Shown here: piece after piece, positions 1-64,000 of the stretch
Layout: every line of letters starts with the position of its first letter
Position numbering within the stretch: position 1 is the stretch's first letter
From: Rhizobiales bacterium Y(2018)
GTDB taxonomy: Bacteria; Pseudomonadota; Alphaproteobacteria; Rhizobiales; Aestuariivirgaceae
Assembly (NCBI GenBank): GCA_005502925.1
Contig: SCPD01000006.1
Location: 1-64,000 of the forward strand
DNA length: 64,000 bases
Direction of reading: 5' to 3'
Position numbers and translations under genes: made by a program
Notes under the pieces: generated by a model
Databases searched by the model: none
What the model was told of the DNA's origin: nothing
The model's input: only the letters and a program-made list of their open reading frames with translations

Positions 1-1396
1 GGGGAACCGCTGGGGGGGCCCGGGTCGGCGCAGGCTCAGGCGCGGCCAAAGCCGGGGTTGCCTCGATCGGCTCGGCCTCGGACGGCAGGGTTGGCGTGGC
101 GGCTGTCTGGCGCGGCAGCTGGTCGAATGGCACCTTCCATTCGGCGAAGCCGATCTCGCCGGTGACGGGGGAAATCGGCGTCCAATAGGGCGAGGCGGCG
201 CCGTCGATGACCCACATGGGATCGCTCGGCGCCCGGACCGCCCGGGCCAGCCATTCGCGCGCCCGGCCCTTGTCGCCGCGGCCTTCCTCGATCTCGGCCA
301 TCACGGCGCAGAAGCGCGCCTGGGACTCGCTGCCGAGCAAAGGCTCCAGCGCCTTGGCGGCATCGTCCCATTGGCGGGCCTCGGCGGCGGCACGGCCCAA
401 AGCGTAAGCGCCCTCGACGCCGCCGGAATAAGTGCCGATCAGCCGGCGCACCCGCTCATAGCGCTCCTGCGGCGGGCTGCTCAGGCGGGCATAGGCGTAT
501 GCCTCGGCGAGGTCGGGATGCGGGCTCAGGGCCCAGGTCTTCGACGCCACGCGCCAGGCCCGGCGCAAGGCATCGTCGGCGCCGTAAAGACGGGTGGCGA
601 CGGCGGCCGCCGGCACCAGCGACGGGTCGAGCTTGTGCGCATCGAGCGCCCAGCCAAGCGCCGCCTGGCGGTCGCTGGTCTCGGCGGCCAGCGCCTTGGC
701 GGCGAGCAGCACGGCTTTCAGGCGCTTCATCTTGTCGGCCGCCAGATGGCCGGCCTTGCGCTGCGTTTCGAGGGTGATGAGCGCCGCGTCCCAGTCGCGC
801 GCCTGCGACTGGATCGAAAGCAAAGCGGACGAGGCCCAGCCATGGGCGGCATTGAGCTTCAAGGCGCGCTCGGCATACCCCCTTGCGGCCGCGAGATCGC
901 CTGCCTGGCGGGCCTCCGAAAACAGGCCGCGCAGGCCGAGCGCCTCGGTCTGCGGCGATTTCAGCATCGCCTCGAAACCCTGGCGCACCTTGGTGCGGTC
1001 ACCCTTGAGCTGGGCCGCCTGCACTTCGAGCAGCCTGAGCAACGGCTCGTCGGTCAGCGATTTGGCGGCGATGGCGGCGAAGCGCTGGGCGCTCGCCCCG
1101 TCGCCGGCGCCCGCCGCGATGATGCCGCGCGACAGGCTCTCGTAACCGCGGCGCGCCTTGCGAAAACGGAAATAGCCGCCAATGGCGCCTGGCGTGCCGA
1201 TCAGGCGACGCAGCAGCCCGAGCAGGAACCACAAAGCGAGCACCGCGAAAATGAGGCCGGCAAGCCCCGCCAGTATCGATGTCTCGATCTCGCGATTGAG
1301 CCAGCGGATGACGATGGTGCCCGGACGGTCGGCGATCCAGGCGAAGCCCGCGGCGGCGGCGGCGAGCAGGACAAAACGGACGAGAAGTCGGATCAT
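1..1396 (-). CDS. hemY: HemY-type membrane TPR protein (3' end cut by window)
   Basis: The reading frame runs from an ATG at 1396 to the window edge without a stop, giving at least 465 residues, so the C-terminus is missing. Two hydrophobic segments lie at about residues 7-22 and 41-65. They are followed by a long alpha-helical, alanine-rich region with TPR-like repeats, the architecture of the HemY N-terminal family of inner-membrane proteins found with haem biosynthesis genes. The start overlaps the stop of the preceding mic60-like gene (ATGA), which implies translational coupling in a hemC-hemD-mic60-hemY operon. The exact role of alphaproteobacterial HemY is poorly defined; it is not the HemY protoporphyrinogen oxidase of Bacillus. 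Confidence 0.88.
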   Translation of the reverse strand, partial: MIRLLVRFVLLAAAAAGFAWIADRPGTIVIRWLNREIETSILAGLAGLIFAVLALWFLLGLLRRLIGTPGAIGGYFRFRKARRGYESLSRGIIAAGAGDGASAQRFAAIAAKSLTDEPLLRLLEVQAAQLKGDRTKVRQGFEAMLKSPQTEALGLRGLFSEARQAGDLAAARGYAERALKLNAAHGWASSALLSIQSQARDWDAALITLETQRKAGHLAADKMKRLKAVLLAAKALAAETSDRQAALGWALDAHKLDPSLVPAAAVATRLYGADDALRRAWRVASKTWALSPHPDLAEAYAYARLSSPPQERYERVRRLIGTYSGGVEGAYALGRAAAEARQWDDAAKALEPLLGSESQARFCAVMAEIEEGRGDKGRAREWLARAVRAPSDPMWVIDGAASPYWTPISPVTGEIGFAEWKVPFDQLPRQTAATPTLPSEAEPIEATPALAAPEPAPTRAPPAVP

Positions 1397-2523
1397 GGTG
1401 TGCCCGAAATGACGGCGGTAAGAGCTGCGCCGAGCTGCGCCATCGCGCTTTCGGTCTTGAGGCGCTGACGCGCCTGATCGCGCCATTGCGCGAGCTCAGG
1501 TGGCAGGTCGCCGCCCGGCTCCTCGAGGCGCGCAATGGCGGCGTTGAGATCGCCGCCTTTGGCGTCATTCGACGCGGCGCGCGCGAGATCGGCCCAGTCG
1601 AGCGTGTTGAGGTCGCGGATCTTCACCACCGTGCCGAACCAAGCCCAGAAGCCGCTCGCCTCGCCGCTGGTTTCGCCGGCGCCCGGTTTCGCAAGCCCCG
1701 GCAGCAAAGCTTCGAGTGCGGTGGCGAGCCCTTGCGGGTTTACGATGCCCGTCGCGGCATATGGCTGAAGGGCCGCGAGATCCTGATTTCCCGGCACATA
1801 GACGGCGACGCGGTCGAGCTCGTCCTTGAAGGGAAGGCCGCCGGCGAATTTCGCCTTGAGATCGGCGAGCGCCTGCGTCAGTTGCGCGAAATCCTGGCCG
1901 CCGCCGGTCGTCGTGGTAGTTGTGGTCGTGCCGCCGCCGCCCTCGCGCAAAGCGGTGACCGCCTGTTCGAGCTTGGCGACGCGTTCGGTGAGGGCGGTGA
2001 GCGCTTCCGGATCGGGCGTGCCGCCGCCACCGGTCGTCTGGCCGAGAGCGGCGATCGATTGGCGAAGCTCGGCCACCGCCTTGTCGAGATCGCCGAGGCG
2101 GGTCTCGACACTCGCTGCCGCATTGGTGCCGTCCTCGGCGCGTTTGGCCAGATCGGCCTTGAGTGTATCGAGATTGCCGCCGAGTACCTTGAGCTGATCA
2201 TTGACGGTGCGGTTGCCGGCTTCGAGCGTCGACAGGCGCTCGGCCATCGAGGAGGGTGGCCACAGATCGGAGACGAAAGCGCGATAGAACCAGGCGCCGA
2301 GCAGAACGGCGACGACGGCGGCGATGATGGCGGTGCGATGGCGCGACCAGAAGGAGGGCTGCTGCTGCTCAGGCTCGGGCGGCGGCGCAGGCGCGGGTTC
2401 CTCCGCCTGTTTCGGCGGCTCGCTGTCGCCGGTGTCGGTGGGCGGCGAAATGTCCTCGGCTTCGAGGTCGATGACGGGGTTCCGGGATTTCGAAACCTGC
2501 GATTCGCTTTCGATGCTGTTCAT
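1393..2523 (-). CDS. Mitofilin/Mic60-family inner membrane protein
   Basis: A protein of about 376 residues. It has a Pro/Glu-rich cytoplasmic N-terminus, one transmembrane helix near residues 64-84, a coiled-coil region with many Leu/Ala heptads, and a C-terminal alpha-helical domain. This is the layout of alphaproteobacterial Mic60 (COG4223), which is usually encoded between hemD and hemY as here. Family knowledge links Mic60 to intracytoplasmic membrane shaping and outer-membrane contacts. A Gly/Thr linker with eight consecutive Thr codons lies at 1906-1929. The start could be ATG 2523 or GTG 2529; a GAGATG Shine-Dalgarno-like motif fits the GTG slightly better. The stop overlaps the hemY start. 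Confidence 0.85.
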   Translation of the reverse strand: MNSIESESQVSKSRNPVIDLEAEDISPPTDTGDSEPPKQAEEPAPAPPPEPEQQQPSFWSRHRTAIIAAVVAVLLGAWFYRAFVSDLWPPSSMAERLSTLEAGNRTVNDQLKVLGGNLDTLKADLAKRAEDGTNAAASVETRLGDLDKAVAELRQSIAALGQTTGGGGTPDPEALTALTERVAKLEQAVTALREGGGGTTTTTTTTGGGQDFAQLTQALADLKAKFAGGLPFKDELDRVAVYVPGNQDLAALQPYAATGIVNPQGLATALEALLPGLAKPGAGETSGEASGFWAWFGTVVKIRDLNTLDWADLARAASNDAKGGDLNAAIARLEEPGGDLPPELAQWRDQARQRLKTESAMAQLGAALTAVISGTP

Positions 2524-2570
2524 CGGCACCCATTCATCTCGTGGTTGTAGTTACCATGCTATTCCAATCA

Positions 2571-3257
2571 TCAGGCGGGGCCAATGATTTCGAGAAGCGC
2601 GTCCTCCACCGGCCGCGCCGCCACCCGTCTGGCAAAGCCGTCGGGCAGAATCGCGGCTATATTCGCCGACAGGCAATAATGAACCATGACATCGGCCGGT
2701 ATAGAGTGACGTTTGGCGAGATCGAGCCAGATCCTGGCGGAACGTGGTGAATAGAGGAGAACGCCTTCCGCACTGGCCGCTTCCGGAGCAAGCCTCGCCG
2801 CGGGCTTCGCTTCATAGACGATGACGCGCCGCGTCGAGAGGCCGCCTGTCTCAAGCAAACCGGTGAAGTCGCTCGCCGTGTCGAGGCCCGAGAGATAGAG
2901 AACCGGTCCCGTTTTGGGATCGAGCGCGCCGACGATGTGGCGGGCGAGGCCGATGCCGTCGCCGCCCGCTTCGGTGATGTTCTTAAAACCCGCCTGACGC
3001 GCCGCCGCCGCCGATTGCGGACCCACCGCCATCACCGGCAGATGGCGCAGCCCGTCGAGAAGCTTGCTGCTTTCGAGACAGCGGATCGCATTGGCGCTGG
3101 TGAGCGCCAGGGCCTGATAAGGTTCTGTCGGAATCGCAATGTCGGCGCGCGGCGCGATGGTGAGCAGCGGTGATACGATCACCTGATGGCCGAGCGCTTC
3201 GAGCCGTCGTTCAAGCGTTTCGGCGTCCTCGAGCGGTCGCGTGACGAGCAGCCGCAT
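2571..3257 (-). CDS. hemD: Uroporphyrinogen-III synthase
   Basis: A 228-residue protein of the usual HemD length. It begins with the characteristic MRLLVTRP motif and has the two-domain Rossmann-like pattern (for example ALTSANAIRCL and VLYLSG). It cyclises and isomerises hydroxymethylbilane to uroporphyrinogen III in the cytoplasm. HemD proteins diverge greatly, so position directly after hemC (3 nt gap) is strong support. The gene is translated in the same operon as hemC upstream and mic60 and hemY downstream. Confidence 0.92.
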   Translation of the reverse strand: MRLLVTRPLEDAETLERRLEALGHQVIVSPLLTIAPRADIAIPTEPYQALALTSANAIRCLESSKLLDGLRHLPVMAVGPQSAAAARQAGFKNITEAGGDGIGLARHIVGALDPKTGPVLYLSGLDTASDFTGLLETGGLSTRRVIVYEAKPAARLAPEAASAEGVLLYSPRSARIWLDLAKRHSIPADVMVHYCLSANIAAILPDGFARRVAARPVEDALLEIIGPA

Positions 3258-3260
3258 GGC

Positions 3261-4187
3261 TCAGCTGAGGTGCAGCAGATTGCTGCCGCCCTTGGCTTTC
3301 ACTTCCTCGCCGGCCTCGCGGCCGAGACGCGCGGCATCGGCAACGGGGCCACTGCGTTCGGCTGTGAATGTCATGCGGCCGTCAAGGGTCAGCGCCTCGC
3401 CGCGGAAAGAGATCACGCCGTCCTTGATCGTCGCTTGGCCGGCGATCGGCGTGCGGCAGGAGCCGTCGAGGGTCGCGAGGAACGCGCGCTCGCAGATGAC
3501 GGCAATTTCGGTCGGCGTGTCGTTGACGGCGGCGAGCAGATCACGCATGCGCGTATCGTCCTCACGAATCTCGATGCCGATGGCGCCTTGCGCCACGGCG
3601 GGCAGCATCTCGTTTTCCGGTATCGGTGCGGTGATGCGGTGGCTTAGGCCCAGGCGATTGAGGCCGGCACAGGCGAGGAGGGTCGCCGCCACGTCGCCGC
3701 GGTCGAGCTTGGCGAGACGGGTTTCGACATTGCCGCGCAAATTGATGACAGTGATGTCGGGGCGCAGGCGTTTCAGCTGCGCGGCGCGGCGCACCGAGGC
3801 CGAGCCCACGGTGCAGGCTTGCGGCAGATCGGCGATGCGGCTGCAGAGATTGCTGATGAAAGCATCGCGCGCATCTTCGCGCGGAAGATAGGCGGCGATG
3901 GTGAGCGAGGCGGGGAGGGCCGCCGGCATGTCCTTCATCGAATGGACGGCGAGATCGACCGCGCCCGACAGCAGCGCTTCCTCGATCTCCTTGGTGAACA
4001 GGCCTTTGCCGCCGATCTCGCTCAACGGCCGGTCGCGGATGCGGTCGCCGGTGGTGGTGATGGCGACGATCTCGATTTCTTCGGGCGCGAAACCATGGGC
4101 CGCGGCGAGACGGGTCCGGGTCTCTTCCGCTTGGGCAAGGGCGAGTCTCGAGCCGCGCGTTCCGATCTTCAGGCGAGGTGTTTGCAA
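3261..4187 (-). CDS. hemC: Porphobilinogen deaminase (hydroxymethylbilane synthase)
   Basis: A 308-residue protein starting MQTPRLKIGTRGSRLALAQA, the standard HemC N-terminus. It polymerises four porphobilinogens to hydroxymethylbilane. The dipyrromethane cofactor cysteine is visible as Cys244 in LDGSCRTPIAGQ, and the motifs HSMKDMPA, VGSASVRRAAQL and INLRGNVETRLAKL are intact. It is first gene of the minus-strand haem operon and is divergent from tsaD; the shared upstream region holds a double-hairpin repeat. Confidence 0.97.
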   Translation of the reverse strand: MQTPRLKIGTRGSRLALAQAEETRTRLAAAHGFAPEEIEIVAITTTGDRIRDRPLSEIGGKGLFTKEIEEALLSGAVDLAVHSMKDMPAALPASLTIAAYLPREDARDAFISNLCSRIADLPQACTVGSASVRRAAQLKRLRPDITVINLRGNVETRLAKLDRGDVAATLLACAGLNRLGLSHRITAPIPENEMLPAVAQGAIGIEIREDDTRMRDLLAAVNDTPTEIAVICERAFLATLDGSCRTPIAGQATIKDGVISFRGEALTLDGRMTFTAERSGPVADAARLGREAGEEVKAKGGSNLLHLS

Positions 4188-4203
4188 GTCAGCTCCGCAG
4201 GGT

Positions 4204-4300
4204 GCTAAAGCGTCATGGCCGATTTCGGCCTCTACGCTTTATCTCTTTGTTTGTGCATGATCTTTCCGGAATAACCATACCCGTTTTTCGAGATCATGCT
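4204..4300. repeat. Double-hairpin intergenic repeat of rhizobial type
   Basis: Two consecutive palindromes fill the gap between the divergent hemC and tsaD genes. The first pairs TAAAGCGT (4206-4213) with ACGCTTTA (4234-4241) and contains an inner GGCCGA/TCGGCC stem (4217-4230). The second pairs GCATGATCT (4255-4263) with AGATCATGC (4291-4299). The second hairpin and its AT-rich flank resemble a very abundant intergenic palindrome of Hyphomicrobiales genomes, as I recall it. Copy number elsewhere in this genome cannot be seen from the window. Confidence 0.75.
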
Positions 4301-4349
4301 ATATCACGGCTCCTCTTAATCTCTTACGCGCGAAACGTCATTGGCATTC

Positions 4350-5435
4350 ATGGCCGCACCGGACCAGACCATTCTCGGCATCGAAACCTCCTGCGACGAA
4401 ACCGCGGCGGCGCTGGTGCGCCGTCATGCGGACGGATCTGGCGAGATTCTGGCCAATATCGTGCTGTCGCAGATCAAGGATCATGCGCCCTATGGCGGCG
4501 TGGTGCCGGAAATCGCGGCGCGCGCCCATGCCCGCCATCTCGATCGGCTGATTGCCGAGGCGTTGTCTCAGGCGAATGTGCGCCTCGCGGATATCGACGG
4601 CATTGCCGCCACCGCCGGGCCCGGGCTGATCGGCGGGCTCCTGGTCGGACTCACCACCGCCAAGGCGCTGGCGCTCGCCACCGATAAGCCGCTCGCCGCC
4701 ATCAACCATCTCGAGGCCCATGCGCTGACGCCACGGCTCTTAGGCTCAGTCGAATTCCCCTATCTGCTGCTCCTCATCTCGGGCGGCCATACCCAGATCC
4801 AGATCGTCGAAGGGGTAGGGCGCTATCGCCGCATCGGCACCACCATCGACGATGCGCTGGGCGAGGCCTTCGACAAGACAGCCAAGCTTCTGGGGCTTCC
4901 CTATCCGGGCGGGCCCAAGGTCGAGGAGCTGTCGCGCCAGGGCAATCCGAAACGCTTCGACTTTCCGCGTCCGCTCAAAGGCCGCGAGGGCTGCAATTTC
5001 TCCTTCTCCGGCCTCAAGACGGCGGTGCGCGAGGCGGTCGATGATTTGCGTCCGCTCGGTGAGAAGGACATTGCCGATATCTGCGCCAGCTTCGAAGCCG
5101 CTGTCGCCGAGACGATGCGCGACCGGCTCGGCCGGGCGCTGATGTTTTTCAAGGATACCTTCCCGGAGGTGCGCAAGCCGGTGCTGGTGGTGGCGGGCGG
5201 CGTCGCCGCCAACCGCACGCTGAAGGCCGCCTTCGAAGAAGTCTGCAAGCGTGGCGGCTTCAGCCTGCTGGTGCCGCCTGCTCATCTGTGTACGGACAAT
5301 GCCGCGATGGTGGCCTGGGCCGGTGCCGAGCGCCTGGCGATTGGTCTTGCCGATCCTCTCGATGCGCCGGCGAAAGCGCGCTGGCCGCTCGATCCCGACG
5401 CCAAACGCCTTACCGGCGCCGGGGTGAAGGCATGA
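4350..5435 (+). CDS. tsaD: tRNA N6-adenosine threonylcarbamoyltransferase
   Basis: A 361-residue protein of the Kae1/TsaD/Qri7 family, which transfers threonylcarbamoyl to A37 of ANN-decoding tRNAs together with TsaB, TsaE and TsaC. The ASKHA fold signature is intact: [16 protein letters not shown] at the N-terminus, the iron-binding HLEAH (His120, His124), LISGGHTQ, and GGVAANRTL near the C-terminus. An in-frame TTG lies 9 nt upstream at 4341, but ATG 4350 is the more usual start. The stop overlaps the gpsA start (ATGA). It leads a five-gene plus-strand run. Confidence 0.96.
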
Positions 5436-6421
5436 GCCGCATCGGAATTCTGGGCGCCGGCGCCTGGGGCCTGGCGCTCGCCAGCGTCGCCGAACGCGCC
5501 GGCCATGAGGTGATCGTCTGGGCGCGCAATCCTGAGACGGCGGCGCTCATCAACGAAACGCACCGGCTCGAAAAACGCCTCCCCGGCATAGAATTCGGTG
5601 CGAGGCTGCGCGCCACCAGCATTCCGTCCGATCTCTCCCGCTCCGAGGCGGTGCTGGCGGTGGTGCCGGCGCAGGTGCTGCGCGCCGTGCTGGCGCAATT
5701 CTCCGACCTCAAGGCGCCGGTCGTCCTGTGCGCCAAGGGCATCGAGGCCGAGACCGGCTTGCTGATGAACGAAGTTTTGGGGCAATGCCTGGCCGACGTG
5801 CCGGGCATGATCCTGTCGGGACCGAGCTTCGCGGCGGATGTCGCGCGCGGACTGCCGACCGCGGTGACGCTGGCAGCGCCGGATCTGCGTCTCGCCAAGG
5901 ACTGGGCCGCCGCCTTGAGCCTCCCCACTTTTCGTATCTATCCGTCGGATGATCCACGCGGCGTCGAGCTGGGCGGGGCCGTGAAAAACGTGCTGGCGAT
6001 CGCCTGCGGCATCGCCGCCGGCAAGAATCTGGGCGACAGTGCGCGTGCCGCGCTCACCACGCGTGCCTTCGCCGAGCTCACCCGCTTCGGCAAGGCGCTG
6101 GGCGGGAGCCCTGAGACATTGACAGGCCTCTCGGGGCTCGGAGACCTCCTGCTCACCTGCTCGAGCCGGCAGTCGCGCAATTATTCCTTCGGCCTCGCTT
6201 TGGGTGCCGGCAAGAGTGCCGCCGAAGCGCTCGCCGAAGCCAAGGGAACCGTCGAAGGCATCGCCACGGCCCGCATCGTCGCGAAGCTGGCGCGTGAGCA
6301 GAATATCGACATGCCGATCTCGGTCGCGGTCGCAGCGGTCATTGACGGCGGCTCCGATCCTGAGACAGAAATCGCCAGACTGCTCGCCCGTCCCGTCAAT
6401 CCTGAATTCCACAGAGGGTAG
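5432..6421 (+). CDS. gpsA: Glycerol-3-phosphate dehydrogenase [NAD(P)+]
   Basis: A 329-residue protein, normal for GpsA, which reduces dihydroxyacetone phosphate to sn-glycerol-3-phosphate for phospholipid synthesis. The N-terminal Rossmann motif is GAGAWG (residues 8-13). The substrate-binding section [11 protein letters not shown] and the downstream [13 protein letters not shown] are diagnostic, with [17 protein letters not shown] in between. The start at 5432 overlaps the tsaD stop by 4 nt; a longer frame upstream would lie inside tsaD and has no family support. Confidence 0.96.
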
Positions 6422-6424
6422 AAG

Positions 6425-6715
6425 ATGCTGTACGCCTTGATCTGCACGGACAAGCCCAATTCGGTCGATTTGCGCATGAAGGAGCGGCCCGGCCATATTG
6501 ATTATCTGAACGGCCTCGGCACTGCGCTCAAAGCGGCGGGGCCTTTCACCGATGAGGCGGGAAGCCCGATCGGCTCGCTCGTCATCGTCGAGGCGAAGGA
6601 TCGCGCCGGCGCCGAGGAGATCGCCAAGAACGATCCTTATGCGAAGGCCGGCCTCTTCGCCGCCGTCGAGATCCGGGCGTGGAAATGGGGTCTCAAAAAT
6701 CCGGAGGACAAATAA
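6425..6715 (+). CDS. YciI family protein
   Basis: A 96-residue single-domain protein with the ferredoxin-like YciI pattern: MLYALICTDKP, an RPGHIDYLNGL helix carrying the conserved His, GSLVIVEAKDRAGAEEIAKNDPY, and a C-terminal beta strand. The conserved His-Asp pair is shared by the family, but substrates are largely unknown. It starts 3 nt after gpsA, and its stop overlaps the next start (TAATG). The gpsA-YciI-EVE neighbourhood is familiar from alphaproteobacteria. Confidence 0.88.
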   Translation: MLYALICTDKPNSVDLRMKERPGHIDYLNGLGTALKAAGPFTDEAGSPIGSLVIVEAKDRAGAEEIAKNDPYAKAGLFAAVEIRAWKWGLKNPEDK

Positions 6716-7137
6716 TGGCTTACTGGCTGTTCAAATCGGAACCCGATTCCTGGTCGTGGGACCAGCAGAAGAAAGCCGGCGCCAAGGGCACCGAATGGAC
6801 CGGCGTGCGCAATTTCCAGGCGCGCAACAACATGAAGGCGATGAAGCTCGGCGACAAGGGCTTCTTCTATCATTCCAATGAGGGCAAGGAGATCGTCGGC
6901 ATCGTCGAGGTGGCGAAGCTCGCCCATCCCGATTCGACCGCCAAGGAAGGCAATTGGGAATGCGTCGACATCCGCGCCGTCACCGATGTGCCGAAGCCGG
7001 TGACGCTCGACTACATCAAGACCGACAAGCGGCTGAAGGACATGGTGCTGGTCAACAATTCGCGCCTGTCGGTGCAGCCGGTGTCGGCCGAGGAATGGAA
7101 GATGATCTGCGACCTGGGCGGCGTGAAGAAAGCGTAA
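6715..7137 (+). CDS. EVE domain-containing protein
   Basis: A 140-residue protein made entirely of an EVE (PUA-like) domain, which binds modified bases in RNA or DNA in characterised relatives. Typical elements are YWLFKSEPDSWSWD, WTGVRNFQARNNM, MKLGDKGFFYHSNEGKEIVG and a conserved DYIK section. The start chosen overlaps the YciI stop by 1 nt; a 12-residue upstream extension would lie inside the previous gene. Isolated EVE proteins like this one are probably housekeeping rather than part of a restriction system, and nothing nearby suggests defence. Confidence 0.92.
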   Translation: MAYWLFKSEPDSWSWDQQKKAGAKGTEWTGVRNFQARNNMKAMKLGDKGFFYHSNEGKEIVGIVEVAKLAHPDSTAKEGNWECVDIRAVTDVPKPVTLDYIKTDKRLKDMVLVNNSRLSVQPVSAEEWKMICDLGGVKKA

Positions 7138-7138
7138 A

Positions 7139-7789
7139 TTGCTGAAGCTCGTCGATCACCCGGAATTCATCCGGCAGAATACCAGCCTCATGGCGCCGCC
7201 TCTGGTTCCGGAAGTCGTGCTGCATCTCGCGCACGAAGCGGTGCCGATCTGGCAGAAGACCGAAGAGGAGCTGGGCGAGATCGGCCTGCCACCGCCTTTC
7301 TGGGCTTTCGCCTGGGCCGGCGGACAGGCGCTGGCGCGGTATGTGCTCGATCATCCGGCGCTCGTCGCGGGTAAGACCGTGCTCGATCTCGCGACGGGAT
7401 CAGGCCTTGTCGGCATCGCGGCGAAGAAGGCCGGCGCACGATCCGTGCTCGCCGCCGATATCGATCTCTTCGCCACCGCGGCGGCGCGGCTCAATGCGCA
7501 GGCCAATGATGTCGCGCTCGACATCACGGATGATGATCTGCTCCAGAACGAGCCCGGTCGTTTCGATGTGATCCTGGTCGGTGATCTCTTCTATGAGAAG
7601 GATCTCGCGGCGCGCGTCCATGCCTGGCTGAAGCAGGGGCAAGCGCAGGGCGCCCTGGTGCTGATCGGCGATCCCGGACGATCCTATCTGCCGAAATCAG
7701 CGCTCATACATGTGATCGACTACAATGTACCCGTAACGCGCGAGCTCGAGGATTCGGAGATAAAACGCACTGCAGTGTGGCGGGTGTAG
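7139..7789 (+). CDS. Class I SAM methyltransferase, ETF-beta lysine methyltransferase-like
   Basis: A 216-residue protein with motif I VLDLATGSGLVGIAAKKAGA, an acidic motif II (AADID) and the post-motif RFDVILVGDLFYEKDLA, typical of Methyltransf_16 family protein lysine methyltransferases. The N-terminal FIRQNTSLMAPPLVPE section matches bacterial homologues of ETF-beta methyltransferase, so translation must begin before the first ATG (residue 18). The only canonical start is TTG at 7139, 1 nt after the EVE stop codon. Substrate assignment rests on family resemblance only. Confidence 0.82.
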   Translation: MLKLVDHPEFIRQNTSLMAPPLVPEVVLHLAHEAVPIWQKTEEELGEIGLPPPFWAFAWAGGQALARYVLDHPALVAGKTVLDLATGSGLVGIAAKKAGARSVLAADIDLFATAAARLNAQANDVALDITDDDLLQNEPGRFDVILVGDLFYEKDLAARVHAWLKQGQAQGALVLIGDPGRSYLPKSALIHVIDYNVPVTRELEDSEIKRTAVWRV

Positions 7790-7799
7790 AACACCCGTA

Positions 7800-7972
7800 T
7801 CCCTCTCCTGTTTTTCCCTTCGCCCGTTGCGAAGCAATGGGAGAAGGTGGCCGAAGGCCGGATGAGGGCTCTTAATCTTCTCACCCACTTCGGCCGTCAG
7901 GAAGAGCCCCTCATCCGCCCTGTCGGGCCCCCTCTCCCATCCTGCGGGCTGGAGAGGGGGAAACATGGAGAG
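7800..7972. repeat. Imperfect palindromic intergenic repeat
   Basis: The gap between the convergent methyltransferase and EamA genes is filled by a structured element. GGATGAGGGCTCTT (7860-7873) pairs with AAGAGCCCCTCATCC (7902-7916) apart from one extra C. Outer CTCTCC/GGAGAG-type arms flank it. GAAGG, GGCCGAAGGCC and GCCCGTTGCGAAGC sub-motifs resemble repeat modules seen in many rhizobial intergenic regions. It may double as a bidirectional terminator between the two convergent genes. Confidence 0.65.
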
Positions 7973-8034
7973 GCCACCGCATAACCGTTTTTCGCGATTT
8001 TCTCTGTTTCTACCCTGTATCCGTCGGGGGCGTA

Positions 8035-8910
8035 TTACATCGCGACCCTCTGCGTGCTGTTGTTGAGCCACAGCGCGCCCATCAATATCGCCAGGCTCAG
8101 CCAGATCCACGCATCGGCCGGCCTGCCGAAGATCACGATCGCCCACAGCACCGCCGCCGGCGTCGACACATAGATGGCCTGGATCGTGTAGAGAGCGCCC
8201 TTGTCGCGGATCAGCGTGAAGAAGGCGATGCGCTCGACGATCCACAGCGCCGACGCGGCAAGCGCCGTCCAGTAGGCGAAAAGCGGTGGCGTCGCGCCGC
8301 TCCAGGGCGGTGCCAGGACCAGCATGAAGGGAATGGCGAGGAGGCCCGAAAATACCGATTCGAGCGCCCCCACCGTCAAGGTGTCGGCCTTTTTCGGCCA
8401 GTATTCGGCGGCGAAGGAATTATAGGCGCTGTAGATGATCGGCACGATGAAGGCGGCGGCGAGCCACCAGGAGATGATCCCTTCCGCGCCATGGTCGCGG
8501 GTCAGGATGAGGACGGCGCTCGACAGGAAGCCGAGCATGAGGGCGCCGATGCGGCGCGGATGGGCGCGTTCGCGCCGCCGGACGAGCGCCAGGATGTAGT
8601 TCCAGAACGGGGCTGTCGATACGACCAGGGCATATTCGGTCGCCGGCACATGGCGCGAGAAAAAGAGGCTTAAGGAAAACGGGACATTGAGGAGCGCCGC
8701 GCAGCCCAGACCGTAGAACAAGGTCTCGCGGGTCAGCATGAGCCGGCCCCGCATCCAGGGCACGACCGCCAGGGCCGCGCCGACGATGAGCCCGGTATAG
8801 ACGATGATATGGCTGACCGGCAGCCCCGCCTCGCCCATCAGCTTGTAGAAGGAGGGCGTGAGGCCCCAGAAGCAGCCGAGAACGAGGAACCAGAGGAGAT
8901 GGACGGGCAT
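8035..8910 (-). CDS. EamA-family (DMT superfamily) transporter
   Basis: A 291-residue hydrophobic protein with about ten transmembrane helices arranged as two repeats of five, the layout of DMT/EamA metabolite exporters. The first helix pair reads LLWFLVLGCFWGLTPSFYKL, and the second repeat ends with a SLAILMGALWLNN helix. The substrate is not predictable from sequence. It stands alone, convergent with the upstream methyltransferase and divergent from acs. Confidence 0.88.
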   Translation of the reverse strand: MPVHLLWFLVLGCFWGLTPSFYKLMGEAGLPVSHIIVYTGLIVGAALAVVPWMRGRLMLTRETLFYGLGCAALLNVPFSLSLFFSRHVPATEYALVVSTAPFWNYILALVRRRERAHPRRIGALMLGFLSSAVLILTRDHGAEGIISWWLAAAFIVPIIYSAYNSFAAEYWPKKADTLTVGALESVFSGLLAIPFMLVLAPPWSGATPPLFAYWTALAASALWIVERIAFFTLIRDKGALYTIQAIYVSTPAAVLWAIVIFGRPADAWIWLSLAILMGALWLNNSTQRVAM

Positions 8911-9015
8911 GGCTGTTATGGGCTGATTTTCTTAGACAGTTGTCGCATTGCAGGATAGGACTCGGCGCCGTCATACTGCTTGCCCGAACCCGGCATGAGA
9001 GGGAGGAATTTGCTG

Positions 9016-10956
<1,941 letters not shown>

Positions 10957-10969
10957 GATTCCAAAAAGA

Positions 10970-12352
10970 ATGTCCCGCCTCTCCAATATGGCCGTCCGCG
11001 ATATCGAGACGGTGATTCATCCCTACACCAATCTCGCGCGTCATCGTGAAACCGGGCCGCTCATCCTCAATGAGGGCCGCGGCATCCATCTCTATGACGA
11101 CAAGGGCAAGCGCTATATCGAAGGCCTCGCCGGCCTGTGGTGCACCTCGCTCGGCTATGGCAATGAAGAATTGGTCGAGGCGGCGGCGCAAGCGATGCGC
11201 AAGCTCTCCTATACGAGCATCTTCTCCGGCAAGTCGCATGATTCGGCGATCGAGCTGTCCGAGAAGCTCAAGGAGCTGGCGCCGTGCCCGACGTCCAAGG
11301 TGCTGTTCGGCGGCTCGGGCTCGGAAGCCAACGACATGCAGATCAAGCTCACCTGGTATATGAGCAATGCCAAAGGCCTGCCGAAAAAGAAGAAGATCAT
11401 CTCGCGCCAGCGCGCCTATCACGGCGTCACCATCGCCTCGGCGTCGCTGACGGGACTTCCCTGGGTGCATGCCGATTTCGATCTGCCGATCGCCAATATC
11501 CTGCACACATCCTGCCCGCATTATTATCGCTTCGCCGAAGAGGGGGAGACGGAAGATCAGTTCACCGACCGCCTCGCCAAGGATCTCGACGATCTCATCC
11601 AGAAGGAAGGGCCCGAGACGGTCGCCGCCTTCATCGCCGAGCCGATCATGGGTGCGGGCGGCGTCATCATCCCGCCGGCCAGCTATTTCCCCAAGATCAA
11701 TGCGGTGCTCGCCAAATATGACGTGCGCTACATCGCCGATGAAGTGATCTGCGGCTTCGGGCGCACCGGCGAATGGTTCGGCACCACCACCATGGGCATG
11801 AAGCCGACCTCGATCTCGATGGCCAAGGCCATTACCTCCGCCTATTTCCCGATGGGCGCCATCACGATCGAGGAAGAGCTCTATCAGGCGATGCTGGACG
11901 AAAGCCGCAAGCTCGGCACCTTCGGCCATGGCTTCACCTATACCGCGCATCCGGTCGGCTGCGCCGTGGCGCTGAAGACGATCGAGATCTATGAGCGCGA
12001 CAAGACGGTCGAGCATGTGCGCCAGGTGGCGCCCGTCTTCGAGAAGCGCATCGCGCAATTCGCCGATCATCCCCTCGTCGGCAGTGCCCGCGCCAAGGGG
12101 CTTCTCGGTGCGCTCGAGCTCGTCGCCGACAAGAAGACCAAGCGGGCCTTCGATCCGAAGAAGGCGGTCGGCGCGCTGTGCGCCGATATCCTCCAGGAGA
12201 ACGGCCTCATCGTGCGCGCGATGGGCGATGCAGTGGCCTTCTGCCCGCCGCTCGTCATCACCGCGGACGAGATCAACGAGATGTTCGACATCGTGGCCAA
12301 GGGCCTCAAGATTCTCGAAGAGCGCGTGCTCAAGGAGAATCTGCGGAATTAG
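10970..12352 (+). CDS. Class III (omega) aminotransferase
   Basis: A 460-residue PLP enzyme of fold type I, subgroup II. The Schiff-base lysine is Lys286 in SMAKAITSAYFPMGA. IADEVICGFGRTGEWF holds the PLP-nitrogen aspartate, and FGGSGSEANDMQIKL binds phosphate. The AKAITSAYFP context and the LWCTSLGYG N-terminal motif are those of pyruvate-dependent omega-transaminases acting on GABA, putrescine, beta-alanine or related amines. The exact substrate is not determined. It lies between acs and a flavoprotein gene, probably in one transcript (gaps of 13 and 21 nt). Confidence 0.9.
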   Translation: MSRLSNMAVRDIETVIHPYTNLARHRETGPLILNEGRGIHLYDDKGKRYIEGLAGLWCTSLGYGNEELVEAAAQAMRKLSYTSIFSGKSHDSAIELSEKLKELAPCPTSKVLFGGSGSEANDMQIKLTWYMSNAKGLPKKKKIISRQRAYHGVTIASASLTGLPWVHADFDLPIANILHTSCPHYYRFAEEGETEDQFTDRLAKDLDDLIQKEGPETVAAFIAEPIMGAGGVIIPPASYFPKINAVLAKYDVRYIADEVICGFGRTGEWFGTTTMGMKPTSISMAKAITSAYFPMGAITIEEELYQAMLDESRKLGTFGHGFTYTAHPVGCAVALKTIEIYERDKTVEHVRQVAPVFEKRIAQFADHPLVGSARAKGLLGALELVADKKTKRAFDPKKAVGALCADILQENGLIVRAMGDAVAFCPPLVITADEINEMFDIVAKGLKILEERVLKENLRN

Positions 12353-12373
12353 TCTCAGGCAAGAGGTAATGAG

Positions 12374-13000
12374 ATGAGCCGGATCGAGGAAAAGAGCGTA
12401 CTCAGGGCGAAGATGGGCGAGGTCGGCCCGCTGGCCGCCGGCAAGACGCTCAAGCGCATCGATAAATATGCGAAGACCTATATCGAGCGCTCACCTTTCT
12501 TATGCATTGGCACGGCGGACGAGAACGGCAATGCCGATGTCTCGCCGCGCGGCGATCCGCCGGGCTTCGTGCGCGTCGTCGATGACCGCACGCTGCTCAT
12601 TCCCGACCGGCCCGGCAACAACCGGGTCGACACGATGGCGAATATCATCGCCAATCCGAAAGTCGGCATCCTGTTTCTCATCCCCGGGATCGACGACACG
12701 CTGCGGGTGAACGGCCGGGCCGAGATCATCGACGATCCGGTCGAGCTGGCGCCTGCCGCGATCAATGGCCGGGCGCCGAAGATCGGCATCCGCGTGCATG
12801 TGGATGAGGTGTTCTTCCACTGCGCCAAGGCCTTCCGCCGCTCGCAATTGTGGGATCAGGCGGCGCATCAGGACCGCTCCTTCCTGCCGGGCCTCGCCCA
12901 TATGGTGATGGAGCAGGCGCGCGCCTGTGAGGTCGAGACGGAGGAGTCCGATCAGGTCGAGGCGGAGATCCAGGAAGAATACAAGACCGGACTCTACTGA
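12374..13000 (+). CDS. PPOX-class FMN-binding protein, MSMEG_1061 type
   Basis: A 208-residue split-barrel flavoprotein of the pyridoxamine 5'-phosphate oxidase superfamily. It shows FLCIGTADENGNADVSPRG, LLIPDRPGNNRVDT and the GRAEIIDDP strand, the layout of the MSMEG_1061 family. Members are presumed FMN- or F420-dependent reductases, and no substrate can be given. The stop shares one base with the next start (TGATG), so it is coupled to the deaminase gene. Confidence 0.85.
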   Translation: MSRIEEKSVLRAKMGEVGPLAAGKTLKRIDKYAKTYIERSPFLCIGTADENGNADVSPRGDPPGFVRVVDDRTLLIPDRPGNNRVDTMANIIANPKVGILFLIPGIDDTLRVNGRAEIIDDPVELAPAAINGRAPKIGIRVHVDEVFFHCAKAFRRSQLWDQAAHQDRSFLPGLAHMVMEQARACEVETEESDQVEAEIQEEYKTGLY

Positions 13001-13488
13001 TGACCAACACCACCGATCTCAAACATATCCGCCGCGCGGTCGAGCTGGCGCGCGAGGCGCTCGAAGTTGGCGATGAGCCTTTCGGCTCGGTGCTCGTCTC
13101 CGGCGACGGCAAGGTTCTGGCCGAGGACCGCAACCGCGTCGCGGGTGGCGATCAGACACGCCATCCCGAATTCGATCTCGCCCGCTGGGCGGGTGAAAAC
13201 ATGACGCTGGCGGAACGCGCCAAGGCCACGGTCTACACATCTGGCGAGCATTGCCCGATGTGCGCGGCGGCGCATGGCTGGGCGGGTCTCGGCCGCATCG
13301 TCTATGCGGCGTCCTCGCGTCAGCTCAACCAATGGCGCAAGGAGATGGGCGCAACGGGCGAATCGCCTGTGCGGTCTTTGCCGATCCAGGAGATAGCACC
13401 CTTCGTGAAGGTCGAAGGGCCTGTGCCGGAAGTCGAGGCGGAGGTGCATGAGCTGCACCGCCGCGCTTTCGCAAAATCAGGAAATTAA
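13000..13488 (+). CDS. Nucleoside/guanine deaminase-like protein (CDA superfamily)
   Basis: A 162-residue zinc deaminase-fold protein. The zinc site is recognisable: His-Pro-Glu in TRHPEFDLARWA, where the family normally has His-Ala/Val-Glu, and two cysteines in EHCPMCAAA. The early EPFGSVLV is the usual substrate-loop motif of nucleoside deaminases. The gene is coupled to the PPOX gene upstream and converges with the S1C protease, overlapping its 3' end by 4 nt. It hydrolyses a nucleobase or a similar cyclic amine, but which one is unknown. Confidence 0.85.
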   Translation: MTNTTDLKHIRRAVELAREALEVGDEPFGSVLVSGDGKVLAEDRNRVAGGDQTRHPEFDLARWAGENMTLAERAKATVYTSGEHCPMCAAAHGWAGLGRIVYAASSRQLNQWRKEMGATGESPVRSLPIQEIAPFVKVEGPVPEVEAEVHELHRRAFAKSGN

Positions 13489-14468
13489 CGCCGCTCCACC
13501 GGGACGATGAAACGCTCGCGCAACTCACCGCGCCGGAGCACGGTGATACGCGTCTCGTGACCGACACGTTCATGATTGAGCAGGCGCAGGAGATCGTCGA
13601 TGCCCGCCACCGCATGGCCGTCGATGGCGATGATGAGATCGCCCGATTTGATGCCGCCTTCATCGGCCGGGCTCTTCTCGACCACCTTCATGACGCGCAC
13701 GCCCATCTCCTGGTCGATGCCGGCGAAACGGGCAATATGGCGCGGCACCACGGTCTGCTGGCCTTCGATGCCGATGGCGGCGCGGCGCACCCGGCCATGC
13801 TGCAGGATCTGGGTCAGCACATAAAGCGCGGTGTTGCTGGCAACCGAGAAGCAGATGCCCTGGGCGCCGAGGATCACCGCGGTGTTGACGCCGATCACGC
13901 GGCCCTTCGAATCGACCAGCGGTCCGCCCGAATTGCCGGGATTGAGCGCGGCGTCGGTTTGGATCACGTCGTCGATGAGGCGTCCCGTCGATGCCCTGAG
14001 CGAGCGGCCGATGGCGCTGATGACGCCGGTCGTGACCGTCTGCTCGAAGCCTAGAGGATTGCCGATGGCGATGGCGAGCTGGCCGCGCTTGATGGCTTTC
14101 GAGTCGTGCAGCGCCAGTGGCGGCACATGCAGATTCTCATCGGTGCGGATGACGGCGATGTCGCTGTCGGGATCCTCGCCGATGATGCGCGCGGCGGCGC
14201 GCTGGCCGTCGGGCAGCCCGACCAGAATGGTCTTGGTGCCCGAAACGACATGGCTGTTGGTGAAGATGAGGCCGTCGGAAGCGACGACGAAACCCGAGCC
14301 GCCGCCCTGGCGGCCCTGGCTGTTCTTCACTGCAATATGGACGACGGACGGCCCGGCCTTGTCGACCGCACCGATCACCGCCGACGAATAAGCGTCGAGT
14401 AATTCGCCGTCGGTCGCCGCGTGGGTGACCTCCGGCAGGGACTGGCCCTGTTCATCCAGATCAAGCAT
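13485..14468 (-). CDS. S1C (HtrA/Deg-like) serine protease with PDZ domain
   Basis: A 327-residue trypsin-like protease. The catalytic triad is visible: His in GLIFTNSHVV, Asp in DPDSDIAVIRTD and Ser in ALNPGNSGGPLVDSKG. A single PDZ domain follows, with GVRVMKVVEKSPADEGGIKSG. The start at 14468 has GGAG at about 8 nt; an upstream in-frame ATG at 14489 only adds seven residues. Unlike canonical HtrA/DegP there is no evident signal peptide or transmembrane anchor, so it may act in the cytoplasm. Confidence 0.9.
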   Translation of the reverse strand: MLDLDEQGQSLPEVTHAATDGELLDAYSSAVIGAVDKAGPSVVHIAVKNSQGRQGGGSGFVVASDGLIFTNSHVVSGTKTILVGLPDGQRAAARIIGEDPDSDIAVIRTDENLHVPPLALHDSKAIKRGQLAIAIGNPLGFEQTVTTGVISAIGRSLRASTGRLIDDVIQTDAALNPGNSGGPLVDSKGRVIGVNTAVILGAQGICFSVASNTALYVLTQILQHGRVRRAAIGIEGQQTVVPRHIARFAGIDQEMGVRVMKVVEKSPADEGGIKSGDLIIAIDGHAVAGIDDLLRLLNHERVGHETRITVLRRGELRERFIVPVERR

Positions 14469-14536
14469 GAGAGTTCTCCGCCAAAGCATATGGGGAGGGC
14501 CGGAACTGGTTACCAGTGGTAGGGAAGACGGAGCCT

Positions 14537-14634
14537 GTCATCCCGGCGAAAGCCGGGATCCATTAGGCTCTTCAAGGCGATAGGTACCACCCGCTCGCGC
14601 TTATTGAATAGGCCCCGACTTTCGTCGAGGTGAC
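14537..14634. repeat. Palindromic repeat, family shared with 24193-24292
   Basis: The left arm (14537-14562) begins GTCATCCCGGCGAAAGCC, is itself a hairpin (CCCGGCGAAAGCCGGG), and is identical over 26 bases to the left arm of the element at 24193. The right arm (14611-14634), GGCCCCGACTTTCGTCGAGG followed by TGAC, is a diverged complement. It separates the protease from the PLP lyase gene on the same strand. This sequence is familiar as a dispersed repeat in alphaproteobacterial genomes. Confidence 0.8.
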
Positions 14635-14641
14635 GGTTGGA

Positions 14642-15781
14642 TCAGCCTAGCGCCTGTTCGAGGTCTGCTATGAGATCATCGGCATGCTCGATGCCGATCG
14701 ACAGCCGGATAAGATTGTCGGGCACCGGGCTTTCCGGTCCTTCCACCGTCTTGCGATGTTCGGCGAGGCTCTCGACGCCGCCCAGCGAGGTCGCCGGCAC
14801 GATCACCTTGAGGCGGGTGCAGACCTTGACCGCTGCCGCCGCATCGCCCGCGATCAGCAAGGAGAGCATGCCGCCAAAGCCGTCGGTCATCTGCTTCCTG
14901 GCGATGGCATGGCTGCGGTGCGAGGCGAGGCCTGGATAAAGCACGCGCTCGATCTTCGGGTGCTTCTCGAAATGGCGGGCAATGGCCATGGCATTGGCGG
15001 AGGCCTGGCGGTAGCGCACATAGAGAGTGCGCAGGCCGCGGATGAGGAGCCAAGCCTCGAAAGGCGCCAGAGGCGAGCCGATCTTGGTGCGCAAGCCGGC
15101 GATCTCCTCCCAGCGCGCATTGGCTTCACGGGCGACGAGCACGCCGGCCAGCACGTCGGAATGGCCATTGAGATATTTGGTCGCCGAATGGAAGACGATA
15201 TCGGCGCCGAGCGTCAGCGGCTGCGTGGTGACGGCGGCGCTGGCGGTGGCGTCGACGGCGAGAAGCGCCCCCGCCTCATGGGCGGCCTTCGCCGCGGCGG
15301 CGATATCGATCACGTCCCAGGTCGGGTTGAGCGGCGTCTCGATCCAGACGAGATCCGTCTCACCCTTGCGCAACGCTTTGGCCAGAGCTGCGGGATCGGC
15401 TGCGTCGAACAAGGTGAGCGTAATGCGGCCCTTGGCTTCGAGCCGCTTCAACCAGTCACGCGTGCCGTAATACATGACATCGGGAGCGGCGACATGGGCG
15501 CCCTGCGGCACGGTCTCGAGCAATGTCGTGATTGCCGCCATGCCGGAGGCGAAGAGAAGTGCGCCGGCGCCCTGCTCGAGCGCGGCTACCGCTTCCTCGG
15601 CATGCCACAAGGTCGGGCTGCCGCCGCGAATGTAGTTTTCCTTGAGCTTGGGCGTGTAGCTTTCATCGCGCGCGTAGGTCGAAGACATATAGAGCGGCGG
15701 CGTGACCGAGCCGGTCGCCTCATCGACGGCCTTGAGCGTGTGCGCGGCGATCGTTTCCGGCCGCAGATTAGAGTTAGACAT
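14642..15781 (-). CDS. metC: Trans-sulfuration PLP enzyme, cystathionine beta-lyase-like
   Basis: A 379-residue Cys/Met-metabolism PLP enzyme of gamma family. The PLP lysine lies in HSATKYLNGHSDV. The substrate-binding YTPKLKENYIRGGSPT and the C-terminal TSLGGVESLAEH section are typical. Best match is to alphaproteobacterial cystathionine beta-lyases, though cystathionine gamma-synthases and lyases look alike. The start at 15781 overlaps the SDR stop by 8 nt; an in-frame ATG at 15793 would add four residues. It is probably co-transcribed with the SDR gene. Confidence 0.85.
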   Translation of the reverse strand: MSNSNLRPETIAAHTLKAVDEATGSVTPPLYMSSTYARDESYTPKLKENYIRGGSPTLWHAEEAVAALEQGAGALLFASGMAAITTLLETVPQGAHVAAPDVMYYGTRDWLKRLEAKGRITLTLFDAADPAALAKALRKGETDLVWIETPLNPTWDVIDIAAAAKAAHEAGALLAVDATASAAVTTQPLTLGADIVFHSATKYLNGHSDVLAGVLVAREANARWEEIAGLRTKIGSPLAPFEAWLLIRGLRTLYVRYRQASANAMAIARHFEKHPKIERVLYPGLASHRSHAIARKQMTDGFGGMLSLLIAGDAAAAVKVCTRLKVIVPATSLGGVESLAEHRKTVEGPESPVPDNLIRLSIGIEHADDLIADLEQALG

Positions 15782-16529
15782 GCTGACCGCCATTGATATG
15801 CAATTCGGCCCCGGTCACGTAGCTCGAGGCGTCGGTGCACAGGAAATAGATCGACTTCGCCACTTCTTCCGGTTGTCCTAAGCGATGCAACGGAAGCTGG
15901 GCGACGATCTTCTCGGTGCCGGGCGACAGGATCGAGGTCTCGATCTCGCCCGGCGAGATGGCGTTGACGCGCACGCCGAAGGGACCGAAATCGCCGGCCA
16001 TCTCGCGGGTCAAAGCGGCGAGCGCCGCCTTCGACGTCGCATAAGCGGCGCCGGCGAAAGGATGAACGCGCGAGCCCGCGATGGAGGTGACGTTGACGAC
16101 GGCGCCCTTGGCGCGGGCGAGCTCGTCGATGAGGCCGCGGGCCAGCATGATCGGCGCGTAGAAGTTGACCTGGAAGACGGTCTTCCAATCTTCTTCCGCG
16201 GTCTCGATGGAATTAAGCCGTCCGCCGCCCGGCTTCTTGGGCGAGATGGCGGCGTTGTTGATGAGCGCATGGAGGCGCGAGCCTTGCGCCTTGAGCCGCT
16301 CCTTGATCTGGATGATGGCGTCGGCCGTTTCCTTGGGGTCGGCGAGATCGGCCTGGATATGATCCTCCGGTCCCGCGTCCCACGGACAGTCCTCCGGGAA
16401 AGGATGGCGCGAGACGGTGATCGCCCGCCAGCCGGCGGTCGAGAAGCGTTTCGCCGTCGCATGGCCGATGCCACGCGAGGCGCCGGTCAGAATCAGGGTC
16501 TTGCGTTCGCTATCGGGAGTGGTGGTCAT
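15774..16529 (-). CDS. Short-chain dehydrogenase/reductase
   Basis: A 251-residue classical SDR. It has the cofactor motif TGASRGIG, the structural NNAA motif, the catalytic Ser in NVTSIAGS and the YATSK motif (Tyr-x-x-x-Lys). It ends with the usual GAELHINGGQ strand. An Arg in the second strand region (SRH) suggests NADP preference, but this is weak evidence. The substrate is unknown. It lies upstream of the PLP lyase gene, with overlapping ends. Confidence 0.9.
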   Translation of the reverse strand: MTTTPDSERKTLILTGASRGIGHATAKRFSTAGWRAITVSRHPFPEDCPWDAGPEDHIQADLADPKETADAIIQIKERLKAQGSRLHALINNAAISPKKPGGGRLNSIETAEEDWKTVFQVNFYAPIMLARGLIDELARAKGAVVNVTSIAGSRVHPFAGAAYATSKAALAALTREMAGDFGPFGVRVNAISPGEIETSILSPGTEKIVAQLPLHRLGQPEEVAKSIYFLCTDASSYVTGAELHINGGQHV

Positions 16530-16586
16530 TGTTCACTTTCTCTCGCATCGCTTTCGCGGAAAGCCGGGATCAACCTGTCGCGATGC

Positions 16587-17219
16587 TCACGGATATAGCC
16601 GGGTTTTGTTCCAGCCGCCCTGCGGCGTCTCGCGGCGGAAGACGACGCGGTCATGCAGGCGGAACGGCCGGTCGTGCCAGAATTCGATTGAGGTGGGGAG
16701 CAGGCGGAAGCCTGACCAATAAGGCGGGCGCGGCACTTCGCCGATGGCATAGCGGGCGCCATAGAGGGCGACTTGCCCCTCGAGCTCGAAACGCCCCTTC
16801 AGAGGCCGCGATTGCTGCGAGGCCCAGGCGCCGATGCGGCTGTCACGTGGACGTGAAGCGAAATAAGCATCGGCCTCGGCATCGCTCACCGTCTCGACCG
16901 GGCCTCTGACGCGCACCTGACGGCGCAGCGATTTCCAGTGGAAGCACAATGCCGCCTTCCCGGCGGAGAGCAGCTCATGGCCCTTCTGGCTCTCGTAATT
17001 GGTGTAGAAGACGAAACCCCGGCCATCGACCGCCTTCAGAAGCACCATGCGCGCATTGGGCAGGCCTTCCTCGTCGACGGTGGCGAGCGCCACCGCATTG
17101 GGATCATTGGGCTCGGACTTGCCGGCATCCTTGAGCCACTCCTCGAACAGCGAGATCGGTTCCTCGCGTTCGGTAAAGCCTTGGGCTGCCATAAGGGTAG
17201 GGAGATCGCTCAGTGACAT
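16587..17219 (-). CDS. pdxH: Pyridoxine/pyridoxamine 5'-phosphate oxidase
   Basis: A 210-residue FMN enzyme that makes pyridoxal 5'-phosphate. Diagnostic stretches are [34 protein letters not shown] and the C-terminal [17 protein letters not shown], ending in RLYP, which carries substrate-contact Arg residues. Length and all motifs match canonical PdxH. The upstream gap to the divergent lipoprotein gene (132 bp) should hold both promoters. Confidence 0.96.
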
Positions 17220-17351
17220 CTGGTTAACTCAGTCTTGTTATGCCTCAGACTTACCATATTTCGCCCGTCTTGCCGCCATTGCCTGGGCCTAGTCAGGCAT
17301 GCGCCCAACGGGATGGGTGGTTTCTGTTCTTTAGAGTGCTGGGGAAGTTGA

Positions 17352-17813
17352 ATGCAATCCAAGTCTGTCGCCGTCATCGCCCTCTCGGGTCTCCTGCTTG
17401 CGGGCTGCGCCAATTCGGGCCCGAAGGAAACCGGTGGTGCCGTCATCGGCGGCGTGGCGGGCGGCCTTCTCGGCAATACGATCGGCCATGGCAAGGGCCG
17501 CGCGGCGGCGACGATCCTCGGTGCGGCGCTGGGTGCGGTTGTCGGCGGCGCGGTCGGGCGCAATCTCGACGATGCCGATCGTGAGCGCGCTTATTATGCC
17601 GCCGATCGCTCCTTCCGGTCCGGCCGCGAAGCCACCTGGCGGAATCCCAATAACGGCCATCGCGGCCGTTTCGTGCCGCAACGCTCCTATCGCGACGACA
17701 ATGACCAAATGTGCCGTGATTTCGAGCACACGATCTGGGTCGATGGCGAACCGGAAGTCGTCGAAGGCACGGCCTGCGAGATGCGCGACGGCAGCTGGCG
17801 CGTCGTCGGCTAA
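17352..17813 (+). CDS. Glycine-zipper surface lipoprotein (RT0821/17-kDa antigen type)
   Basis: A 153-residue predicted lipoprotein. The signal peptide ends in the lipobox LLLAGC, giving Cys18 or so as the lipidated residue. A glycine-zipper segment follows (GGAVIGGVAGGLLGNTIGHG, then GAALGAVVGGAVGR), as in SmpA/OmlA-like and rickettsial 17-kDa antigens. The C-terminal domain has the MCRDFEHTIWVDGEPEVVEG pattern of RT0821/Lpp0805 surface proteins. It is likely in the outer membrane. The 3' end overlaps that of the convergent DUF2007 gene by 4 nt. Confidence 0.88.
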   Translation: MQSKSVAVIALSGLLLAGCANSGPKETGGAVIGGVAGGLLGNTIGHGKGRAAATILGAALGAVVGGAVGRNLDDADRERAYYAADRSFRSGREATWRNPNNGHRGRFVPQRSYRDDNDQMCRDFEHTIWVDGEPEVVEGTACEMRDGSWRVVG

Positions 17814-18178
17814 TTCACCGCCGTCTCAGCCATCTCGATGTCTCTCTGCGCACGCAGCCAGTAGGGAAAATAGACTATCCCGAGACTGGTGAAAGCGCAG
17901 AGGAAAATCAGCGCATTCGCCAAGTAATGGCGGGCGAAAGCACGGCTCTCCGACAATTGCGGCTGTCCTTCCGTTTCGGCGAGAACTGCGCGTGCGTCAT
18001 CGAGAGAAAATTCGGGCACCTGGATGCGGATGCCACGCTGCGCCACCAGGTAATCGCCGTTGCAGGCGGCGTGGTGGCGCTCAGCGGGAATGGCCAGGAT
18101 GCCGGCGCTCGCAAGATAAGCACAGATGACCTCGCTTTCCGGCCGGCTGAAGCTGGTGCACAAGGTCGCGAGCGTCAT
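17810..18178 (-). CDS. DUF2007-like small membrane protein
   Basis: A 122-residue protein. The first 75 residues resemble the DUF2007 putative signal-transducing fold (SRPESEVICAYLASAGI, then a short acidic-hydrophobic strand with VPEFSLDDARAVL). One transmembrane segment follows near residues 93-111 (ANALIFLCAFTSLGIVYF). The start at 18178 overlaps the TerB-like gene stop (ATGA); a longer frame upstream lies wholly inside that gene. Function is unknown. Confidence 0.75.
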   Translation of the reverse strand: MTLATLCTSFSRPESEVICAYLASAGILAIPAERHHAACNGDYLVAQRGIRIQVPEFSLDDARAVLAETEGQPQLSESRAFARHYLANALIFLCAFTSLGIVYFPYWLRAQRDIEMAETAVN

Positions 18179-18696
18179 TGCAATCCCAGCCGCTCCTTGA
18201 GCTTGGTGATCTTGAGCTGCTGGCGTGCGGTCACCTCGCCGTCGATAGCGGCCACGCGGCGCACCATCTGGACGAAATCCGCCCGCTCGCTTTCGGAGAG
18301 ATCGCGCGCCCATAGTTTCGAATAGCGCAGCGACACGTTGTTGGCGTCCTCGACATGGGAGGCCACCCATTTGCCGAAGACGAGAAGCTCGGTCGGATCG
18401 GCGATGCCCATGGTCTTCGTCACCTCGTGGCGGATCGCCGCCTCGGCCTCTTGCGTAAGGGGATGTTCTTCCTTGGTGATCGCGATCATCATCACGATGG
18501 CGGCCGCCACCGGATCATCGACCGCTTCGACGGGGGATGCCTCGGCCTTCTTGCGGAACTTGTAGCGCTTCCACTTGCCCCAGGCTGTGCCCGCCATATC
18601 GGTGATCTCGTCGGCCGTTTCCTTGGCCGCCTTGAAGCGCCAATACCAGAAACCGACGGCGCCGATGATGCCCGCCAGCGCCAGAAGAATATGCAT
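18175..18696 (-). CDS. Membrane-anchored TerB-like protein
   Basis: A 173-residue protein with an N-terminal membrane helix (ILLALAGIIGAVGFWYW, residues about 3-19), a basic juxtamembrane section, and a helical domain resembling TerB/tellurite-resistance-like folds. The helical domain ends with DFVQMVRRVAAIDGEVTARQ, the usual acidic TerB-type helix. It is coupled to the DUF2007 gene downstream. Its role is unknown; TerB-like domains often act as membrane-associated metal-binding modules, but this is only a fold-level inference. Confidence 0.7.
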   Translation of the reverse strand: MHILLALAGIIGAVGFWYWRFKAAKETADEITDMAGTAWGKWKRYKFRKKAEASPVEAVDDPVAAAIVMMIAITKEEHPLTQEAEAAIRHEVTKTMGIADPTELLVFGKWVASHVEDANNVSLRYSKLWARDLSESERADFVQMVRRVAAIDGEVTARQQLKITKLKERLGLQ

Positions 18697-18791
18697 TTGA
18701 ACCCCCGTCCACGCGCGCGAATCCGCTCGTACCGCGCGCCGCCAATCAAGCCGATTTGATCGGCCGCCGCAAGGGCAGGTTGCCCATGGGA

Positions 18792-18820
18792 TTGACACAA
18801 ACCGTCCAGACGGTACAGTA
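18792..18820 (+). promoter_or_regulatory. TetR promoter with palindromic operator in the spacer
   Basis: TTGACA at 18792-18797 and TACAGT at 18814-18819 form a plausible sigma-70 promoter with 16-base spacing. A perfect inverted repeat, ACCGTC-CA-GACGGT (18801-18814), occupies nearly all of the spacer, 24 bases before the ATG of the TetR gene. This is the expected placement for an autoregulated TetR repressor site; the binding itself is inferred. Confidence 0.7.
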
Positions 18821-18838
18821 GCATAGAGGAAACTGGCC

Positions 18839-19405
18839 ATGGCAACCCAAGCCGCTCGTGATACACGCGCCCAGCTTCTCGATGCCGCCGAGGCGGTCGT
18901 CGCCGAGCAGGGCGCGCGGGCCCTGACCCTCGATGCAGTGGCCGCCCGTTCCGGCATATCGAAAGGCGGGCTCCTTTATCATTTCCGCTCCAAGGAGGAC
19001 CTCGCGGCGGCGATGATCGAGCGCTCGATTGCCTGGTTCGATCAGGCGCTCGTTGAAGCGGGCGCCGGTGAACCCGACGCCAAGGGCCGCTTCACCCGCG
19101 CCTATGTCAAAGCGAGCCTTGGCATGACCCCGCTCACCGGGGCGGGCTTCGACAATCTCTGCTCCGCCATCACCACCGCCCTTCTGTCATTCCCCGAACG
19201 GCTCGGACCGGTGCAGGACCAGGGCGCGCGCACCCAGACCGATGTCGAGCGGGACGGGCTCGATCCGGTCGTGGCGACCATCATCCGCCTCGCCGTCGAC
19301 GGGCTGTGGCTATCCGAAAACTTCAACCTGATGCGCTTCGATCCGGACCTGAAAGCCAAGGTCGCGGCGCGTCTTCTCGAATGGACCCGCAATGAACCAG
19401 GATAA
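18839..19405 (+). CDS. TetR family transcriptional regulator
   Basis: A 188-residue regulator with an N-terminal helix-turn-helix (TLDAVAARSGISKGGLLYHF, then RSKEDL), residues about 28-53, and an all-helical ligand domain resembling the TetR_C_37-like group. It probably represses its own transcript, which continues into the cupin gene (14 nt overlap) and possibly the ABC transporter operon. The ligand is presumably the compound handled by those genes. Confidence 0.9.
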   Translation: MATQAARDTRAQLLDAAEAVVAEQGARALTLDAVAARSGISKGGLLYHFRSKEDLAAAMIERSIAWFDQALVEAGAGEPDAKGRFTRAYVKASLGMTPLTGAGFDNLCSAITTALLSFPERLGPVQDQGARTQTDVERDGLDPVVATIIRLAVDGLWLSENFNLMRFDPDLKAKVAARLLEWTRNEPG

Positions 19406-20243
19406 GTACAAGCCGCAAGGGCCGGAAGGCATCTCGTATGATCGCGCCACCCTCATCAAGGCGCATGAAACGCCGCGTTTCCTGTGGGGCGATGAAAAGG
19501 CGCGCTATGTGTCGGACTGGATCTACGGCTCCTCGCCGAAGATCCATATGATGAGCTTCGAGATGTCGGTCGGCGCGCGTTTCGGCAACTCGCCCGACTT
19601 CAAGACTTATTACAACTGCGCCGAGACCTATCACTGCCTGAAAGGTGAATTCACTTTCCATTGCCCCGAGACCGGCGAGGTGCATGTGCTCCGGAAAGGC
19701 GACACGCTCTATTTCCCGCCCAATACCTGGCACTGGGGTTATAATTTCGGTTCCGAGACCTCGCATATTCTCGAATGCCTGACGCCGCGCACGCTCGAAG
19801 CGGTCGAGGCCTATGCGGCCAAGCAGCCCTGGCTCGACAAGACCAAGCTCGGGCCGCGCGAGGCGCTCGGCAACTTTCCGCCGGCAAAGACGGCTGCGGC
19901 CGGTCAGCGCGCCACGCTCGTGCGCCCGGGCGAGTATGTCTACGAGATCGTCGGCGAGACGCGGCCGATGCGGGTCGGCCTCGTCTGCGGAAACGAAAAA
20001 CTGACCGTCGGTATTATTGACCTTCACGCCGGACAGGAGTGTGAATGGATCAGCCACAAGGGCGACAAGGTCATCTACAGCCTCGAGGGGAGGAGCAATA
20101 TCTATCTGCCCGACGAAACACCGAATTGGTGGGAGCTCAATCCCGGCGATGCTGCCTTTATTCCGGGCGGTGTCCGCCATGCGTTCTTCAACACGTCGGA
20201 CGGACCTTCGAAAGTGATCTTCGGCGTGGCGCCTGATTATTGA
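19392..20243 (+). CDS. Double-cupin protein of unknown substrate
   Basis: A 283-residue protein with two cupin barrels, about residues 45-125 and 190-280. The first has YHCLKGEFTFHCPETGEVH and GDTLYFPPNTWHWGYN; the second has EWISHKGDKVIYSLEGRSNI and GDAAFIPGGVRHAFFNTS. Histidines are placed as possible metal ligands in each barrel. It could be a dioxygenase, isomerase or sensor. Overlap with the TetR gene and position before a polyamine-type transporter suggest it handles the imported ligand. Confidence 0.78.
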   Translation: MNQDKYKPQGPEGISYDRATLIKAHETPRFLWGDEKARYVSDWIYGSSPKIHMMSFEMSVGARFGNSPDFKTYYNCAETYHCLKGEFTFHCPETGEVHVLRKGDTLYFPPNTWHWGYNFGSETSHILECLTPRTLEAVEAYAAKQPWLDKTKLGPREALGNFPPAKTAAAGQRATLVRPGEYVYEIVGETRPMRVGLVCGNEKLTVGIIDLHAGQECEWISHKGDKVIYSLEGRSNIYLPDETPNWWELNPGDAAFIPGGVRHAFFNTSDGPSKVIFGVAPDY

Positions 20244-20289
20244 GGCGTCGGCCCCGTGAAAATGAGAACAGATATCAGGGAGACAGACC

Positions 20290-21414
20290 ATGGCATTGCA
20301 TAAGGACGACCTCGCTCTGCTTTTGAAGATGGACCGCCGCCGGTTCATGGCGGCGATGGCGGCGGCCTCGGGCACATTGGCGCTCGGCAGCCTGCCGGCC
20401 CGCGCCGACACGACGGTGAACTGGCTCGGCTGGCAAGGTTATGACGAGCCGGTGAAGCTCGGCTCGTTCCTGAAGGATAACGGCATTGCGCTCGCCACGA
20501 CCTACATCAACACCAATGAAGAGATCATCACAAGGCTGCAGGCCGGCGGCGTCGGCCAGATCGACTTCATCACCATCTATTACGGCCATATCCCGATCCT
20601 CATCGCCGCCGATCTGATCGAGCCGATCGATGAGAGCAAGGTGTCGGGCATCGCCGACATCTTCCCGGAATTCCTCAATGTCGATACGATCCGCAAGGAC
20701 GGCAAGCTCTATGCGGTGCCGTTCAGCTGGGGCACGCTGTCGATGGTCTATGATCCGTCGGCGACCGCCAAGCCCAGCTCGTGGAAAGACGCATTGAAGG
20801 ACGACGTCAAGGGCAAGGTCGCCATGGTCGACGACATGACCGGGCTGCTCGCCACCTGGGCGCCGATCGTCACCGGCACCAAGACGGCGACGCGGCTCAC
20901 CATGGACGAGCTCAAGAAGACGATCGATTTCCTCATCACCATCAAGAAGAACCATGCCCGCACCTTCTCGGCCTCTTACGGCGAGGCGGTCGATCTCTTC
21001 GCGCGCGGCGAAGTGGTGACCTCGGTGATCGGCTGGGACGCGATGGTGGGCTTCGCCGCCGCCAAGAACAAGGTGCTCGATTTCGTCGTGCCGGATGAAG
21101 GAGCCATGGTGTTCATGGACACGCTCGCCATCCCCAAGGGCGCGCCCAATCGTGATCTCGCTTATAAGCTCCTCGGCCAGTCGATCTCGCCCGAAGGCCA
21201 GAAGCAGATCGCCGACGCGTTGACGCAGGCGATCATCACCAAGGCGGCGCTGCCGCTCGTCGATGAGAAGAACAAGAAGATCTATCAGTACGACAATCTG
21301 CCGAAGCTCTTCGAGAAGGCGCGCTTCTATCCTTTCTGGCCGATCGAGGCCGAGGGCGATTTCGTCACCCATGCGCAGGTGATGGAAGAATATCAGCGCT
21401 TCCTGAAGGCGTGA
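20290..21414 (+). CDS. ABC transporter substrate-binding protein, spermidine/putrescine type
   Basis: A 374-residue periplasmic binding protein of the PotD/PotF group. A twin-arginine signal peptide is likely (MDRRRFMAAMAAASGTLALG after a 13-residue leader). The mature part starts near TTVNWLGWQGYDEPV, typical of PotD-like proteins. AGGGAGA before 20290 supports this start over the internal ATG at 20329. The permease and ATPase genes follow, after a repeat. The ligand may be a polyamine or another small cation or organic acid; the family does not settle it. Confidence 0.88.
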   Translation: MALHKDDLALLLKMDRRRFMAAMAAASGTLALGSLPARADTTVNWLGWQGYDEPVKLGSFLKDNGIALATTYINTNEEIITRLQAGGVGQIDFITIYYGHIPILIAADLIEPIDESKVSGIADIFPEFLNVDTIRKDGKLYAVPFSWGTLSMVYDPSATAKPSSWKDALKDDVKGKVAMVDDMTGLLATWAPIVTGTKTATRLTMDELKKTIDFLITIKKNHARTFSASYGEAVDLFARGEVVTSVIGWDAMVGFAAAKNKVLDFVVPDEGAMVFMDTLAIPKGAPNRDLAYKLLGQSISPEGQKQIADALTQAIITKAALPLVDEKNKKIYQYDNLPKLFEKARFYPFWPIEAEGDFVTHAQVMEEYQRFLKA

Positions 21415-21425
21415 TTCTTGAGACA

Positions 21426-21534
21426 CCCCACCCGGCGCTTCGCGCCACCCTCCCCGCAAAGCGGGGAGGGAGCAATTCAGGATCCACCCTCCCCGGAACG
21501 GGGAGGGTGGCGAGCGCAAGCGAGCCGGGTGGGG
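21426..21534. repeat. Nested palindromic repeat inside the ABC operon
   Basis: CCCCACCCGGC (21426-21436) pairs with GCCGGGTGGGG (21524-21534). Inside lie CCCTCCCCGC/GCGGGGAGGG and CACCCTCCCC/GGGGAGGGTG hairpins. The GGCGCTTCGCGCC and GAGCGCAAGCGAGC sub-motifs look like modules of dispersed rhizobial repeats. It sits between the binding-protein gene and the ATPase gene and could act as an mRNA processing or attenuation point that lowers ATPase and permease expression relative to the binding protein. Confidence 0.75.
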
Positions 21535-21545
21535 ATTTAATAAGC

Positions 21546-22583
21546 ATGACCTCCACACCCCTTCTCAAACTCTCCGGCCTTTCCAAATCCTTCGGCGCGG
21601 CGCGTGCCGTCGAGCCGCTCGATCTCACCGTCCAGGCCGGTGACTTCTGCGCCATATTGGGCCCGTCAGGCTGCGGCAAGTCCACTTTACTCCGCATGAT
21701 CGCCGGCTTCATCGAGCCTTCATCGGGTTCGATCGCGATCGAAGGGCGAGACATCACCGCGCTCGGACCGGAGAAACGCCCGACCAATATGGTTTTCCAG
21801 AGCTACGGGCTGTTTCCGCATCTGACCGTTGCCGAGAATGTCGGCTTCGGTCTCGCTCTGCAGAAGAAATCCAAGGACGAGGTCAGCCGGCGCACCGACG
21901 AGGCCTTGCGCCTGGTGCGACTCGAAGCCTTCAGCCAGCGCATGATCGACCGCCTGTCGGGCGGACAGCAGCAGCGTGTGGCGCTTGCCCGCGCCCTGAT
22001 CATGCGGCCCAAGATCCTGCTGCTCGACGAACCTCTGGCGGCGCTCGACCTGAAACTGCGTCATCAGATGCAGGAAGAACTGCGCCGCATTCATCAGGAA
22101 ATCGGCGGCACCTTCATTTTCGTCACCCACGATCAGAGCGAGGCCTTCGCGCTCGCCAATCTGGTGGCGGTGATGAATCAGGGTCGGGTCGAGCAGATCG
22201 GCAGCCCGGCGGAAGTCTATCTGTCGCCCGCCACTTTGTTCGTCGCCGATTTCGTCGGCGAGACGAGCCTGCTCGCCGGCGAGCGGCGGCAAGGCCGGGT
22301 CACGCTCAAGGCCGGACCACATTTTGCGAGTGCCGGCCGCGACGGGCCGGTGCGCGCCATAGTGCGCCCCGAACGCGTGGGGCTCAAATCCGACGGCGTG
22401 CCGGCGGTTGTCACCGATGCGGTGTTCTTCGGGGCCTCGCTCAAAGTGTCGCTGCGCCTGCCTTCCGACGAGACATTGATCCTGCGCAGCAGCGAGGCCG
22501 ATGCCGCGGCGCGCTATCGTATCGGCGAGAGGCTTGCTGTCGGCTGGGAAGACCAGCAGGTCATCGACGCGGGACCTGGGTAA
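21546..22583 (+). CDS. ABC transporter ATP-binding protein, PotA-like
   Basis: A 345-residue ATPase of the MalK/PotA group. Walker A is GPSGCGKSTLL, the signature LSGGQQQRVALARAL, Walker B ILLLDEPLAALD, and the switch His lies in FVTHDQSEAFALA. A C-terminal TOBE domain (about residues 270-345) is present. The start at 21546 follows the repeat, with GGTGGGG as a distant Shine-Dalgarno. The stop codon overlaps the start of the first permease gene. Confidence 0.93.
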   Translation: MTSTPLLKLSGLSKSFGAARAVEPLDLTVQAGDFCAILGPSGCGKSTLLRMIAGFIEPSSGSIAIEGRDITALGPEKRPTNMVFQSYGLFPHLTVAENVGFGLALQKKSKDEVSRRTDEALRLVRLEAFSQRMIDRLSGGQQQRVALARALIMRPKILLLDEPLAALDLKLRHQMQEELRRIHQEIGGTFIFVTHDQSEAFALANLVAVMNQGRVEQIGSPAEVYLSPATLFVADFVGETSLLAGERRQGRVTLKAGPHFASAGRDGPVRAIVRPERVGLKSDGVPAVVTDAVFFGASLKVSLRLPSDETLILRSSEADAAARYRIGERLAVGWEDQQVIDAGPG

Positions 22584-23431
22584 TGCGCCGGGCCATACTG
22601 CTGCTCGCCCCGTCTCTCGCCGTGCTCATCGGCATCTTCGCCATACCGGTGCTGCTCCTCTTCGTGGTGAGCTTCTGGTCGGTGAAGAGCTTCAGGCTGC
22701 AGCCCGATTTCTCACTTGCCGCCTGGCATCGCTTCTTCACTGTCTATGGCGACCTCACGCTCTACACACTGGCGGTTGGTCTGGCGGTCGGGCTGTTCTG
22801 CACGCTGCTCGGCTTCGTCTTTGCCTATGCGGCGCGTTTCAAGGCGGGGCGGTTCGGTGATCTTTTGCTCGTCGCCACGCTCATCACCTTGTTCGGCGGC
22901 TATCTGGTCAAGATCTATGCCTGGAAATCGATCCTCGGCGCCGACGGGCTTCTCAACCAGGCGCTGATGGGTATCGGCTTGACCTCCCAGCCGCTCGCCT
23001 TCCTCATCTACAGCCGGGGCGCCGTCATCATCGCGCTGGTGCATTTCCTTTTGCCCTTCGCCATCCTGCCGATCTACGCCTCGTTGCGGAATGTCTCTGA
23101 AACGACGATCGAGGCGGCGCGGGACCTTGGCGCCTCAGCTTCGCAGGTGCTGATGCGGGTCATCGTGCCGCAATGCCTGTCGGGCCTGTTCTCGGCCTTC
23201 GCCTTCTGCTTCCTGCTCGCCGCCGGCGATTATGTGACGCCGATGCTGCTCGGCGGCACGTCGGGCAGCATGCTCGGCCAGTTCGTGCTTCTCGAATTCT
23301 CGACCAACTTCAACTGGCCGGCGGGCTCAGCCATGTCCTTCGGCCTGCTCTTCGTCTGTCTCCTGGTGATCGGTGCGCTTGCCGCAGCGGGCAGCCGGCT
23401 GATGCGGCGTGGCGAGGGAGCGGCGTCATGA
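22583..23431 (+). CDS. ABC transporter permease, PotB-like
   Basis: A 282-residue membrane protein with about six helices and the EAA loop (EAARDLGASASQVLMRVIVP) that docks on the ATPase. It belongs to the binding-protein-dependent permeases of polyamine type; the LLGGTSGSMLGQFV section after the loop is typical of PotB homologues. The start overlaps the ATPase stop (TAATG) and the end overlaps the next permease gene (ATGA), so all three are translationally coupled. Confidence 0.93.
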   Translation: MRRAILLLAPSLAVLIGIFAIPVLLLFVVSFWSVKSFRLQPDFSLAAWHRFFTVYGDLTLYTLAVGLAVGLFCTLLGFVFAYAARFKAGRFGDLLLVATLITLFGGYLVKIYAWKSILGADGLLNQALMGIGLTSQPLAFLIYSRGAVIIALVHFLLPFAILPIYASLRNVSETTIEAARDLGASASQVLMRVIVPQCLSGLFSAFAFCFLLAAGDYVTPMLLGGTSGSMLGQFVLLEFSTNFNWPAGSAMSFGLLFVCLLVIGALAAAGSRLMRRGEGAAS

Positions 23432-24189
23432 TCTGGCGTCTCGTCATCGCGCTATTCCTGCTCTTCATGCTGGGGCCGATCCTGCTCGTCGTGCTGTTCT
23501 CCTTCGGCTCGAACGCACTGATCGGTTTTCCAATGGGTGGGCTGACCCTCGACTGGTATACGAAGCTCGCTCAGGACACCGGTTTCCATTCCGCCTTCTG
23601 GGCGAGCTTCATCGTGGCGCTGGCGACGGCGACCCTCGCCACCATCACCGGCACCTGCGCGGCGCTGGCGCTCACCAAGGCAGCGCCCAAGCTGGTCAGA
23701 AGCGCACTCGCCGCTCTGTCGCTGCCGGTGCTGCTGCCGCCCTTGGTCGTTGCCATCGCCATCGTCGTGCTGTTCGTGCGTGGGCTGGGGCTCGGGCTTG
23801 GCTTGCCGGTCGTCATATTGGGCCACATATTGGTGGCGCAGCCTTTCGTCATCCTGATCGTGATGGCCAGGCTCGCCCGCTTCGATCAGGCGACCGTCGA
23901 TGCGGCGCGCGATCTCGGCGCCACGCACTGGCAGGCCTTCCGGCTCGTCACGCTGCCGCAGATTGCGAGCGCACTCATCGGCGCGGCGCTCGTCAGCGCC
24001 GCCATCTCGCTCGATGATTTCATCATCGCCTCCTTCACCATCGGCGGCGGCAACACGATCTCGACTTTCGTCTGGGGCAAGATGCGCACCACGCTCGATC
24101 CCTCGATCAATGCGATCGCGACGATCCTGCTGGTGCTGACAGTGGGGCTCTCGGCGCTGGCGCTCCGGGTGAGCAAGTATAAGGGCTAA
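23428..24189 (+). CDS. ABC transporter permease, PotC-like
   Basis: A 253-residue membrane protein with six predicted helices and the EAA-type loop (AARDLGATHWQAFRLVTLPQ). The SLDDFIIASFTIGGGNTIST motif is characteristic of PotC permeases. The start at 23428 overlaps the PotB-like gene by 4 nt; a much longer frame reading into the upstream gene has no membrane-protein character. It ends the operon before a palindromic repeat. Confidence 0.93.
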   Translation: MIWRLVIALFLLFMLGPILLVVLFSFGSNALIGFPMGGLTLDWYTKLAQDTGFHSAFWASFIVALATATLATITGTCAALALTKAAPKLVRSALAALSLPVLLPPLVVAIAIVVLFVRGLGLGLGLPVVILGHILVAQPFVILIVMARLARFDQATVDAARDLGATHWQAFRLVTLPQIASALIGAALVSAAISLDDFIIASFTIGGGNTISTFVWGKMRTTLDPSINAIATILLVLTVGLSALALRVSKYKG

Positions 24190-24192
24190 TCC

Positions 24193-24292
24193 GTCATCCC
24201 GGCGAAAGCCGGGATCCACTGAACAAGTGCAATCTGGGAAGCGCTGTGCGCATGGACGGAATATAATGGGTCCCGGCTTTCGCCGGGATGAC
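24193..24292. repeat. Long palindromic repeat, family shared with 14537-14634
   Basis: A left arm starting GTCATCCCGGCGAAAGCC (24193-24218) and a right arm TGGGTCCCGGCTTTCGCC through GATGAC (24267-24292) form a near-perfect long inverted repeat around a 48-base centre. Each arm is also a small hairpin. It fills the gap between the convergent potC-like and sdhB genes and could serve as a terminator for both. The left arm is identical over 26 bases to the copy at 14537. Confidence 0.85.
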
Positions 24293-24300
24293 GATAGTTA

Positions 24301-25077
24301 TTACAGCCGCCGCTCGACCATCATCTTCTTGATCTCGGCGATGGCCTTGGCCGGGTTCAGATGCTTCGGGCAGGCCTTGGCGCAATTCATGATTGTGTGG
24401 CAGCGATAGAGGCGGAACGGATCCTCGAGATTGTCGAGGCGTTCGCCGGTCCCCTCATCGCGGCTGTCGATCAGCCAGCGATAGGCCTGGAGCAGGACGG
24501 CCGGGCCCAGATAACGGTCGCCGTTCCACCAATAGCTCGGGCACGAGGTCGAGCAGCAGGCGCACAGGATGCATTCATAAAGCCCGTCGAGCTTGGCGCG
24601 GTCGGGGCGCGACTGCTTCCATTCGGCCTGCGGCGTCGGCGTCGAGGTCTTGAGCCAGGGCTCGATCGAGCGATGCTGGGCATAAAAGCGGGTGAGGTCG
24701 GGGACGAGATCCTTGACCACCGGCATATGCGGCAGCGGATAGATCTTCACCGGGCCCTTCACGTCGTCGATGGATTTGAGGCAGGCGAGCGTATTGGTGC
24801 CGTCGATATTCATGGCGCAGGAGCCGCAAATGCCTTCGCGGCATGAACGGCGGAAGGTCAGCGTCGCATCCTGCTCGTTCTTGATCTTGATCAGCGCGTC
24901 GAGCACCATCGGGCCGCAGGACTTCATGTCGACATGATACGTGTCGAGGCGCGGATTCTGGTGATCATCCGGCGACCAGCGATAGATGCGGAATTCCCTG
25001 AGATCGCCGCCCTCGGGCTTAGGCCAGGCTTTGCCCGTATCGACCTTGGAATTCTGCGGAAGGCTGAAGGCAACCAT
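24301..25077 (-). CDS. sdhB: Succinate dehydrogenase iron-sulfur subunit
   Basis: A 258-residue subunit of respiratory complex II. The N-terminal [2Fe-2S] ferredoxin domain has [15 protein letters not shown]. The C-terminal domain has [16 protein letters not shown] and [17 protein letters not shown], which ligate the [4Fe-4S] and [3Fe-4S] clusters. Length and motifs are canonical. It is the last gene of the sdhCDAB operon on the minus strand, 15 nt after sdhA. Confidence 0.97.
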
Positions 25078-25092
25078 CTTGATCTATAACTC

Positions 25093-26934
25093 CTAGTACA
25101 CCCGAGCCTTCGGCTTGATATAGGCGATGTCGTTGGACATGGTGAAATCATGCACCGGACGATAGCCGAGGCTCACTTCGCGCTTGGCATCGTCGGCCCA
25201 GGCGAGCGTGTGCTTCATCCAGTCCTTGTCGTCGCGCTCGGCGAAGTCTTCGCGCGCATGAGCGCCGCGGCTTTCTTCGCGGGCCAGGGCGCCTTCGACC
25301 GTCACCGCGGCCTGCGCGATGAGATTGTCATATTCGAGCGTCTCGACCAGATCGGAATTCCAGATCAGCGAGCGGTCGGAGACGTGGATGTCGGCGGTCG
25401 CCTGCCACACATCGGCGATGAGCTTCTTGCCCTCGGCCAGAACTTCGCCGGTGCGGAACACCGCGCAGTTGTTCTGCATCGTGCGCTGCATGCGGTTGCG
25501 CAACTGCGCCGTCGGCGTGCCGCCCTTGGCATAACGGTAGTGGTCGAGCCTGGCGATCGAGGCCTCGCCCGCATCCTTGGGCAGTTCGGCATGTGCCATA
25601 TTGGGCTCGATCTCCTCGGCGCATTTGAGCGCCGCGGCGCGGCCGAAGACGACGAGGTCGATGAGCGAGTTGGAGCCCAGGCGATTGGCGCCGTGCACGG
25701 AGACGCAGGCCGCTTCGCCGACCGCGTAAAGCCCCGGCACCACCTTTTCCGGATCGCTCGGGTCGCCGGCCAGCGCCTGGCCATGATAGTTGGTCGGCAC
25801 GCCGCCCATATTGTAATGCACCGTCGGCACGATCGGGATCGGGTCGCGGGTGACGTCGACATTGGCGAAGATCTTGGCCGATTCGCTGATGCCCGGGAGG
25901 CGCTCTTCCAGGATCTTGGGGTCGAGATGCTCGAGATGGAGATGGATGTGATCCTTCTCCGGCCCGATGCCGCGGCCCTCGCGGATCTCGATGGTCATCG
26001 AGCGCGAGACGACGTCGCGCGACGCCAGATCCTTGGCCGACGGCGCATAACGCTCCATGAAGCGCTCGCCGGCGGAATTGGTGAGATACCCGCCTTCACC
26101 GCGGGCGCCTTCGGTGATGAGAACGCCGACGCCATAGATGCCGGTCGGATGGAACTGCACGAATTCCATGTCCTGCAACGGCAGGCCGGCGCGCAGCACC
26201 ATGGCATTGCCGTCACCGGTGCAGGTGTGCGCCGAGGTGGCGGAGAAATAAGCGCGGCCATAACCGCCGGTGGCGAGGATGACCCGATGGGCGCGGAAGC
26301 GGTGCAGCGAACCGTCTTCGAGCGACAAGGCCATCACACCGCGGCAGGCGCCGTCCTCCATGATGAGGTCAAGGGCGAAATATTCGACGAAGAACTCGGT
26401 CGAATAGCGCAGCGACTGGCCATAAAGCGTGTGCAGCATGGCATGGCCGGTACGGTCGGCCACCGCGCAGGTGCGCTGCACCGGCGGGCCATCGCCGAAA
26501 TTCATCATATGGCCTCCGAAGGGCCGCTGATAGATCTTGCCTTCCTCGGTGCGCGAGAAGGGCATGCCGAAATGCTCGAGTTCGTAAACGGCGACCGGCG
26601 CGTTGCGGCACATATATTCGATGGCGTCCTGGTCGCCGAGCCAGTCGGCGCCCTTGACGGTGTCGTACATATGCCAGCGCCAGTTGTCGGGGCCCATATT
26701 GCCGAGCGAGGCAGCGATGCCGCCCTGCGCCGCGACGGTGTGCGAGCGGGTCGGGAACACCTTGGTGATGCAGGCGGTCTTGAGGCCCGATTGCGAGGCG
26801 CCAAGCGCGGCGCGAAGCCCCGAGCCGCCGGCGCCGACAACGACGACGTCAAAGCTGTGATCGGTGATCGGATAGGCCCGCCCGCCGACGGTGAAGGATT
26901 TGGGGGCGGTTGCGGTAATTTCAGGCGCGGCCAT
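25093..26934 (-). CDS. sdhA: Succinate dehydrogenase flavoprotein subunit
   Basis: A 613-residue flavoprotein. FAD is attached to the His of [10 protein letters not shown]. The nucleotide-binding motif is [15 protein letters not shown], and the active-site [21 protein letters not shown] stretch is intact. The C-terminal [12 protein letters not shown] section is standard for alphaproteobacterial SdhA. It oxidises succinate to fumarate in the TCA cycle and passes electrons to SdhB. It follows sdhD after 4 nt. Confidence 0.98.
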
Positions 26935-26938
26935 GCGC

Positions 26939-27310
26939 TCAGGCTCCGAAGCTCATGGACAGGATCGCATAAAGGGCGGCGACGCCCAGAGCGATGGTGA
27001 AGAAGGCATTGCCGAGCAGGCACGCGATGCGCCAGCCGCCATGCACATAGTCTTCGATGACGACCTGCATGCCGAGGCGCATATGCCAGAGGATCGACAG
27101 GAAGGAGGCGATGAGCGCGATGGCGATGAGGGGATGTTTGACGCTGGCGACCAGAGCGGCGCGGTCGGCGCCGAGATGGCAGAGAATGAAAATGACGAGG
27201 AACAAGACCAGCGGGATATTGGCGATCGCCGTCACCCGCTGCAGCCACCAATGTTCGGTGCCGGTCTTGGCGGAGCCAAGGCCCCGCACCATGCCAAGAG
27301 GTGTCTTCAT
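26939..27310 (-). CDS. sdhD: Succinate dehydrogenase membrane anchor subunit
   Basis: A 123-residue subunit with three transmembrane helices. The haem b and quinone region motif [17 protein letters not shown] is the standard SdhD signature. The start at 27310 ([12 protein letters not shown]) overlaps the sdhC stop (ATGA); an 88-residue upstream extension lies inside sdhC and is not real. It anchors SdhAB to the inner membrane together with SdhC. Confidence 0.95.
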
Positions 27311-27711
27311 AGGGTGCCTCGCACCAGATAGACGCCGATCCACAGCGCGAATGTCAGGACTATCGACAGAACGAGATTGGCGCGGGCCATGAATTCGACG
27401 GTCGAAAGCTTGAAGCCGTGGCCGGTGTCCCACAGGAGATGGCGCAGGCCGCCCAGCATGTGGTGGATCAGCGCCCAGGTGAAGCCGAACAGGATGATCT
27501 TGCTCAGCCAGAAGCCGAAGACCGCCTGGGTCATGGCGAAATACTCGGCCGAAATGGCGCCGGCGATGAGCCACCAGACGAAGAAGACGATGCCGAAATA
27601 AAGGGCGCTGCCGGTGATGCGATGCACGATGGACATCATCATGGTCAGCATCGGCCGGTAGATCTGCAGATGCGGCGACAGAGGCCGCTTGTCGGTATGT
27701 GTTTCAGCCAT
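27307..27711 (-). CDS. sdhC: Succinate dehydrogenase cytochrome b556 subunit
   Basis: A 134-residue membrane subunit with three helices. It has RPLSPHLQIYRP near the N-terminus, the SIVHRITGSALY motif, and HHMLGGLRHLLWDTGHG, which provides the haem-ligand His region. First gene of the minus-strand sdhCDAB operon. The 220-base gap to prfC on the other strand should hold divergent promoters, though no strong consensus is visible. Confidence 0.95.
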   Translation of the reverse strand: MAETHTDKRPLSPHLQIYRPMLTMMMSIVHRITGSALYFGIVFFVWWLIAGAISAEYFAMTQAVFGFWLSKIILFGFTWALIHHMLGGLRHLLWDTGHGFKLSTVEFMARANLVLSIVLTFALWIGVYLVRGTL

Positions 27712-27931
27712 TGGTCGTATTTGGTCTCAGCTAGGTCGCCTTTTAACCCGGTCCATGCTGCACTGCAATGATCCATAAGGCATAGCGTGTGTGCAGGAAA
27801 GCAGGTGCGGGTATCTATCCGGTCAGGTGTTAAGCATTTGAATCCAGTCGTGTTTGTGCCTTAGGGCCGCCCAGGGGTGACATAGCGGGGTCGAGGTGCT
27901 AGGGGACCCGCCGAAACAGAGCCCAAAATCA

Positions 27932-29524
27932 ATGAATATCATGCAAAATTCGGCCGCCTCCGAAGTGGCGCGGCGCCGCACCTTCGCGGTCATCTCGCAT
28001 CCGGACGCCGGCAAGACCACCTTGACCGAGAAATTCCTGCTGTTCGGCGGCGCCATTCAGCTTGCCGGCGAAGTCAAGGCCAAGAAAAACCGCATCTCGA
28101 CCCGTTCCGACTGGATGGCCATCGAGCGCCAGCGCGGCATTTCCGTCGTCACCTCGGTGATGACCTTCGAATATGGCGGCCATGTCTTCAACCTGCTCGA
28201 CACGCCGGGCCATGCCGACTTCTCCGAGGACACCTACCGCACCCTGACCGCTGTCGATTCCGCCATCATGGTGATCGACGCCGCCAAGGGCATCGAGGCG
28301 CGCACCCGCAAGCTGTTCGAGGTCTGCCGCCTGCGCGACATCCCGATCGTCACCTTCATCAACAAGATGGACCGCGAGACGCGCGATCCGTTCGAGCTTC
28401 TGGACGAGATCGAAAAGACGCTCGCTCTCGACGTCACGCCGATGACCTGGCCGGTCGGGCGCGGGCGCAGCTTCGCCGGCACCTATGATCTCGGCCGCAA
28501 CACGCTGCGCGGCCTCGATTCGGAAGAGACGCCCCGGCAGCTTTCCGGGCCCGATGATCCCCAGATCGCGAGCCTGATACCCGCCGATGAAGCCAGCGCC
28601 TTCCAGGACGAGGTGGAGCTGGCGCGCGACGGCTCCAAGCCATTCGATCTCGACTCCTTCCGCGAAGGTCATTTGACGCCGGTCTTCTGGGGCTCGGCCT
28701 TGCGCAATTACGGCGTGCGCGATCTCATCAATGGGCTCGGCGCCTATGCGCCGTCGCCGCGCAACCAGCAGGCGGCCAGCCGCATGGTTGAGGCGAACGA
28801 GCCCAAGATGGCGGGCTTCGTCTTCAAGATCCAGGCCAATATGGATCCCAATCACCGCGATCGCATCGCCTTCCTGCGCGTCTGCGCGGGCAAGTTACAG
28901 CGTGGCATGAAGGCGAAGCTGGTGCGCACCGGCAAGCCGATCAGCCTGTCGGCGCCGCAATTCTTCTTTGCGCAGGACCGCTCTGTGGCGGATGAGGCCT
29001 ATGCCGGCGACGTGGTCGGCATTCCCAATCACGGCACCTTGCGCATCGGCGATACGCTGACCGAAGGCGAGGAACTCGTCTTCCGCGGCGTGCCGAGCTT
29101 CGCCCCGGAAATCCTGCGCCGCATCAAATTGCAGGACGCGATGAAGGCGAAGAAACTGCGCGAAGCCCTGCAGCAGATGGCGGAAGAGGGCGTGGTGCAG
29201 CTGTTCCTGCCCTATGACGGATCGAATGCCATGGTGGGGGTGGTCGGCGCGCTGCAGCTCGACGTGCTCGCCGAGCGTCTGCAAGGCGAATATGGGCTTC
29301 CCATCGCCTATGAAACACCGCGCTTCTCGGTCTGCCGCTGGATCTCATCCGACGATGAGATCGAGCTCGAACGTTTCATCGAAGCCAACCGCTCCGGCAT
29401 GGCGCATGACCTCGACCAGGCGCCGGTGTTCCTGGCCGGCAGCGCCTTCCTGCTGCAATATGAGCAGGAGCGCTGGCCCAAGATCGCTTTTGCCGATGTG
29501 AAGGACTATCAGAAGCAAGCCTGA
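27932..29524 (+). CDS. prfC: Peptide chain release factor 3
   Basis: A 530-residue translational GTPase that recycles RF1 and RF2. G1 is SHPDAGKTTLTEKFL, G3 is DTPGHADFSEDTYRTL, and G4 is NKMDRE; the domain II and III pattern (FVFKIQANMDPNHRDR) is specific for RF3 and separates it from EF-G. The ATG at 27932 (MNIMQNSAASEVARRRTFA) fits family length better than an in-frame GTG at 27896. Confidence 0.96.
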   Translation: MNIMQNSAASEVARRRTFAVISHPDAGKTTLTEKFLLFGGAIQLAGEVKAKKNRISTRSDWMAIERQRGISVVTSVMTFEYGGHVFNLLDTPGHADFSEDTYRTLTAVDSAIMVIDAAKGIEARTRKLFEVCRLRDIPIVTFINKMDRETRDPFELLDEIEKTLALDVTPMTWPVGRGRSFAGTYDLGRNTLRGLDSEETPRQLSGPDDPQIASLIPADEASAFQDEVELARDGSKPFDLDSFREGHLTPVFWGSALRNYGVRDLINGLGAYAPSPRNQQAASRMVEANEPKMAGFVFKIQANMDPNHRDRIAFLRVCAGKLQRGMKAKLVRTGKPISLSAPQFFFAQDRSVADEAYAGDVVGIPNHGTLRIGDTLTEGEELVFRGVPSFAPEILRRIKLQDAMKAKKLREALQQMAEEGVVQLFLPYDGSNAMVGVVGALQLDVLAERLQGEYGLPIAYETPRFSVCRWISSDDEIELERFIEANRSGMAHDLDQAPVFLAGSAFLLQYEQERWPKIAFADVKDYQKQA

Positions 29525-29583
29525 CGTAAATGTGCCGGTAAATGGAGAGCGGGAAATCAATCTCGCTGCAAGGAGGAGACGGC

Positions 29584-30396
29584 ATGACGACGGATGCGTT
29601 GAAGATCTATCCGATCAAGGGCGGTGAGGTCGGCCGGGCCCGACTCGCGGTGTTGGCCGGCGTTCTGGCGCCGACCACCGAACAGCATCTGGATCGGGCC
29701 GGGCCGCTTGCCGGCCTTAAAGTTGTCGATGTCGGCTGCGGCGGCGGCGATGTGACTTTCGCCCTGGCCCGTCGGGTGGGTCCCAAAGGCCAGGTCATCG
29801 GCATCGATCTCGATGAGGAAAAGCTCGGCTGGGCGCGGGCAGAAGCCCAGGCGCAAGGCCTCAGCCACGTCCGTTTCGAGACGTGCGACGTCACTCAGGC
29901 ATGGCCGGTGATCGGGGCCGATCTGGTCTATGCGCGTTTCATCCTGACCCATCTGCGCGATCCCGGAGCGCTGCTGGCGCGGGCCATGGAGGCCTTGAAG
30001 CCTGGTGCCATGATTCTCGTCGAGGATATCGATATCGCCGGGCGCTTCTCCTATCCCGAGAATGCGGCGGTCAGCGCCGCCGCCGACCTCTATATCGCTC
30101 TATCGCAAAAGCGCGGTGGCGATCCGCTCATCGGAAGGCGGCTCGACTTCTTGCTGGAGGAGGCGGGCTTCCGCCATGTCGAAACCACCGTCGTACAGCC
30201 TTTCTCGCGCCAGGGGGGCGCCAAGGACGTCGCGGCCCTCACTTTCGCCGCGATTGGCGACGGTCTCAAAGCCGAAGGCCTCGCCAGCGCCGAAGAGATC
30301 GCCCGGATCGCCCGCGAGATCGACGATTTCAACGATCGTCCGGACACCGTCGTCTCCATGCCGCGCATCTTTCAGCCGTGGGGGAGAAAAGGCTAA
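29584..30396 (+). CDS. Class I SAM-dependent methyltransferase
   Basis: A 270-residue methyltransferase with motif I VVDVGCGGGDVTFALAR, an acidic motif II in IGIDLDEEKL and post-motif LVYARFILTHLRDPGALL. The C-terminal half is helical, resembling UbiE/Coq5-like small-molecule methyltransferases. AGGAGGAG 5-10 nt before ATG 29584 is the strongest ribosome site in the region, so the start is firm. The substrate is unknown; the next gene, a TPR/ATP-grasp protein, follows after 56 nt. Confidence 0.87.
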   Translation: MTTDALKIYPIKGGEVGRARLAVLAGVLAPTTEQHLDRAGPLAGLKVVDVGCGGGDVTFALARRVGPKGQVIGIDLDEEKLGWARAEAQAQGLSHVRFETCDVTQAWPVIGADLVYARFILTHLRDPGALLARAMEALKPGAMILVEDIDIAGRFSYPENAAVSAAADLYIALSQKRGGDPLIGRRLDFLLEEAGFRHVETTVVQPFSRQGGAKDVAALTFAAIGDGLKAEGLASAEEIARIAREIDDFNDRPDTVVSMPRIFQPWGRKG

Positions 30397-30452
30397 CTTC
30401 TTGGAGCACTGACGATCCACTATCTTGCTCAGGCAAAGAAGGTCCCCGAAGC

Positions 30453-32132
30453 GTGGTAGAAATCGAAACCGAAGGATATACGGCTCGTCACAAACAGGCG
30501 GTGGCGTTGCACCAGGCCGGCCAGGTTGCGGAGGCTCTCGCCCATTATACCGCTCTCCTCGAGGCTCAGCCCGTCGACCCCGAGATTCCGGGCCTTGTCG
30601 CCCTGGCGCAAGTACAGCTCGGACGCGAGCAGGATGCCCTGATCACCTGGCGCAAGAGCCTGCAGATGGAAATGCCGGCGCCCGTCAGGCTTCGCTCTGT
30701 CGCCAATCTTCTGACGGCGATGCGCCGAAGAGGCTCGGCCCAGACCGCGAACATTCTTGCCGATCTGATCGTTCCGGAATGGCCGCAAGGCATTTCGCCC
30801 GACCAGACCGACAGGCACATGATCATCACTCTCGCGCGCGGCTTGGTGGATCTCAACCGCGGACAGGCGGCATGCACCCTTCTGAACAGCGTGCTTCCGC
30901 AGCTGCTCGGCGACACGGCGTTCGTCACCGCCGCCGTGCCCATCATGATCGATGCCGGGAATCCGGAAGTGGCGGCCAGGCTCTTACGGCCGCTGACGTC
31001 GGAGACGGGCAAAGCCGGTGGCGACCTTCTCATCGCACATGCGGCGGCGGCGCACGCCGCCGGCCATGACGAGGAGGCTCAGCGCCTGACTCGCCGGGCA
31101 ATGGAGGCTGTCCCCGTCTATGTCACGGCCAAGAAGCCGACGCAGCTTCTGCTTGTCGGCGTCTTGAACAAGGCGCCGGTATCGGTCAGCCGCGCCGCCG
31201 GTCCGGCCCACCTGCATTTTTTCGCGAACACCCCGGCGACCCTCGCCTTGCGACACAATGATCAATACCGCTTCGTCTCGATTTTTCCCGAGGCGCGGTC
31301 GGCGGTGCGCGCCCTCGCGTCCCTGCCCCGGCCGCATGTCATCCTCAACAACTGGGTGAATGCGGAAATGCTGTCGACTCCCGGCACCCTTCAATTCATC
31401 ACGGATTTTGCCGATCGACTGAAGGCGCCGATCCTCAACCACCCGCGCAAGGCTGCGGAAACCACCCGCCAGAATAATGCCGACCGTCTTGCGGGAATTC
31501 CCAATCTTCTCATCCCGCGCCTCCTGCGTTTCACCAATGAATCCGGCATGAGCGATCTGGCGGTCAACGTCGTCAGCGAGAAGATCGGCTTCCCAGCCAT
31601 CATCCGCGGTCCCTTCGGTCAGAGAGGGTCCGGTGCTGTCAAAGTCGATACGGCGGCCGAACTCCGCGGGCACCTCGCGAACCTGCCGAAAATGCAGCTT
31701 TACGCCATCGAATATGTGCACAACCCGGTCGCCGATGGCGTGTACCGCAAGATCAGAGCCGCGGTCGTCGGCCAGGACATCTTCATCACTCATGTCCATC
31801 TTGGTCCAGGCTGGCTCGTCCATCGCGAGCGCGACAGCAGGAAACTCGCGGCAATCGATCCCGATGGCAAACATGCAGCGCTCGCCGGCAGCATGATTGC
31901 CCGGCCGAAGGAGACGTTGGGCGCCGAGGCATTGGCGGCCCTGCGGGAGATCCGCGCCCGCATCCCCCTTGATCTCTATGGCATCGATTTCGACATGTTG
32001 CCCGATGGCCGCGTGCTGTTCTTCGAGGCCAATGCCGCCATGAATATCAGCATGTCGGATCGCGAAGGCCTTGAAGCGACGAGAGCCGAGATGCGTGCGG
32101 CGCTGCGCCGGCTCTTCCAGAGCCCTCCATGA
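30453..32132 (+). CDS. TPR and ATP-grasp-like fusion protein
   Basis: A 559-residue protein starting at GTG 30453, with AGAAGG about 10 nt upstream. The first ~220 residues are tetratricopeptide-like helical repeats (HKQAVALHQAGQVAEALAHY is the first). The second half looks like an ATP-grasp domain: the central VVSEKIGFPAIIRGPFGQRG is a phosphate-loop-like section, and GIDFDMLPDGRVLFFEANAA has the metal-binding Glu and Asn of ATP-grasp enzymes. It could ligate an amino acid or peptide, with the TPR part recognising a partner. A comparable TPR fusion to a sulfotransferase lies at 33286. Confidence 0.75.
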   Translation: MVEIETEGYTARHKQAVALHQAGQVAEALAHYTALLEAQPVDPEIPGLVALAQVQLGREQDALITWRKSLQMEMPAPVRLRSVANLLTAMRRRGSAQTANILADLIVPEWPQGISPDQTDRHMIITLARGLVDLNRGQAACTLLNSVLPQLLGDTAFVTAAVPIMIDAGNPEVAARLLRPLTSETGKAGGDLLIAHAAAAHAAGHDEEAQRLTRRAMEAVPVYVTAKKPTQLLLVGVLNKAPVSVSRAAGPAHLHFFANTPATLALRHNDQYRFVSIFPEARSAVRALASLPRPHVILNNWVNAEMLSTPGTLQFITDFADRLKAPILNHPRKAAETTRQNNADRLAGIPNLLIPRLLRFTNESGMSDLAVNVVSEKIGFPAIIRGPFGQRGSGAVKVDTAAELRGHLANLPKMQLYAIEYVHNPVADGVYRKIRAAVVGQDIFITHVHLGPGWLVHRERDSRKLAAIDPDGKHAALAGSMIARPKETLGAEALAALREIRARIPLDLYGIDFDMLPDGRVLFFEANAAMNISMSDREGLEATRAEMRAALRRLFQSPP

Positions 32133-32195
32133 TGTTGGATACGCGCTGCTGCGCGGTTTGACGACGTGACGGCGCGCCCGACTGCTGCGCGAGCC

Positions 32196-32225
32196 AAAAA
32201 GAAAGGGGCGGTAAAAACCGCCCCC
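32196..32225 (-). terminator. Rho-independent terminator of the outer-membrane barrel gene
   Basis: A perfect GGGGCGGT/ACCGCCCC stem (32205-32212 with 32217-32224) has an AAAA loop. On the minus strand it is followed by TTTCTTTTT (32204 down to 32196). It lies 23 nt after the stop codon of the minus-strand barrel gene, the usual distance for an intrinsic terminator. Confidence 0.85.
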
Positions 32226-32247
32226 TAAACCCGTACTGTTCGGACCG

Positions 32248-32955
32248 TCAGAGACCGCCCAGATGCAAACTGGCGCCCACGCGCACGACGAAGGCGTCAT
32301 CGAACTCGAGCTCTTCACCGTCGTTGGCGGAATGCCAGTCGCTGACATCCTCCTTGTCGCCGAAGAAGTAATACAATCCCTCGGCGCGTAGGCTTACCAA
32401 GTCGGATGCCGCCCATTCCAAGCCGCCGCCGACCACGCCGCCAATGTCATTGAACTTGGCGTCGTCGTTATTGCCATGCTGATCGCCTTCGGCCTTTGCC
32501 TCGGTAAAAGCGACACCGCCGGTTGCATAGATGAGCATGTCATCCATCGCATAACCCGCCCGCGCCCTGATGCTGGCAAGATAGTCGACATCGCCACTGA
32601 GGTGATCGCCGTTGGCCGTTTCATAGCTATCTTTGAAACCCACCCAGGTGAAATCGGCTTCAACGCCGAGCACGAGAGAGTCCATCTGGAAATTGTAGCC
32701 AAGATGGCCACCACCCACGACATCGCTCAGATCCAGCTCGCTCCCTTCCATATCGCTGCCCGGAGAGTCTTCACAATCCGCGCATCCGTCGAAGTTAGCT
32801 TCGCCATAGCCGACATGGGCGCCGATATAGAAGCCGGTCCAGTCATGAGCCACCGGCTCGGCGACGATATCCGCGGCTCGGGCGCCGGTCATGGCAATGC
32901 CCGTCAGCATGGCAGCCGCGGCAACCGTCGAGAGCAGTCTGAGCTTGAGATTCAT
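32248..32955 (-). CDS. Outer-membrane beta-barrel protein (Omp25/Omp31-like)
   Basis: A 235-residue protein with an N-terminal signal peptide of about 27 residues ending near ARAADIVAEP. The mature part has the WTGFYIGAHVGYGEANFDG opening and a terminal alternating strand ending in LHLGGL, typical of rhizobial Omp25/Omp31-like porin-fold proteins. An acidic Cys-containing insert (DGCADCEDSPGS) after the first strand is unusual and might form a disulfide in an external loop. The start at 32955 has AGGGGA at 7 nt; an upstream in-frame ATG extension has no family support. Confidence 0.87.
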   Translation of the reverse strand: MNLKLRLLSTVAAAAMLTGIAMTGARAADIVAEPVAHDWTGFYIGAHVGYGEANFDGCADCEDSPGSDMEGSELDLSDVVGGGHLGYNFQMDSLVLGVEADFTWVGFKDSYETANGDHLSGDVDYLASIRARAGYAMDDMLIYATGGVAFTEAKAEGDQHGNNDDAKFNDIGGVVGGGLEWAASDLVSLRAEGLYYFFGDKEDVSDWHSANDGEELEFDDAFVVRVGASLHLGGL

Positions 32956-33285
32956 CAGCAATTCCCCTGAGAGTATTCCCCTATTGAGAGTTTCTAATAT
33001 CATCGTGATCCTACGCTGGGGAAGTGGGATCCGCGTCGCCCGGTGTAATCGGGCAATGGGCAAGGGTTGCCGTCATTCCGTGAAAAATGTAGTAATATCA
33101 GTATGTTATTGACATTCAATTATGTGACAGTATTGTGACATATATACAACATCTCCGGAAAAACATGATTAAGGGAGATTTCGGAGCGGACGGGGCTGGC
33201 TTCGACCACCCGGGGTGCCTTTCCCGGGCAGAGCGCCTGTGGCAGTTATCGCCCGGCTAGATAACGGAAAATAAAGTTCACGCCG
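32956..33285. promoter_or_regulatory. 330-base AT-rich divergent intergenic region
   Basis: The centre (about 33080-33180) is far more AT-rich than the surroundings. It holds a plausible plus-strand promoter, TTGACA (33109-33114) and TATTGT (33131-33136), spacing 16. Two direct TGTGACA copies start at 33124 and 33135, 11 bases apart, one helical turn. GTTATC (33245-33250) and GATAAC (33260-33265) form an inverted repeat shortly before the sulfotransferase ATG. No small gene or RNA gene could be recognised. The barrel gene promoter must lie on the minus strand here, but no good consensus is seen. Confidence 0.5.
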
Positions 33286-34809
33286 ATGGCCCATCCGGAT
33301 GATCTCCTCTTCGCCGCGGCGGAAAAGCTCAAAATCGCGGAGACTCATCGGCGCAGCCGCAATTTCACGGAAGCCAGAAGCCTATGCGAGGAGATTCTCG
33401 CGTCCCATCCGGAATACGTCGCAGCGCTGCAGACGCTGGGTTTGGTGCTGGCGGAACAAAATGATCATGCGGGCGCGCTGGCGCCGCTGAGCAAGGCGGT
33501 CATGCTCTGCCCCGTGGACTGGAAACTGCTGACCGCGCTCAGCGCCACGAACCTGAAACTCCGTAACACCAGTGCCGCGATGATCCATCTCGACCTCGCC
33601 TCGAAACTCAATCCCGGCGATCCCCATATCTTGCTCCTGCAGAGCGAGGCGCACCGGCAGGAGCGTGATTATGAAGCCGCCGCCGTCGCCTTGCGGCGAT
33701 GCCTTGCCGCCGACCCCACGATAGGCGAGGCGAAGCGGCTTCTGGCGGACTGTCTCGGCCACATGGGCGAGTCCCGCGAAGCGGCGGCGCTGCTCGGGCA
33801 GATGGTGAGCGAGGGAAAGGCCGGCATCACCGCTCTTTCGCTCCTGATCGATCTCCCATACCGCCTGATCGACTTCGACGTTCTTGCCGCTTTGGACAAG
33901 ATCGAAAGTCGGACGACATCCGTGAGCCCGGAGAGAATGCGCTATCTGGCGGCATTTGTGCGCGCCTGGATCTTCGATGGCCGAGCGAACCACGCCGAGG
34001 CCTGGGATCAGCTTGTCCTCGCCAATAGCCTGAAGCGACGGGCGGGAGAGTATGCGGCCGACGCGGCCAACCGCGACCGTCTGCTCGCCACGGCCAGGTC
34101 GCTCCACGAATATCCGGTGCAGGCTGGCGATCCAGGCCTGCCGGTTTCACTTTTTATTACCGGACCATCGCGCGCCGGTAAAACCACCCTGGAGAGGCTG
34201 GTGGGCCTTCTGCCGGACACAAGGCGCGGCTACGAGAATGGCATCGTCGAAAAAGCCGTTCGCGAGACGACGCAGCTCTCAGGGACAATCACCAGAAGGG
34301 CGATCAATTTGTTGCCGCCGAGCCTCGACGGCGCGTTTGCCGAACGCTACACCAAGTCGCTGTTGCAGAAAACGCAAGGCGCACGCCTGTTAACCGTCAC
34401 CCATCCGGGCGGGCTCAAGGACGTCATTCGCCTCTCGGCGGCGGTGCCGAATTGCCGATTCGTTTTCATGCGGCGGCGGCGGGACGATCTCGCCTTCCGG
34501 ATCTTTCAGAAGAACTATTTGGAGGGCAACGCCTACGCCTATGATCTCGGCAGCATCGGTGAATACATCGACTGGGCCTTCGAATACATTGAATTCCTGC
34601 ATTCACGCTATCCTCGCACCACGCTGATCGTGGATTATGAGGACATGATCGAGAATCCGGGCTCCACCCTGGCTTCCGTCGCAGCGCTGTGCGATGTCGC
34701 CCTCCCGCAAGGAAACATACCGCGGCCCGGCGATGATCGTGATTGCAGCCGACCCTATCTGGACCGGATGCGCGCTCTTGCATCTCCCGTCAGAAAAGTA
34801 GAGGGGTGA
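33286..34809 (+). CDS. TPR-containing sulfotransferase-like protein
   Basis: A 507-residue protein. The first ~270 residues are TPR-like helical repeats. The C-terminal domain resembles TPR-fused PAPS sulfotransferases: a 5'-phosphosulfate loop FITGPSRAGKTTLERLV and the 3'-phosphate section VFMRRRRDDLAFRIFQKNYL, followed by YEYIEFLHSRYP-like and VDYEDMIENPGSTLA stretches. The loop also matches a Walker A pattern (GPSRAGKT), which is unusual. Acceptor unknown, possibly a peptide or polysaccharide. The 3' end overlaps the convergent tctB-like gene by 20 nt. Confidence 0.75.
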   Translation: MAHPDDLLFAAAEKLKIAETHRRSRNFTEARSLCEEILASHPEYVAALQTLGLVLAEQNDHAGALAPLSKAVMLCPVDWKLLTALSATNLKLRNTSAAMIHLDLASKLNPGDPHILLLQSEAHRQERDYEAAAVALRRCLAADPTIGEAKRLLADCLGHMGESREAAALLGQMVSEGKAGITALSLLIDLPYRLIDFDVLAALDKIESRTTSVSPERMRYLAAFVRAWIFDGRANHAEAWDQLVLANSLKRRAGEYAADAANRDRLLATARSLHEYPVQAGDPGLPVSLFITGPSRAGKTTLERLVGLLPDTRRGYENGIVEKAVRETTQLSGTITRRAINLLPPSLDGAFAERYTKSLLQKTQGARLLTVTHPGGLKDVIRLSAAVPNCRFVFMRRRRDDLAFRIFQKNYLEGNAYAYDLGSIGEYIDWAFEYIEFLHSRYPRTTLIVDYEDMIENPGSTLASVAALCDVALPQGNIPRPGDDRDCSRPYLDRMRALASPVRKVEG

Positions 34810-35230
34810 CGAGTCCTTCGAAGAGCTGGACCTTCAGCAGCTTCTCGAACAGCAGGAGCAGCATGGCCGCGCAGACTATTCCGCCGGCGACCGCCACCCA
34901 AGGACGTTCGCGCGCGGCGAAATACAGATAGGCCGCGACCAGGGGCGGCGCCCCATAGCTGAAGCCGAACGCGATGATGCCCAGAAGGAAGAGCAGGAGC
35001 CAAGCGGCGAGCGACCGTTCGGCAACAGTAAGAAACGGAGCCTTGGGAGCCGTGCCATTCTGTTTCCGCCAATCGAGGACGATCTGCACGAGGCAGAGCA
35101 GGATTCCCGGTATGCCGACCAGCAACGGCATGGCGCGCGCTTCCGGCCGGAAGGCCAGGGCCTGGCCGACGAAGAAGACGAAGATGGCGAGCATCAAGAG
35201 GTTCACCGCCATCCGGCCGTCGACCTTCAT
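34790..35230 (-). CDS. Tripartite tricarboxylate transporter small subunit TctB-like
   Basis: A 146-residue membrane protein with four predicted helices. The starting layout, MKVDGRMAVNLLMLAIFVFF, and a loop with RPEARAMPLLVG are typical of TctB. The start overlaps the tctA-like stop by 4 nt. TctB sequences are very divergent, so position with tctA and tctC is the main support. Confidence 0.85.
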   Translation of the reverse strand: MKVDGRMAVNLLMLAIFVFFVGQALAFRPEARAMPLLVGIPGILLCLVQIVLDWRKQNGTAPKAPFLTVAERSLAAWLLLFLLGIIAFGFSYGAPPLVAAYLYFAARERPWVAVAGGIVCAAMLLLLFEKLLKVQLFEGLVTPLLF

Positions 35231-36720
35231 GGGGCCACTCCCTTGCGCCAGAAGCGGAAGATATTGGAGATGATCGCCGCCGCGATGAGGATGAGAAGGC
35301 AGATGGCCAGGGGGCGGAGCAGGAAGGCCGGACCCCAGATCGCCATCGCCTTATGGTGCGATATCTCGGCGATGGGCCCCAGAACGATGCCGACGATGAA
35401 AGGCGGCCGCGGCCAGTCATATCGCTTGAAGAGATATCCGATGACGCCAAGCAGCGCCAGGAGGAGCAAATTCTGCCAGGCGCCGGCGCTGATGACGGCA
35501 CCAAGAAGCGACAGCACGATGATCAATGGCACGAGCAGGCCGACGCGCAACCCGGCGAGCAGGCTGAACCACGGCGCGCAGAGAAGGAGCAGGACGACCG
35601 CCAGGATATTGGCGATCGCCAGGGTCCATACCAGGACCCAGACGAGGCCCGACCCTTGGACGGCCAGCTGCGGTCCCGGCTGAATGCCGAGGGTGACCAA
35701 CGCGCCCAACAGAATGGCCATGCCGCCGCTGCCGGGTATGCCGAAATAGAGCGTCGGCACGAGGGCGCCGCCTTCCTTCGAATTGTTCGCTGCCTCCGGT
35801 GCGATGACGCCTTCGACGGCGCCATGGCCGAAACGCTCGGGTGTCTTCGAAGTTTGAGCGGCGTGACCATAGCAAAACCAGGTAGCCACATCGCCGCCGA
35901 GACCGGGGATGAGGCCGATCACGGCGCCGATGATCGACGTGCGCAGTGTCAGCCAGCGATACCTCAGCACATCGAGACAGCCTTCCCAGATCTCTCGAAA
36001 ATGATAACGCGCGAAAGGTGTGCCATGGGTGTTGCGGTCCTCGCGTTGCGACGCCATGGCGATGAGTTCGGGAATCGCGAATATCCCGATCACGGCCGTC
36101 ACCGGGTCTATGCCATCCCAAAGAAAGGCCTGTCCGTAGGTATAGCGAGGCTCCGCCGTCAGGGGATCGAGCCGGACGAAGGAAAGCATCAGGCCGAAGA
36201 GACCGACGATGAGCCCCCTCACAATGTCGCGGCCGCTCAGCGAGGCGATGAAAGTGATCCCCAGCACCGCCAGCAGGAAATATTCACCGGAGCCGATGGC
36301 CAGCACGAGCGCGCTGCCGAAAGGCAGGAACAGGCTGAGAAACACCGCGCCGACCAGTCCGCCTATGCCCGATGCGAGCAATGTTGCGCCCAATGCCCGG
36401 CCCGCCTCACCGTTCCTGGCCATCGGATAGCCATCGACGATGGTTGCTGCATCGGGTCCGGTTCCGGGAATGCCGAACAAGATGCTGGGAATGGCGCCGC
36501 TGGTATGGACGACTGAATGCATGGCGAGGAGGAACAAGGCGCCGGCCAGCGGGTCCATGCCGATGGTGAACGGGATAAGGAAAATGAGGCCGAGCTTGCC
36601 GCCGAGCCCCGGCAGAATGCCGAAGACCAGGCCTATGCACACGCCGATCAGCAACAGCAGCAACATGTGCGGCGAGGTGAGGACGGCCAGCAGCGATTCA
36701 ATACTTGTATTGATCGGCAT
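35227..36720 (-). CDS. Tripartite tricarboxylate transporter large permease TctA-like
   Basis: A 497-residue membrane protein with about eleven helices. Conserved loops GILPGLGGKLGLIFLIPFT, IPGTGPDAATIVDGYPMAR and the repeat version VIGLIPGLGGDVATWFCYG mark it as TctA. The substrate (citrate, another tricarboxylate or an aromatic acid) is set by the binding protein and cannot be given. The start at 36720 is preferred over a frame beginning at 36744, since it matches the family N-terminus. Confidence 0.93.
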   Translation of the reverse strand: MPINTSIESLLAVLTSPHMLLLLLIGVCIGLVFGILPGLGGKLGLIFLIPFTIGMDPLAGALFLLAMHSVVHTSGAIPSILFGIPGTGPDAATIVDGYPMARNGEAGRALGATLLASGIGGLVGAVFLSLFLPFGSALVLAIGSGEYFLLAVLGITFIASLSGRDIVRGLIVGLFGLMLSFVRLDPLTAEPRYTYGQAFLWDGIDPVTAVIGIFAIPELIAMASQREDRNTHGTPFARYHFREIWEGCLDVLRYRWLTLRTSIIGAVIGLIPGLGGDVATWFCYGHAAQTSKTPERFGHGAVEGVIAPEAANNSKEGGALVPTLYFGIPGSGGMAILLGALVTLGIQPGPQLAVQGSGLVWVLVWTLAIANILAVVLLLLCAPWFSLLAGLRVGLLVPLIIVLSLLGAVISAGAWQNLLLLALLGVIGYLFKRYDWPRPPFIVGIVLGPIAEISHHKAMAIWGPAFLLRPLAICLLILIAAAIISNIFRFWRKGVAP

Positions 36721-36747
36721 CGATGATCCGCGTGGGGAGTGCAAGCC

Positions 36748-37737
36748 TTATTTGAGGATGTCCTCGATGATCGCCCGAATCTCGGACGACGGGGTCAGTG
36801 CGAGCTTGATTCGTTCGAGCACCGCCTCGCCCGAGGCGGGAGCGATCGGCAGATGCAAGCTTTTCGCCTCGGCCAGCAAATCGGGATCGCGCAACGCCGC
36901 CATATAGGCGTTCCTCAGAGTTTGCAGCCGTTCCGGCGGAATGTCCGGCGGCCCTGCCGTCAGGCGGGCATACCTGGCCTGCGCTTCGATGAGATCGAGA
37001 ACGGCTCTGTCCTGCGGGGACTTGGCCAGCGTATCTCCTTGCCGTAAATCGGACCCCGGCGCACCGCCGAACTCGATCAGAAAGCGACCTTCGCCGCTCG
37101 CCACGAAAGATTCGAGCGAGCTGCGCGATCCCACCACGACATCGGTCTCGCCGCGCAGCAGGGAGAGCTCGGCTTCCGTCCCCTCAAAACCAAAGATGGA
37201 CCTGAAATTGTAGCCGAAGGTCCGTGCCAGCAGCATGGCGTCGACATGCGAGGCGCTTCCCTTGGCCGTCGCCGCGACCTTGAAGACACGCTCCTTGCTC
37301 ACGAGATCCTCGGCGCGGATAATGTCGGACTTGGCGGACACCATGATCACACGCGACTCGATAGCGGCCTTGCCCACCCAGCTCATCTTCCGCAAGTCGA
37401 GATCGCTGTCGAGCGCACCCGTCAGCTGATTATAGATAAGGCTCGTATTGAATGTGCCGATCGTCAGACCATCCGGCTTGGCGCTGTAGATCGCCTGGCA
37501 ACCGACCATATGTCCGGCACCGGGAATGTTCTTCACCACGATGCGGCAGTCTGGAATATGGGTTTCGAGATACTTCGCGACCAACCGCCCCATTGTGTCG
37601 TAGCCTCCGCCCGGCTTGGTCGCTACGATGTATGTGATGGTCTTGCCGGCAAAGAAATTCTCTTCCGCGCGCAGCCCGGCATATGGCGTTGCTGCCGCGG
37701 CCAAGAAGCCGCCGAGAATGGTGCGTCGTCCAACCAT
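36748..37737 (-). CDS. Tripartite tricarboxylate transporter binding protein TctC-like
   Basis: A 329-residue periplasmic binding protein. A probable twin-arginine signal (MVGRRTILGGFLAAAATPY) is cleaved near GLRAEENFF. The ITYIVATKPGGGYDTMGRLVAKYL opening and VVKNIPGAGHMVG are standard for the Bug/TctC family, which binds carboxylates. It is the first gene of the tctCAB operon, divergent from a methyltransferase-like gene with 59 bp between the starts. Confidence 0.9.
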   Translation of the reverse strand: MVGRRTILGGFLAAAATPYAGLRAEENFFAGKTITYIVATKPGGGYDTMGRLVAKYLETHIPDCRIVVKNIPGAGHMVGCQAIYSAKPDGLTIGTFNTSLIYNQLTGALDSDLDLRKMSWVGKAAIESRVIMVSAKSDIIRAEDLVSKERVFKVAATAKGSASHVDAMLLARTFGYNFRSIFGFEGTEAELSLLRGETDVVVGSRSSLESFVASGEGRFLIEFGGAPGSDLRQGDTLAKSPQDRAVLDLIEAQARYARLTAGPPDIPPERLQTLRNAYMAALRDPDLLAEAKSLHLPIAPASGEAVLERIKLALTPSSEIRAIIEDILK

Positions 37738-37796
37738 TGATCGTCCCCTTTTTTGCTTTTTTGCTTCATGATGCGCGAAACACCAAGGAAAATCCG

Positions 37797-38720
37797 ATGC
37801 TAGAGCCGGACAGGCGGCATATTAGGCCATCCCTGCTGGATCCCGCGGCCTGCGGTGAAGATCTGGCGCGCATGGCTTCCCGGATGTCGGAACTGGCGCC
37901 GGCCCTGTGCGAGGGCTGTGCCGCATACCATTTGAGGTTCGTGCTTACCCGATGCGCCACTGCCGACAAGAGCATCGCGGTGGACCGGCCTCTCCTCGTC
38001 AGTCATGTTCAGCGAATTCTGGGCGGCCGGTTGTCCCGCTCTTCTGATCCGCTCGACGTCGTCATCGCCGGGGCGGCCGATACGGGCATCCTGGCGACTT
38101 GCGCCCATGCCGCTGCTGCCATGAACGCGGAAATCTTGTCGAGGTGCCGTTTTACCATTCTCGACCGCTGCGCCTCACCGCTCACGCTTTGCCAGGAATT
38201 TGCCAGTCGGCACGCGTTAGCGGCGCGCACCGTGCAAGTCGATCTTGCGGCGATCGATCAGGATTTCGATGCCGGTGTCATCATGGTTCATAGCCTTCTC
38301 AGATTTCTGAGCCGGCAACAGCAACTCGCCTTGCTGCGGAAATTCGATACCTGGCTGAAGCCTGGGGGCCGAGTCATTCTCTCGCAATCGATCCGCCCGG
38401 GCAACAGTGCGCATCGTGAAAAGGAAGCGGTGCGTTGGCGCTCGCTCATTGAAATGGCCAGCGCCGCTGTCGCGGATGGGGAAATCAGGATCGCCGATAC
38501 CGCTCTTCCTCTGCTTGACAATATGCGGGATGCGGATGCGCGTTATGAGGAGCAGCCGGGCGAGATCGCCTCGCTGGATGCTTTGCGTCAGCTGGTGGCG
38601 GAGGCCGGGCTTCAGGTGGAGGCGGTCGACGTGATCAGCAAGGAGGTTCCCGTGACGGCCACCCAGACATTCGCACGCTCAAGGGTTATCGCCATCCTCA
38701 AATCGAGCCGAGAGAACTAG
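37797..38720 (+). CDS. Class I SAM methyltransferase-like protein
   Basis: A 307-residue protein. Its middle resembles a SAM methyltransferase: DVVIAGAADTGILATCAHAA as a degenerate motif I, FTILDRCASPL as motif II, and KFDTWLKPGGRVILSQSIRP as motif V/VI. Motif I lacks the usual GxGxG spacing, so activity is uncertain. The N-terminal ~100 residues are Cys-rich (CGEDL, CEGCAAYHLRFVLTRC). The ATG at 37797 follows AAGGAAAA; a longer upstream frame lies antisense to tctC. The 3' end overlaps the DCC gene by 23 nt. Confidence 0.72.
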   Translation: MLEPDRRHIRPSLLDPAACGEDLARMASRMSELAPALCEGCAAYHLRFVLTRCATADKSIAVDRPLLVSHVQRILGGRLSRSSDPLDVVIAGAADTGILATCAHAAAAMNAEILSRCRFTILDRCASPLTLCQEFASRHALAARTVQVDLAAIDQDFDAGVIMVHSLLRFLSRQQQLALLRKFDTWLKPGGRVILSQSIRPGNSAHREKEAVRWRSLIEMASAAVADGEIRIADTALPLLDNMRDADARYEEQPGEIASLDALRQLVAEAGLQVEAVDVISKEVPVTATQTFARSRVIAILKSSREN

Positions 38721-39171
38721 CGCCGTCTTTGGGTGCTTCGGTGAGGAAGCGCACTTTGGCATCGGTTGGCAGCACCATGCAGCTTTGGCGTTTGCCGAAC
38801 CATTTGTAGCGGTTGCGCGCCAGGAGATCGTAGAGCGGGTCGCGGATGAAACGTGGGATGATCCCGCCCAACCCGGCCCAACGCCAATAAGGCAGCCGGC
38901 GCATGATGGCGATGGCGGCGTCAGACTTGAACAGGATGCGGCCCTTGTCGACGAAGGCGAAGCTCTCGGCGAAGTCACGGTCGATGCCGTAGCGGGCCAT
39001 GATCTCATAGCCCCAGGGTGACTGGCAGGGCACATAGGCGAATTGCTGGTTTTTGTCGCGCGCCAGAAGAAATTGCACGCCGCCCGAGCAGACATGGCAA
39101 TAGCCGTCGAACAGGACGAGGCCGTCCGGCAGGTCTGGGGCAGGTTCAGGCTTCCAGGTCTTTCCCGGCAT
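38698..39171 (-). CDS. DCC-family thiol-disulfide oxidoreductase (DUF393)
   Basis: A 157-residue protein of DUF393. The DxxCxxC motif is present as LVLFDGYCHVCSGGVQFLL, and later WRWAGLGGIIPRFIRDPLYD and RNRYKWFGKR are standard for the family. It is presumed to be a thioredoxin-fold redox protein of unknown partner. The gene stands alone on the minus strand with its 3' end inside the convergent methyltransferase-like gene. Confidence 0.88.
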   Translation of the reverse strand: MPGKTWKPEPAPDLPDGLVLFDGYCHVCSGGVQFLLARDKNQQFAYVPCQSPWGYEIMARYGIDRDFAESFAFVDKGRILFKSDAAIAIMRRLPYWRWAGLGGIIPRFIRDPLYDLLARNRYKWFGKRQSCMVLPTDAKVRFLTEAPKDGASSLGSI

Positions 39172-39236
39172 GATGGGCTCCCAGGGCTAATGTGGGCCCT
39201 CGTCATCCCGGCATCCCTGAGGCGCAGCGCCGCAGC

Positions 39237-39806
39237 TCACGAGGCCGGTTCGTCGCCGTGCCGGGCCGCGAACCATGTTCCCAGAGCAGACAGCGCGGCG
39301 AGACCAAGCGGAAAGGACAGGGTCCGGACCAGAAGCCAAGCCGTAGGGGCGGCATCAAAGGTCAGCCAGAGTAGAATGAACGCAATGACAAATGGCCCTG
39401 CTATGAAGAGTGTCATCAACAGGCGGGACGGCCCTTCGCCGACCAACTTGGTGCCGAACGGCACATCGGCGTCAATGAAGAGCGGCTTCCGCGTGATTCC
39501 CCAGCGGACGGTAACGAGCGCGAGAACGATTGGAATTTCAACTTGAAACCAGAGTGGATTCTCGGTTGCGAGCGATGCTCCGCCAAGGAACAGCCCTGGA
39601 AGCTCGACAAGCTGCTTGCGTGAGAAGCCTTCGCCTTTGCGCCAAAGCTTCCACAGGACGGAGGTCACCCGGACCATCAAGTAGATCGGAATGGCGATGA
39701 GAAGTCCTTCCGCCAGACCGACAATGAGAAGCGTCGCAGGCGGCGCGATATGGAGAATGCCGCCCCACATGATCTGCAGGATTCTGTATTGAACATAAGC
39801 GACCAC
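39237..39806 (-). CDS. Membrane protein of unknown function, start uncertain
   Basis: A protein of at least 189 residues with four or five predicted helices (for example LLIVGLAEGLLIAIPIYLMV). I do not recognise a family. The first canonical codon is GTG 39806, but the frame stays open and protein-like upstream (a Pro/Asp-rich stretch reading LEDSDIPRAPIDPAKLTPD). A good AGGAG lies 7 nt before a CTG at 39863, which could be the true start. Codon use resembles the neighbours, so it is probably a real gene. Confidence 0.6.
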   Translation of the reverse strand: MVAYVQYRILQIMWGGILHIAPPATLLIVGLAEGLLIAIPIYLMVRVTSVLWKLWRKGEGFSRKQLVELPGLFLGGASLATENPLWFQVEIPIVLALVTVRWGITRKPLFIDADVPFGTKLVGEGPSRLLMTLFIAGPFVIAFILLWLTFDAAPTAWLLVRTLSFPLGLAALSALGTWFAARHGDEPAS

Positions 39807-39889
39807 ATCCGGCGTCAGTTTTGCCGGATCGATCGGGGCACGCGGGATGTCGCTGTCTTCCAGCTTGCTGCTCCTGGCTTGTTGCCAGT

Positions 39890-40450
39890 TTACAGCACGA
39901 TGACTTTGGTGCCAATCGCCACCTTGTCATAGAGCTCGGTGACTTCCTCATTGAGCATGCGGATGCAGCCGGAAGAGGCGGCGGTGCCGATCGATTGCGG
40001 CTCGTTGGTGCCGTGGATGCGGAACAACGTGTCGCGGCCATTGTCGAAGAGATAAAGCGCACGGGCACCCAGGGGATTGTCCGGGCCGCCCGGCATGCCA
40101 TTGGCGAACTTGGCGAGCTCCGGCTTGCGCTTGATCATCGAGCTGGGCGGTGTCCAGCGCGGCCATTCGGTCTTGCGGCCGATCTTGGCGATGCCGGCCC
40201 AGGAGAAGCCGTCCTTGCCGACGGCGACGCCGTAACGGACCGCCTCGCTGTCGCTCAATATATAGTAGAGCGCGCGCTTGCCGGTATCGATGATGATGGT
40301 GCCCGGCTCTTCGTAGCTGTCGAAATAGACGAATTCGGCGCCCTGATAACGCTGGCGCTGCCGGCTTTGCTTGGCTGCATCGGCCAGACCCGGAAAAGCC
40401 GCGACCCCCAGGCTCGAGGCCAGAGCGGACAGGAACAGGCGGCGGTGCAT
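39890..40450 (-). CDS. L,D-transpeptidase (YkuD/ErfK family)
   Basis: A 186-residue exported protein. A signal peptide with twin arginines (MHRRLFLSALASSLGVAAF) ends near GLADAAKQS. The YkuD catalytic core is present with FRIHGTNEP followed by ASSGCIRMLNEEV, in which the Cys is the acylated nucleophile. It cross-links meso-diaminopimelate residues in peptidoglycan or attaches proteins to it. A start at 40474 would add eight residues, but the ATG at 40450 gives a better signal peptide. Confidence 0.9.
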   Translation of the reverse strand: MHRRLFLSALASSLGVAAFPGLADAAKQSRQRQRYQGAEFVYFDSYEEPGTIIIDTGKRALYYILSDSEAVRYGVAVGKDGFSWAGIAKIGRKTEWPRWTPPSSMIKRKPELAKFANGMPGGPDNPLGARALYLFDNGRDTLFRIHGTNEPQSIGTAASSGCIRMLNEEVTELYDKVAIGTKVIVL

Positions 40451-40510
40451 GCAAAGTCTCCCGAGGTTACGCACAGTCTAGACGGACGAGAAGGCCAGTT
40501 CCGTCGCCGA

Positions 40511-40549
40511 CAAAAGAATGAGGCGGCGACCGGATGATCACCGCCTCAT
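40511..40549 (-). terminator. Possible intrinsic terminator of gabT
   Basis: ATGAGGCGG (40518-40526) pairs perfectly with CCGCCTCAT (40541-40549) across a 14-base loop, 21 nt after the gabT stop. On the minus strand the stem is followed by TCTTTTG. The loop is long and the U-tract short, so termination strength is uncertain. Confidence 0.5.
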
Positions 40550-40569
40550 CACAATCTCGAGGATAAGTC

Positions 40570-41871
40570 TTAGTTGCCCAAAATGGCGGATTCGAGGATG
40601 TCGAGGCCTTCCTTGAGGATGGCTTCCGACGCGGTGAGCGGGGTCAAGAGGCGGATCGTGTCGCCATAGACGCCGCAGCTCAGGATGAGCAGGCCGCGCT
40701 CGAGGCACTTGGCGACCAGCGCCTTGGCGCCCGCCGCATCCGGCTTGTTGCCGCCGCGCTCGGTCACGACCTCGAAAGCGACCATGGCGCCAAGCGCGCG
40801 GATCTCGCCCATCGGCATGCCCTGGTTCTTGGCCTTGATGGACTTGAGGCGCTCGACCATGAGCTTGCCCTGCTTTTCCGCCTTTTCGAGCAGGTTGTCC
40901 TGCTCGAAGGCATCGAACACGCCGAGAGCGGCGGCGCAGGATACCGGGTTGCCGGCATAGGTGCCGCCGAGGCCGCCCGGTTCCGGCGCATCCATCATCT
41001 TGGCGCGGCCGACGACACCGGCCAGCGGGAAACCGCCGGCGAGCGACTTGGCGACCGTCATCAGATCCGGCTCGACGCCCATATGCTCCATGGCGAACCA
41101 CTTGCCGGTGCGCCCGAAGCCCGACTGGATCTCATCGGCGATGAGCACGATGCCGTGATCGTCGCAAATCTTGCGCAGCGCCTTCATGAGCTCCTTGGGC
41201 GCCACATAGAAACCGCCCTCGCCCTGCACCGGCTCGATGACGATGGCCGCCACGCGCGACGGCTCGACATCGGCCTTGAACAGCCACTCGATCGCATGGA
41301 TCGAATCCTCGACGGTGACGCCGCGATGCGCGACCGGGAAAGGCACATGCCAGACGCCGCCCGGCATCGGACCGAACTTCGTCTTGTAGGGAACGACCTT
41401 GCCGGTCATCGCCATGGTGAGGAGGGTGCGGCCATGGAAGCTGCCCTGGAAGCAGATGATGTCGCTGCGGCCGGTATGGGCGCGGGCTATCTTGATGGCG
41501 TTCTCGACGGCTTCGGCGCCGGTGGTGACGAACAGGCTCTTCTTGTCACCCGAGATCGGCGCGATGGCGTTGAGCTTCTCGGCCAGCTCGATGAAGGGCG
41601 CATAGGGCGCCACCATGAAGCAGGTATGGGTGAAGGCGTTGAGCTGCTCCTGCACGCGCTTCATCACCGAGGGATGGCGATGGCCGGTATTGAGCACGGC
41701 GATGCCGCCGCCGAAATCGATGTAACGGCGGCCCTCGATGTCCCACATCTCGGAATCCTCGGCGCGTGCCGCAATCACCGGGGCGGCCATGCCGACCCCG
41801 CGCGAAACTGCTTTGGCGCGCCGTTCAACCCAAGCTTCGTTGAGGCCCTTGGCCGATGCCTTGACGTTCAT
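40570..41871 (-). CDS. gabT: 4-aminobutyrate aminotransferase
   Basis: A 433-residue class III aminotransferase. The PLP lysine is Lys275 in MTVAKSLAGGFPLAGV, and IADEIQSGFGRTGKWFAMEH plus IEPVQGEGGFYVAP are hallmark GabT sections. It converts GABA and 2-oxoglutarate to succinate semialdehyde and glutamate. No gabD lies next to it. It may accept GABA made by the guanidino-acid pathway proposed for the cluster at 45848-57072. It is divergent from an amidase gene, with 93 bp between starts. Confidence 0.93.
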   Translation of the reverse strand: MNVKASAKGLNEAWVERRAKAVSRGVGMAAPVIAARAEDSEMWDIEGRRYIDFGGGIAVLNTGHRHPSVMKRVQEQLNAFTHTCFMVAPYAPFIELAEKLNAIAPISGDKKSLFVTTGAEAVENAIKIARAHTGRSDIICFQGSFHGRTLLTMAMTGKVVPYKTKFGPMPGGVWHVPFPVAHRGVTVEDSIHAIEWLFKADVEPSRVAAIVIEPVQGEGGFYVAPKELMKALRKICDDHGIVLIADEIQSGFGRTGKWFAMEHMGVEPDLMTVAKSLAGGFPLAGVVGRAKMMDAPEPGGLGGTYAGNPVSCAAALGVFDAFEQDNLLEKAEKQGKLMVERLKSIKAKNQGMPMGEIRALGAMVAFEVVTERGGNKPDAAGAKALVAKCLERGLLILSCGVYGDTIRLLTPLTASEAILKEGLDILESAILGN

Positions 41872-41964
41872 GATATGGTCTCCTCAGAAATGCTGCGGCG
41901 TTCTACCTCCATTGACCCCCAGGCGGCAAATGGATTCAATTCGATAAAGCAGAGGGGCGACACC

Positions 41965-43380
41965 ATGACCAACCTGATTCGTAAATCCGCCAATGAGATC
42001 GTGGGGTTGCTGAAAACCGGCGAGATCTCGCCGCTCGACTGTCTCGCGGCATTGGAGACACGTATCGCCGAAGTCGATGGCCAAGTGAATGCCCTGCCGA
42101 CCTTATGTTTCGACCGGGCGCGCGACCGCGCCGCGAAGCTGATGAAGAAGCCTGTGGCCGAACGCGGGCCGCTCTGCGGCCTGCCGCTCCCGATCAAGGA
42201 TCTCAACGATGTGGCCGGCGTCCGCTCGACACAAGGCTCGCTTATCTTCGCCAACCATGTCCCGAAAAAGTCCGACATTCTGGTCGAGAATCTCGAAGAC
42301 CAGGGCGGCATTGTCTATGCGATGTCGAACACGCCGGAATTCGGCGCCGGCGCCAACACCTTCAATGAAGTCTTCGGCCGCACACTCAATCCGTGGAATC
42401 TGTCGCGTTCGGTGGCGGGCTCTTCGGGCGGTGCCGCGGCGGCGCTCGCCTCCGGCACGGCCTGGGTGGCGCATGGCTCCGACATGGGCGGCTCGTTGCG
42501 CAATCCGGCGAGCTTCTGCGGTGTCGTCGGCATGCGCCCGTCCCCCGGACGGGTGGCGATGAGTGTCTATGGCAAGATCGACGGCACGCTCGGCGTCGAC
42601 GGGCCGATGGCGCGCAATGTGGAAGATCTGGCGCTGCTCTTCGACGCCATGGTCGGCGCCAATCCGGCCGATCCTCTGTCGCTGCCGCGCGAGGACATAT
42701 CCTATCTCGAGCAGGCGCGCTCGGGACCCAAGCCGAAGCGCGTCGCCTTCAGCCGCGATCTCGGCATCACGCCGGTCGATCCGGAAGTGGTGGGGGTCGT
42801 CGAAAAGGCGGCATTGAAGCTCCAGGATGCCGGCGTCATCGTCGAGGAAGCGCATCCCGATTTCCGCGAAGCACATGACTGTTTCCAGGTCCTGCGGGCG
42901 CTCTCCTTCGTCACCGGCCTCAAGACGCTCTATGAGAATCACCGCGACAAGCTGAAGCCCGACGTCATCTGGAATATCGAAAAGGGCCTGGCGCTTACCG
43001 GTGCGGAGATTGCGCGGGCTGAGATGCAGCGGGGTGCCATGTTCGCGCGGGCGCGCGAATTCTTCGGCCGTTATGATCTCATTTTGTGTCCTGCCACCAT
43101 CGTGGCGCCGTTCCCGGTCGAGCAGCGTTATGTCGCCGAATGCGATGGGCACAAATTCTCGAACTATGTCGAATGGCTCGCCATCGTCTATGCTTTCACC
43201 AATGTGGCGTCGCCCGCCATTTCGATTCCGGCCGGCTTCACGGCCGAGAATCTGCCGGTCGGACTCCAGATCGCCGCCCCCTGCCGGGGCGAAGGCCGCC
43301 TGCTTGCCGCCGCAAAGCTCATGGAAGATGTGATCGGTCTCGGCCGCACCACCCCCATCGATCCCCGGCCGGGTGCTTGA
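41965..43380 (+). CDS. Amidase signature-family amidase
   Basis: A 471-residue amidase. The Ser-cisSer-Lys triad is readable as Lys78 in LPLPIKDLND, Ser153 in AGSSGGAAAAL and Ser177 in GSDMGGSLRNPAS, at the normal spacing. Family members hydrolyse aryl or aliphatic amides, and the substrate is not set by these motifs. AGAGGGG lies about 8 nt before ATG 41965. Position opposite gabT may suggest an amide related to amino-acid breakdown. Confidence 0.9.
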   Translation: MTNLIRKSANEIVGLLKTGEISPLDCLAALETRIAEVDGQVNALPTLCFDRARDRAAKLMKKPVAERGPLCGLPLPIKDLNDVAGVRSTQGSLIFANHVPKKSDILVENLEDQGGIVYAMSNTPEFGAGANTFNEVFGRTLNPWNLSRSVAGSSGGAAAALASGTAWVAHGSDMGGSLRNPASFCGVVGMRPSPGRVAMSVYGKIDGTLGVDGPMARNVEDLALLFDAMVGANPADPLSLPREDISYLEQARSGPKPKRVAFSRDLGITPVDPEVVGVVEKAALKLQDAGVIVEEAHPDFREAHDCFQVLRALSFVTGLKTLYENHRDKLKPDVIWNIEKGLALTGAEIARAEMQRGAMFARAREFFGRYDLILCPATIVAPFPVEQRYVAECDGHKFSNYVEWLAIVYAFTNVASPAISIPAGFTAENLPVGLQIAAPCRGEGRLLAAAKLMEDVIGLGRTTPIDPRPGA

Positions 43381-43404
43381 AAAGAGAAACACGAGTAGAA
43401 TTTG

Positions 43405-44406
43405 ATGAGAATCCCCAAGACCCTGTTGTCCTGTGCTCCCCTGTTTTTGGGTGTCGGCATTCAGCCCGCCATGGCCTTCGACTGCGCCAAGGCGCAAAGT
43501 CCGATAGAGAAGGCGATTTGCGCCGATCCCAAGCTCAAAGCGGCGGATGATGCGATGTCGGCCGCCTATTCGACCCTGCGTGGAGCGCTCAGCGCCGCCG
43601 AACGCAAGGGACTTACCGCCTCGCAGCGCAAATGGATCAAAAGCCGTGAAGACAGTTGCGGCGTCCAGGAGGGTGCGGAGCTTTCGGGCTGCATCCTGGA
43701 TCAGACCGGGGAACGCCGCCGCCTGTTTCTGGCCGAGCCTAAAAGCGGCCCGGGCACCGGCGCGCGCATGGTGCCGATTTTCGTCCAGCAGGATCCCGAT
43801 CCACATCGTTTCGATGTGGATTATACGCTGATCCGTTTTGCGGAAGCCAAATCGCCGGGCGAGAAGCTGTTCAATGCTGAAGTGGACAAGATCGTCAAGG
43901 ATGCGCCCTTGAAGCGCCAGGCAGAGGCGGCGCCGGAAGGCATGAATTACGCGTCCTATTCGGCGATGGACATCACTTACGCGTCCCCCAAATTTCTCTC
44001 GGCCAAGATCGAGGGATGGGAGAATACCGGCGGCGCCCATGGCAATGGCGGCACCTCGGCGATCAATGTCGATCTGGCGCGTGGCGTCGCGATGAAAGCT
44101 GATGATCTCTTCGACGGCAAGGCGATGGCGGCGCTCAAGCCCGACTGCGTCGCCCAGATCGCCGTCCAGAAGAAGGAGAAGAATGACGGCCAGAATTTCG
44201 ATCCCGCCAATGACCCGAACTACCAGGAGCAGACCGTCGTGGATCTGTTGAAATCACTCGATGTCTGGAATTTCTGGCAGGACAAAGCGGTCGTCACCTT
44301 CAATTCCTATGCGATCGGCTCCTATGCCGAAGGTCCCTATGAATGCGAATTCCCGATGGCCAAGCTCAAATCGCTGGCCAAGCCCGGCGCCCTGTTGCCC
44401 GAATAG
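43405..44406 (+). CDS. Secreted LprI-like and DUF3298-like two-domain protein
   Basis: A protein of about 333 residues with an N-terminal signal peptide ending near QPAMAFDCAKAQ. The first mature domain resembles the lysozyme-inhibitor LprI/DUF1311 region (FDCAKAQSPIEKAICADP, later RKWIKSREDSC and GCILDQTGERRR), with paired cysteines. The second half resembles DUF3298 (DITYASPKFLSAKIEGWENT, GGAHGNGGTSAINVD). Such proteins are periplasmic or secreted. A TTG directly before the ATG is an alternative start. Confidence 0.8.
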   Translation: MRIPKTLLSCAPLFLGVGIQPAMAFDCAKAQSPIEKAICADPKLKAADDAMSAAYSTLRGALSAAERKGLTASQRKWIKSREDSCGVQEGAELSGCILDQTGERRRLFLAEPKSGPGTGARMVPIFVQQDPDPHRFDVDYTLIRFAEAKSPGEKLFNAEVDKIVKDAPLKRQAEAAPEGMNYASYSAMDITYASPKFLSAKIEGWENTGGAHGNGGTSAINVDLARGVAMKADDLFDGKAMAALKPDCVAQIAVQKKEKNDGQNFDPANDPNYQEQTVVDLLKSLDVWNFWQDKAVVTFNSYAIGSYAEGPYECEFPMAKLKSLAKPGALLPE

Positions 44407-44415
44407 GAGATCATC

Positions 44416-44802
44416 ATGCTCGACCATGTCGGATTTGCTGTTGCGGATTATGCCAAGTCCAAGGCCTTCTATGAGAAGGCCTTGCGGCCGCTCGGCATCA
44501 GCCTCCTGATGGAAGTGACGCCTGAGCAGACGGGCGGCGACGCCCATGGCGGCTTCGGTGAGGACCATAAGCCTTATTTCTGGATCGGCACTGGCGCCAA
44601 GCCGAAAGGCGGCCAGCATGTCGCTTTCGCCGCGCCTGATCGCAAGGCGGTGGATGCCTTCTATGCGGCGGCGATCGCCGCCGGCGGGCGCGACAATGGC
44701 AAGCCTGGCCTCCGGCCGATCTACCACCCCGATTATTATGGTGCCTTCATCCTCGATCCCGACGGCAACAATATCGAAGCGGTGTGTCATGCCCCGGCAT
44801 GA
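44416..44802 (+). CDS. VOC-family (glyoxalase-like) protein
   Basis: A 128-residue protein with one VOC domain: MLDHVGFAVADYAKSKAFYE, HVAFAAPDRKAVDAFYAAA and the ending YGAFILDPDGNNIEAVCH, where His/Glu residues sit at metal-ligand positions. The reaction is unknown. It follows the LprI-like gene after 9 nt. Its stop codon overlaps the start of the sigma-like gene (ATGA), so the two are translationally coupled. Confidence 0.88.
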   Translation: MLDHVGFAVADYAKSKAFYEKALRPLGISLLMEVTPEQTGGDAHGGFGEDHKPYFWIGTGAKPKGGQHVAFAAPDRKAVDAFYAAAIAAGGRDNGKPGLRPIYHPDYYGAFILDPDGNNIEAVCHAPA

Positions 44803-45422
44803 GCCTGCAGCTGTCGCGGCCGCAATATCAGGCGCTGTTGCGGCTCGCCACTTTTCATGCCCAGCGCCGCGACGAGGCGGAAGATCTGCTTCATGACGCG
44901 CTGATCGCGGCGATCGCGCAAGGGCGCCGGCCCTGGCAGGAGGGCCTGGCGTGGTTTCGCGGTGTCCTGCGCCAGCAAGCCGCCATGGCGGCGCGCGGTG
45001 CGGTGCGCCGGCGCCGCCGCGAAGCGCTGGCAGCCGTCCCTGACCACGCCGAACCCGTTCCGTTGTCGGAACCGTGGACGTCGGTGTCGGCCTTGCCCAA
45101 GAGCCTGCGCATCGTGGCGCTGCTGGTTATCACCGGCCATAACCGGGCGGAGATCCGCCACCTTCTGCGTATTACGGACGAGACCTTGCGCCAGCGCGTC
45201 TGTGCTCTCAGGCGCAAGCTCGGTGAGGCGCAAGCGGGTCAGCCGCTCGCTGAATTCACTAAGCTCGATGGAGGCCTCGCCGCCGGCGCGCTTCGGCGGG
45301 CGCTGCTGCCGGTGGTCAAGCTGGGTGGCGCCTCCTTCGGAAGTTATGATCCCGACGGGCATCTCTTTGCCGTAAAAATAGTTGGACCTGCGCCTCACAA
45401 ACCACCAGATGGCGGCAACTAG
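44799..45422 (+). CDS. ECF-like RNA polymerase sigma factor
   Basis: A 207-residue protein. Residues about 20-70 resemble sigma region 2 (RRDEAEDLLHDALIAAIAQG). Residues about 105-145 resemble region 4 (LPKSLRIVALLVITGHNRAE, then IRHLLRITDETLRQRV). A C-terminal extension of about 60 residues is not part of a minimal ECF factor. There is no anti-sigma gene beside it, but a VOC gene flanks it on each side. The upstream VOC stop overlaps its start. It could regulate these genes or itself. Confidence 0.7.
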   Translation: MSLQLSRPQYQALLRLATFHAQRRDEAEDLLHDALIAAIAQGRRPWQEGLAWFRGVLRQQAAMAARGAVRRRRREALAAVPDHAEPVPLSEPWTSVSALPKSLRIVALLVITGHNRAEIRHLLRITDETLRQRVCALRRKLGEAQAGQPLAEFTKLDGGLAAGALRRALLPVVKLGGASFGSYDPDGHLFAVKIVGPAPHKPPDGGN

Positions 45423-45454
45423 GCATCGTCACAACTCAAAAAGGGGAGCTTGTC

Positions 45455-45844
45455 ATGCTCAAAAACTGCCGGATCGGGAATGTCTGCTTCTTCGTGAAGG
45501 ATGTCGCCCGTACCGAAGCCTTCTATCGCGACGTGATGGGCCTGGAGGTCCAGCAAATGGGCGATGACGGCAGCGGCAATGACTGGATCATGATCGCGAT
45601 CGAGAACAATATCGAGTTGATCTTCTTCAAGGGCGACAGCCGGCCAGGCACCACGCCGATCCTCGTCTTCGATCTGAAAGAGGGCCTGATCGACGACGTG
45701 ATCGAGGGCCTGGCCCAAAAGGGCGCCAGCATCGTGACGCCGGTGAGCCACGCGCCGGGTGGCTGGTCGGCCGAGTTCGCCGATCCGGACGGCCATCAAT
45801 TTTCTGTCTATCAGACTGAAGAGATGCCGCGCCGCAAGGGGTGA
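45455..45844 (+). CDS. VOC-family (glyoxalase-like) protein
   Basis: A 129-residue single VOC domain: GNVCFFVKDVARTEAFYRDV, a central LILVF-type strand, and ADPDGHQFSVYQTEE at the end with the last His/Glu ligand position. The enzyme type is unknown. It lies 32 nt after the sigma-like gene and converges with the racemase-fusion gene, whose stop is only 3 nt away. Confidence 0.87.
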   Translation: MLKNCRIGNVCFFVKDVARTEAFYRDVMGLEVQQMGDDGSGNDWIMIAIENNIELIFFKGDSRPGTTPILVFDLKEGLIDDVIEGLAQKGASIVTPVSHAPGGWSAEFADPDGHQFSVYQTEEMPRRKG

Positions 45845-45847
45845 GAG

Positions 45848-47689
45848 CTACAATATCCGCTTGCCGAAGGCGGAGAGCGCGAAATGGACCACTACGGAGG
45901 CGAGGCGCGGTTCCGCCTCGCCATCGAGGCCGGTTATGTCCATGCCGCGCATCGCCTTGCTCTGGTGGAACGCTTCCATCGCCTGATGGGTCTCGCGCAC
46001 CGTGATGCCGCCCGATCCCGGCAGGTGGCCCGGAATGTCGGTCACGGCGGGATTGTAGCTCACATGGAAGCCCTGCATGCCGGCCGCGGCGATCTGCACC
46101 GCCTGGCGGATTACCTCGCGCATGCCGAGCGCGTCGATATCGGCGATGGTGAAGATCTTGAGCCGGGCGGATTTCAGGATCTCCACTTCCTCGGGCGCCG
46201 TCTCACGCAAACCGATGAGAACGACATTCTCAGGCGAGAGCTTCGGCACCAGCGGCTCGGCATGGGCGCCCAGACCCAGCGCGCGGTAGAGAGCCGATTC
46301 TCCCGTCACTTCCTGTCCCGGCTGCTCGGGCAACATGCTCGCCACCGAATCGAGCCAGATGAGACCGAAGGCGTCGAGGCTTCGGCTCAGAGCTTTCATC
46401 GCCGCGAAGCTGGTGCGGTGATCGGCGCCGAAGACCAGAGGCGTGGCGCGCCGGTCCAGCGCCTGCGCGATGGCGTCGGCGGAGGTCGCGGTGGTGAAGT
46501 CGACATCATAGCCGATATTGGCGAGCCTGCCATCGAGCGTCTGCTTGTTGAGCACCGGCGCCACGGCCTCATCGGCGAAAATGCTCACGCGTGAGGCGGG
46601 GGTGGCGGTATGGCGGTCATACATCGGAATCTTCTCCACATATTCGGAGGTCATCGCGGCGAGCAGGGCACCATAGCTCATGCGGAAATTCACTCTATCG
46701 CCGACCTGGGGTGGATTTGCAGCCTCGGTGACGTCGAGAATCAGGTGGTCGCTCGAGGCGCCGAGCACGATAATGCCGGGCGCGACCGGCAAGAGACCCT
46801 CGATATGCGCATCCTCGCGCCCGATATTGACGATGCCGCGCAACCGCTCGCCGATGTCCTGGAAGACCGGGCGGCCGCCAAAGGCATCGACGCCCGATTT
46901 GCCGATCGGCATCGACGGCTTCATTTTCACTTCCAGCAATTCACCCGACAGCAGAAAGACGTCACGGTCGAGCTTGGGCTGCGGTGTGTCGAGGAAAGTG
47001 TCGCGCCCACCCTGCAATATCGCCTCGCCGATGCGCAGATTGTTGATGCCCTTGGGCATACCGCCCGCCAGCAGCAGCGGCAGCGAACTCGAATTGCCGC
47101 CCGATATGTAAGTGAGATCGAGACCGAAGGTCTTCCTTACCGTATCGGAGAGGTCGGTGAGCTGGCCGAGATTGACTTCGGTCGGGATGATGGCGCCGAA
47201 GCAGGTGAGATTGGTGCCGAGCCCGGCGATGCGGATCCCCGGCAGCTCGAGGATCTGCTCGACCGTCGGAATGAGGTCGTCGGGCCAGATGCCTTCGCGC
47301 AGGTCGCCCAGATCGATCATCAGGATGATGTCGTGGATGCGGCCCATGCGCTCGGCGACGCGCGACAGCTCACGGATGACCGTCAGCTCGGAATTGAGGC
47401 TGACATCGACGGAGCGGATGACCTCGTCGATGAGCGACAGAGGCGGCGAGCGCAATAGCATGATCGGGGCGTCGATGCCGGCGTCGCGCAAACGCTTGAT
47501 ATTCTCGAAACGCGATTCGGCGAGGCCCTGAACGCCGCCGCGCAACATGGCGCGCGCCACTTGCGGCATGCCGCAGGCGCCCTTGGTGACGCCGAAGGTG
47601 GAAATGCCGGCCTCGGCGCACCAGGACACGACCGTCCTGGCATTGCGCTCGATCCGTTCGAGGTCGATGGTGACTTGCGGGCCGGGCAT
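45848..47689 (-). CDS. Basic amino-acid racemase fused to a degenerate arginase-like domain
   Basis: A 613-residue fusion. Residues 1-370 form an alanine-racemase-type PLP barrel of the COG3457 (ornithine racemase-like) group; Lys36 in FGVTKGACGMPQ is the PLP lysine. Residues 380-613 match the ureohydrolase (arginase/agmatinase) fold: TPLVFGADHRT, LIWLDSVAS, NVVLIGLR, IFTIADIDALG, HVSYNPAVTD, GGITVRE. Of the two manganese sites only His424 and a few acidic residues remain: DAHxD reads DSVAS (447-451) and SxDxD reads SYNPA (544-548). Catalysis by that half is doubtful. It lies 9 nt after the dehydrogenase gene. Confidence 0.82.
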   Translation of the reverse strand: MPGPQVTIDLERIERNARTVVSWCAEAGISTFGVTKGACGMPQVARAMLRGGVQGLAESRFENIKRLRDAGIDAPIMLLRSPPLSLIDEVIRSVDVSLNSELTVIRELSRVAERMGRIHDIILMIDLGDLREGIWPDDLIPTVEQILELPGIRIAGLGTNLTCFGAIIPTEVNLGQLTDLSDTVRKTFGLDLTYISGGNSSSLPLLLAGGMPKGINNLRIGEAILQGGRDTFLDTPQPKLDRDVFLLSGELLEVKMKPSMPIGKSGVDAFGGRPVFQDIGERLRGIVNIGREDAHIEGLLPVAPGIIVLGASSDHLILDVTEAANPPQVGDRVNFRMSYGALLAAMTSEYVEKIPMYDRHTATPASRVSIFADEAVAPVLNKQTLDGRLANIGYDVDFTTATSADAIAQALDRRATPLVFGADHRTSFAAMKALSRSLDAFGLIWLDSVASMLPEQPGQEVTGESALYRALGLGAHAEPLVPKLSPENVVLIGLRETAPEEVEILKSARLKIFTIADIDALGMREVIRQAVQIAAAGMQGFHVSYNPAVTDIPGHLPGSGGITVRETHQAMEAFHQSKAMRGMDITGLDGEAEPRLASVVVHFALSAFGKRIL

Positions 47690-47698
47690 CGGTTCTGG

Positions 47699-48949
47699 TC
47701 AATTCACATAAAGCAGGCCGTCGGTGTCGATCTCGGGCCTGCGGCCGGAAACGAGATCGGCGACGAATTTCCCCGATCCGCAGGCCATCGTCCAGCCGAC
47801 ATGGCCATGGCCGCAATCGAGGAAGAGATTGGCGTAACGCGCCCGGCCCAATATCGGCACCGAGGCCGGCGTCATCGGCCTGAGGCCGGTCCAATATTCG
47901 GCTTTCGCACGATCGAAGGCGCCGGGAAAGAGATCTTCCGCGGTGGCGAGGAGCCGCGTGAAGTCGGAAGGCCTGTGGCTTCTGTCGTAGCCGGCGAATT
48001 CCGCCGTGCTCGCCACGCGCAAGCGATCGCCGAGCCTGGAATAGGCGATGAGCCGGTCCTCATCGACGCCGCCCATGGTCGGGCCCTTTGCGGGATCGTC
48101 GAGCGGCAAGGTGGCCGAATAACCCTTCACCGGATAGATCGGGACGTTGAGGCCGATCTTGCGGGTGAGGAGCGGCGTCTCGGGACCGAGGGCGATGACG
48201 ACCGCATCGCAATCGTGCCTCCCCTTGTCGGTGAGCACGGTGGTGACGCGATCACCTTGCGTCTCGATGCCAGTCACGGTCGTGCCGAGGCGCAGGCGGA
48301 CACTGAGATTCTGCGCGCACCAGCTGGCGAGGTTGCGCGAGAATTTGCAGGAATCACCGGTCTGGTCGATCGGCGAATAGACGGCGCCGGCGATGCCAGG
48401 GGCCGCCGCCTTCAGGCCCGGCTCCAGCTCGACGAGGCGCTCGCGCCCGATCACTTCGAGCGTCAGGCCGTTATCCGAGAGAATCCGCATATGTTTGGCG
48501 CCGGCATCGAGACTTTCCTGCGAGCGGAAGAAATAGAGGATGCCTCTGCCGTCCGCGTCATAATCGACCTTGGTCGCGGCGGCGATCTCATTGATGCAGG
48601 CCTTGGAATAGAAAGCGAGCCGCAGCTTGCGCAAGGTGTTGATATGCGCACGTGCATGGGTGCATTCGAACAGGAACTTCCAACCCCAGGCGACAAAGTG
48701 GGGATCGAGATTGAAGCGCACCTTGATGCCGAGATCGGGCCGGTAGAGCGACTTGATGAAGACGGCGAGTGCGGCGGGCGAAGCCCAGGCATAGGAATCG
48801 CCTGGCGAGACGAGGCCGGCATTGCCGTAGCTCGTCTCGCGCGCCAATACGTCGTTGCGCTCGATGAGCTCGACCTCGTGGCCGTCGCGGCCGAGATAAT
48901 AAGCAGCTGCCACACCGACCACACCGCCGCCGAGCACCAGCACTTTCAT
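47699..48949 (-). CDS. FAD-dependent D-amino-acid dehydrogenase (DadA/DauA-like)
   Basis: A 416-residue flavoprotein. The Rossmann motif is VLGGGVVGVAAAYYLG (G7, G9, G12). The central SYGNAGLVSPGDSYAW and the C-terminal GHGHVGWTMACGSGKFVADL are typical of membrane-associated D-amino-acid dehydrogenases. It oxidises a D-amino acid to the 2-oxo acid plus ammonia. With a racemase downstream and a 2-ketoarginine decarboxylase-like gene in the same cluster, D-arginine or another basic D-amino acid is the likely substrate (inference). Its start overlaps the stop of the C45 gene. Confidence 0.88.
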   Translation of the reverse strand: MKVLVLGGGVVGVAAAYYLGRDGHEVELIERNDVLARETSYGNAGLVSPGDSYAWASPAALAVFIKSLYRPDLGIKVRFNLDPHFVAWGWKFLFECTHARAHINTLRKLRLAFYSKACINEIAAATKVDYDADGRGILYFFRSQESLDAGAKHMRILSDNGLTLEVIGRERLVELEPGLKAAAPGIAGAVYSPIDQTGDSCKFSRNLASWCAQNLSVRLRLGTTVTGIETQGDRVTTVLTDKGRHDCDAVVIALGPETPLLTRKIGLNVPIYPVKGYSATLPLDDPAKGPTMGGVDEDRLIAYSRLGDRLRVASTAEFAGYDRSHRPSDFTRLLATAEDLFPGAFDRAKAEYWTGLRPMTPASVPILGRARYANLFLDCGHGHVGWTMACGSGKFVADLVSGRRPEIDTDGLLYVN

Positions 48950-49974
48950 AGGATGCCTCCCCTGATGGCCGTGCCTTTGGGCGGCCGCAAGCGTGGCGGC
49001 GTGGTGCCTTCGGCAAAGCGGATGCTGCGCGAACCTTCCTCGAACCGGGCGCAAGACTGGCGCCAGCGCGCCACCGGCCAGATCAGTTCGGCGGATGAAT
49101 CTTCAGGCCGGTAGAGTGCTGTATAGAGCGTACCATAGCCGCGCCCATAAGACGTCTGGAAAACCGGCGGGCGCAGAAAGTCCTTGAGCAGCTCTTCCGC
49201 CTCCGGTGCATCCACCATCGCCGCATCGAGACTTTCGGCACGCTCCAGCGAGCGGGTGGCCGCGGCATGGCGTGGCCATTCGATCTCATGCTGGTGATTG
49301 GTGCTGATCCGCCGGTCGAGCACTTCGGTCGGCCGGTCCGGCGCCACGAAGACGGTGGCATGGCGTCCCTTGCGGTCGAGCAGCGCCACCGAATAGGACA
49401 TATGCACCGGCACACGATCGAGAATTTTCACCGCCTGGGCGACGGTCGATGCGAATTCGAGCACATACCGCATGACGATCGGGATGCCGAAGCCGTCGCC
49501 CACCGCGGTGCGCCCGCCGAAAGCCAGCGATACGGCAAGGCCATCTTCGTTGATGCCGTCGAGCACACCCCACAGACAGTCGACCACGGCGAGGACGCGG
49601 CGGCCATGGAGCCTGGAGGCGAACCAGGTGCCTTCGAGAAGCTCGGGGCTATAATCGTAATTGCGCAAGAGGGCCGGTGCGCTGCCACTGCTGATCGCTT
49701 GCGAGCAGCCGCCGACATACATCGGCGGGCACCACATCGAGAGGAAGCGCGCTTCGAGATCGCCGCCGCCCGCCGTCTCGGCGATCCGCTCATAAGCCGG
49801 AAGCAATTCCGGCATATGCTGGCGCAAGGCGCGCAGACTCGCCAGATAGGTCGGACGAGCCTTCATGCCGTCGCGCATGAACCAGCGGCTATAGGCATGC
49901 CAATGACGGTCATAGATCGTCCGCCATTTCGGCCCCGGCTGGTCTTCCGCAATCGCTTCGAAGACGAGGTTCAT
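48946..49974 (-). CDS. C45-family autoproteolytic Ntn-hydrolase / acyltransferase
   Basis: A 342-residue protein. It resembles acyl-CoA:6-aminopenicillanate acyltransferase (peptidase family C45). The presumed self-cleavage and nucleophile site is Cys90 in MYVGGCSQAISSGS, which would become the N-terminal Cys of the beta chain, followed by LLRNYDYSPE and WGVLDGINEDGLAVSLAFGG, both typical. It may hydrolyse or form a linear amide. It sits between an ATP-grasp gene and the dehydrogenase gene, with the latter's start overlapping. The start at 49974 avoids an extension into a repeat. Confidence 0.82.
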   Translation of the reverse strand: MNLVFEAIAEDQPGPKWRTIYDRHWHAYSRWFMRDGMKARPTYLASLRALRQHMPELLPAYERIAETAGGGDLEARFLSMWCPPMYVGGCSQAISSGSAPALLRNYDYSPELLEGTWFASRLHGRRVLAVVDCLWGVLDGINEDGLAVSLAFGGRTAVGDGFGIPIVMRYVLEFASTVAQAVKILDRVPVHMSYSVALLDRKGRHATVFVAPDRPTEVLDRRISTNHQHEIEWPRHAAATRSLERAESLDAAMVDAPEAEELLKDFLRPPVFQTSYGRGYGTLYTALYRPEDSSAELIWPVARWRQSCARFEEGSRSIRFAEGTTPPRLRPPKGTAIRGGIL

Positions 49975-49983
49975 CCCACCTAT

Positions 49984-50094
49984 CCTCACCCTGAGGTGCC
50001 CGCCGAAGGCGGGCCTCGAAGGGTCTGTATCCACAAATTCGCCCTATCCTGAGGGCTGCTTCGAGGCTCGCTGCGCTCGCACCTCAGCATGAGG
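49984..50094. repeat. Palindromic repeat inside the catabolic cluster
   Basis: CCTCACCCTGAGGTGC (49984-49999) pairs with GCACCTCAGCATGAGG (50079-50094), two mismatches. Within the element, GCCCGCCGAAGGCGGGC is a strong hairpin and GCTTCGAGGCTCGCTGCGCT a second GC-rich motif. It fills the gap between the ATP-grasp and C45 genes. It is a third type of dispersed-looking repeat in this window. Confidence 0.72.
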
Positions 50095-50100
50095 GGAAAT

Positions 50101-51555
50101 TCACAGTATCTTGAACGACCCCGGCGCGGGGGCTTCCTCTCTCTGCACTTCGCTCAGTGGCTTCGCCGCATAAAGCTTCTTGATGCCTTTGATCCAGTCA
50201 CGCGCCCGGTCGTTCAGGTCGAAGTCGTCGCTCATCACGCGGCCGCGGGTGATCAGGATGCCGAGATCGGCGCCTTCATAGCGATAGTCGCCGGGGCCGG
50301 TGATGCGCAGGAAGAAAGCCTCGCGCTCGGATTCGATGGCCTGGCGGTTATAGTCGAAACGGTCATAGGAGACCGAGCCGTCGCTCGCCATGCGATAGAC
50401 GCCGGTCGGCGGCGCGTGGGTCACGATGTCGACGATATCGTCGGTCGATTTGATGACGAGCTGTGACCAGGAATCGATGAATTCCTTCTTCGCCCAGCGT
50501 TCATTCAGCTCCTCGACATCGATCTTGTATTTGAGGCCGGAGAATTCGAGGAGATGGAACAGGAAGAGCGGCGCGTCGGCATAAGCGAAGGCTGCGTGAT
50601 TGGTCATCGAGGAGGCGCCGCAGATGCGCGGATTGAGCTCGCCCAGATAGACCTCGCCGTCGGTCTCATCGATCAGGAAATCGAGATCGAAATAGCCGCG
50701 ATAGCCTTCCTTGATCAGCCGGTTGCCGAAGCGGAACGCCATGTCACGCGCCTTGTTGCGCACTTTTTCGCTGAAGGCGCCGGGGAAGATCTCATTGCCG
50801 CACCAGCCGCCCTTATAGGGGGTCAGTTCCTTGCGGCCGACCACTTCGGTCAGAAGCGGGCCGACCAGTGTACCGGACCTCGTCGCACAGGCCTCCATCG
50901 TGGCGCCGCGGCATTTGATCCGCTTCATGATCTTCACTTCCTTTTCGCCCGTGATGTCCTTCGCATGGCGGGCGAAGTCCTGCTCATTGGCGATGAAGAA
51001 AGTGGTGTGGCCGGAATCACCGAAGGCGCTCTGCACCACGAGGTCGCGGCCGATCTTCGCCTTGTCGGCGACCTTGATCAGCTCGTCATAGCTGGACGCG
51101 CGCGCCAGCGTGTTCGGCACCGAGGCGACGCCCGCTTTGTTGCCGATGCGGACCGTCTCCATCTTGTTGTCGCAGCGCGAGCGGAGCTTCGCTTGCGGAA
51201 ACCACACATCGATGCCGAGTTCTTCGCACAGGCCTTCCGTCTCCTCGTCGAACATCAGGAAGGTCGCGGCCGGCTTGCCGCCGCGCTTCTTCACATGATC
51301 AATCACATCCTTGTGCTGAAGCATGTGATTGTTGATGTCTTCGATCGATTCGAACTCATCATGCGGCGCCTTGGAAGGCACGAAGACATTGGGATGGCGG
51401 CCGTCGAAACAGTCGATATAGGAGATGAATTTGAGATTGCGCACCCACTGGTCGATGCCGATCAGGTTGAAGTTGGTGGCCGAGATGAAATAGATCGGCT
51501 GCTCGTTGCGATGCATGACATTGCGCAAATCCGAAACGTTCCTGACCGTCTGCAT
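50101..51555 (-). CDS. ATP-grasp (biotin carboxylase-like) ligase
   Basis: A 484-residue protein. The central ATP-grasp domain has DLVVQSAFGDSGHTTFFI as the glycine-rich loop, EVKIMKRIKCRG, and the metal-binding YFDLDFLIDETDGEVYLGEL followed by NPRICGASSM. It lacks a biotin carboxylase C-terminal domain signature, so a carboxylate-amine ligase is more likely than a carboxylase. Substrate unknown. The ATG at 51555 follows AGGGAGA. A longer frame upstream reads inside the aldehyde dehydrogenase gene and was not used. The gene lies 16 nt after that gene. Confidence 0.82.
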   Translation of the reverse strand: MQTVRNVSDLRNVMHRNEQPIYFISATNFNLIGIDQWVRNLKFISYIDCFDGRHPNVFVPSKAPHDEFESIEDINNHMLQHKDVIDHVKKRGGKPAATFLMFDEETEGLCEELGIDVWFPQAKLRSRCDNKMETVRIGNKAGVASVPNTLARASSYDELIKVADKAKIGRDLVVQSAFGDSGHTTFFIANEQDFARHAKDITGEKEVKIMKRIKCRGATMEACATRSGTLVGPLLTEVVGRKELTPYKGGWCGNEIFPGAFSEKVRNKARDMAFRFGNRLIKEGYRGYFDLDFLIDETDGEVYLGELNPRICGASSMTNHAAFAYADAPLFLFHLLEFSGLKYKIDVEELNERWAKKEFIDSWSQLVIKSTDDIVDIVTHAPPTGVYRMASDGSVSYDRFDYNRQAIESEREAFFLRITGPGDYRYEGADLGILITRGRVMSDDFDLNDRARDWIKGIKKLYAAKPLSEVQREEAPAPGSFKIL

Positions 51556-51571
51556 CGCCACTTCATTCTCC

Positions 51572-53017
51572 CTAGCTGATGATACGCCGTGTCTTGTGCT
51601 TGACTTCGAGATAGGCATCGAGGCCCCAGGGCCCGAGCTCGCGGCCGACGCCGCTCGCCTTGAAGCCGCCCCAGGAGGTCTCGACGAAGATGACCTGCGG
51701 GCTGTTGATCCAGACCAGGCCGGTGTCGATCGCGTCGGCGACACGTTCGGCTTTCACCACGTCTTTGCTGATCACTGTCGCCACCAGGCCGAAATCACTG
51801 TCATTGGCGAGCGCAACCGCCTCATCCTCGCGAGTGAAGGTCTTCACGCACAGGACAGGGCCGAAAATCTCCTCACGCCAGAGAGGGCTCGAAACCGGGA
51901 CATCGCCGAATATAGTCGGAGCGATGAACCAGCCGATCTCGAGCCCCACCGGCCTGTCGCCGCCCAGGATCAGATCGAGTTTTTCGGCCTTGCCCTTGGC
52001 GATGTAGGACAGGACCTTGTCATATTGGGCCTTGGTGGTGAGAGGCCCGAGAGTCGTCTGGGGATCGAGCGGATCACCTGGCTTCAAAGCCTTGGCTGCC
52101 GTGATGACACGCTCCATCAGCTTCGGCGCGATCGAGTCCTCGACCAGAAGCCTGGAGGTCGCCGAGCACATCTGGCCGGCATTGAAGAAGATGCCGTTCG
52201 TCACGCATTCGGTGGCGATGTCGAGATCGGCATCGGCGAAGACGACGATCGGCGATTTACCGCCGAGCTCGAGGCTCACCGCCTTGGAGCCGGCCGCGGC
52301 CGCCGCCATCACGCGCGAGCCCACGCCGTTGCTGCCGGTGAAGGAGATCTTGGCGACATCCTTATGCGTGGTGAGCGGGGCACCGACATCGGGGCCAAGT
52401 CCGGTGACGAGATTGAGCACGCCTTTAGGCAAGCCGATCGCGTCGGCGATTGTACCGAGCTCGAGCTCGACGATGGGCGTCACCTCGGACGGCTTCAGCA
52501 CCACGGTGCAGCCGGCGGCAAGCGCCGGCGCCACTTTCCACGAGGTCGTCACCATCGGGAAATTCCACGGCACGATCAGCCCGGCGACGCCGATCGGCTC
52601 ACGCCGAAGGCTGGCGCGGAAGGCGCCGTCCGGCACTGAAACGGATGAGTCCTGCTCGCGGTCGAGATCGGCGGCGAGCCCGCCATAATAGTCGAAGGAG
52701 GACGCGACATCCTGCATGTCGATGAGCGCCTCGGCGAGTGGCTTGCCGTTGTTGAGCGAGGAGAGCCGGGCGAGTTCGTCCTTGCGCTGACGCACCTTCT
52801 CCGCGATGGCGCGCAGGAACTGCCCGCGCACGGCGCCGGAAGTGCGGCGCCAGGCCGGAAAGGCCTTGGCTGCCGCTTTTACCGCGAGATCCACATCCTC
52901 AGGGCCACCCGCTGCGACATGATGGATGACCTGTTCGGTATAGGGATTGAAGACGGGCAGCTTGCCCCCTTTCACCGGGGCACGCCATTCGCCGTCTATA
53001 TAGAGCTTGTCCTGCAT
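51572..53017 (-). CDS. Aldehyde dehydrogenase (guanidinobutyraldehyde-type candidate)
   Basis: A 481-residue NAD-dependent aldehyde dehydrogenase. Key residues are visible: VPWNFP (150-154), Glu250 in SLELGGKS and catalytic Cys284 in FNAGQMCSATSR. Nearest families are betaine-aldehyde and gamma-aminobutyraldehyde dehydrogenases. Coupled to the decarboxylase-like gene (TGATG overlap), it may oxidise 4-guanidinobutyraldehyde to 4-guanidinobutyrate, as KauB does in Pseudomonas. That substrate is inferred from context. Confidence 0.88.
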   Translation of the reverse strand: MQDKLYIDGEWRAPVKGGKLPVFNPYTEQVIHHVAAGGPEDVDLAVKAAAKAFPAWRRTSGAVRGQFLRAIAEKVRQRKDELARLSSLNNGKPLAEALIDMQDVASSFDYYGGLAADLDREQDSSVSVPDGAFRASLRREPIGVAGLIVPWNFPMVTTSWKVAPALAAGCTVVLKPSEVTPIVELELGTIADAIGLPKGVLNLVTGLGPDVGAPLTTHKDVAKISFTGSNGVGSRVMAAAAAGSKAVSLELGGKSPIVVFADADLDIATECVTNGIFFNAGQMCSATSRLLVEDSIAPKLMERVITAAKALKPGDPLDPQTTLGPLTTKAQYDKVLSYIAKGKAEKLDLILGGDRPVGLEIGWFIAPTIFGDVPVSSPLWREEIFGPVLCVKTFTREDEAVALANDSDFGLVATVISKDVVKAERVADAIDTGLVWINSPQVIFVETSWGGFKASGVGRELGPWGLDAYLEVKHKTRRIIS

Positions 53018-54624
53018 CACTTGGCCAGTTCGCGGGCGAGGCTGTCGCCGGCGCGGATTTCGATGACGGTCGGGACCTTGCGCTTCGCCGACTGGACCAG
53101 CTCCTTGTGGAGCGCCGCGATATTGGCGGGGCGTACCGCCTTGCAGCCCAGCCCCGAGGCGATGGTGACGAAATCCGGCGTGTAGATGTCGACGCCGATC
53201 TCGGGGATCTGGCGCTCCATCATATAGGCCTTGATCTCGCCATAGCCGGTGTTGTTCCAGATCACCACCGCGAGCGGGACTTGCGCCTCGACGGCGGAAG
53301 CAAGCTCGGGCAGCGAGAATTGCAGGCCGCCATCACCGATGAGGCAGACGGAGGGACGATCCGGCTGGCCGAGCTTGGCGCCGATTGCGGCGGGAAGCCC
53401 ATAACCCAGCGTGCCGTAGCCGGTGCTCGAATTGAAATAGGAGCGCGGCCTCGGCGCTTCATAAGTCTGGTTCGACGCATAGACGGGCTCGGTCTGGTCG
53501 CCGGCGATGACCACATCCGGCAACGCCTTGCTGATGACTTCGAGCAGGCGGCCATGCGTCTTGCAGGCGGGCCACAATTTGCTGGTGATCTTCTTGCGCG
53601 TCGCGGCGGCACGCTCGGCGCCTTTACGCGACTGGAAGGTCGAGCCAATCGCTTCATTCAGCGCCGCGACAGCGAGGGCGCTGTCGGCGGTAATCGCGAT
53701 ATCGGCGGGCAGCTGGTTGACGAGCTGCAAGGGATCGATGTCGATGCGGATGAGCTTGCCCGTGACCTCGACGGGGCGCGCCGCCGGATACATTTCGGTC
53801 TCACCGAATTCGGTACCGATGGCGAGGACGACATCGCTCGCTTCGAGCTCGGCCTGCGCCGCATCCATGCCGAGATTGCCGGCGAGCGCCAATTTGTGGC
53901 CGGGCGGCAGGATACCCTTGCCGTTGATGGTCGTGAAGACCGGCGCGTCGAGCGTCTCAGCCAGCTTCTGGATGCCAGGCGCTGCATCGGCAGCACCGCC
54001 GCCGGCGAGGATCAGCGGCGTCTTGGCGTTTTTCAGCAGTTTCGCCGCGGCCGCGATCAACTGCGGCTCGGCGGCGGGACGCGAGGGCAGCGGCCAGGCC
54101 TTGGCCTTGCCGCTCATGCGCGAGGTGATGACATCGAGCGGAAGCTCGATATGGACGGGCCGCGGCCTGGAACCGGAGAAGACCGCGAAAGCGCGCGCCA
54201 GCACTTCCGGCAGCTGCTTGGGATCGAGCACCGTGTGGCTGAAAGCCGACACGCCGGCGATGAGATTGCGCTGCGAGGGAAGCTCATGCAGGCGGCCCTG
54301 CGCCATGCCGAGATGCGTCCGGTCGTTGACGCTCGAGATCACCAGCATGGGGATCGAATCGGCATAGGCCTGGCCCATGGCGGTGGCGATATTGGTCATG
54401 CCGGGACCGGTGATGATGAAACACACGCCGGGCTTGCCCGAGGCGCGCGCATAACCATCGGCCATGAAGCCGGCGCCCTGCTCATGGCGCGGTGTCACAT
54501 GACGGATGCGGGTCTGCGGCAGGCCGCGATAAAGCTCGACGGTATGGACGCCGGGAATGCCGAAAATCGTGTCGACGCCATAGGCTTCGAGAATCTTGAC
54601 GAGGAATTCACCACAGGTGGGCAC
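53017..54624 (-). CDS. aruI: TPP-dependent 5-guanidino-2-oxopentanoate decarboxylase-like enzyme
   Basis: A 535-residue thiamine-diphosphate enzyme of the acetolactate-synthase group. The N-terminus (FGIPGVHTVELYRGLP, then HVTPRHEQGAGFMADGYAR with Glu48) and the C-terminal GDGG...WNNTGYGEI cofactor motif closely resemble proteins annotated as 2-ketoarginine decarboxylase (AruI). These convert 5-guanidino-2-oxopentanoate to 4-guanidinobutyraldehyde and CO2. The symbol is provisional. No aruH transaminase lies nearby; a racemase and D-amino-acid dehydrogenase do. Confidence 0.8.
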   Translation of the reverse strand: MPTCGEFLVKILEAYGVDTIFGIPGVHTVELYRGLPQTRIRHVTPRHEQGAGFMADGYARASGKPGVCFIITGPGMTNIATAMGQAYADSIPMLVISSVNDRTHLGMAQGRLHELPSQRNLIAGVSAFSHTVLDPKQLPEVLARAFAVFSGSRPRPVHIELPLDVITSRMSGKAKAWPLPSRPAAEPQLIAAAAKLLKNAKTPLILAGGGAADAAPGIQKLAETLDAPVFTTINGKGILPPGHKLALAGNLGMDAAQAELEASDVVLAIGTEFGETEMYPAARPVEVTGKLIRIDIDPLQLVNQLPADIAITADSALAVAALNEAIGSTFQSRKGAERAAATRKKITSKLWPACKTHGRLLEVISKALPDVVIAGDQTEPVYASNQTYEAPRPRSYFNSSTGYGTLGYGLPAAIGAKLGQPDRPSVCLIGDGGLQFSLPELASAVEAQVPLAVVIWNNTGYGEIKAYMMERQIPEIGVDIYTPDFVTIASGLGCKAVRPANIAALHKELVQSAKRKVPTVIEIRAGDSLARELAK

Positions 54625-54687
54625 ACTAGTTCTCCTTGCAGATGTCAGCGGCCGGAGCAGTACCGAGGTTCGGCCGCAAAGACCATC

Positions 54688-55584
54688 TCATTCCTCATCG
54701 TGGAATTCGGCGGTGCGCGGCACGATGATCATCGGCACCGGTGCGTTGCGGATGATGCGGCTGCCATTGGAGCCGAGAAAGACCTGGGCCAGGGGACCGA
54801 TGCGGCCCGAGCCGATCACCAGCATCTCGCCGGGCTTCCAGCCGATGGAAGAGAGTGCCTCTTTCCAGTTGGCGCCGTCGCCGATCTGAGTCTTGACCGG
54901 CACGTCGCTCTGCAACTCGGCCAGCAGCGCCTTCTGCGTCGCGGTCGCTTGGTTCTTCCATTGATTGGCGACGAGATTTTCGCTCCGGTAGCCGGCGCCC
55001 GTCGGATACATCTGCTTGTCGCGCACCACGAAGGTGGAGAGGCGGAGCGGGACCTGATATTTGCGGGCGAATTTGAGGCAATATTCGACGGTGGCGCGCG
55101 ACTTGCGCGTCGCCGCGAAGGCGCAGGTCAGGCGGGTGAGCACCGTCTTCGGTCCCGCCTCGAAACCGCGCGGCGCCAGCGCCACCGGCAATTTCGACAG
55201 ATGCAGCAGGTTGCGGGTGACGCTGCCTTCCAGGAACTTGCCCGAAGCGGCGGTGCGCGAGGAGCCGAGCACGATGATGTCGGCGCCAAGTTCCTCGGCG
55301 GTGGCGATGAGGCCTTCCTCGGCCGAGTTGTTGTTGCGGGTGATGAACTGCACCGGCAGCTGATCGCCGACATAGGCCTTCGCCTTGTCGAGCGTCTTCT
55401 GCGCGTGCTTGTCGAGAAAGGCCGCATATTCCGCATCGACATTGGCCATCGAGGGATAACCCCAGGTCTTGGGCAATATCAGGCAGACGACGAGTTTCGC
55501 CTTGTCGCGTTTGGACAGCATCATGCCGAGCGACAGTGCTTCCTGTCCGCCGCGATCGGCCGAATAGGCAACCAGATATTTCAT
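54688..55584 (-). CDS. Tandem universal stress protein
   Basis: A 298-residue protein with two UspA domains, residues about 1-140 and 150-290. The first opens with KYLVAYSADRGGQEALSLG and has the ATP-type loop GSSRTAASGKFLEGS; the second ends GSGRIGPLAQVFLGSNGSRI followed by PVPMIIVP. Role unknown; its place between the permease and decarboxylase genes suggests it modulates transport or responds to the same signal. It lies 15 nt after the permease gene. Confidence 0.88.
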   Translation of the reverse strand: MKYLVAYSADRGGQEALSLGMMLSKRDKAKLVVCLILPKTWGYPSMANVDAEYAAFLDKHAQKTLDKAKAYVGDQLPVQFITRNNNSAEEGLIATAEELGADIIVLGSSRTAASGKFLEGSVTRNLLHLSKLPVALAPRGFEAGPKTVLTRLTCAFAATRKSRATVEYCLKFARKYQVPLRLSTFVVRDKQMYPTGAGYRSENLVANQWKNQATATQKALLAELQSDVPVKTQIGDGANWKEALSSIGWKPGEMLVIGSGRIGPLAQVFLGSNGSRIIRNAPVPMIIVPRTAEFHDEE

Positions 55585-55599
55585 GGCACCCTCCGCGCT

Positions 55600-57072
55600 T
55601 TACGACTTGGTGATGCGAGCTTTGGGCTCGAGCCGGGACTTCTTGACGCTGTAGAGGAAGTAGAAGACCGCCGCGAGGAACAGCCATATGCCGAACAGCT
55701 CGTAGACCTGCACCTTGAGGTTGGAGATCAGATAGAGCGAGGACAGGATGCTGAGGATGGGCAGCACCGGATAGAATGGCACTTTGAAGCCGCGCGGCAG
55801 ATCGGGCTTGGTGCGGCGCAGGATCATCACACCGGCCGAGACGACGATGAAGGCGGTGAGCGTGCCGAGGCTGGTCAGGTCCCACAGGATGTCGTTCGGG
55901 ATGAAGGCGGCGATGGCGCCGACGAACAAGGCCACCGCGATGGTGTTGGCGACCGGCGACAAAGTGCGCGGATTGACCCGGTGAAACAGCTCGGGGATGA
56001 GCCCGTCACGCGACATGGCGAAGAGGATGCGGGTCTGGCCATAGAGCACGACCAGTGTCACGCTGAACACCGAGATGACGGCGCCGATAGCGAGGATCAG
56101 CGCCGGCCAGTTCGAGCCGGTGAGATTCTGCAGGATGGTGGCGAGGCCCGCTTCCTGGCCCTCGAAGGCGGCCGCCGGTTGGACGCCGAGCGCCGTCACC
56201 GCGGTCAGCACATAAAGCGAGGTCACGATGATGAGCGCCGCGATGATGGCGAGCGGCAGGTTGCGTTTCGGATTCTCCACTTCTTCGCCGGCGGTCGAAA
56301 CCGCATCGAGGCCGACATAGGTGAAGAAGATGGTGCCGGCGGCGGCGCTGATGCCTGCGAAGCCGGCGGGTGCGAAAGGCTGGAAGTTGCTGGCGGAGAA
56401 ACCGGTGACGGCGATGGCGATGAAGAGGATGAGGACGCCGATCTTGATCATCACCATGACGGCATTGGCCTTAGCCGATTCCTTGGTGCCGCGGATGAGC
56501 ATCAGGCAGCAGAGGAAGACCAGGATGGCGGCCGGCAGGTTGATATAACCGTCGCCGCCGACGGCGAGCCGGTGATTGTCGGAAATGAGGGGAGCGGCGG
56601 AAAGCGCCGCGGGGAGACCCGAGCCGAAGACGATCTCGAACAGCTTGTTGAGATAACCGCTCCAGCCGATGGCGACGGCCGAGGCCGAGATGCCGTATTC
56701 GAGGACGAGACAGGCGCCGACGAAATAGGCGATGATTTCGCCTAAAGTCGCATAGGCATATGAATAGGACGAGCCTGAGACCGGGATCATCGAGGCCATT
56801 TCGGCGTAGCAGAGCGCGGTGAGGCCGGCGACGACGCCCGCCATGAGGAAGGAAATGATGACCGACGGCCCGGCGGTCGGCACGGTCTCCGAGAGAACGA
56901 AGAAAATACCCGTTCCGATGGTGGCGCCGACACCGAACATGATGAGCTGGAATAGGGTGATCGAGCGGCCGAGATGGCCATGCTCGGAATCGCCCCCTTG
57001 GGTTTCACTGATGAGTTTCTCGACCGGCTTCTTGCGCAGCAGCCGAAAGCCCAGCGTTTGCTGTTCTGACAT
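55600..57072 (-). CDS. APC-family amino acid permease (cationic amino-acid type)
   Basis: A 490-residue permease with about twelve helices. The start of helix 1 carries FGVGATIGTGIFFVLSETV, the unwound-helix GxG motif of the APC superfamily, and SYSYAYATLGEIIAYFVGAC is a helix-3 hallmark of the CAT/YfnA group. Cationic amino acids such as arginine are plausible. GGGAGG lies 6 nt before ATG 57072. It is first in the minus-strand catabolic operon and divergent from the Lrp gene. Confidence 0.9.
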   Translation of the reverse strand: MSEQQTLGFRLLRKKPVEKLISETQGGDSEHGHLGRSITLFQLIMFGVGATIGTGIFFVLSETVPTAGPSVIISFLMAGVVAGLTALCYAEMASMIPVSGSSYSYAYATLGEIIAYFVGACLVLEYGISASAVAIGWSGYLNKLFEIVFGSGLPAALSAAPLISDNHRLAVGGDGYINLPAAILVFLCCLMLIRGTKESAKANAVMVMIKIGVLILFIAIAVTGFSASNFQPFAPAGFAGISAAAGTIFFTYVGLDAVSTAGEEVENPKRNLPLAIIAALIIVTSLYVLTAVTALGVQPAAAFEGQEAGLATILQNLTGSNWPALILAIGAVISVFSVTLVVLYGQTRILFAMSRDGLIPELFHRVNPRTLSPVANTIAVALFVGAIAAFIPNDILWDLTSLGTLTAFIVVSAGVMILRRTKPDLPRGFKVPFYPVLPILSILSSLYLISNLKVQVYELFGIWLFLAAVFYFLYSVKKSRLEPKARITKS

Positions 57073-57266
57073 AATGTTCCTCCCGACACCCCTGTAGCGG
57101 CAACCGGTCTCGCAAGGTGGGATGCGGCCGGCCTTAGGCGTTCGATGGCGCTTGAGCGCGCTTATTCTTGACGGCGCTTTTACCGTGAAACGGCCAAAAT
57201 GTGCTGCCGTAGTTTGGGGCACGCACAAGCGAAGCTATCGACATGTGACCCCCGCAAAGTGGTTTC

Positions 57267-57286
57267 TGCTGTCCCACTCGACAGCA
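57267..57286. promoter_or_regulatory. Candidate Lrp operator between permease and regulator
   Basis: TGCTGTC (57267-57273) and GACAGCA (57280-57286) are a perfect seven-base inverted repeat with a six-base spacer. It is located in the 259-base divergent region, 45 nt before the regulator gene. Position and symmetry fit a dimer-binding site; the binding protein is not established. Confidence 0.45.
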
Positions 57287-57331
57287 TCCGCCCTTCGGTG
57301 TCAAATGGCTCTCCGCGGGAAGGGGTGGAAG

Positions 57332-57832
57332 ATGAAAGACAGCGACGCATCCGTGAGGCTCGACCATCTCGACCTCAAGATCCTGGCCAAGCTGCAGACC
57401 GATGCCCGCATCACCAACCAGGAATTGGCCGATGCGGTGGGCTTGTCGCCCAGCCCCTGCCTGCAGCGCGTCAAAAGGCTGGAGCGGGCCGGCATCATCG
57501 CGATGTACCAGGCGCAGATCGATATCAACAAAGTGTGCCGGCATGTCGACGTCATCGCCGCCGTCACCTTGAACAGTCATGGCCTCGAGGATTTCAACGA
57601 TTTCGAGAAGATGGTCGCCGACATGCGTTATGTCGTCGAATGCACCAAGGTGTCGGGCACCATCGATTATCTGGTGCGTTTCATCTGTCCCGATATCGGC
57701 TCCTATCAGATGTTGTCGGACGAACTCCTGAGGCTTGGTCCCAAAGTGGGAAATCTGAGCTCCTATATCGTGCTGAAGGCGGTGAAGCCCTATCGCGGCG
57801 TGGTGCTCGACGATCTCGTCAATCCCGGTTAA
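57332..57832 (+). CDS. Lrp/AsnC-family transcriptional regulator
   Basis: A 166-residue regulator. The N-terminal helix-turn-helix reads [20 protein letters not shown], then [19 protein letters not shown], typical of Lrp. The C-terminal RAM ligand-binding domain runs from about residue 80 ([13 protein letters not shown]). Divergent from the amino-acid cluster, it is the likely activator or repressor of that operon in response to the transported amino acid. The ATG at 57332 follows GGAAG; a 70-residue upstream extension is not family-like. Confidence 0.92.
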
Positions 57833-57842
57833 TGGCCCTTCC

Positions 57843-58880
57843 ATGAAAGCCGTCTATTACGAAGCCTTCGGGCAGCCGCCGGTTCTCGCCGACCTGCCCG
57901 ATCCCACCCTCGGGCCCCACAGCGTGGTGGTCAAGGTCGAAGCCACTGGTCTTTGCCGCAGCGACTGGCATGGCTGGATGGGACATGATCCCGATATCGT
58001 CCTGCCGCATGTGCCGGGTCATGAGCTGGCCGGGGTCATCGTTGCGGCCGGCGCGCAAGTCCGGCGCTGGCGGGCGGGCGACCGCGTCACGGTGCCTTTC
58101 GTCGGCGGCTGCGGCAGTTGTCCCGAATGCGCCAGTGGCAATCAGCAGGTCTGCGAGAAGCAGTTCCAGCCGGGCTTCACCGCCTGGGGCTCCTTCGCTC
58201 AGTATGTCGCCATCGACTATGCCGACACCAATCTCGTCCGGCTGCCGGACGAGGTCGATTTCGCCACCGCCGCCAGCCTCGGCTGCCGGTTCGTCACCTC
58301 TTTCCGCGCCGTCGTCGACCAGGGCCGCGTCGGGCCCGGCGAATGGGTGGCGGTGCATGGCGCGGGCGGTGTCGGCCTGTCCGCCATCATGATCGCCAGC
58401 GCCATGGGCGCCAATGTCATCGCCGTCGACGTCTCGGCTGAGAAGCTGGCTTTGGCCAGGGAATGCGGCGCCACGACGGGCATCGATGCGGCGGCGACAA
58501 AGGACGTGCCGGCGGCGATCCGCGATCTGACCCAAGGCGGCGCTCATGTCTCGATGGACGCGTTGGGCTCGCCGGTCACATGCTTCAACTCGATCGCGTG
58601 CCTGCGTAGGCGGGGCCGCCATCTGCAGGTCGGCCTGATGCTCGCCGAGCATGCGAGGCCGCAGATCCCGATGGACAAAGTGATCGCCCATGAGATCGAG
58701 ATCCGCGGCAGCCACGGCATGCAGGCGCATCGTTATCCGGCGATGATGGAGATGATCCTCGCGGGCAAGCTCAAGCCGCAGAAGCTGCTCGGCAAGACGC
58801 TCACGCTCGATGAGGCGCCGGCGGCCCTGATGGCGATGGACAAGTTCGCCGGCACCGGGATCAGCATCATCGTGCCGTAG
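57843..58880 (+). CDS. Zinc-dependent alcohol dehydrogenase (MDR family)
   Basis: A 345-residue medium-chain dehydrogenase. Catalytic zinc ligands are in [12 protein letters not shown] (Cys), PGHELAG (His, Glu) and the structural-zinc Cys set [15 protein letters not shown]. The NAD(P) motif is [14 protein letters not shown]. It oxidises an alcohol or reduces an aldehyde, substrate unknown. It lies 10 nt after the Lrp gene and could be co-transcribed with it. Confidence 0.9.
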
Positions 58881-59276
58881 TCAACGCCCGGATTTCCTTG
58901 TCGCGTCGTATCGTGCGCGCGCCTCATCGAGCTCGGGGAAGTTCAGCTCCGCCCAGCGGTCGAGGCCGGTGAGCACCTGGCTCAGGGAAATGCCGAGCGG
59001 ACTCAGGCGATATTCGACATTCAAGGGCACGGTGGCGAAATCGCGCCGTTCGACGAGGCCGTTGCGCTCGAGGTCTTTCAGGGTCTGCGTCAGCATCTTC
59101 TGCGATATGCCGCCGATCTTCCTGAGCAGCGCGCCGTTGCGCAGGGCGCCGTCGGCGAGAGCGCTCATCACCAGCACGCTCCATTTGCCCGAGATCAGCT
59201 CGAGCGCGTCGCGTGCCGAGCATTCGGGATCGAAGACGCTGGGGATGCTGTGAGGGGAAGGCAGTGTTTTCTTCAT
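58881..59276 (-). CDS. HxlR-family transcriptional regulator
   Basis: A 131-residue winged-helix protein of the HxlR family. Landmarks are a conserved N-terminal Cys (DPECSARDALELISGKWSVL), GGISQKMLTQTLKDLERNGL as the recognition helix, and VEYRLSPLGISL. Many HxlR proteins sense electrophiles through that cysteine. It is divergent from a flavodoxin-like reductase, its likely target. The ATG at 59276 fits the family better than one 9 nt upstream. Confidence 0.92.
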   Translation of the reverse strand: MKKTLPSPHSIPSVFDPECSARDALELISGKWSVLVMSALADGALRNGALLRKIGGISQKMLTQTLKDLERNGLVERRDFATVPLNVEYRLSPLGISLSQVLTGLDRWAELNFPELDEARARYDATRKSGR

Positions 59277-59279
59277 AGG

Positions 59280-59291
59280 CACCAAAAGGTG
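59280..59291. promoter_or_regulatory. Inverted repeat upstream of hxlR-like gene
   Basis: CACC-AAAA-GGTG lies 4 bases before the HxlR start codon in the divergent region toward the flavodoxin-like gene. An autoregulatory site is possible, but the half-sites are short and this could be chance. Confidence 0.35.
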
Positions 59292-59386
59292 TGTACTTGT
59301 CGCGGCATGCTGCCGATTATAGCTATCCCGTCATGTTCAATAAACCGGAGGAGCGCCGTCCTCCGTGAAACTGGATAAAGCCTCCG

Positions 59387-60025
59387 ATGAAAGCGATGAT
59401 ATTGAGCTCCAGTCCGCGCCGGACCGGTAATTCCGCCATCTTGGCGCGCGCCGTCGCTGAGGGAGTGCGCGATTCCGGCCATGAATGCGACTTTGTCGTC
59501 GCCGATGACGTCCTCACTGACTTTCTGAAAGACTGCCGCGTCTGCCGGCGCGCCGATGGGAGCTGCTCGATCGAGGACGGCTTCGCCGCCGCCTTCTTCG
59601 AGAATTATCTGCCATCGCAAGGCTTCATCGTGGCGAGCCCGATCTACTGGTACGGCATGTCGGCTCAGCTCAAGGCGTTCTTCGACCGGATGTTCTGTTA
59701 TATCGCGGCATCGTATCCCCAATCCTCCTCCGTCGTGGCGCGCATGCTGAGCAAGCGTATCGGGCTGGTCCTCAGCTCGGAAGAGACGTTTCCGACCGTT
59801 TCGGCGGGGATCGTGCAGCAGATCCAGGAATTCAGCCGCTACACCCGCTCGACCTTCGTCGGCACGGTCCATGGCTATGGCAATTCGCGCGGCGAGGTTG
59901 CACGCGATCCGCGTGATCCAGTGGCAAGTGCTTATCGTTTCGGGCGCGATTTCTTTTCCGCGCATGCGACCGACTATCAGATCGACACGCCGCGTTCGGG
60001 GCGGGTCTGGGGACCGGCCGCGTGA
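59387..60025 (+). CDS. Flavodoxin-family NAD(P)H-dependent oxidoreductase
   Basis: A 212-residue flavoprotein. The N-terminal FMN phosphate loop is SSSPRRTGNSAILARAVAEG, and SPIYWYGMSAQLKAFFDRMF is the standard isoalloxazine-contact segment. CRVCRRADGSC contributes three cysteines of unclear role. It is probably an NAD(P)H quinone or nitro reductase controlled by the divergent HxlR-type regulator. Confidence 0.87.
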   Translation: MKAMILSSSPRRTGNSAILARAVAEGVRDSGHECDFVVADDVLTDFLKDCRVCRRADGSCSIEDGFAAAFFENYLPSQGFIVASPIYWYGMSAQLKAFFDRMFCYIAASYPQSSSVVARMLSKRIGLVLSSEETFPTVSAGIVQQIQEFSRYTRSTFVGTVHGYGNSRGEVARDPRDPVASAYRFGRDFFSAHATDYQIDTPRSGRVWGPAA

Positions 60026-60108
60026 ATTGTCGCGAGTCGTCAGATGGTTAACGGCTTGGCAAGAACAGGGGCGCAGACTGGAGACGACATCCAGGAAAGT
60101 GCCGTGCC

Positions 60109-60522
60109 ATGCCCACGACCGCAGTGCCTGACGCCCCGGCTTTCACCTTGACCTGTCCGGCCAAGGACAGTCCCGACCATGAGGTGCGGGCGATCCGGGC
60201 GCGTGGCAATCTGCCTTTGATGATCGACGACCGGCTGCTGGCCGAGATCGCCAAGGGCGATCTCGCCGAAAGCTGGGAAACGGCTGTGCATCTGCCGGCC
60301 AACGCGCTCGCCGATATGAGCCGGCTCGCGGGCTCGCGGCTTGCCAATGTGCTCGACGACAATATCGATTCGGCCGATCTCACCGATGTGGTGAGCGACG
60401 CGGCGGTGCTGTTTCTGCTCGCCATGCGGCGCGCCGGGGTCAAGAGCCCCGACGATATCGGACCTTGCACTTTATTGTGGGACGAAGAGCGTCGTCAGGA
60501 ACTCATCCTCAAACGCGCGTGA
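60109..60522 (+). CDS. Small protein of unknown function
   Basis: A 137-residue protein without a recognised domain, signal peptide or transmembrane helix. It is largely acidic and alpha-helical in appearance. Codon use matches the neighbours, AGGAAAG lies a plausible distance before the ATG, and it ends 3 nt before the VOC gene, so it is probably expressed with it. Confidence 0.65.
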   Translation: MPTTAVPDAPAFTLTCPAKDSPDHEVRAIRARGNLPLMIDDRLLAEIAKGDLAESWETAVHLPANALADMSRLAGSRLANVLDDNIDSADLTDVVSDAAVLFLLAMRRAGVKSPDDIGPCTLLWDEERRQELILKRA

Positions 60523-60525
60523 GCC

Positions 60526-60969
60526 ATGGCCGAGACTGAAGCCTTCATGCCGGCGCCTGAGCTGGGCCGGTCTTTCCGGCCGGGCCTCGGCGTCAATCTC
60601 CTGATGCGCGATGTCGGCGACGGCGTACGTTTCGCCAAGGAGGTGCTCGGCGCCACCATTCTTCATGCCGATGCCGATTTCGCCGCCATCCGCTTCGGCG
60701 AAAGCGTGTGGATGCTGCATCACGACAATACCTATCGCGGCAATGTGGTGCGGGGCCTGGTCGAAGGCCTGGAAGGCCGCGGCGCCGGTGTCGAACTCCG
60801 GATCTACGGCCTTTCGCCGGACGAGGCGGAAGCCCGGGCCAGGGCCCAGGGCTTCACGGTGCTGGCGGGGTCGATCGACAAGCCGCATGGGCTTCGCGAA
60901 TGCGTCATCCTCGACCATGAAGGTTATGTGTGGGTGCCGGGCATCGGTATTCCCGATCCGACAAAATAA
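60526..60969 (+). CDS. VOC-family protein, possibly degenerate
   Basis: A 147-residue protein resembling the glyoxalase/bleomycin-resistance fold: LGVNLLMRDVGDGVRFAKEV, a FAAIRFGESVWMLHHDNTY strand, and LRECVILDHEGYVWVPG at the end. Metal-ligand positions are only partly conserved. Function unknown. It forms a pair with the preceding small unknown gene. Confidence 0.75.
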   Translation: MAETEAFMPAPELGRSFRPGLGVNLLMRDVGDGVRFAKEVLGATILHADADFAAIRFGESVWMLHHDNTYRGNVVRGLVEGLEGRGAGVELRIYGLSPDEAEARARAQGFTVLAGSIDKPHGLRECVILDHEGYVWVPGIGIPDPTK

Positions 60970-61065
60970 AGTCCGGAGCCTGGTTCCGGCCGATCCAGCG
61001 TGGACGTGTGCGCTCCTGCTCAGGCAGACCTGGGCGAACCACGTGCCAGTAATGATGCGGGTTCA

Positions 61066-61605
61066 TCAGCGCCGCCAGTCGAACACCGCGGTGACGAAGC
61101 CTTGCGCGTCATGCACGAATTCGTCGAGCAGCGACATGGGGGTGGGGCCGGCCGGCGTGACCTCGCCCGCCACTTCGCCTTGGGCGAAAGAGAGGCGCGC
61201 GCCGAACTTGCCGGCGATGTGTCGCATGCGGGCATTCTCGGTGAGACAGATCATATGGAGGCGCGCCACGCCGCGATTCTGGGCAGTGGTAAGGATGCGG
61301 TCCATCAGCTCACTGCCGAGGCCCTGGTCCTGCCAGTCTCCCTCCACCGCGAAAGCAGCTTCGGCATCGGGCGCCATGCCGCCGAATATGCCGCGTAATT
61401 CGGCCGAGGCACGGATCTCGCCGTCGATGAAGACGCCGAAGATGGTAGCATCCAGCCTAAAGGCGGTATCGACATAAGCGTCGATGAAATCGTCGGTGGT
61501 GACGCCGCCGAAACGCAACCGCCTGGCTTCGGGGGCAAGGCGCTTCAGATGGGCACGCAACGCCCCCAGATCGCCAAGCCATAACTTACGTAAAGTCTTG
61601 TTCAT
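61066..61605 (-). CDS. GNAT-family N-acetyltransferase
   Basis: A 179-residue acetyltransferase. The acetyl-CoA loop is DWQDQGLGSELMDRILTTAQ (motif A), preceded by AEAAFAVEGDW, and followed by a LHMICLTENARMRHIAGKFG motif B. The N-terminal RLRFGGVTTDDFIDAYVDTA is like those of protein-Pat GNAT domains but no nucleotide-binding extension is present. It is divergent from mmsA. Substrate unknown. Confidence 0.85.
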   Translation of the reverse strand: MNKTLRKLWLGDLGALRAHLKRLAPEARRLRFGGVTTDDFIDAYVDTAFRLDATIFGVFIDGEIRASAELRGIFGGMAPDAEAAFAVEGDWQDQGLGSELMDRILTTAQNRGVARLHMICLTENARMRHIAGKFGARLSFAQGEVAGEVTPAGPTPMSLLDEFVHDAQGFVTAVFDWRR

Positions 61606-61822
61606 AATAGATAAGTCCGGTCTCACATTGTGATTCCGACCTGGACTGTCCATCCCTAACGTGACAGAAGTTATGCTGCATTGCATCAAAATCAAGGAGA
61701 TTTTTTGTGCAGTGCATGATAGAAATTCCGGCAGCGCAGGGCTGATCCGAACGGCATTTTGGCGCATGTTCGGGATGACGAGGCGCCTGTAGAGGCGCCC
61801 ATAGCGCCATGCGGAGGATTTC

Positions 61823-63322
61823 ATGACCAAGACAATCGGACATTTCATCGGCGGCAAACGCGTCGAGGGCAAATCGGGCCGCTTCGGCGACATCTTCAAC
61901 CCCAATACCGGCGAGCTCCAGGCCAAGGTCGCGCTCGCGTCGCAAGACGAAGTCCGCGCGGCGGTCGCCAATGCCAAGGCGGCGCAGCCCGAATGGGCAG
62001 CGAAGAACCCGCAAGTGCGCGCCCGCGTAATGATGAAATTCCTCGAGCTCGCCAATGCGCATCGCGAGGAGCTGGCGCTTCTGATCTCGATGGAGCACGG
62101 CAAGACCATTCCCGATGCCTTGGGCGATCTGCAGCGCGGCCTCGAAGTGGCGGAATTCTGCACCGGCATCCCGCATCTCCTCAAAGGCGACTTCACCGAC
62201 GGTGCCGGCCCCGGCATCGACATGTATTCGATGCGCCAGCCGATCGGCATCGCCGCCGGCATCACGCCGTTCAATTTCCCGGCGATGATTCCCTTGTGGA
62301 AGGCAGCGCCCGCGATCGCCTGCGGCAATGCCTTCATCCTCAAGCCGTCGGAGCGCGATCCGTCCTGCCCGATGCGCCTTGCCGAACTCTTCCTCGAAGC
62401 GGGTCTGCCGCCCGGCATTCTCAATGTCGTCAATGGCGACAAGGAAGCCGTCGATGCGGTGCTCGATGATCCCGATGTCGGTGCGGTCGGTTTCGTCGGC
62501 TCGACGCCGATCGCCGAATATGTCTATACGCGCGGCACCGCGCACGGCAAACGCGTGCAGTGCTTCGGCGGCGCCAAGAACCACATGATCGTGATGCCCG
62601 ATGCCGATATGGACAAGGCGGTCGATGCGCTGATCGGCGCCGGCTATGGCTCGGCGGGCGAGCGCTGCATGGCGATCTCGGTCGCCGTGCCGGTGGGCGA
62701 AGCCACCGCCGATGCGCTGGTCGCCAAGCTCATCCCGCGCGTCGAGAAGCTGAAAGTCGGCCTCTCGACCGACCGCGAGGCCGATTACGGTCCGCTCGTG
62801 ACCAAGGCGCATCTCGACAAGGTGAAGTCCTATATCGATCTCGGCGTCAAGGAAGGTGCGGCGCTCAAGGTCGACGGCCGCGGCTTCAAGATGCAGGGCT
62901 ACGAAAACGGCTTCTTCCTCGGCGGCTCGCTGTTCGACAATGTCACCAAGGACATGCGCATCTACAAGGAAGAGATCTTCGGGCCGGTGCTCTCGGTGGT
63001 GCGCGCCAAGACCTATGAAGAGGGCCTGAGCCTCGCCAATGACCATGAATATGGCAATGGCGTCGCCATCTTCACGCGCGACGGCGATGCGGCGCGCGAT
63101 TTCGCCTCGCGCGTTCAGGTCGGCATGATCGGCATCAACGTGCCGATCCCGGTGCCGCTCGCCTATCATACGTTCGGTGGCTGGAAGCGCTCGGCTTTCG
63201 GCGATCTCAACCAGCACGGCCCCGATGCGGTGCGCTTCTATACGCGCACCAAGACGGTGACCTCGCGCTGGCCGTCCGGCATCAAGGAAGGCGCGCAATT
63301 CTCCATTCCGACGATGCGCTGA
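61823..63322 (+). CDS. mmsA: Methylmalonate-semialdehyde dehydrogenase (CoA-acylating)
   Basis: A 499-residue aldehyde dehydrogenase. ITPFNFPAMIPLWKAAPAIA and the catalytic Cys in GSAGERCMAISVAVPVG are diagnostic of MmsA, as is the FGGAKNHMIVMPDAD section that replaces the usual ELGGK glutamate. It converts methylmalonate semialdehyde to propionyl-CoA in valine or inositol breakdown, or malonate semialdehyde to acetyl-CoA. AGGA lies 6 nt before the ATG. Confidence 0.95.
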   Translation: MTKTIGHFIGGKRVEGKSGRFGDIFNPNTGELQAKVALASQDEVRAAVANAKAAQPEWAAKNPQVRARVMMKFLELANAHREELALLISMEHGKTIPDALGDLQRGLEVAEFCTGIPHLLKGDFTDGAGPGIDMYSMRQPIGIAAGITPFNFPAMIPLWKAAPAIACGNAFILKPSERDPSCPMRLAELFLEAGLPPGILNVVNGDKEAVDAVLDDPDVGAVGFVGSTPIAEYVYTRGTAHGKRVQCFGGAKNHMIVMPDADMDKAVDALIGAGYGSAGERCMAISVAVPVGEATADALVAKLIPRVEKLKVGLSTDREADYGPLVTKAHLDKVKSYIDLGVKEGAALKVDGRGFKMQGYENGFFLGGSLFDNVTKDMRIYKEEIFGPVLSVVRAKTYEEGLSLANDHEYGNGVAIFTRDGDAARDFASRVQVGMIGINVPIPVPLAYHTFGGWKRSAFGDLNQHGPDAVRFYTRTKTVTSRWPSGIKEGAQFSIPTMR

Positions 63323-63324
63323 CG

Positions 63325-63642
63325 ATGAGAGAGATCGAGAACGCGATCGCCGCCGCCCAGGTCCTGAGCTTCAGGCTGCCGATGCTGTGGGCGATGGCGT
63401 TCTCGCAAACGCCGGAACGGCGCGCCGAAGCGGTAAAGATGATCGCCGAAAAGCAGATGGCGGTGGCGGAAGGCCTCAATGCCGCGGCACTATCGGCGCT
63501 CGCCACCTGGATGAAGCTCGCCTCGGGGGCTAAGGTTTCGGCGCCGGCAGCAACGACCAGGATGATCAAAGCGGCGACACGGCCCGGCGAAAGACGCATG
63601 CGTGCCAATGCGCGAAGGCTCGCGCGCCGCAAGCGAATCTGA
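63325..63642 (+). CDS. Small phasin-like protein of unknown function
   Basis: A 105-residue alpha-helical protein with an Ala/Lys-rich basic C-terminus (RPGERRMRANARRLARRKRI). The N-terminal half has an amphipathic helix (AEKQMAVAEGLNAAALSAL) resembling phasin or granule-associated proteins, but similarity is weak. It begins 2 nt after mmsA, so it is probably translated with it. Function not assigned. Confidence 0.6.
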   Translation: MREIENAIAAAQVLSFRLPMLWAMAFSQTPERRAEAVKMIAEKQMAVAEGLNAAALSALATWMKLASGAKVSAPAATTRMIKAATRPGERRMRANARRLARRKRI

Positions 63643-63646
63643 TCTG

Positions 63647-64000
63647 TCAGGCGGGCTGCAGCGCTTCGTCGAAGGAGACCAGGCGGCGCTTCTTTTCGTC
63701 CCACAGGACAAGCCGCACGGACCGCAAGCTCTCGAGCAGGGTCAGACGGCCGACTTGGTGAAGCTCGGGGCGGTCGCGCAAGACTTCCGGCAGGCGGTAA
63801 AAGGGAATGCGGCTCGACAGATGATGCACATGGTGCACGCCGATATTGGCGGTGAACCAGCGTAAGATGGGCGGCAGGTCGTAATGCGAGCTGCCATGCA
63901 GCGCCGCCTCGTGGAAACTCCAGTCGCCGTCATGCTCCCAGAAGGTTTCCTCGAACTGGTGCTGGACATAGAACAGCCATACGCCGATCGCCGCGGCAAG
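63647..64000 (-). CDS. Fatty acid desaturase, partial (N-terminus outside window)
   Basis: The frame is open from the window's right edge to a stop at 63647, giving about 117 C-terminal residues. Two histidine-box regions of membrane desaturases are visible: FYVQHQFEETFWEHDGDW and HHVHHLSSRIPFYRLPEVL. Together with the general layout they indicate a membrane fatty acid desaturase (FADS). Regiospecificity cannot be read from this fragment. The gene converges with the phasin-like gene after 4 nt. Confidence 0.85.
   Translation of the reverse strand, partial: LAAAIGVWLFYVQHQFEETFWEHDGDWSFHEAALHGSSHYDLPPILRWFTANIGVHHVHHLSSRIPFYRLPEVLRDRPELHQVGRLTLLESLRSVRLVLWDEKKRRLVSFDEALQPA

Follow-up and report, generated by a model that had tools for sequence, protein, structure and literature searches.

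In Pseudomonas, the arginine transaminase pathway comprises AruH, AruI, KauB and GbuA and is regulated by the AruRS pair. The arginine transaminase route of Sinorhizobium meliloti uses AspC and IlvB1 (PMC7268258). D-Arginine is oxidized by the D-arginine dehydrogenase DauA, and it is reportedly Rid2 and Rid3, not RidA or Rid1, that deaminate the iminoarginine it releases (PMC5619798). An ornithine decarboxylase fused to a nonfunctional arginase domain, Oda of Fusobacterium nucleatum, has also been described (PMC12826042). Here, we analyze an operon in a 64,000-nucleotide window of contig SCPD01000006.1 (coordinates are positions in this window, forward-strand numbering) that may carry arginine to γ-aminobutyrate (GABA) by way of its D-enantiomer.

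RESULTS

The operon consists of eight codirectional genes on the minus strand, running from 57072 down to 45848. The first encodes an APC-family amino acid permease (55600 to 57072; Pfam AA_permease_2, 182.2 bits) and is followed by genes for a tandem universal stress protein (54688 to 55584; Pfam Usp, 101.1 bits over two stretches), an AruI-like TPP-dependent 2-ketoarginine (5-guanidino-2-oxopentanoate) decarboxylase (53017 to 54624), and an aldehyde dehydrogenase of the aminoaldehyde/betaine-aldehyde type (51572 to 53020; Aldedh, 552.5 bits). Next come an ATP-grasp protein, probably a ligase (50101 to 51555; NF005096/PRK06524, 772 bits against a cutoff of 684), a C45 family autoproteolytic (Ntn-type) acyltransferase/hydrolase (48946 to 50034; NF040521, 178.4 bits against a cutoff of 85), and a flavin adenine dinucleotide (FAD)-dependent D-amino-acid dehydrogenase of the DadA subfamily (47699 to 48949; PRK00711, 438.8 bits against a cutoff of 383), whose gene and the C45 gene have a 4-base overlap. 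The last gene (45848 to 47689) encodes a fusion of an Orr-type PLP racemase (residues 1 to 353) to a metal-less pseudo-arginase (about residues 365 to 613). An Lrp/AsnC regulator gene (57332 to 57832, plus strand; Pfam HTH_24, HTH_AsnC-type and AsnC_trans_reg) is divergent, and the GABA transaminase gene gabT (40570 to 41871, minus strand; TIGR00700 [GABAtrnsam], 576.9 bits against a cutoff of 506.65) lies 4.0 kb from the operon. The original prediction had named the AruI-like enzyme, the aldehyde dehydrogenase, the racemase and the D-amino-acid dehydrogenase, all of which the profile matches place where it had put them, and had been equally correct about the leading permease, the divergent regulator and gabT some 4 kb away. 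Its inventory was nevertheless partial, leaving out the Usp, ATP-grasp and C45 genes and the arginase half of the racemase protein. The operon is real, and the genes that had been named are confirmed.

The eight-gene order is identical in the near relatives L009 and L010, is kept in L013 and L057 at 49 to 81% protein identity, and appears likewise in the annotation of L116; this recurrence places the arrangement beyond chance. The permease holds the same position in L009, L010, L057 and L116, the L057 Lrp protein is 81% identical to that of the window and is also encoded divergently from the permease, and in L009 and L010, as in the window, gabT lies past the fusion, at a distance of 3.8 to 6 kb. 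In a Rhizobiaceae metagenome-assembled genome (MAG; L012), gbuA, aruI, the dehydrogenase and the fusion are consecutive; this stretch gave no match to ATP-grasp or C45, though the core route is present, nor did L012 yield a match to Rid. A CN-hydrolase-like match there (28%, weak, and inside an over-long open reading frame) was unconfirmed by Pfam and was discarded. Some of the neighborhood gene calls used below are simple open reading frame picks, which may err in start, extent or presence (they missed the AruI of L162). A search for the gene set across the order, which had been proposed as a check, recovered AruI at 60% identity or more in 6 of 397 genomes, five of which carry the full-length fusion; the latter occurs in nine genomes altogether. 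The cooccurrence is strong over the 397 genomes (Fisher test, 9e-9), but just two genera contribute to it. By eye, the fusion neighborhoods of the PVC phylum (L015 and L176 to L178) contained neither AruI nor a D-amino-acid dehydrogenase. Shinella zoogloeoides and Sinorhizobium sp. RAC02 gave further matches to the fusion, located on plasmids.

The absence of AruH from the operon that had been predicted was borne out by the open reading frame list and by Pfam and NCBIfam scans, which gave no aminotransferase gene within it. None is annotated in the L116 fusion cluster, and the gaps in L009, L010, L012, L013 and L057 leave no space for one. We fetched 12 of the 16 AruI loci in the order that lie outside a window-type cluster. 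A class I aminotransferase is encoded near aruI in four of these, directly before it in L162 and L165 and about 1.6 and 4.3 kb upstream in L158 and L159, while no gene of that aminotransferase cluster was found in the other eight. Given its presence in 4 of 12 other loci, it appears that the racemase and the D-amino-acid dehydrogenase stand in here for the transaminase of the known pathway.

The AruI-like protein matches the NCBIfam 5-guanidino-2-oxopentanoate decarboxylase model (NF005712) at 771.9 bits against a cutoff of 500. All 21 homologue loci keep Glu48, the putative TPP-activating residue, and 19 of 21 keep Asn457, a putative catalytic residue. As judged from sequence, the family assignment is strong, and we infer 2-ketoarginine as the substrate. 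The nearest solved relatives of the aldehyde dehydrogenase are plant betaine/aminoaldehyde dehydrogenases, and none of its 25 best NCBIfam models reaches cutoff. Its Cys285 (10 of 10 homologue loci) and Glu251 (9 of 10) are conserved, and we propose it as a candidate 4-guanidinobutyraldehyde dehydrogenase for the KauB step.

In Shinella-type operons, a ureohydrolase gene adjoins aruI. Its product scores 510.7 bits to GbuA (3NIO), 302.9 to guanidinopropionase (3NIP) and 208.2 to the best agmatinase and, by this measure, is a guanidinobutyrase (GbuA). The window operon contains neither GbuA nor Rid genes; a GbuA encoded on another contig of the same genome (G000:C5:27214-28161) shows 87% identity to the Shinella-type operon enzyme. 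GbuA beside aruI fits best if the guanidino group survives decarboxylation, and arginine is therefore favored over ornithine or lysine.

The racemase half of the fusion finds its best family match in the ornithine racemase (Orr) model NF040742, at 416.5 bits, under the cutoff of 480. Lys36, presumably the PLP lysine, is kept in 29 of 29 homologue loci, and in a structural model this half has the fold of a fold-type III PLP racemase (alanine racemase 5yyc; Z of 30.0, rmsd of 3.1, 334 residues aligned). The C-terminal half matches Pfam Arginase at residues 395 to 593 (81 bits; cutoff, 22), and its model has the arginase fold (residues 366 to 613 against 2ef5; Z of 28.2, rmsd of 2.2, 235 aligned, 29% identity). 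In each of 20 homologues from two phyla (17, and 3 more, read by eye from alignments), at least four of the six presumed ligand positions of the binuclear metal site are changed, and none of the 20 has an intact arginase site. This half should not hydrolyze arginine because most metal ligands are gone, a loss that led us to reject an active fused arginase. Nor is the domain simply decaying: its dN/dS is 0.06 to 0.24 versus 0.02 to 0.20 for the racemase half (12 chosen pairs, 15 sequences), and it is under purifying selection. dN was higher in the arginase half in 12 of 12 pairs, making it the less constrained of the two. Its role is most likely structural or one of ligand sensing.

The main rival to arginine is an ornithine route, in which ornithine racemase would convert L-ornithine (supplied by a separate arginase) to D-ornithine, leading through 5-amino-2-oxopentanoate and 4-aminobutyraldehyde to GABA. 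The Orr model is, after all, the top family match of the racemase, the aldehyde dehydrogenase is of the aminoaldehyde type, and the arginase remnant suggests an ancestral link between arginase and ornithine chemistry. The AruI homologue IlvB1 of S. meliloti is reported to prefer 5-amino-2-oxopentanoate (PMC7268258). Such a route, however, needs no guanidinobutyrase, yet the operons of the Shinella-type relatives and of the Rhizobiaceae MAG encode one, and the fused arginase lacks a metal site. We consider ornithine an unlikely substrate, albeit the strongest of the alternatives.

The best solved relative of the D-amino-acid dehydrogenase is glycine oxidase (79.4 bits), and its family match is to the DadA subfamily, whose members have broad specificity. 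We propose it as a putative D-arginine dehydrogenase. In Shinella-type operons, a Rid-family gene directly follows the racemase (the L116 copy matches Pfam PF01042). Dehydrogenase-fusion pairs without AruI in the stretch occur in L016, L056, L058 and L069; the pair is therefore not tied solely to an arginine route. These pairs and the DadA membership are what one would expect of a broad-specificity operon for environmental D-Arg, D-Orn and D-Lys, with the racemase working from D to L or equilibrating pools, but a racemase is needless if the dehydrogenase takes its D-enantiomer food directly, and clusters shared by GbuA and AruI point to arginine. This reading seems to us improbable.

Conservation among the eight operon proteins is highest for the ATP-grasp protein (80.8 to 99.8% in five relatives), with its E306, N308 and R310 kept in 35 of 35 homologue loci; Cys110 of the C45 protein is kept in 31 of 31. 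Both recur, together with a CN-hydrolase, beside Orn/Lys/Arg-type decarboxylases. A module specific to arginine is ruled out by the copy inside the ectoine cluster of L121 (that of L120 is similar by eye). The NCBI model that the ATP-grasp protein matches above cutoff carries the name "biotin carboxylase," a function we rule out because there is no biotin carrier in the protein or operon (no biotin/lipoyl domain among the Pfam matches of the ten proteins scanned). Against solved structures, the C45 protein gave nothing better than an E value of 0.65 (phmmer), and an AlphaFold model of the ATP-grasp protein, built on an alignment of six close sequences, gave no usable fold (pLDDT, 34.7). A more distant ATP-grasp protein of the window genome (L100) is encoded next to rpsB/tsf, without C45. 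The ATP-grasp/C45 pair appears to be an active accessory module and presents a testable problem in amino acid metabolism. That the ligase and the C45/CN-hydrolase amidases make or break an amide of a decarboxylated basic amino acid, fed by the racemase and AruI genes in place of GABA formation, would suit the recurrence and conservation just described but is very unlikely, given that in L012 the core route is present and neither the ATP-grasp nor the C45 protein has a match there in the same stretch, and that GbuA, gabT and the aldehyde dehydrogenase are plain catabolic genes.

DISCUSSION

The arginine route is the reading we regard as probable: L-arginine would pass through D-arginine, 2-ketoarginine, 4-guanidinobutyraldehyde and 4-guanidinobutyrate to GABA, two enzymes replacing the AruH step. 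The permease would import L-arginine, which Lrp may sense, and the Orr-type half would racemize it. The FAD dehydrogenase would then yield iminoarginine/2-ketoarginine, perhaps assisted by Rid in relatives; AruI would decarboxylate the keto acid, and the aldehyde dehydrogenase would oxidize the resulting aldehyde to 4-guanidinobutyrate. Guanidinobutyrase, encoded elsewhere in the genome, would release urea and GABA, the latter being removed by GabT at the likely end of the route. The original prediction had reached the same steps as far as 4-guanidinobutyrate, and gene context, including the GbuA and Rid genes of relatives, supports it well. Points against the route are the racemase score under the Orr cutoff, the substrate preference of IlvB1, the dehydrogenase-fusion pairs without AruI, the lack of GbuA and Rid genes in the window operon and of a Rid match in L012, the eight AruI loci with no gene of the aminotransferase cluster, and the ATP-grasp, C45 and Usp genes, which it does not explain.

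If true, this would be one more bacterial arginine route, via the D-enantiomer, and would account for genes whose labels in records such as L116 go no further than "alanine racemase," "agmatinase" and "biotin carboxylase." The kinds of component are known; it is the combination that looks new, and among the papers listed, whose coverage mostly excludes subscription papers, we found no published description of such a route, fusion or module. One speculative and rather doubtful extension is that the fusion truly racemizes arginine and that its dead arginase half serves as an arginine-binding regulatory domain (an old enzyme kept as a sensor, with urea removal shifted from arginase at the start of the pathway to guanidinobutyrase at its end) and, jointly, that the CN-hydrolase, ATP-grasp and C45 proteins form an undescribed ligase-amidase module accompanying basic amino acid decarboxylation across Pseudomonadota.

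Several described systems resemble parts of this locus. An ectoine catabolic cluster (EhuR, DoeA, DoeB and EutB), that of L121, contains the CN-hydrolase/ATP-grasp/C45/decarboxylase module, whereas the window operon has no ectoine genes. The metformin hydrolase MetCaCb likewise includes a metal-free pseudoenzyme of the arginase family, with an essential function, but there it forms a subunit of its own that pairs with an active ureohydrolase and carries no fused racemase (PMC11271267). Oda, too, is a PLP enzyme acting on a basic amino acid, and in its C-terminal arginase domain Ser and Asn have replaced metal-binding Asp residues (PMC12826042). The PLP part of our fusion, unlike that of Oda, is a fold-type III racemase, and the fusion, kept in two phyla, would be another natural case of a dead arginase on a PLP enzyme. 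DauA of the P. aeruginosa DauA/DauB pair is also an FAD dehydrogenase that forms the 2-imino/2-keto acid from a D-amino acid, where Rid can help, but DauB returns 2-ketoarginine to L-arginine, while the flow proposed here runs from L-arginine through D-arginine to decarboxylation (PMC5619798). The arginine transaminase pathway shares the AruI family, an aldehyde dehydrogenase, guanidinobutyrase and the GABA end; it differs in its AruRS pair, as opposed to an Lrp gene, and in its AruH-type transaminase, where this operon has a racemase and an FAD D-amino-acid dehydrogenase.

RESULTS AND DISCUSSION

Eight genes run on the minus strand from 57072 to 45848, neighbours being separated by 9 to 66 bases or overlapping by 4, and encode, in order, an APC permease, a tandem Usp protein, an AruI-like TPP enzyme, an aldehyde dehydrogenase, an ATP-grasp protein, a C45 amidase, an FAD-dependent D-amino-acid dehydrogenase and a 613-residue racemase. 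An Lrp gene (57332-57832) is divergent from this run, and gabT lies at 40570-41871. The original prediction had placed the operon, Lrp and gabT correctly and the genes that it named stand, but it overlooked the ATP-grasp, C45 and Usp genes as well as the fusion of an arginase domain to the racemase. The AruI-like assignment is strong (771.9 bits against a cut-off of 500), and the dehydrogenase belongs to the DadA subfamily (438.8 against 383); for the racemase, ornithine racemase (Orr) is the nearest family, yet the score falls under that model's cut-off (416.5 against 480). Elsewhere in the window, an amidase-like protein divergent from gabT (41083-43380) and an apparent polyamine-type ABC transporter set (20290-24189) were noted by eye.

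A search for loci related to the fused racemase returned 18 with a relative of it, 8 of them full length. All eight genes stand in the same order in five loci (L009, L010, L013, L057 and L116). Among the Shinella-type loci, L013 is from Shinella sp. SUS2, while L116 is on a plasmid that bears the label Roseateles sp. XES5 and an UNVERIFIED_ORG flag. In L011 and L014 a contig end cuts the cluster off, so that the first gene is that of the aldehyde dehydrogenase. Wherever a Shinella-type locus extends to the interval between the Usp gene and aruI (three loci: L013, L057 and L116), a ureohydrolase gene occupies it. The L116 copy matches the guanidinobutyrase GbuA (3NIO) with 510.7 bits, while 3-guanidinopropionase reaches 302.9 and the highest-scoring agmatinase 208.2. 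The window genome has an 87% identical guanidinobutyrase on another contig (next best paralogue, 48%). A Rid-family gene follows the fusion in 4/4 Shinella-type loci reaching that end (L013, L014, L057 and L116), an assignment made at family level only (Pfam PF01042, L116 copy). In a Rhizobiaceae MAG (L012) the order is guanidinobutyrase (85% identical to that of L116), aruI, dehydrogenase and fusion, and no match to the ATP-grasp, C45, aldehyde dehydrogenase or Rid gene was found in that stretch.

Guanidinobutyrase acts after the carboxyl carbon has been lost, and therefore the compound passing through AruI should be 2-ketoarginine. Rid2 and Rid3, but not RidA or Rid1, are reported to deaminate the iminoarginine formed by D-arginine dehydrogenase (PMC5619798). 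Judged from its genes, the cluster probably encodes a route from L-arginine through D-arginine, 2-ketoarginine and 4-guanidinobutyraldehyde to 4-guanidinobutyrate and GABA. The original prediction had read the cluster in this way, and its best support comes from the relatives, where guanidinobutyrase and Rid genes stand beside the fusion and AruI genes. The main rival is a route from L-ornithine through D-ornithine, 5-amino-2-oxopentanoate and 4-aminobutyraldehyde to GABA, since the AruI homologue IlvB1 of S. meliloti prefers 5-amino-2-oxopentanoate (PMC7268258, a paper in which the word racemase does not occur) and ornithine racemase is the nearest relative of the racemase; against it, the Shinella-type loci and L012 encode a guanidinobutyrase in the operon itself.

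For the arginine route, the original prediction had also noted that AruH is missing; the racemase and the D-amino-acid dehydrogenase would stand in for that transaminase. AruI homologues (E <= 1e-150) occur in 21 of 397 genomes of the order, five of which have the window-type cluster; 12 loci were fetched from the other 16. A class I aminotransferase is near aruI in four of the 12: L162 and L165 have it immediately before aruI, and in L158 and L159 it lies upstream at distances of about 1.6 kb and 4.3 kb, respectively (identified by Pfam in L158 and L165, by NCBIfam in L158, L159 and L165, and in L162 by sequence clustering with these). A gabT is also present in L158 (59% identity to that of the window) and in L159 (63%), and L167 encodes a guanidinobutyrase (72%). 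Among the genes called in the remaining eight loci, none groups with that class I aminotransferase, the only kind compared. Of the fusion-AruI clusters, that of L116 has no annotated aminotransferase and none was found in that of the window; in L009, L010, L012, L013 and L057 the gaps are too small for such a gene. AruI at >=60% identity is present in 6/397 genomes and a full-length fusion in 9/397, with both in five; the Fisher value for this co-occurrence (9e-9) is inflated, because the five genomes come from two genera. Three of the four remaining fusion genomes (G209, G309 and G336) and Mesorhizobium sp. CU3 (L016) encode the dehydrogenase-fusion pair in a stretch that lacks AruI, and G209, G309 and the L016 genome encode a 50-51% AruI homologue elsewhere. 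In the fourth, G095 (42% identity), neither dehydrogenase nor AruI was found in the stretch.

The window genome itself encodes three further AruI-like enzymes that score 591-630 bits (cut-off 500); agmatinase-type genes lie close to two of these. It has 17 arginase-family matches (including the fusion) and 14 TPP-enzyme N-domain matches. In the Mesorhizobium-like loci L160, L161 and L164, 51% AruI homologues adjoin, by eye, an apparent dimethylargininase/amidinotransferase gene.

The ATP-grasp protein is the best conserved of the eight (80.8-99.8% in five relatives). Residues presumed to be catalytic are kept in 35/35 ATP-grasp and 31/31 C45 homologue loci, sets in which some loci overlap. Within the order, 14 of 297 genomes hold the ATP-grasp family, 13 with a score over the curated cut-off; within the phylum, 11 of 398 do, 8 with such a score. 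Outside the window-type cluster, C45 adjoins ATP-grasp in 11 of 14 loci of the order, all of which were fetched, and an Orn/Lys/Arg-type decarboxylase does so in 8 of the 14 (Pfam OKR_DC_1 for the L090 copy; others by clustering). Nine further loci of the phylum all have C45 and the decarboxylase, seven with a CN-hydrolase; L116 has a CN-hydrolase beside Lrp that is 60% identical to that of the decarboxylase locus L090, and L057 has it too (79%). In L121 the module sits between DoeB and EutB inside an ectoine cluster (DoeA 670.2, DoeB 491.4, EutB 465.6 and EhuR 599.9 bits, all above cut-off); L120 resembles it by eye, with EutB not seen there. Given the decarboxylase loci and the ectoine cluster, the module accompanies the decarboxylation of basic amino acids generally. 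One guess is that the ligase would attach a protecting or trapping group and the amidase would take it off; in the present operon the module is a companion for which the arginine route does not account.

Further ATP-grasp/C45 pairs, about 48% and 43% identical to those of the window, were seen in Shinella-type genomes (L096, L097 and L098), where none of the adjacent genes belongs to the decarboxylase cluster. In R. leguminosarum OyaliB (L115), the C45 gene after ATP-grasp is shortened ahead of a gene for an IS30 transposase, and the decarboxylase is broken into two pieces.

The Orr model covers residues 1-353 of the fusion, and Pfam Arginase covers residues 395-593 (81 bits). Its AlphaFold model is good (pLDDT 85.0, pTM 0.61); the first part aligns with alanine racemases (Z 30.0, rmsd 3.1 over 334 residues). 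True arginases are the match for residues 366-613 (Z 28.2, rmsd 2.2 over 235 residues), the Thermus enzyme with 29% identity. The window protein has DSVAS in place of DAHxD and SYNPA in place of SxDxD and retains the Glu of GGxTxRE, motifs that make up the metal site of arginases. With these substitutions the metal site is lost. At least four of six ligand positions are altered in each of 20 fusions whose alignments were read by eye (16 Pseudomonadota records, one Lentisphaeria MAG and three more from its phylum, some being close relatives of one another), and none of the 20 has an intact site. The racemase lysine is kept in 29/29 homologue loci. The arginase half has a dN/dS of 0.06-0.24 (12 sequence pairs) and is therefore retained by selection, less strictly than the racemase half.

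In the PVC-phylum loci L015, L176, L177 and L178 an EamA-type transporter gene follows the fusion (Pfam for L015, the rest by eye), and an AsnC-like regulator gene appears divergent nearby in L177 and L178. Stand-alone Orr-like racemases of the order (L060-L063, around 8000-11000) adjoin genes clustering with a DUF1611, DgcN-like gene (Pfam and NCBIfam on L060 only; DgcN under its cut-off).

The cluster is a novel version of an established pathway, and its last protein an unusual, conserved pseudoenzyme fusion. A parallel is Fusobacterium Oda, an ornithine decarboxylase that is reported to carry a fused arginase domain, non-functional and with Ser and Asn in place of Asp ligands (PMC12826042). 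Likewise, MetCb is a metal-free arginase-family subunit reported to be required for metformin hydrolysis (PMC11271267).
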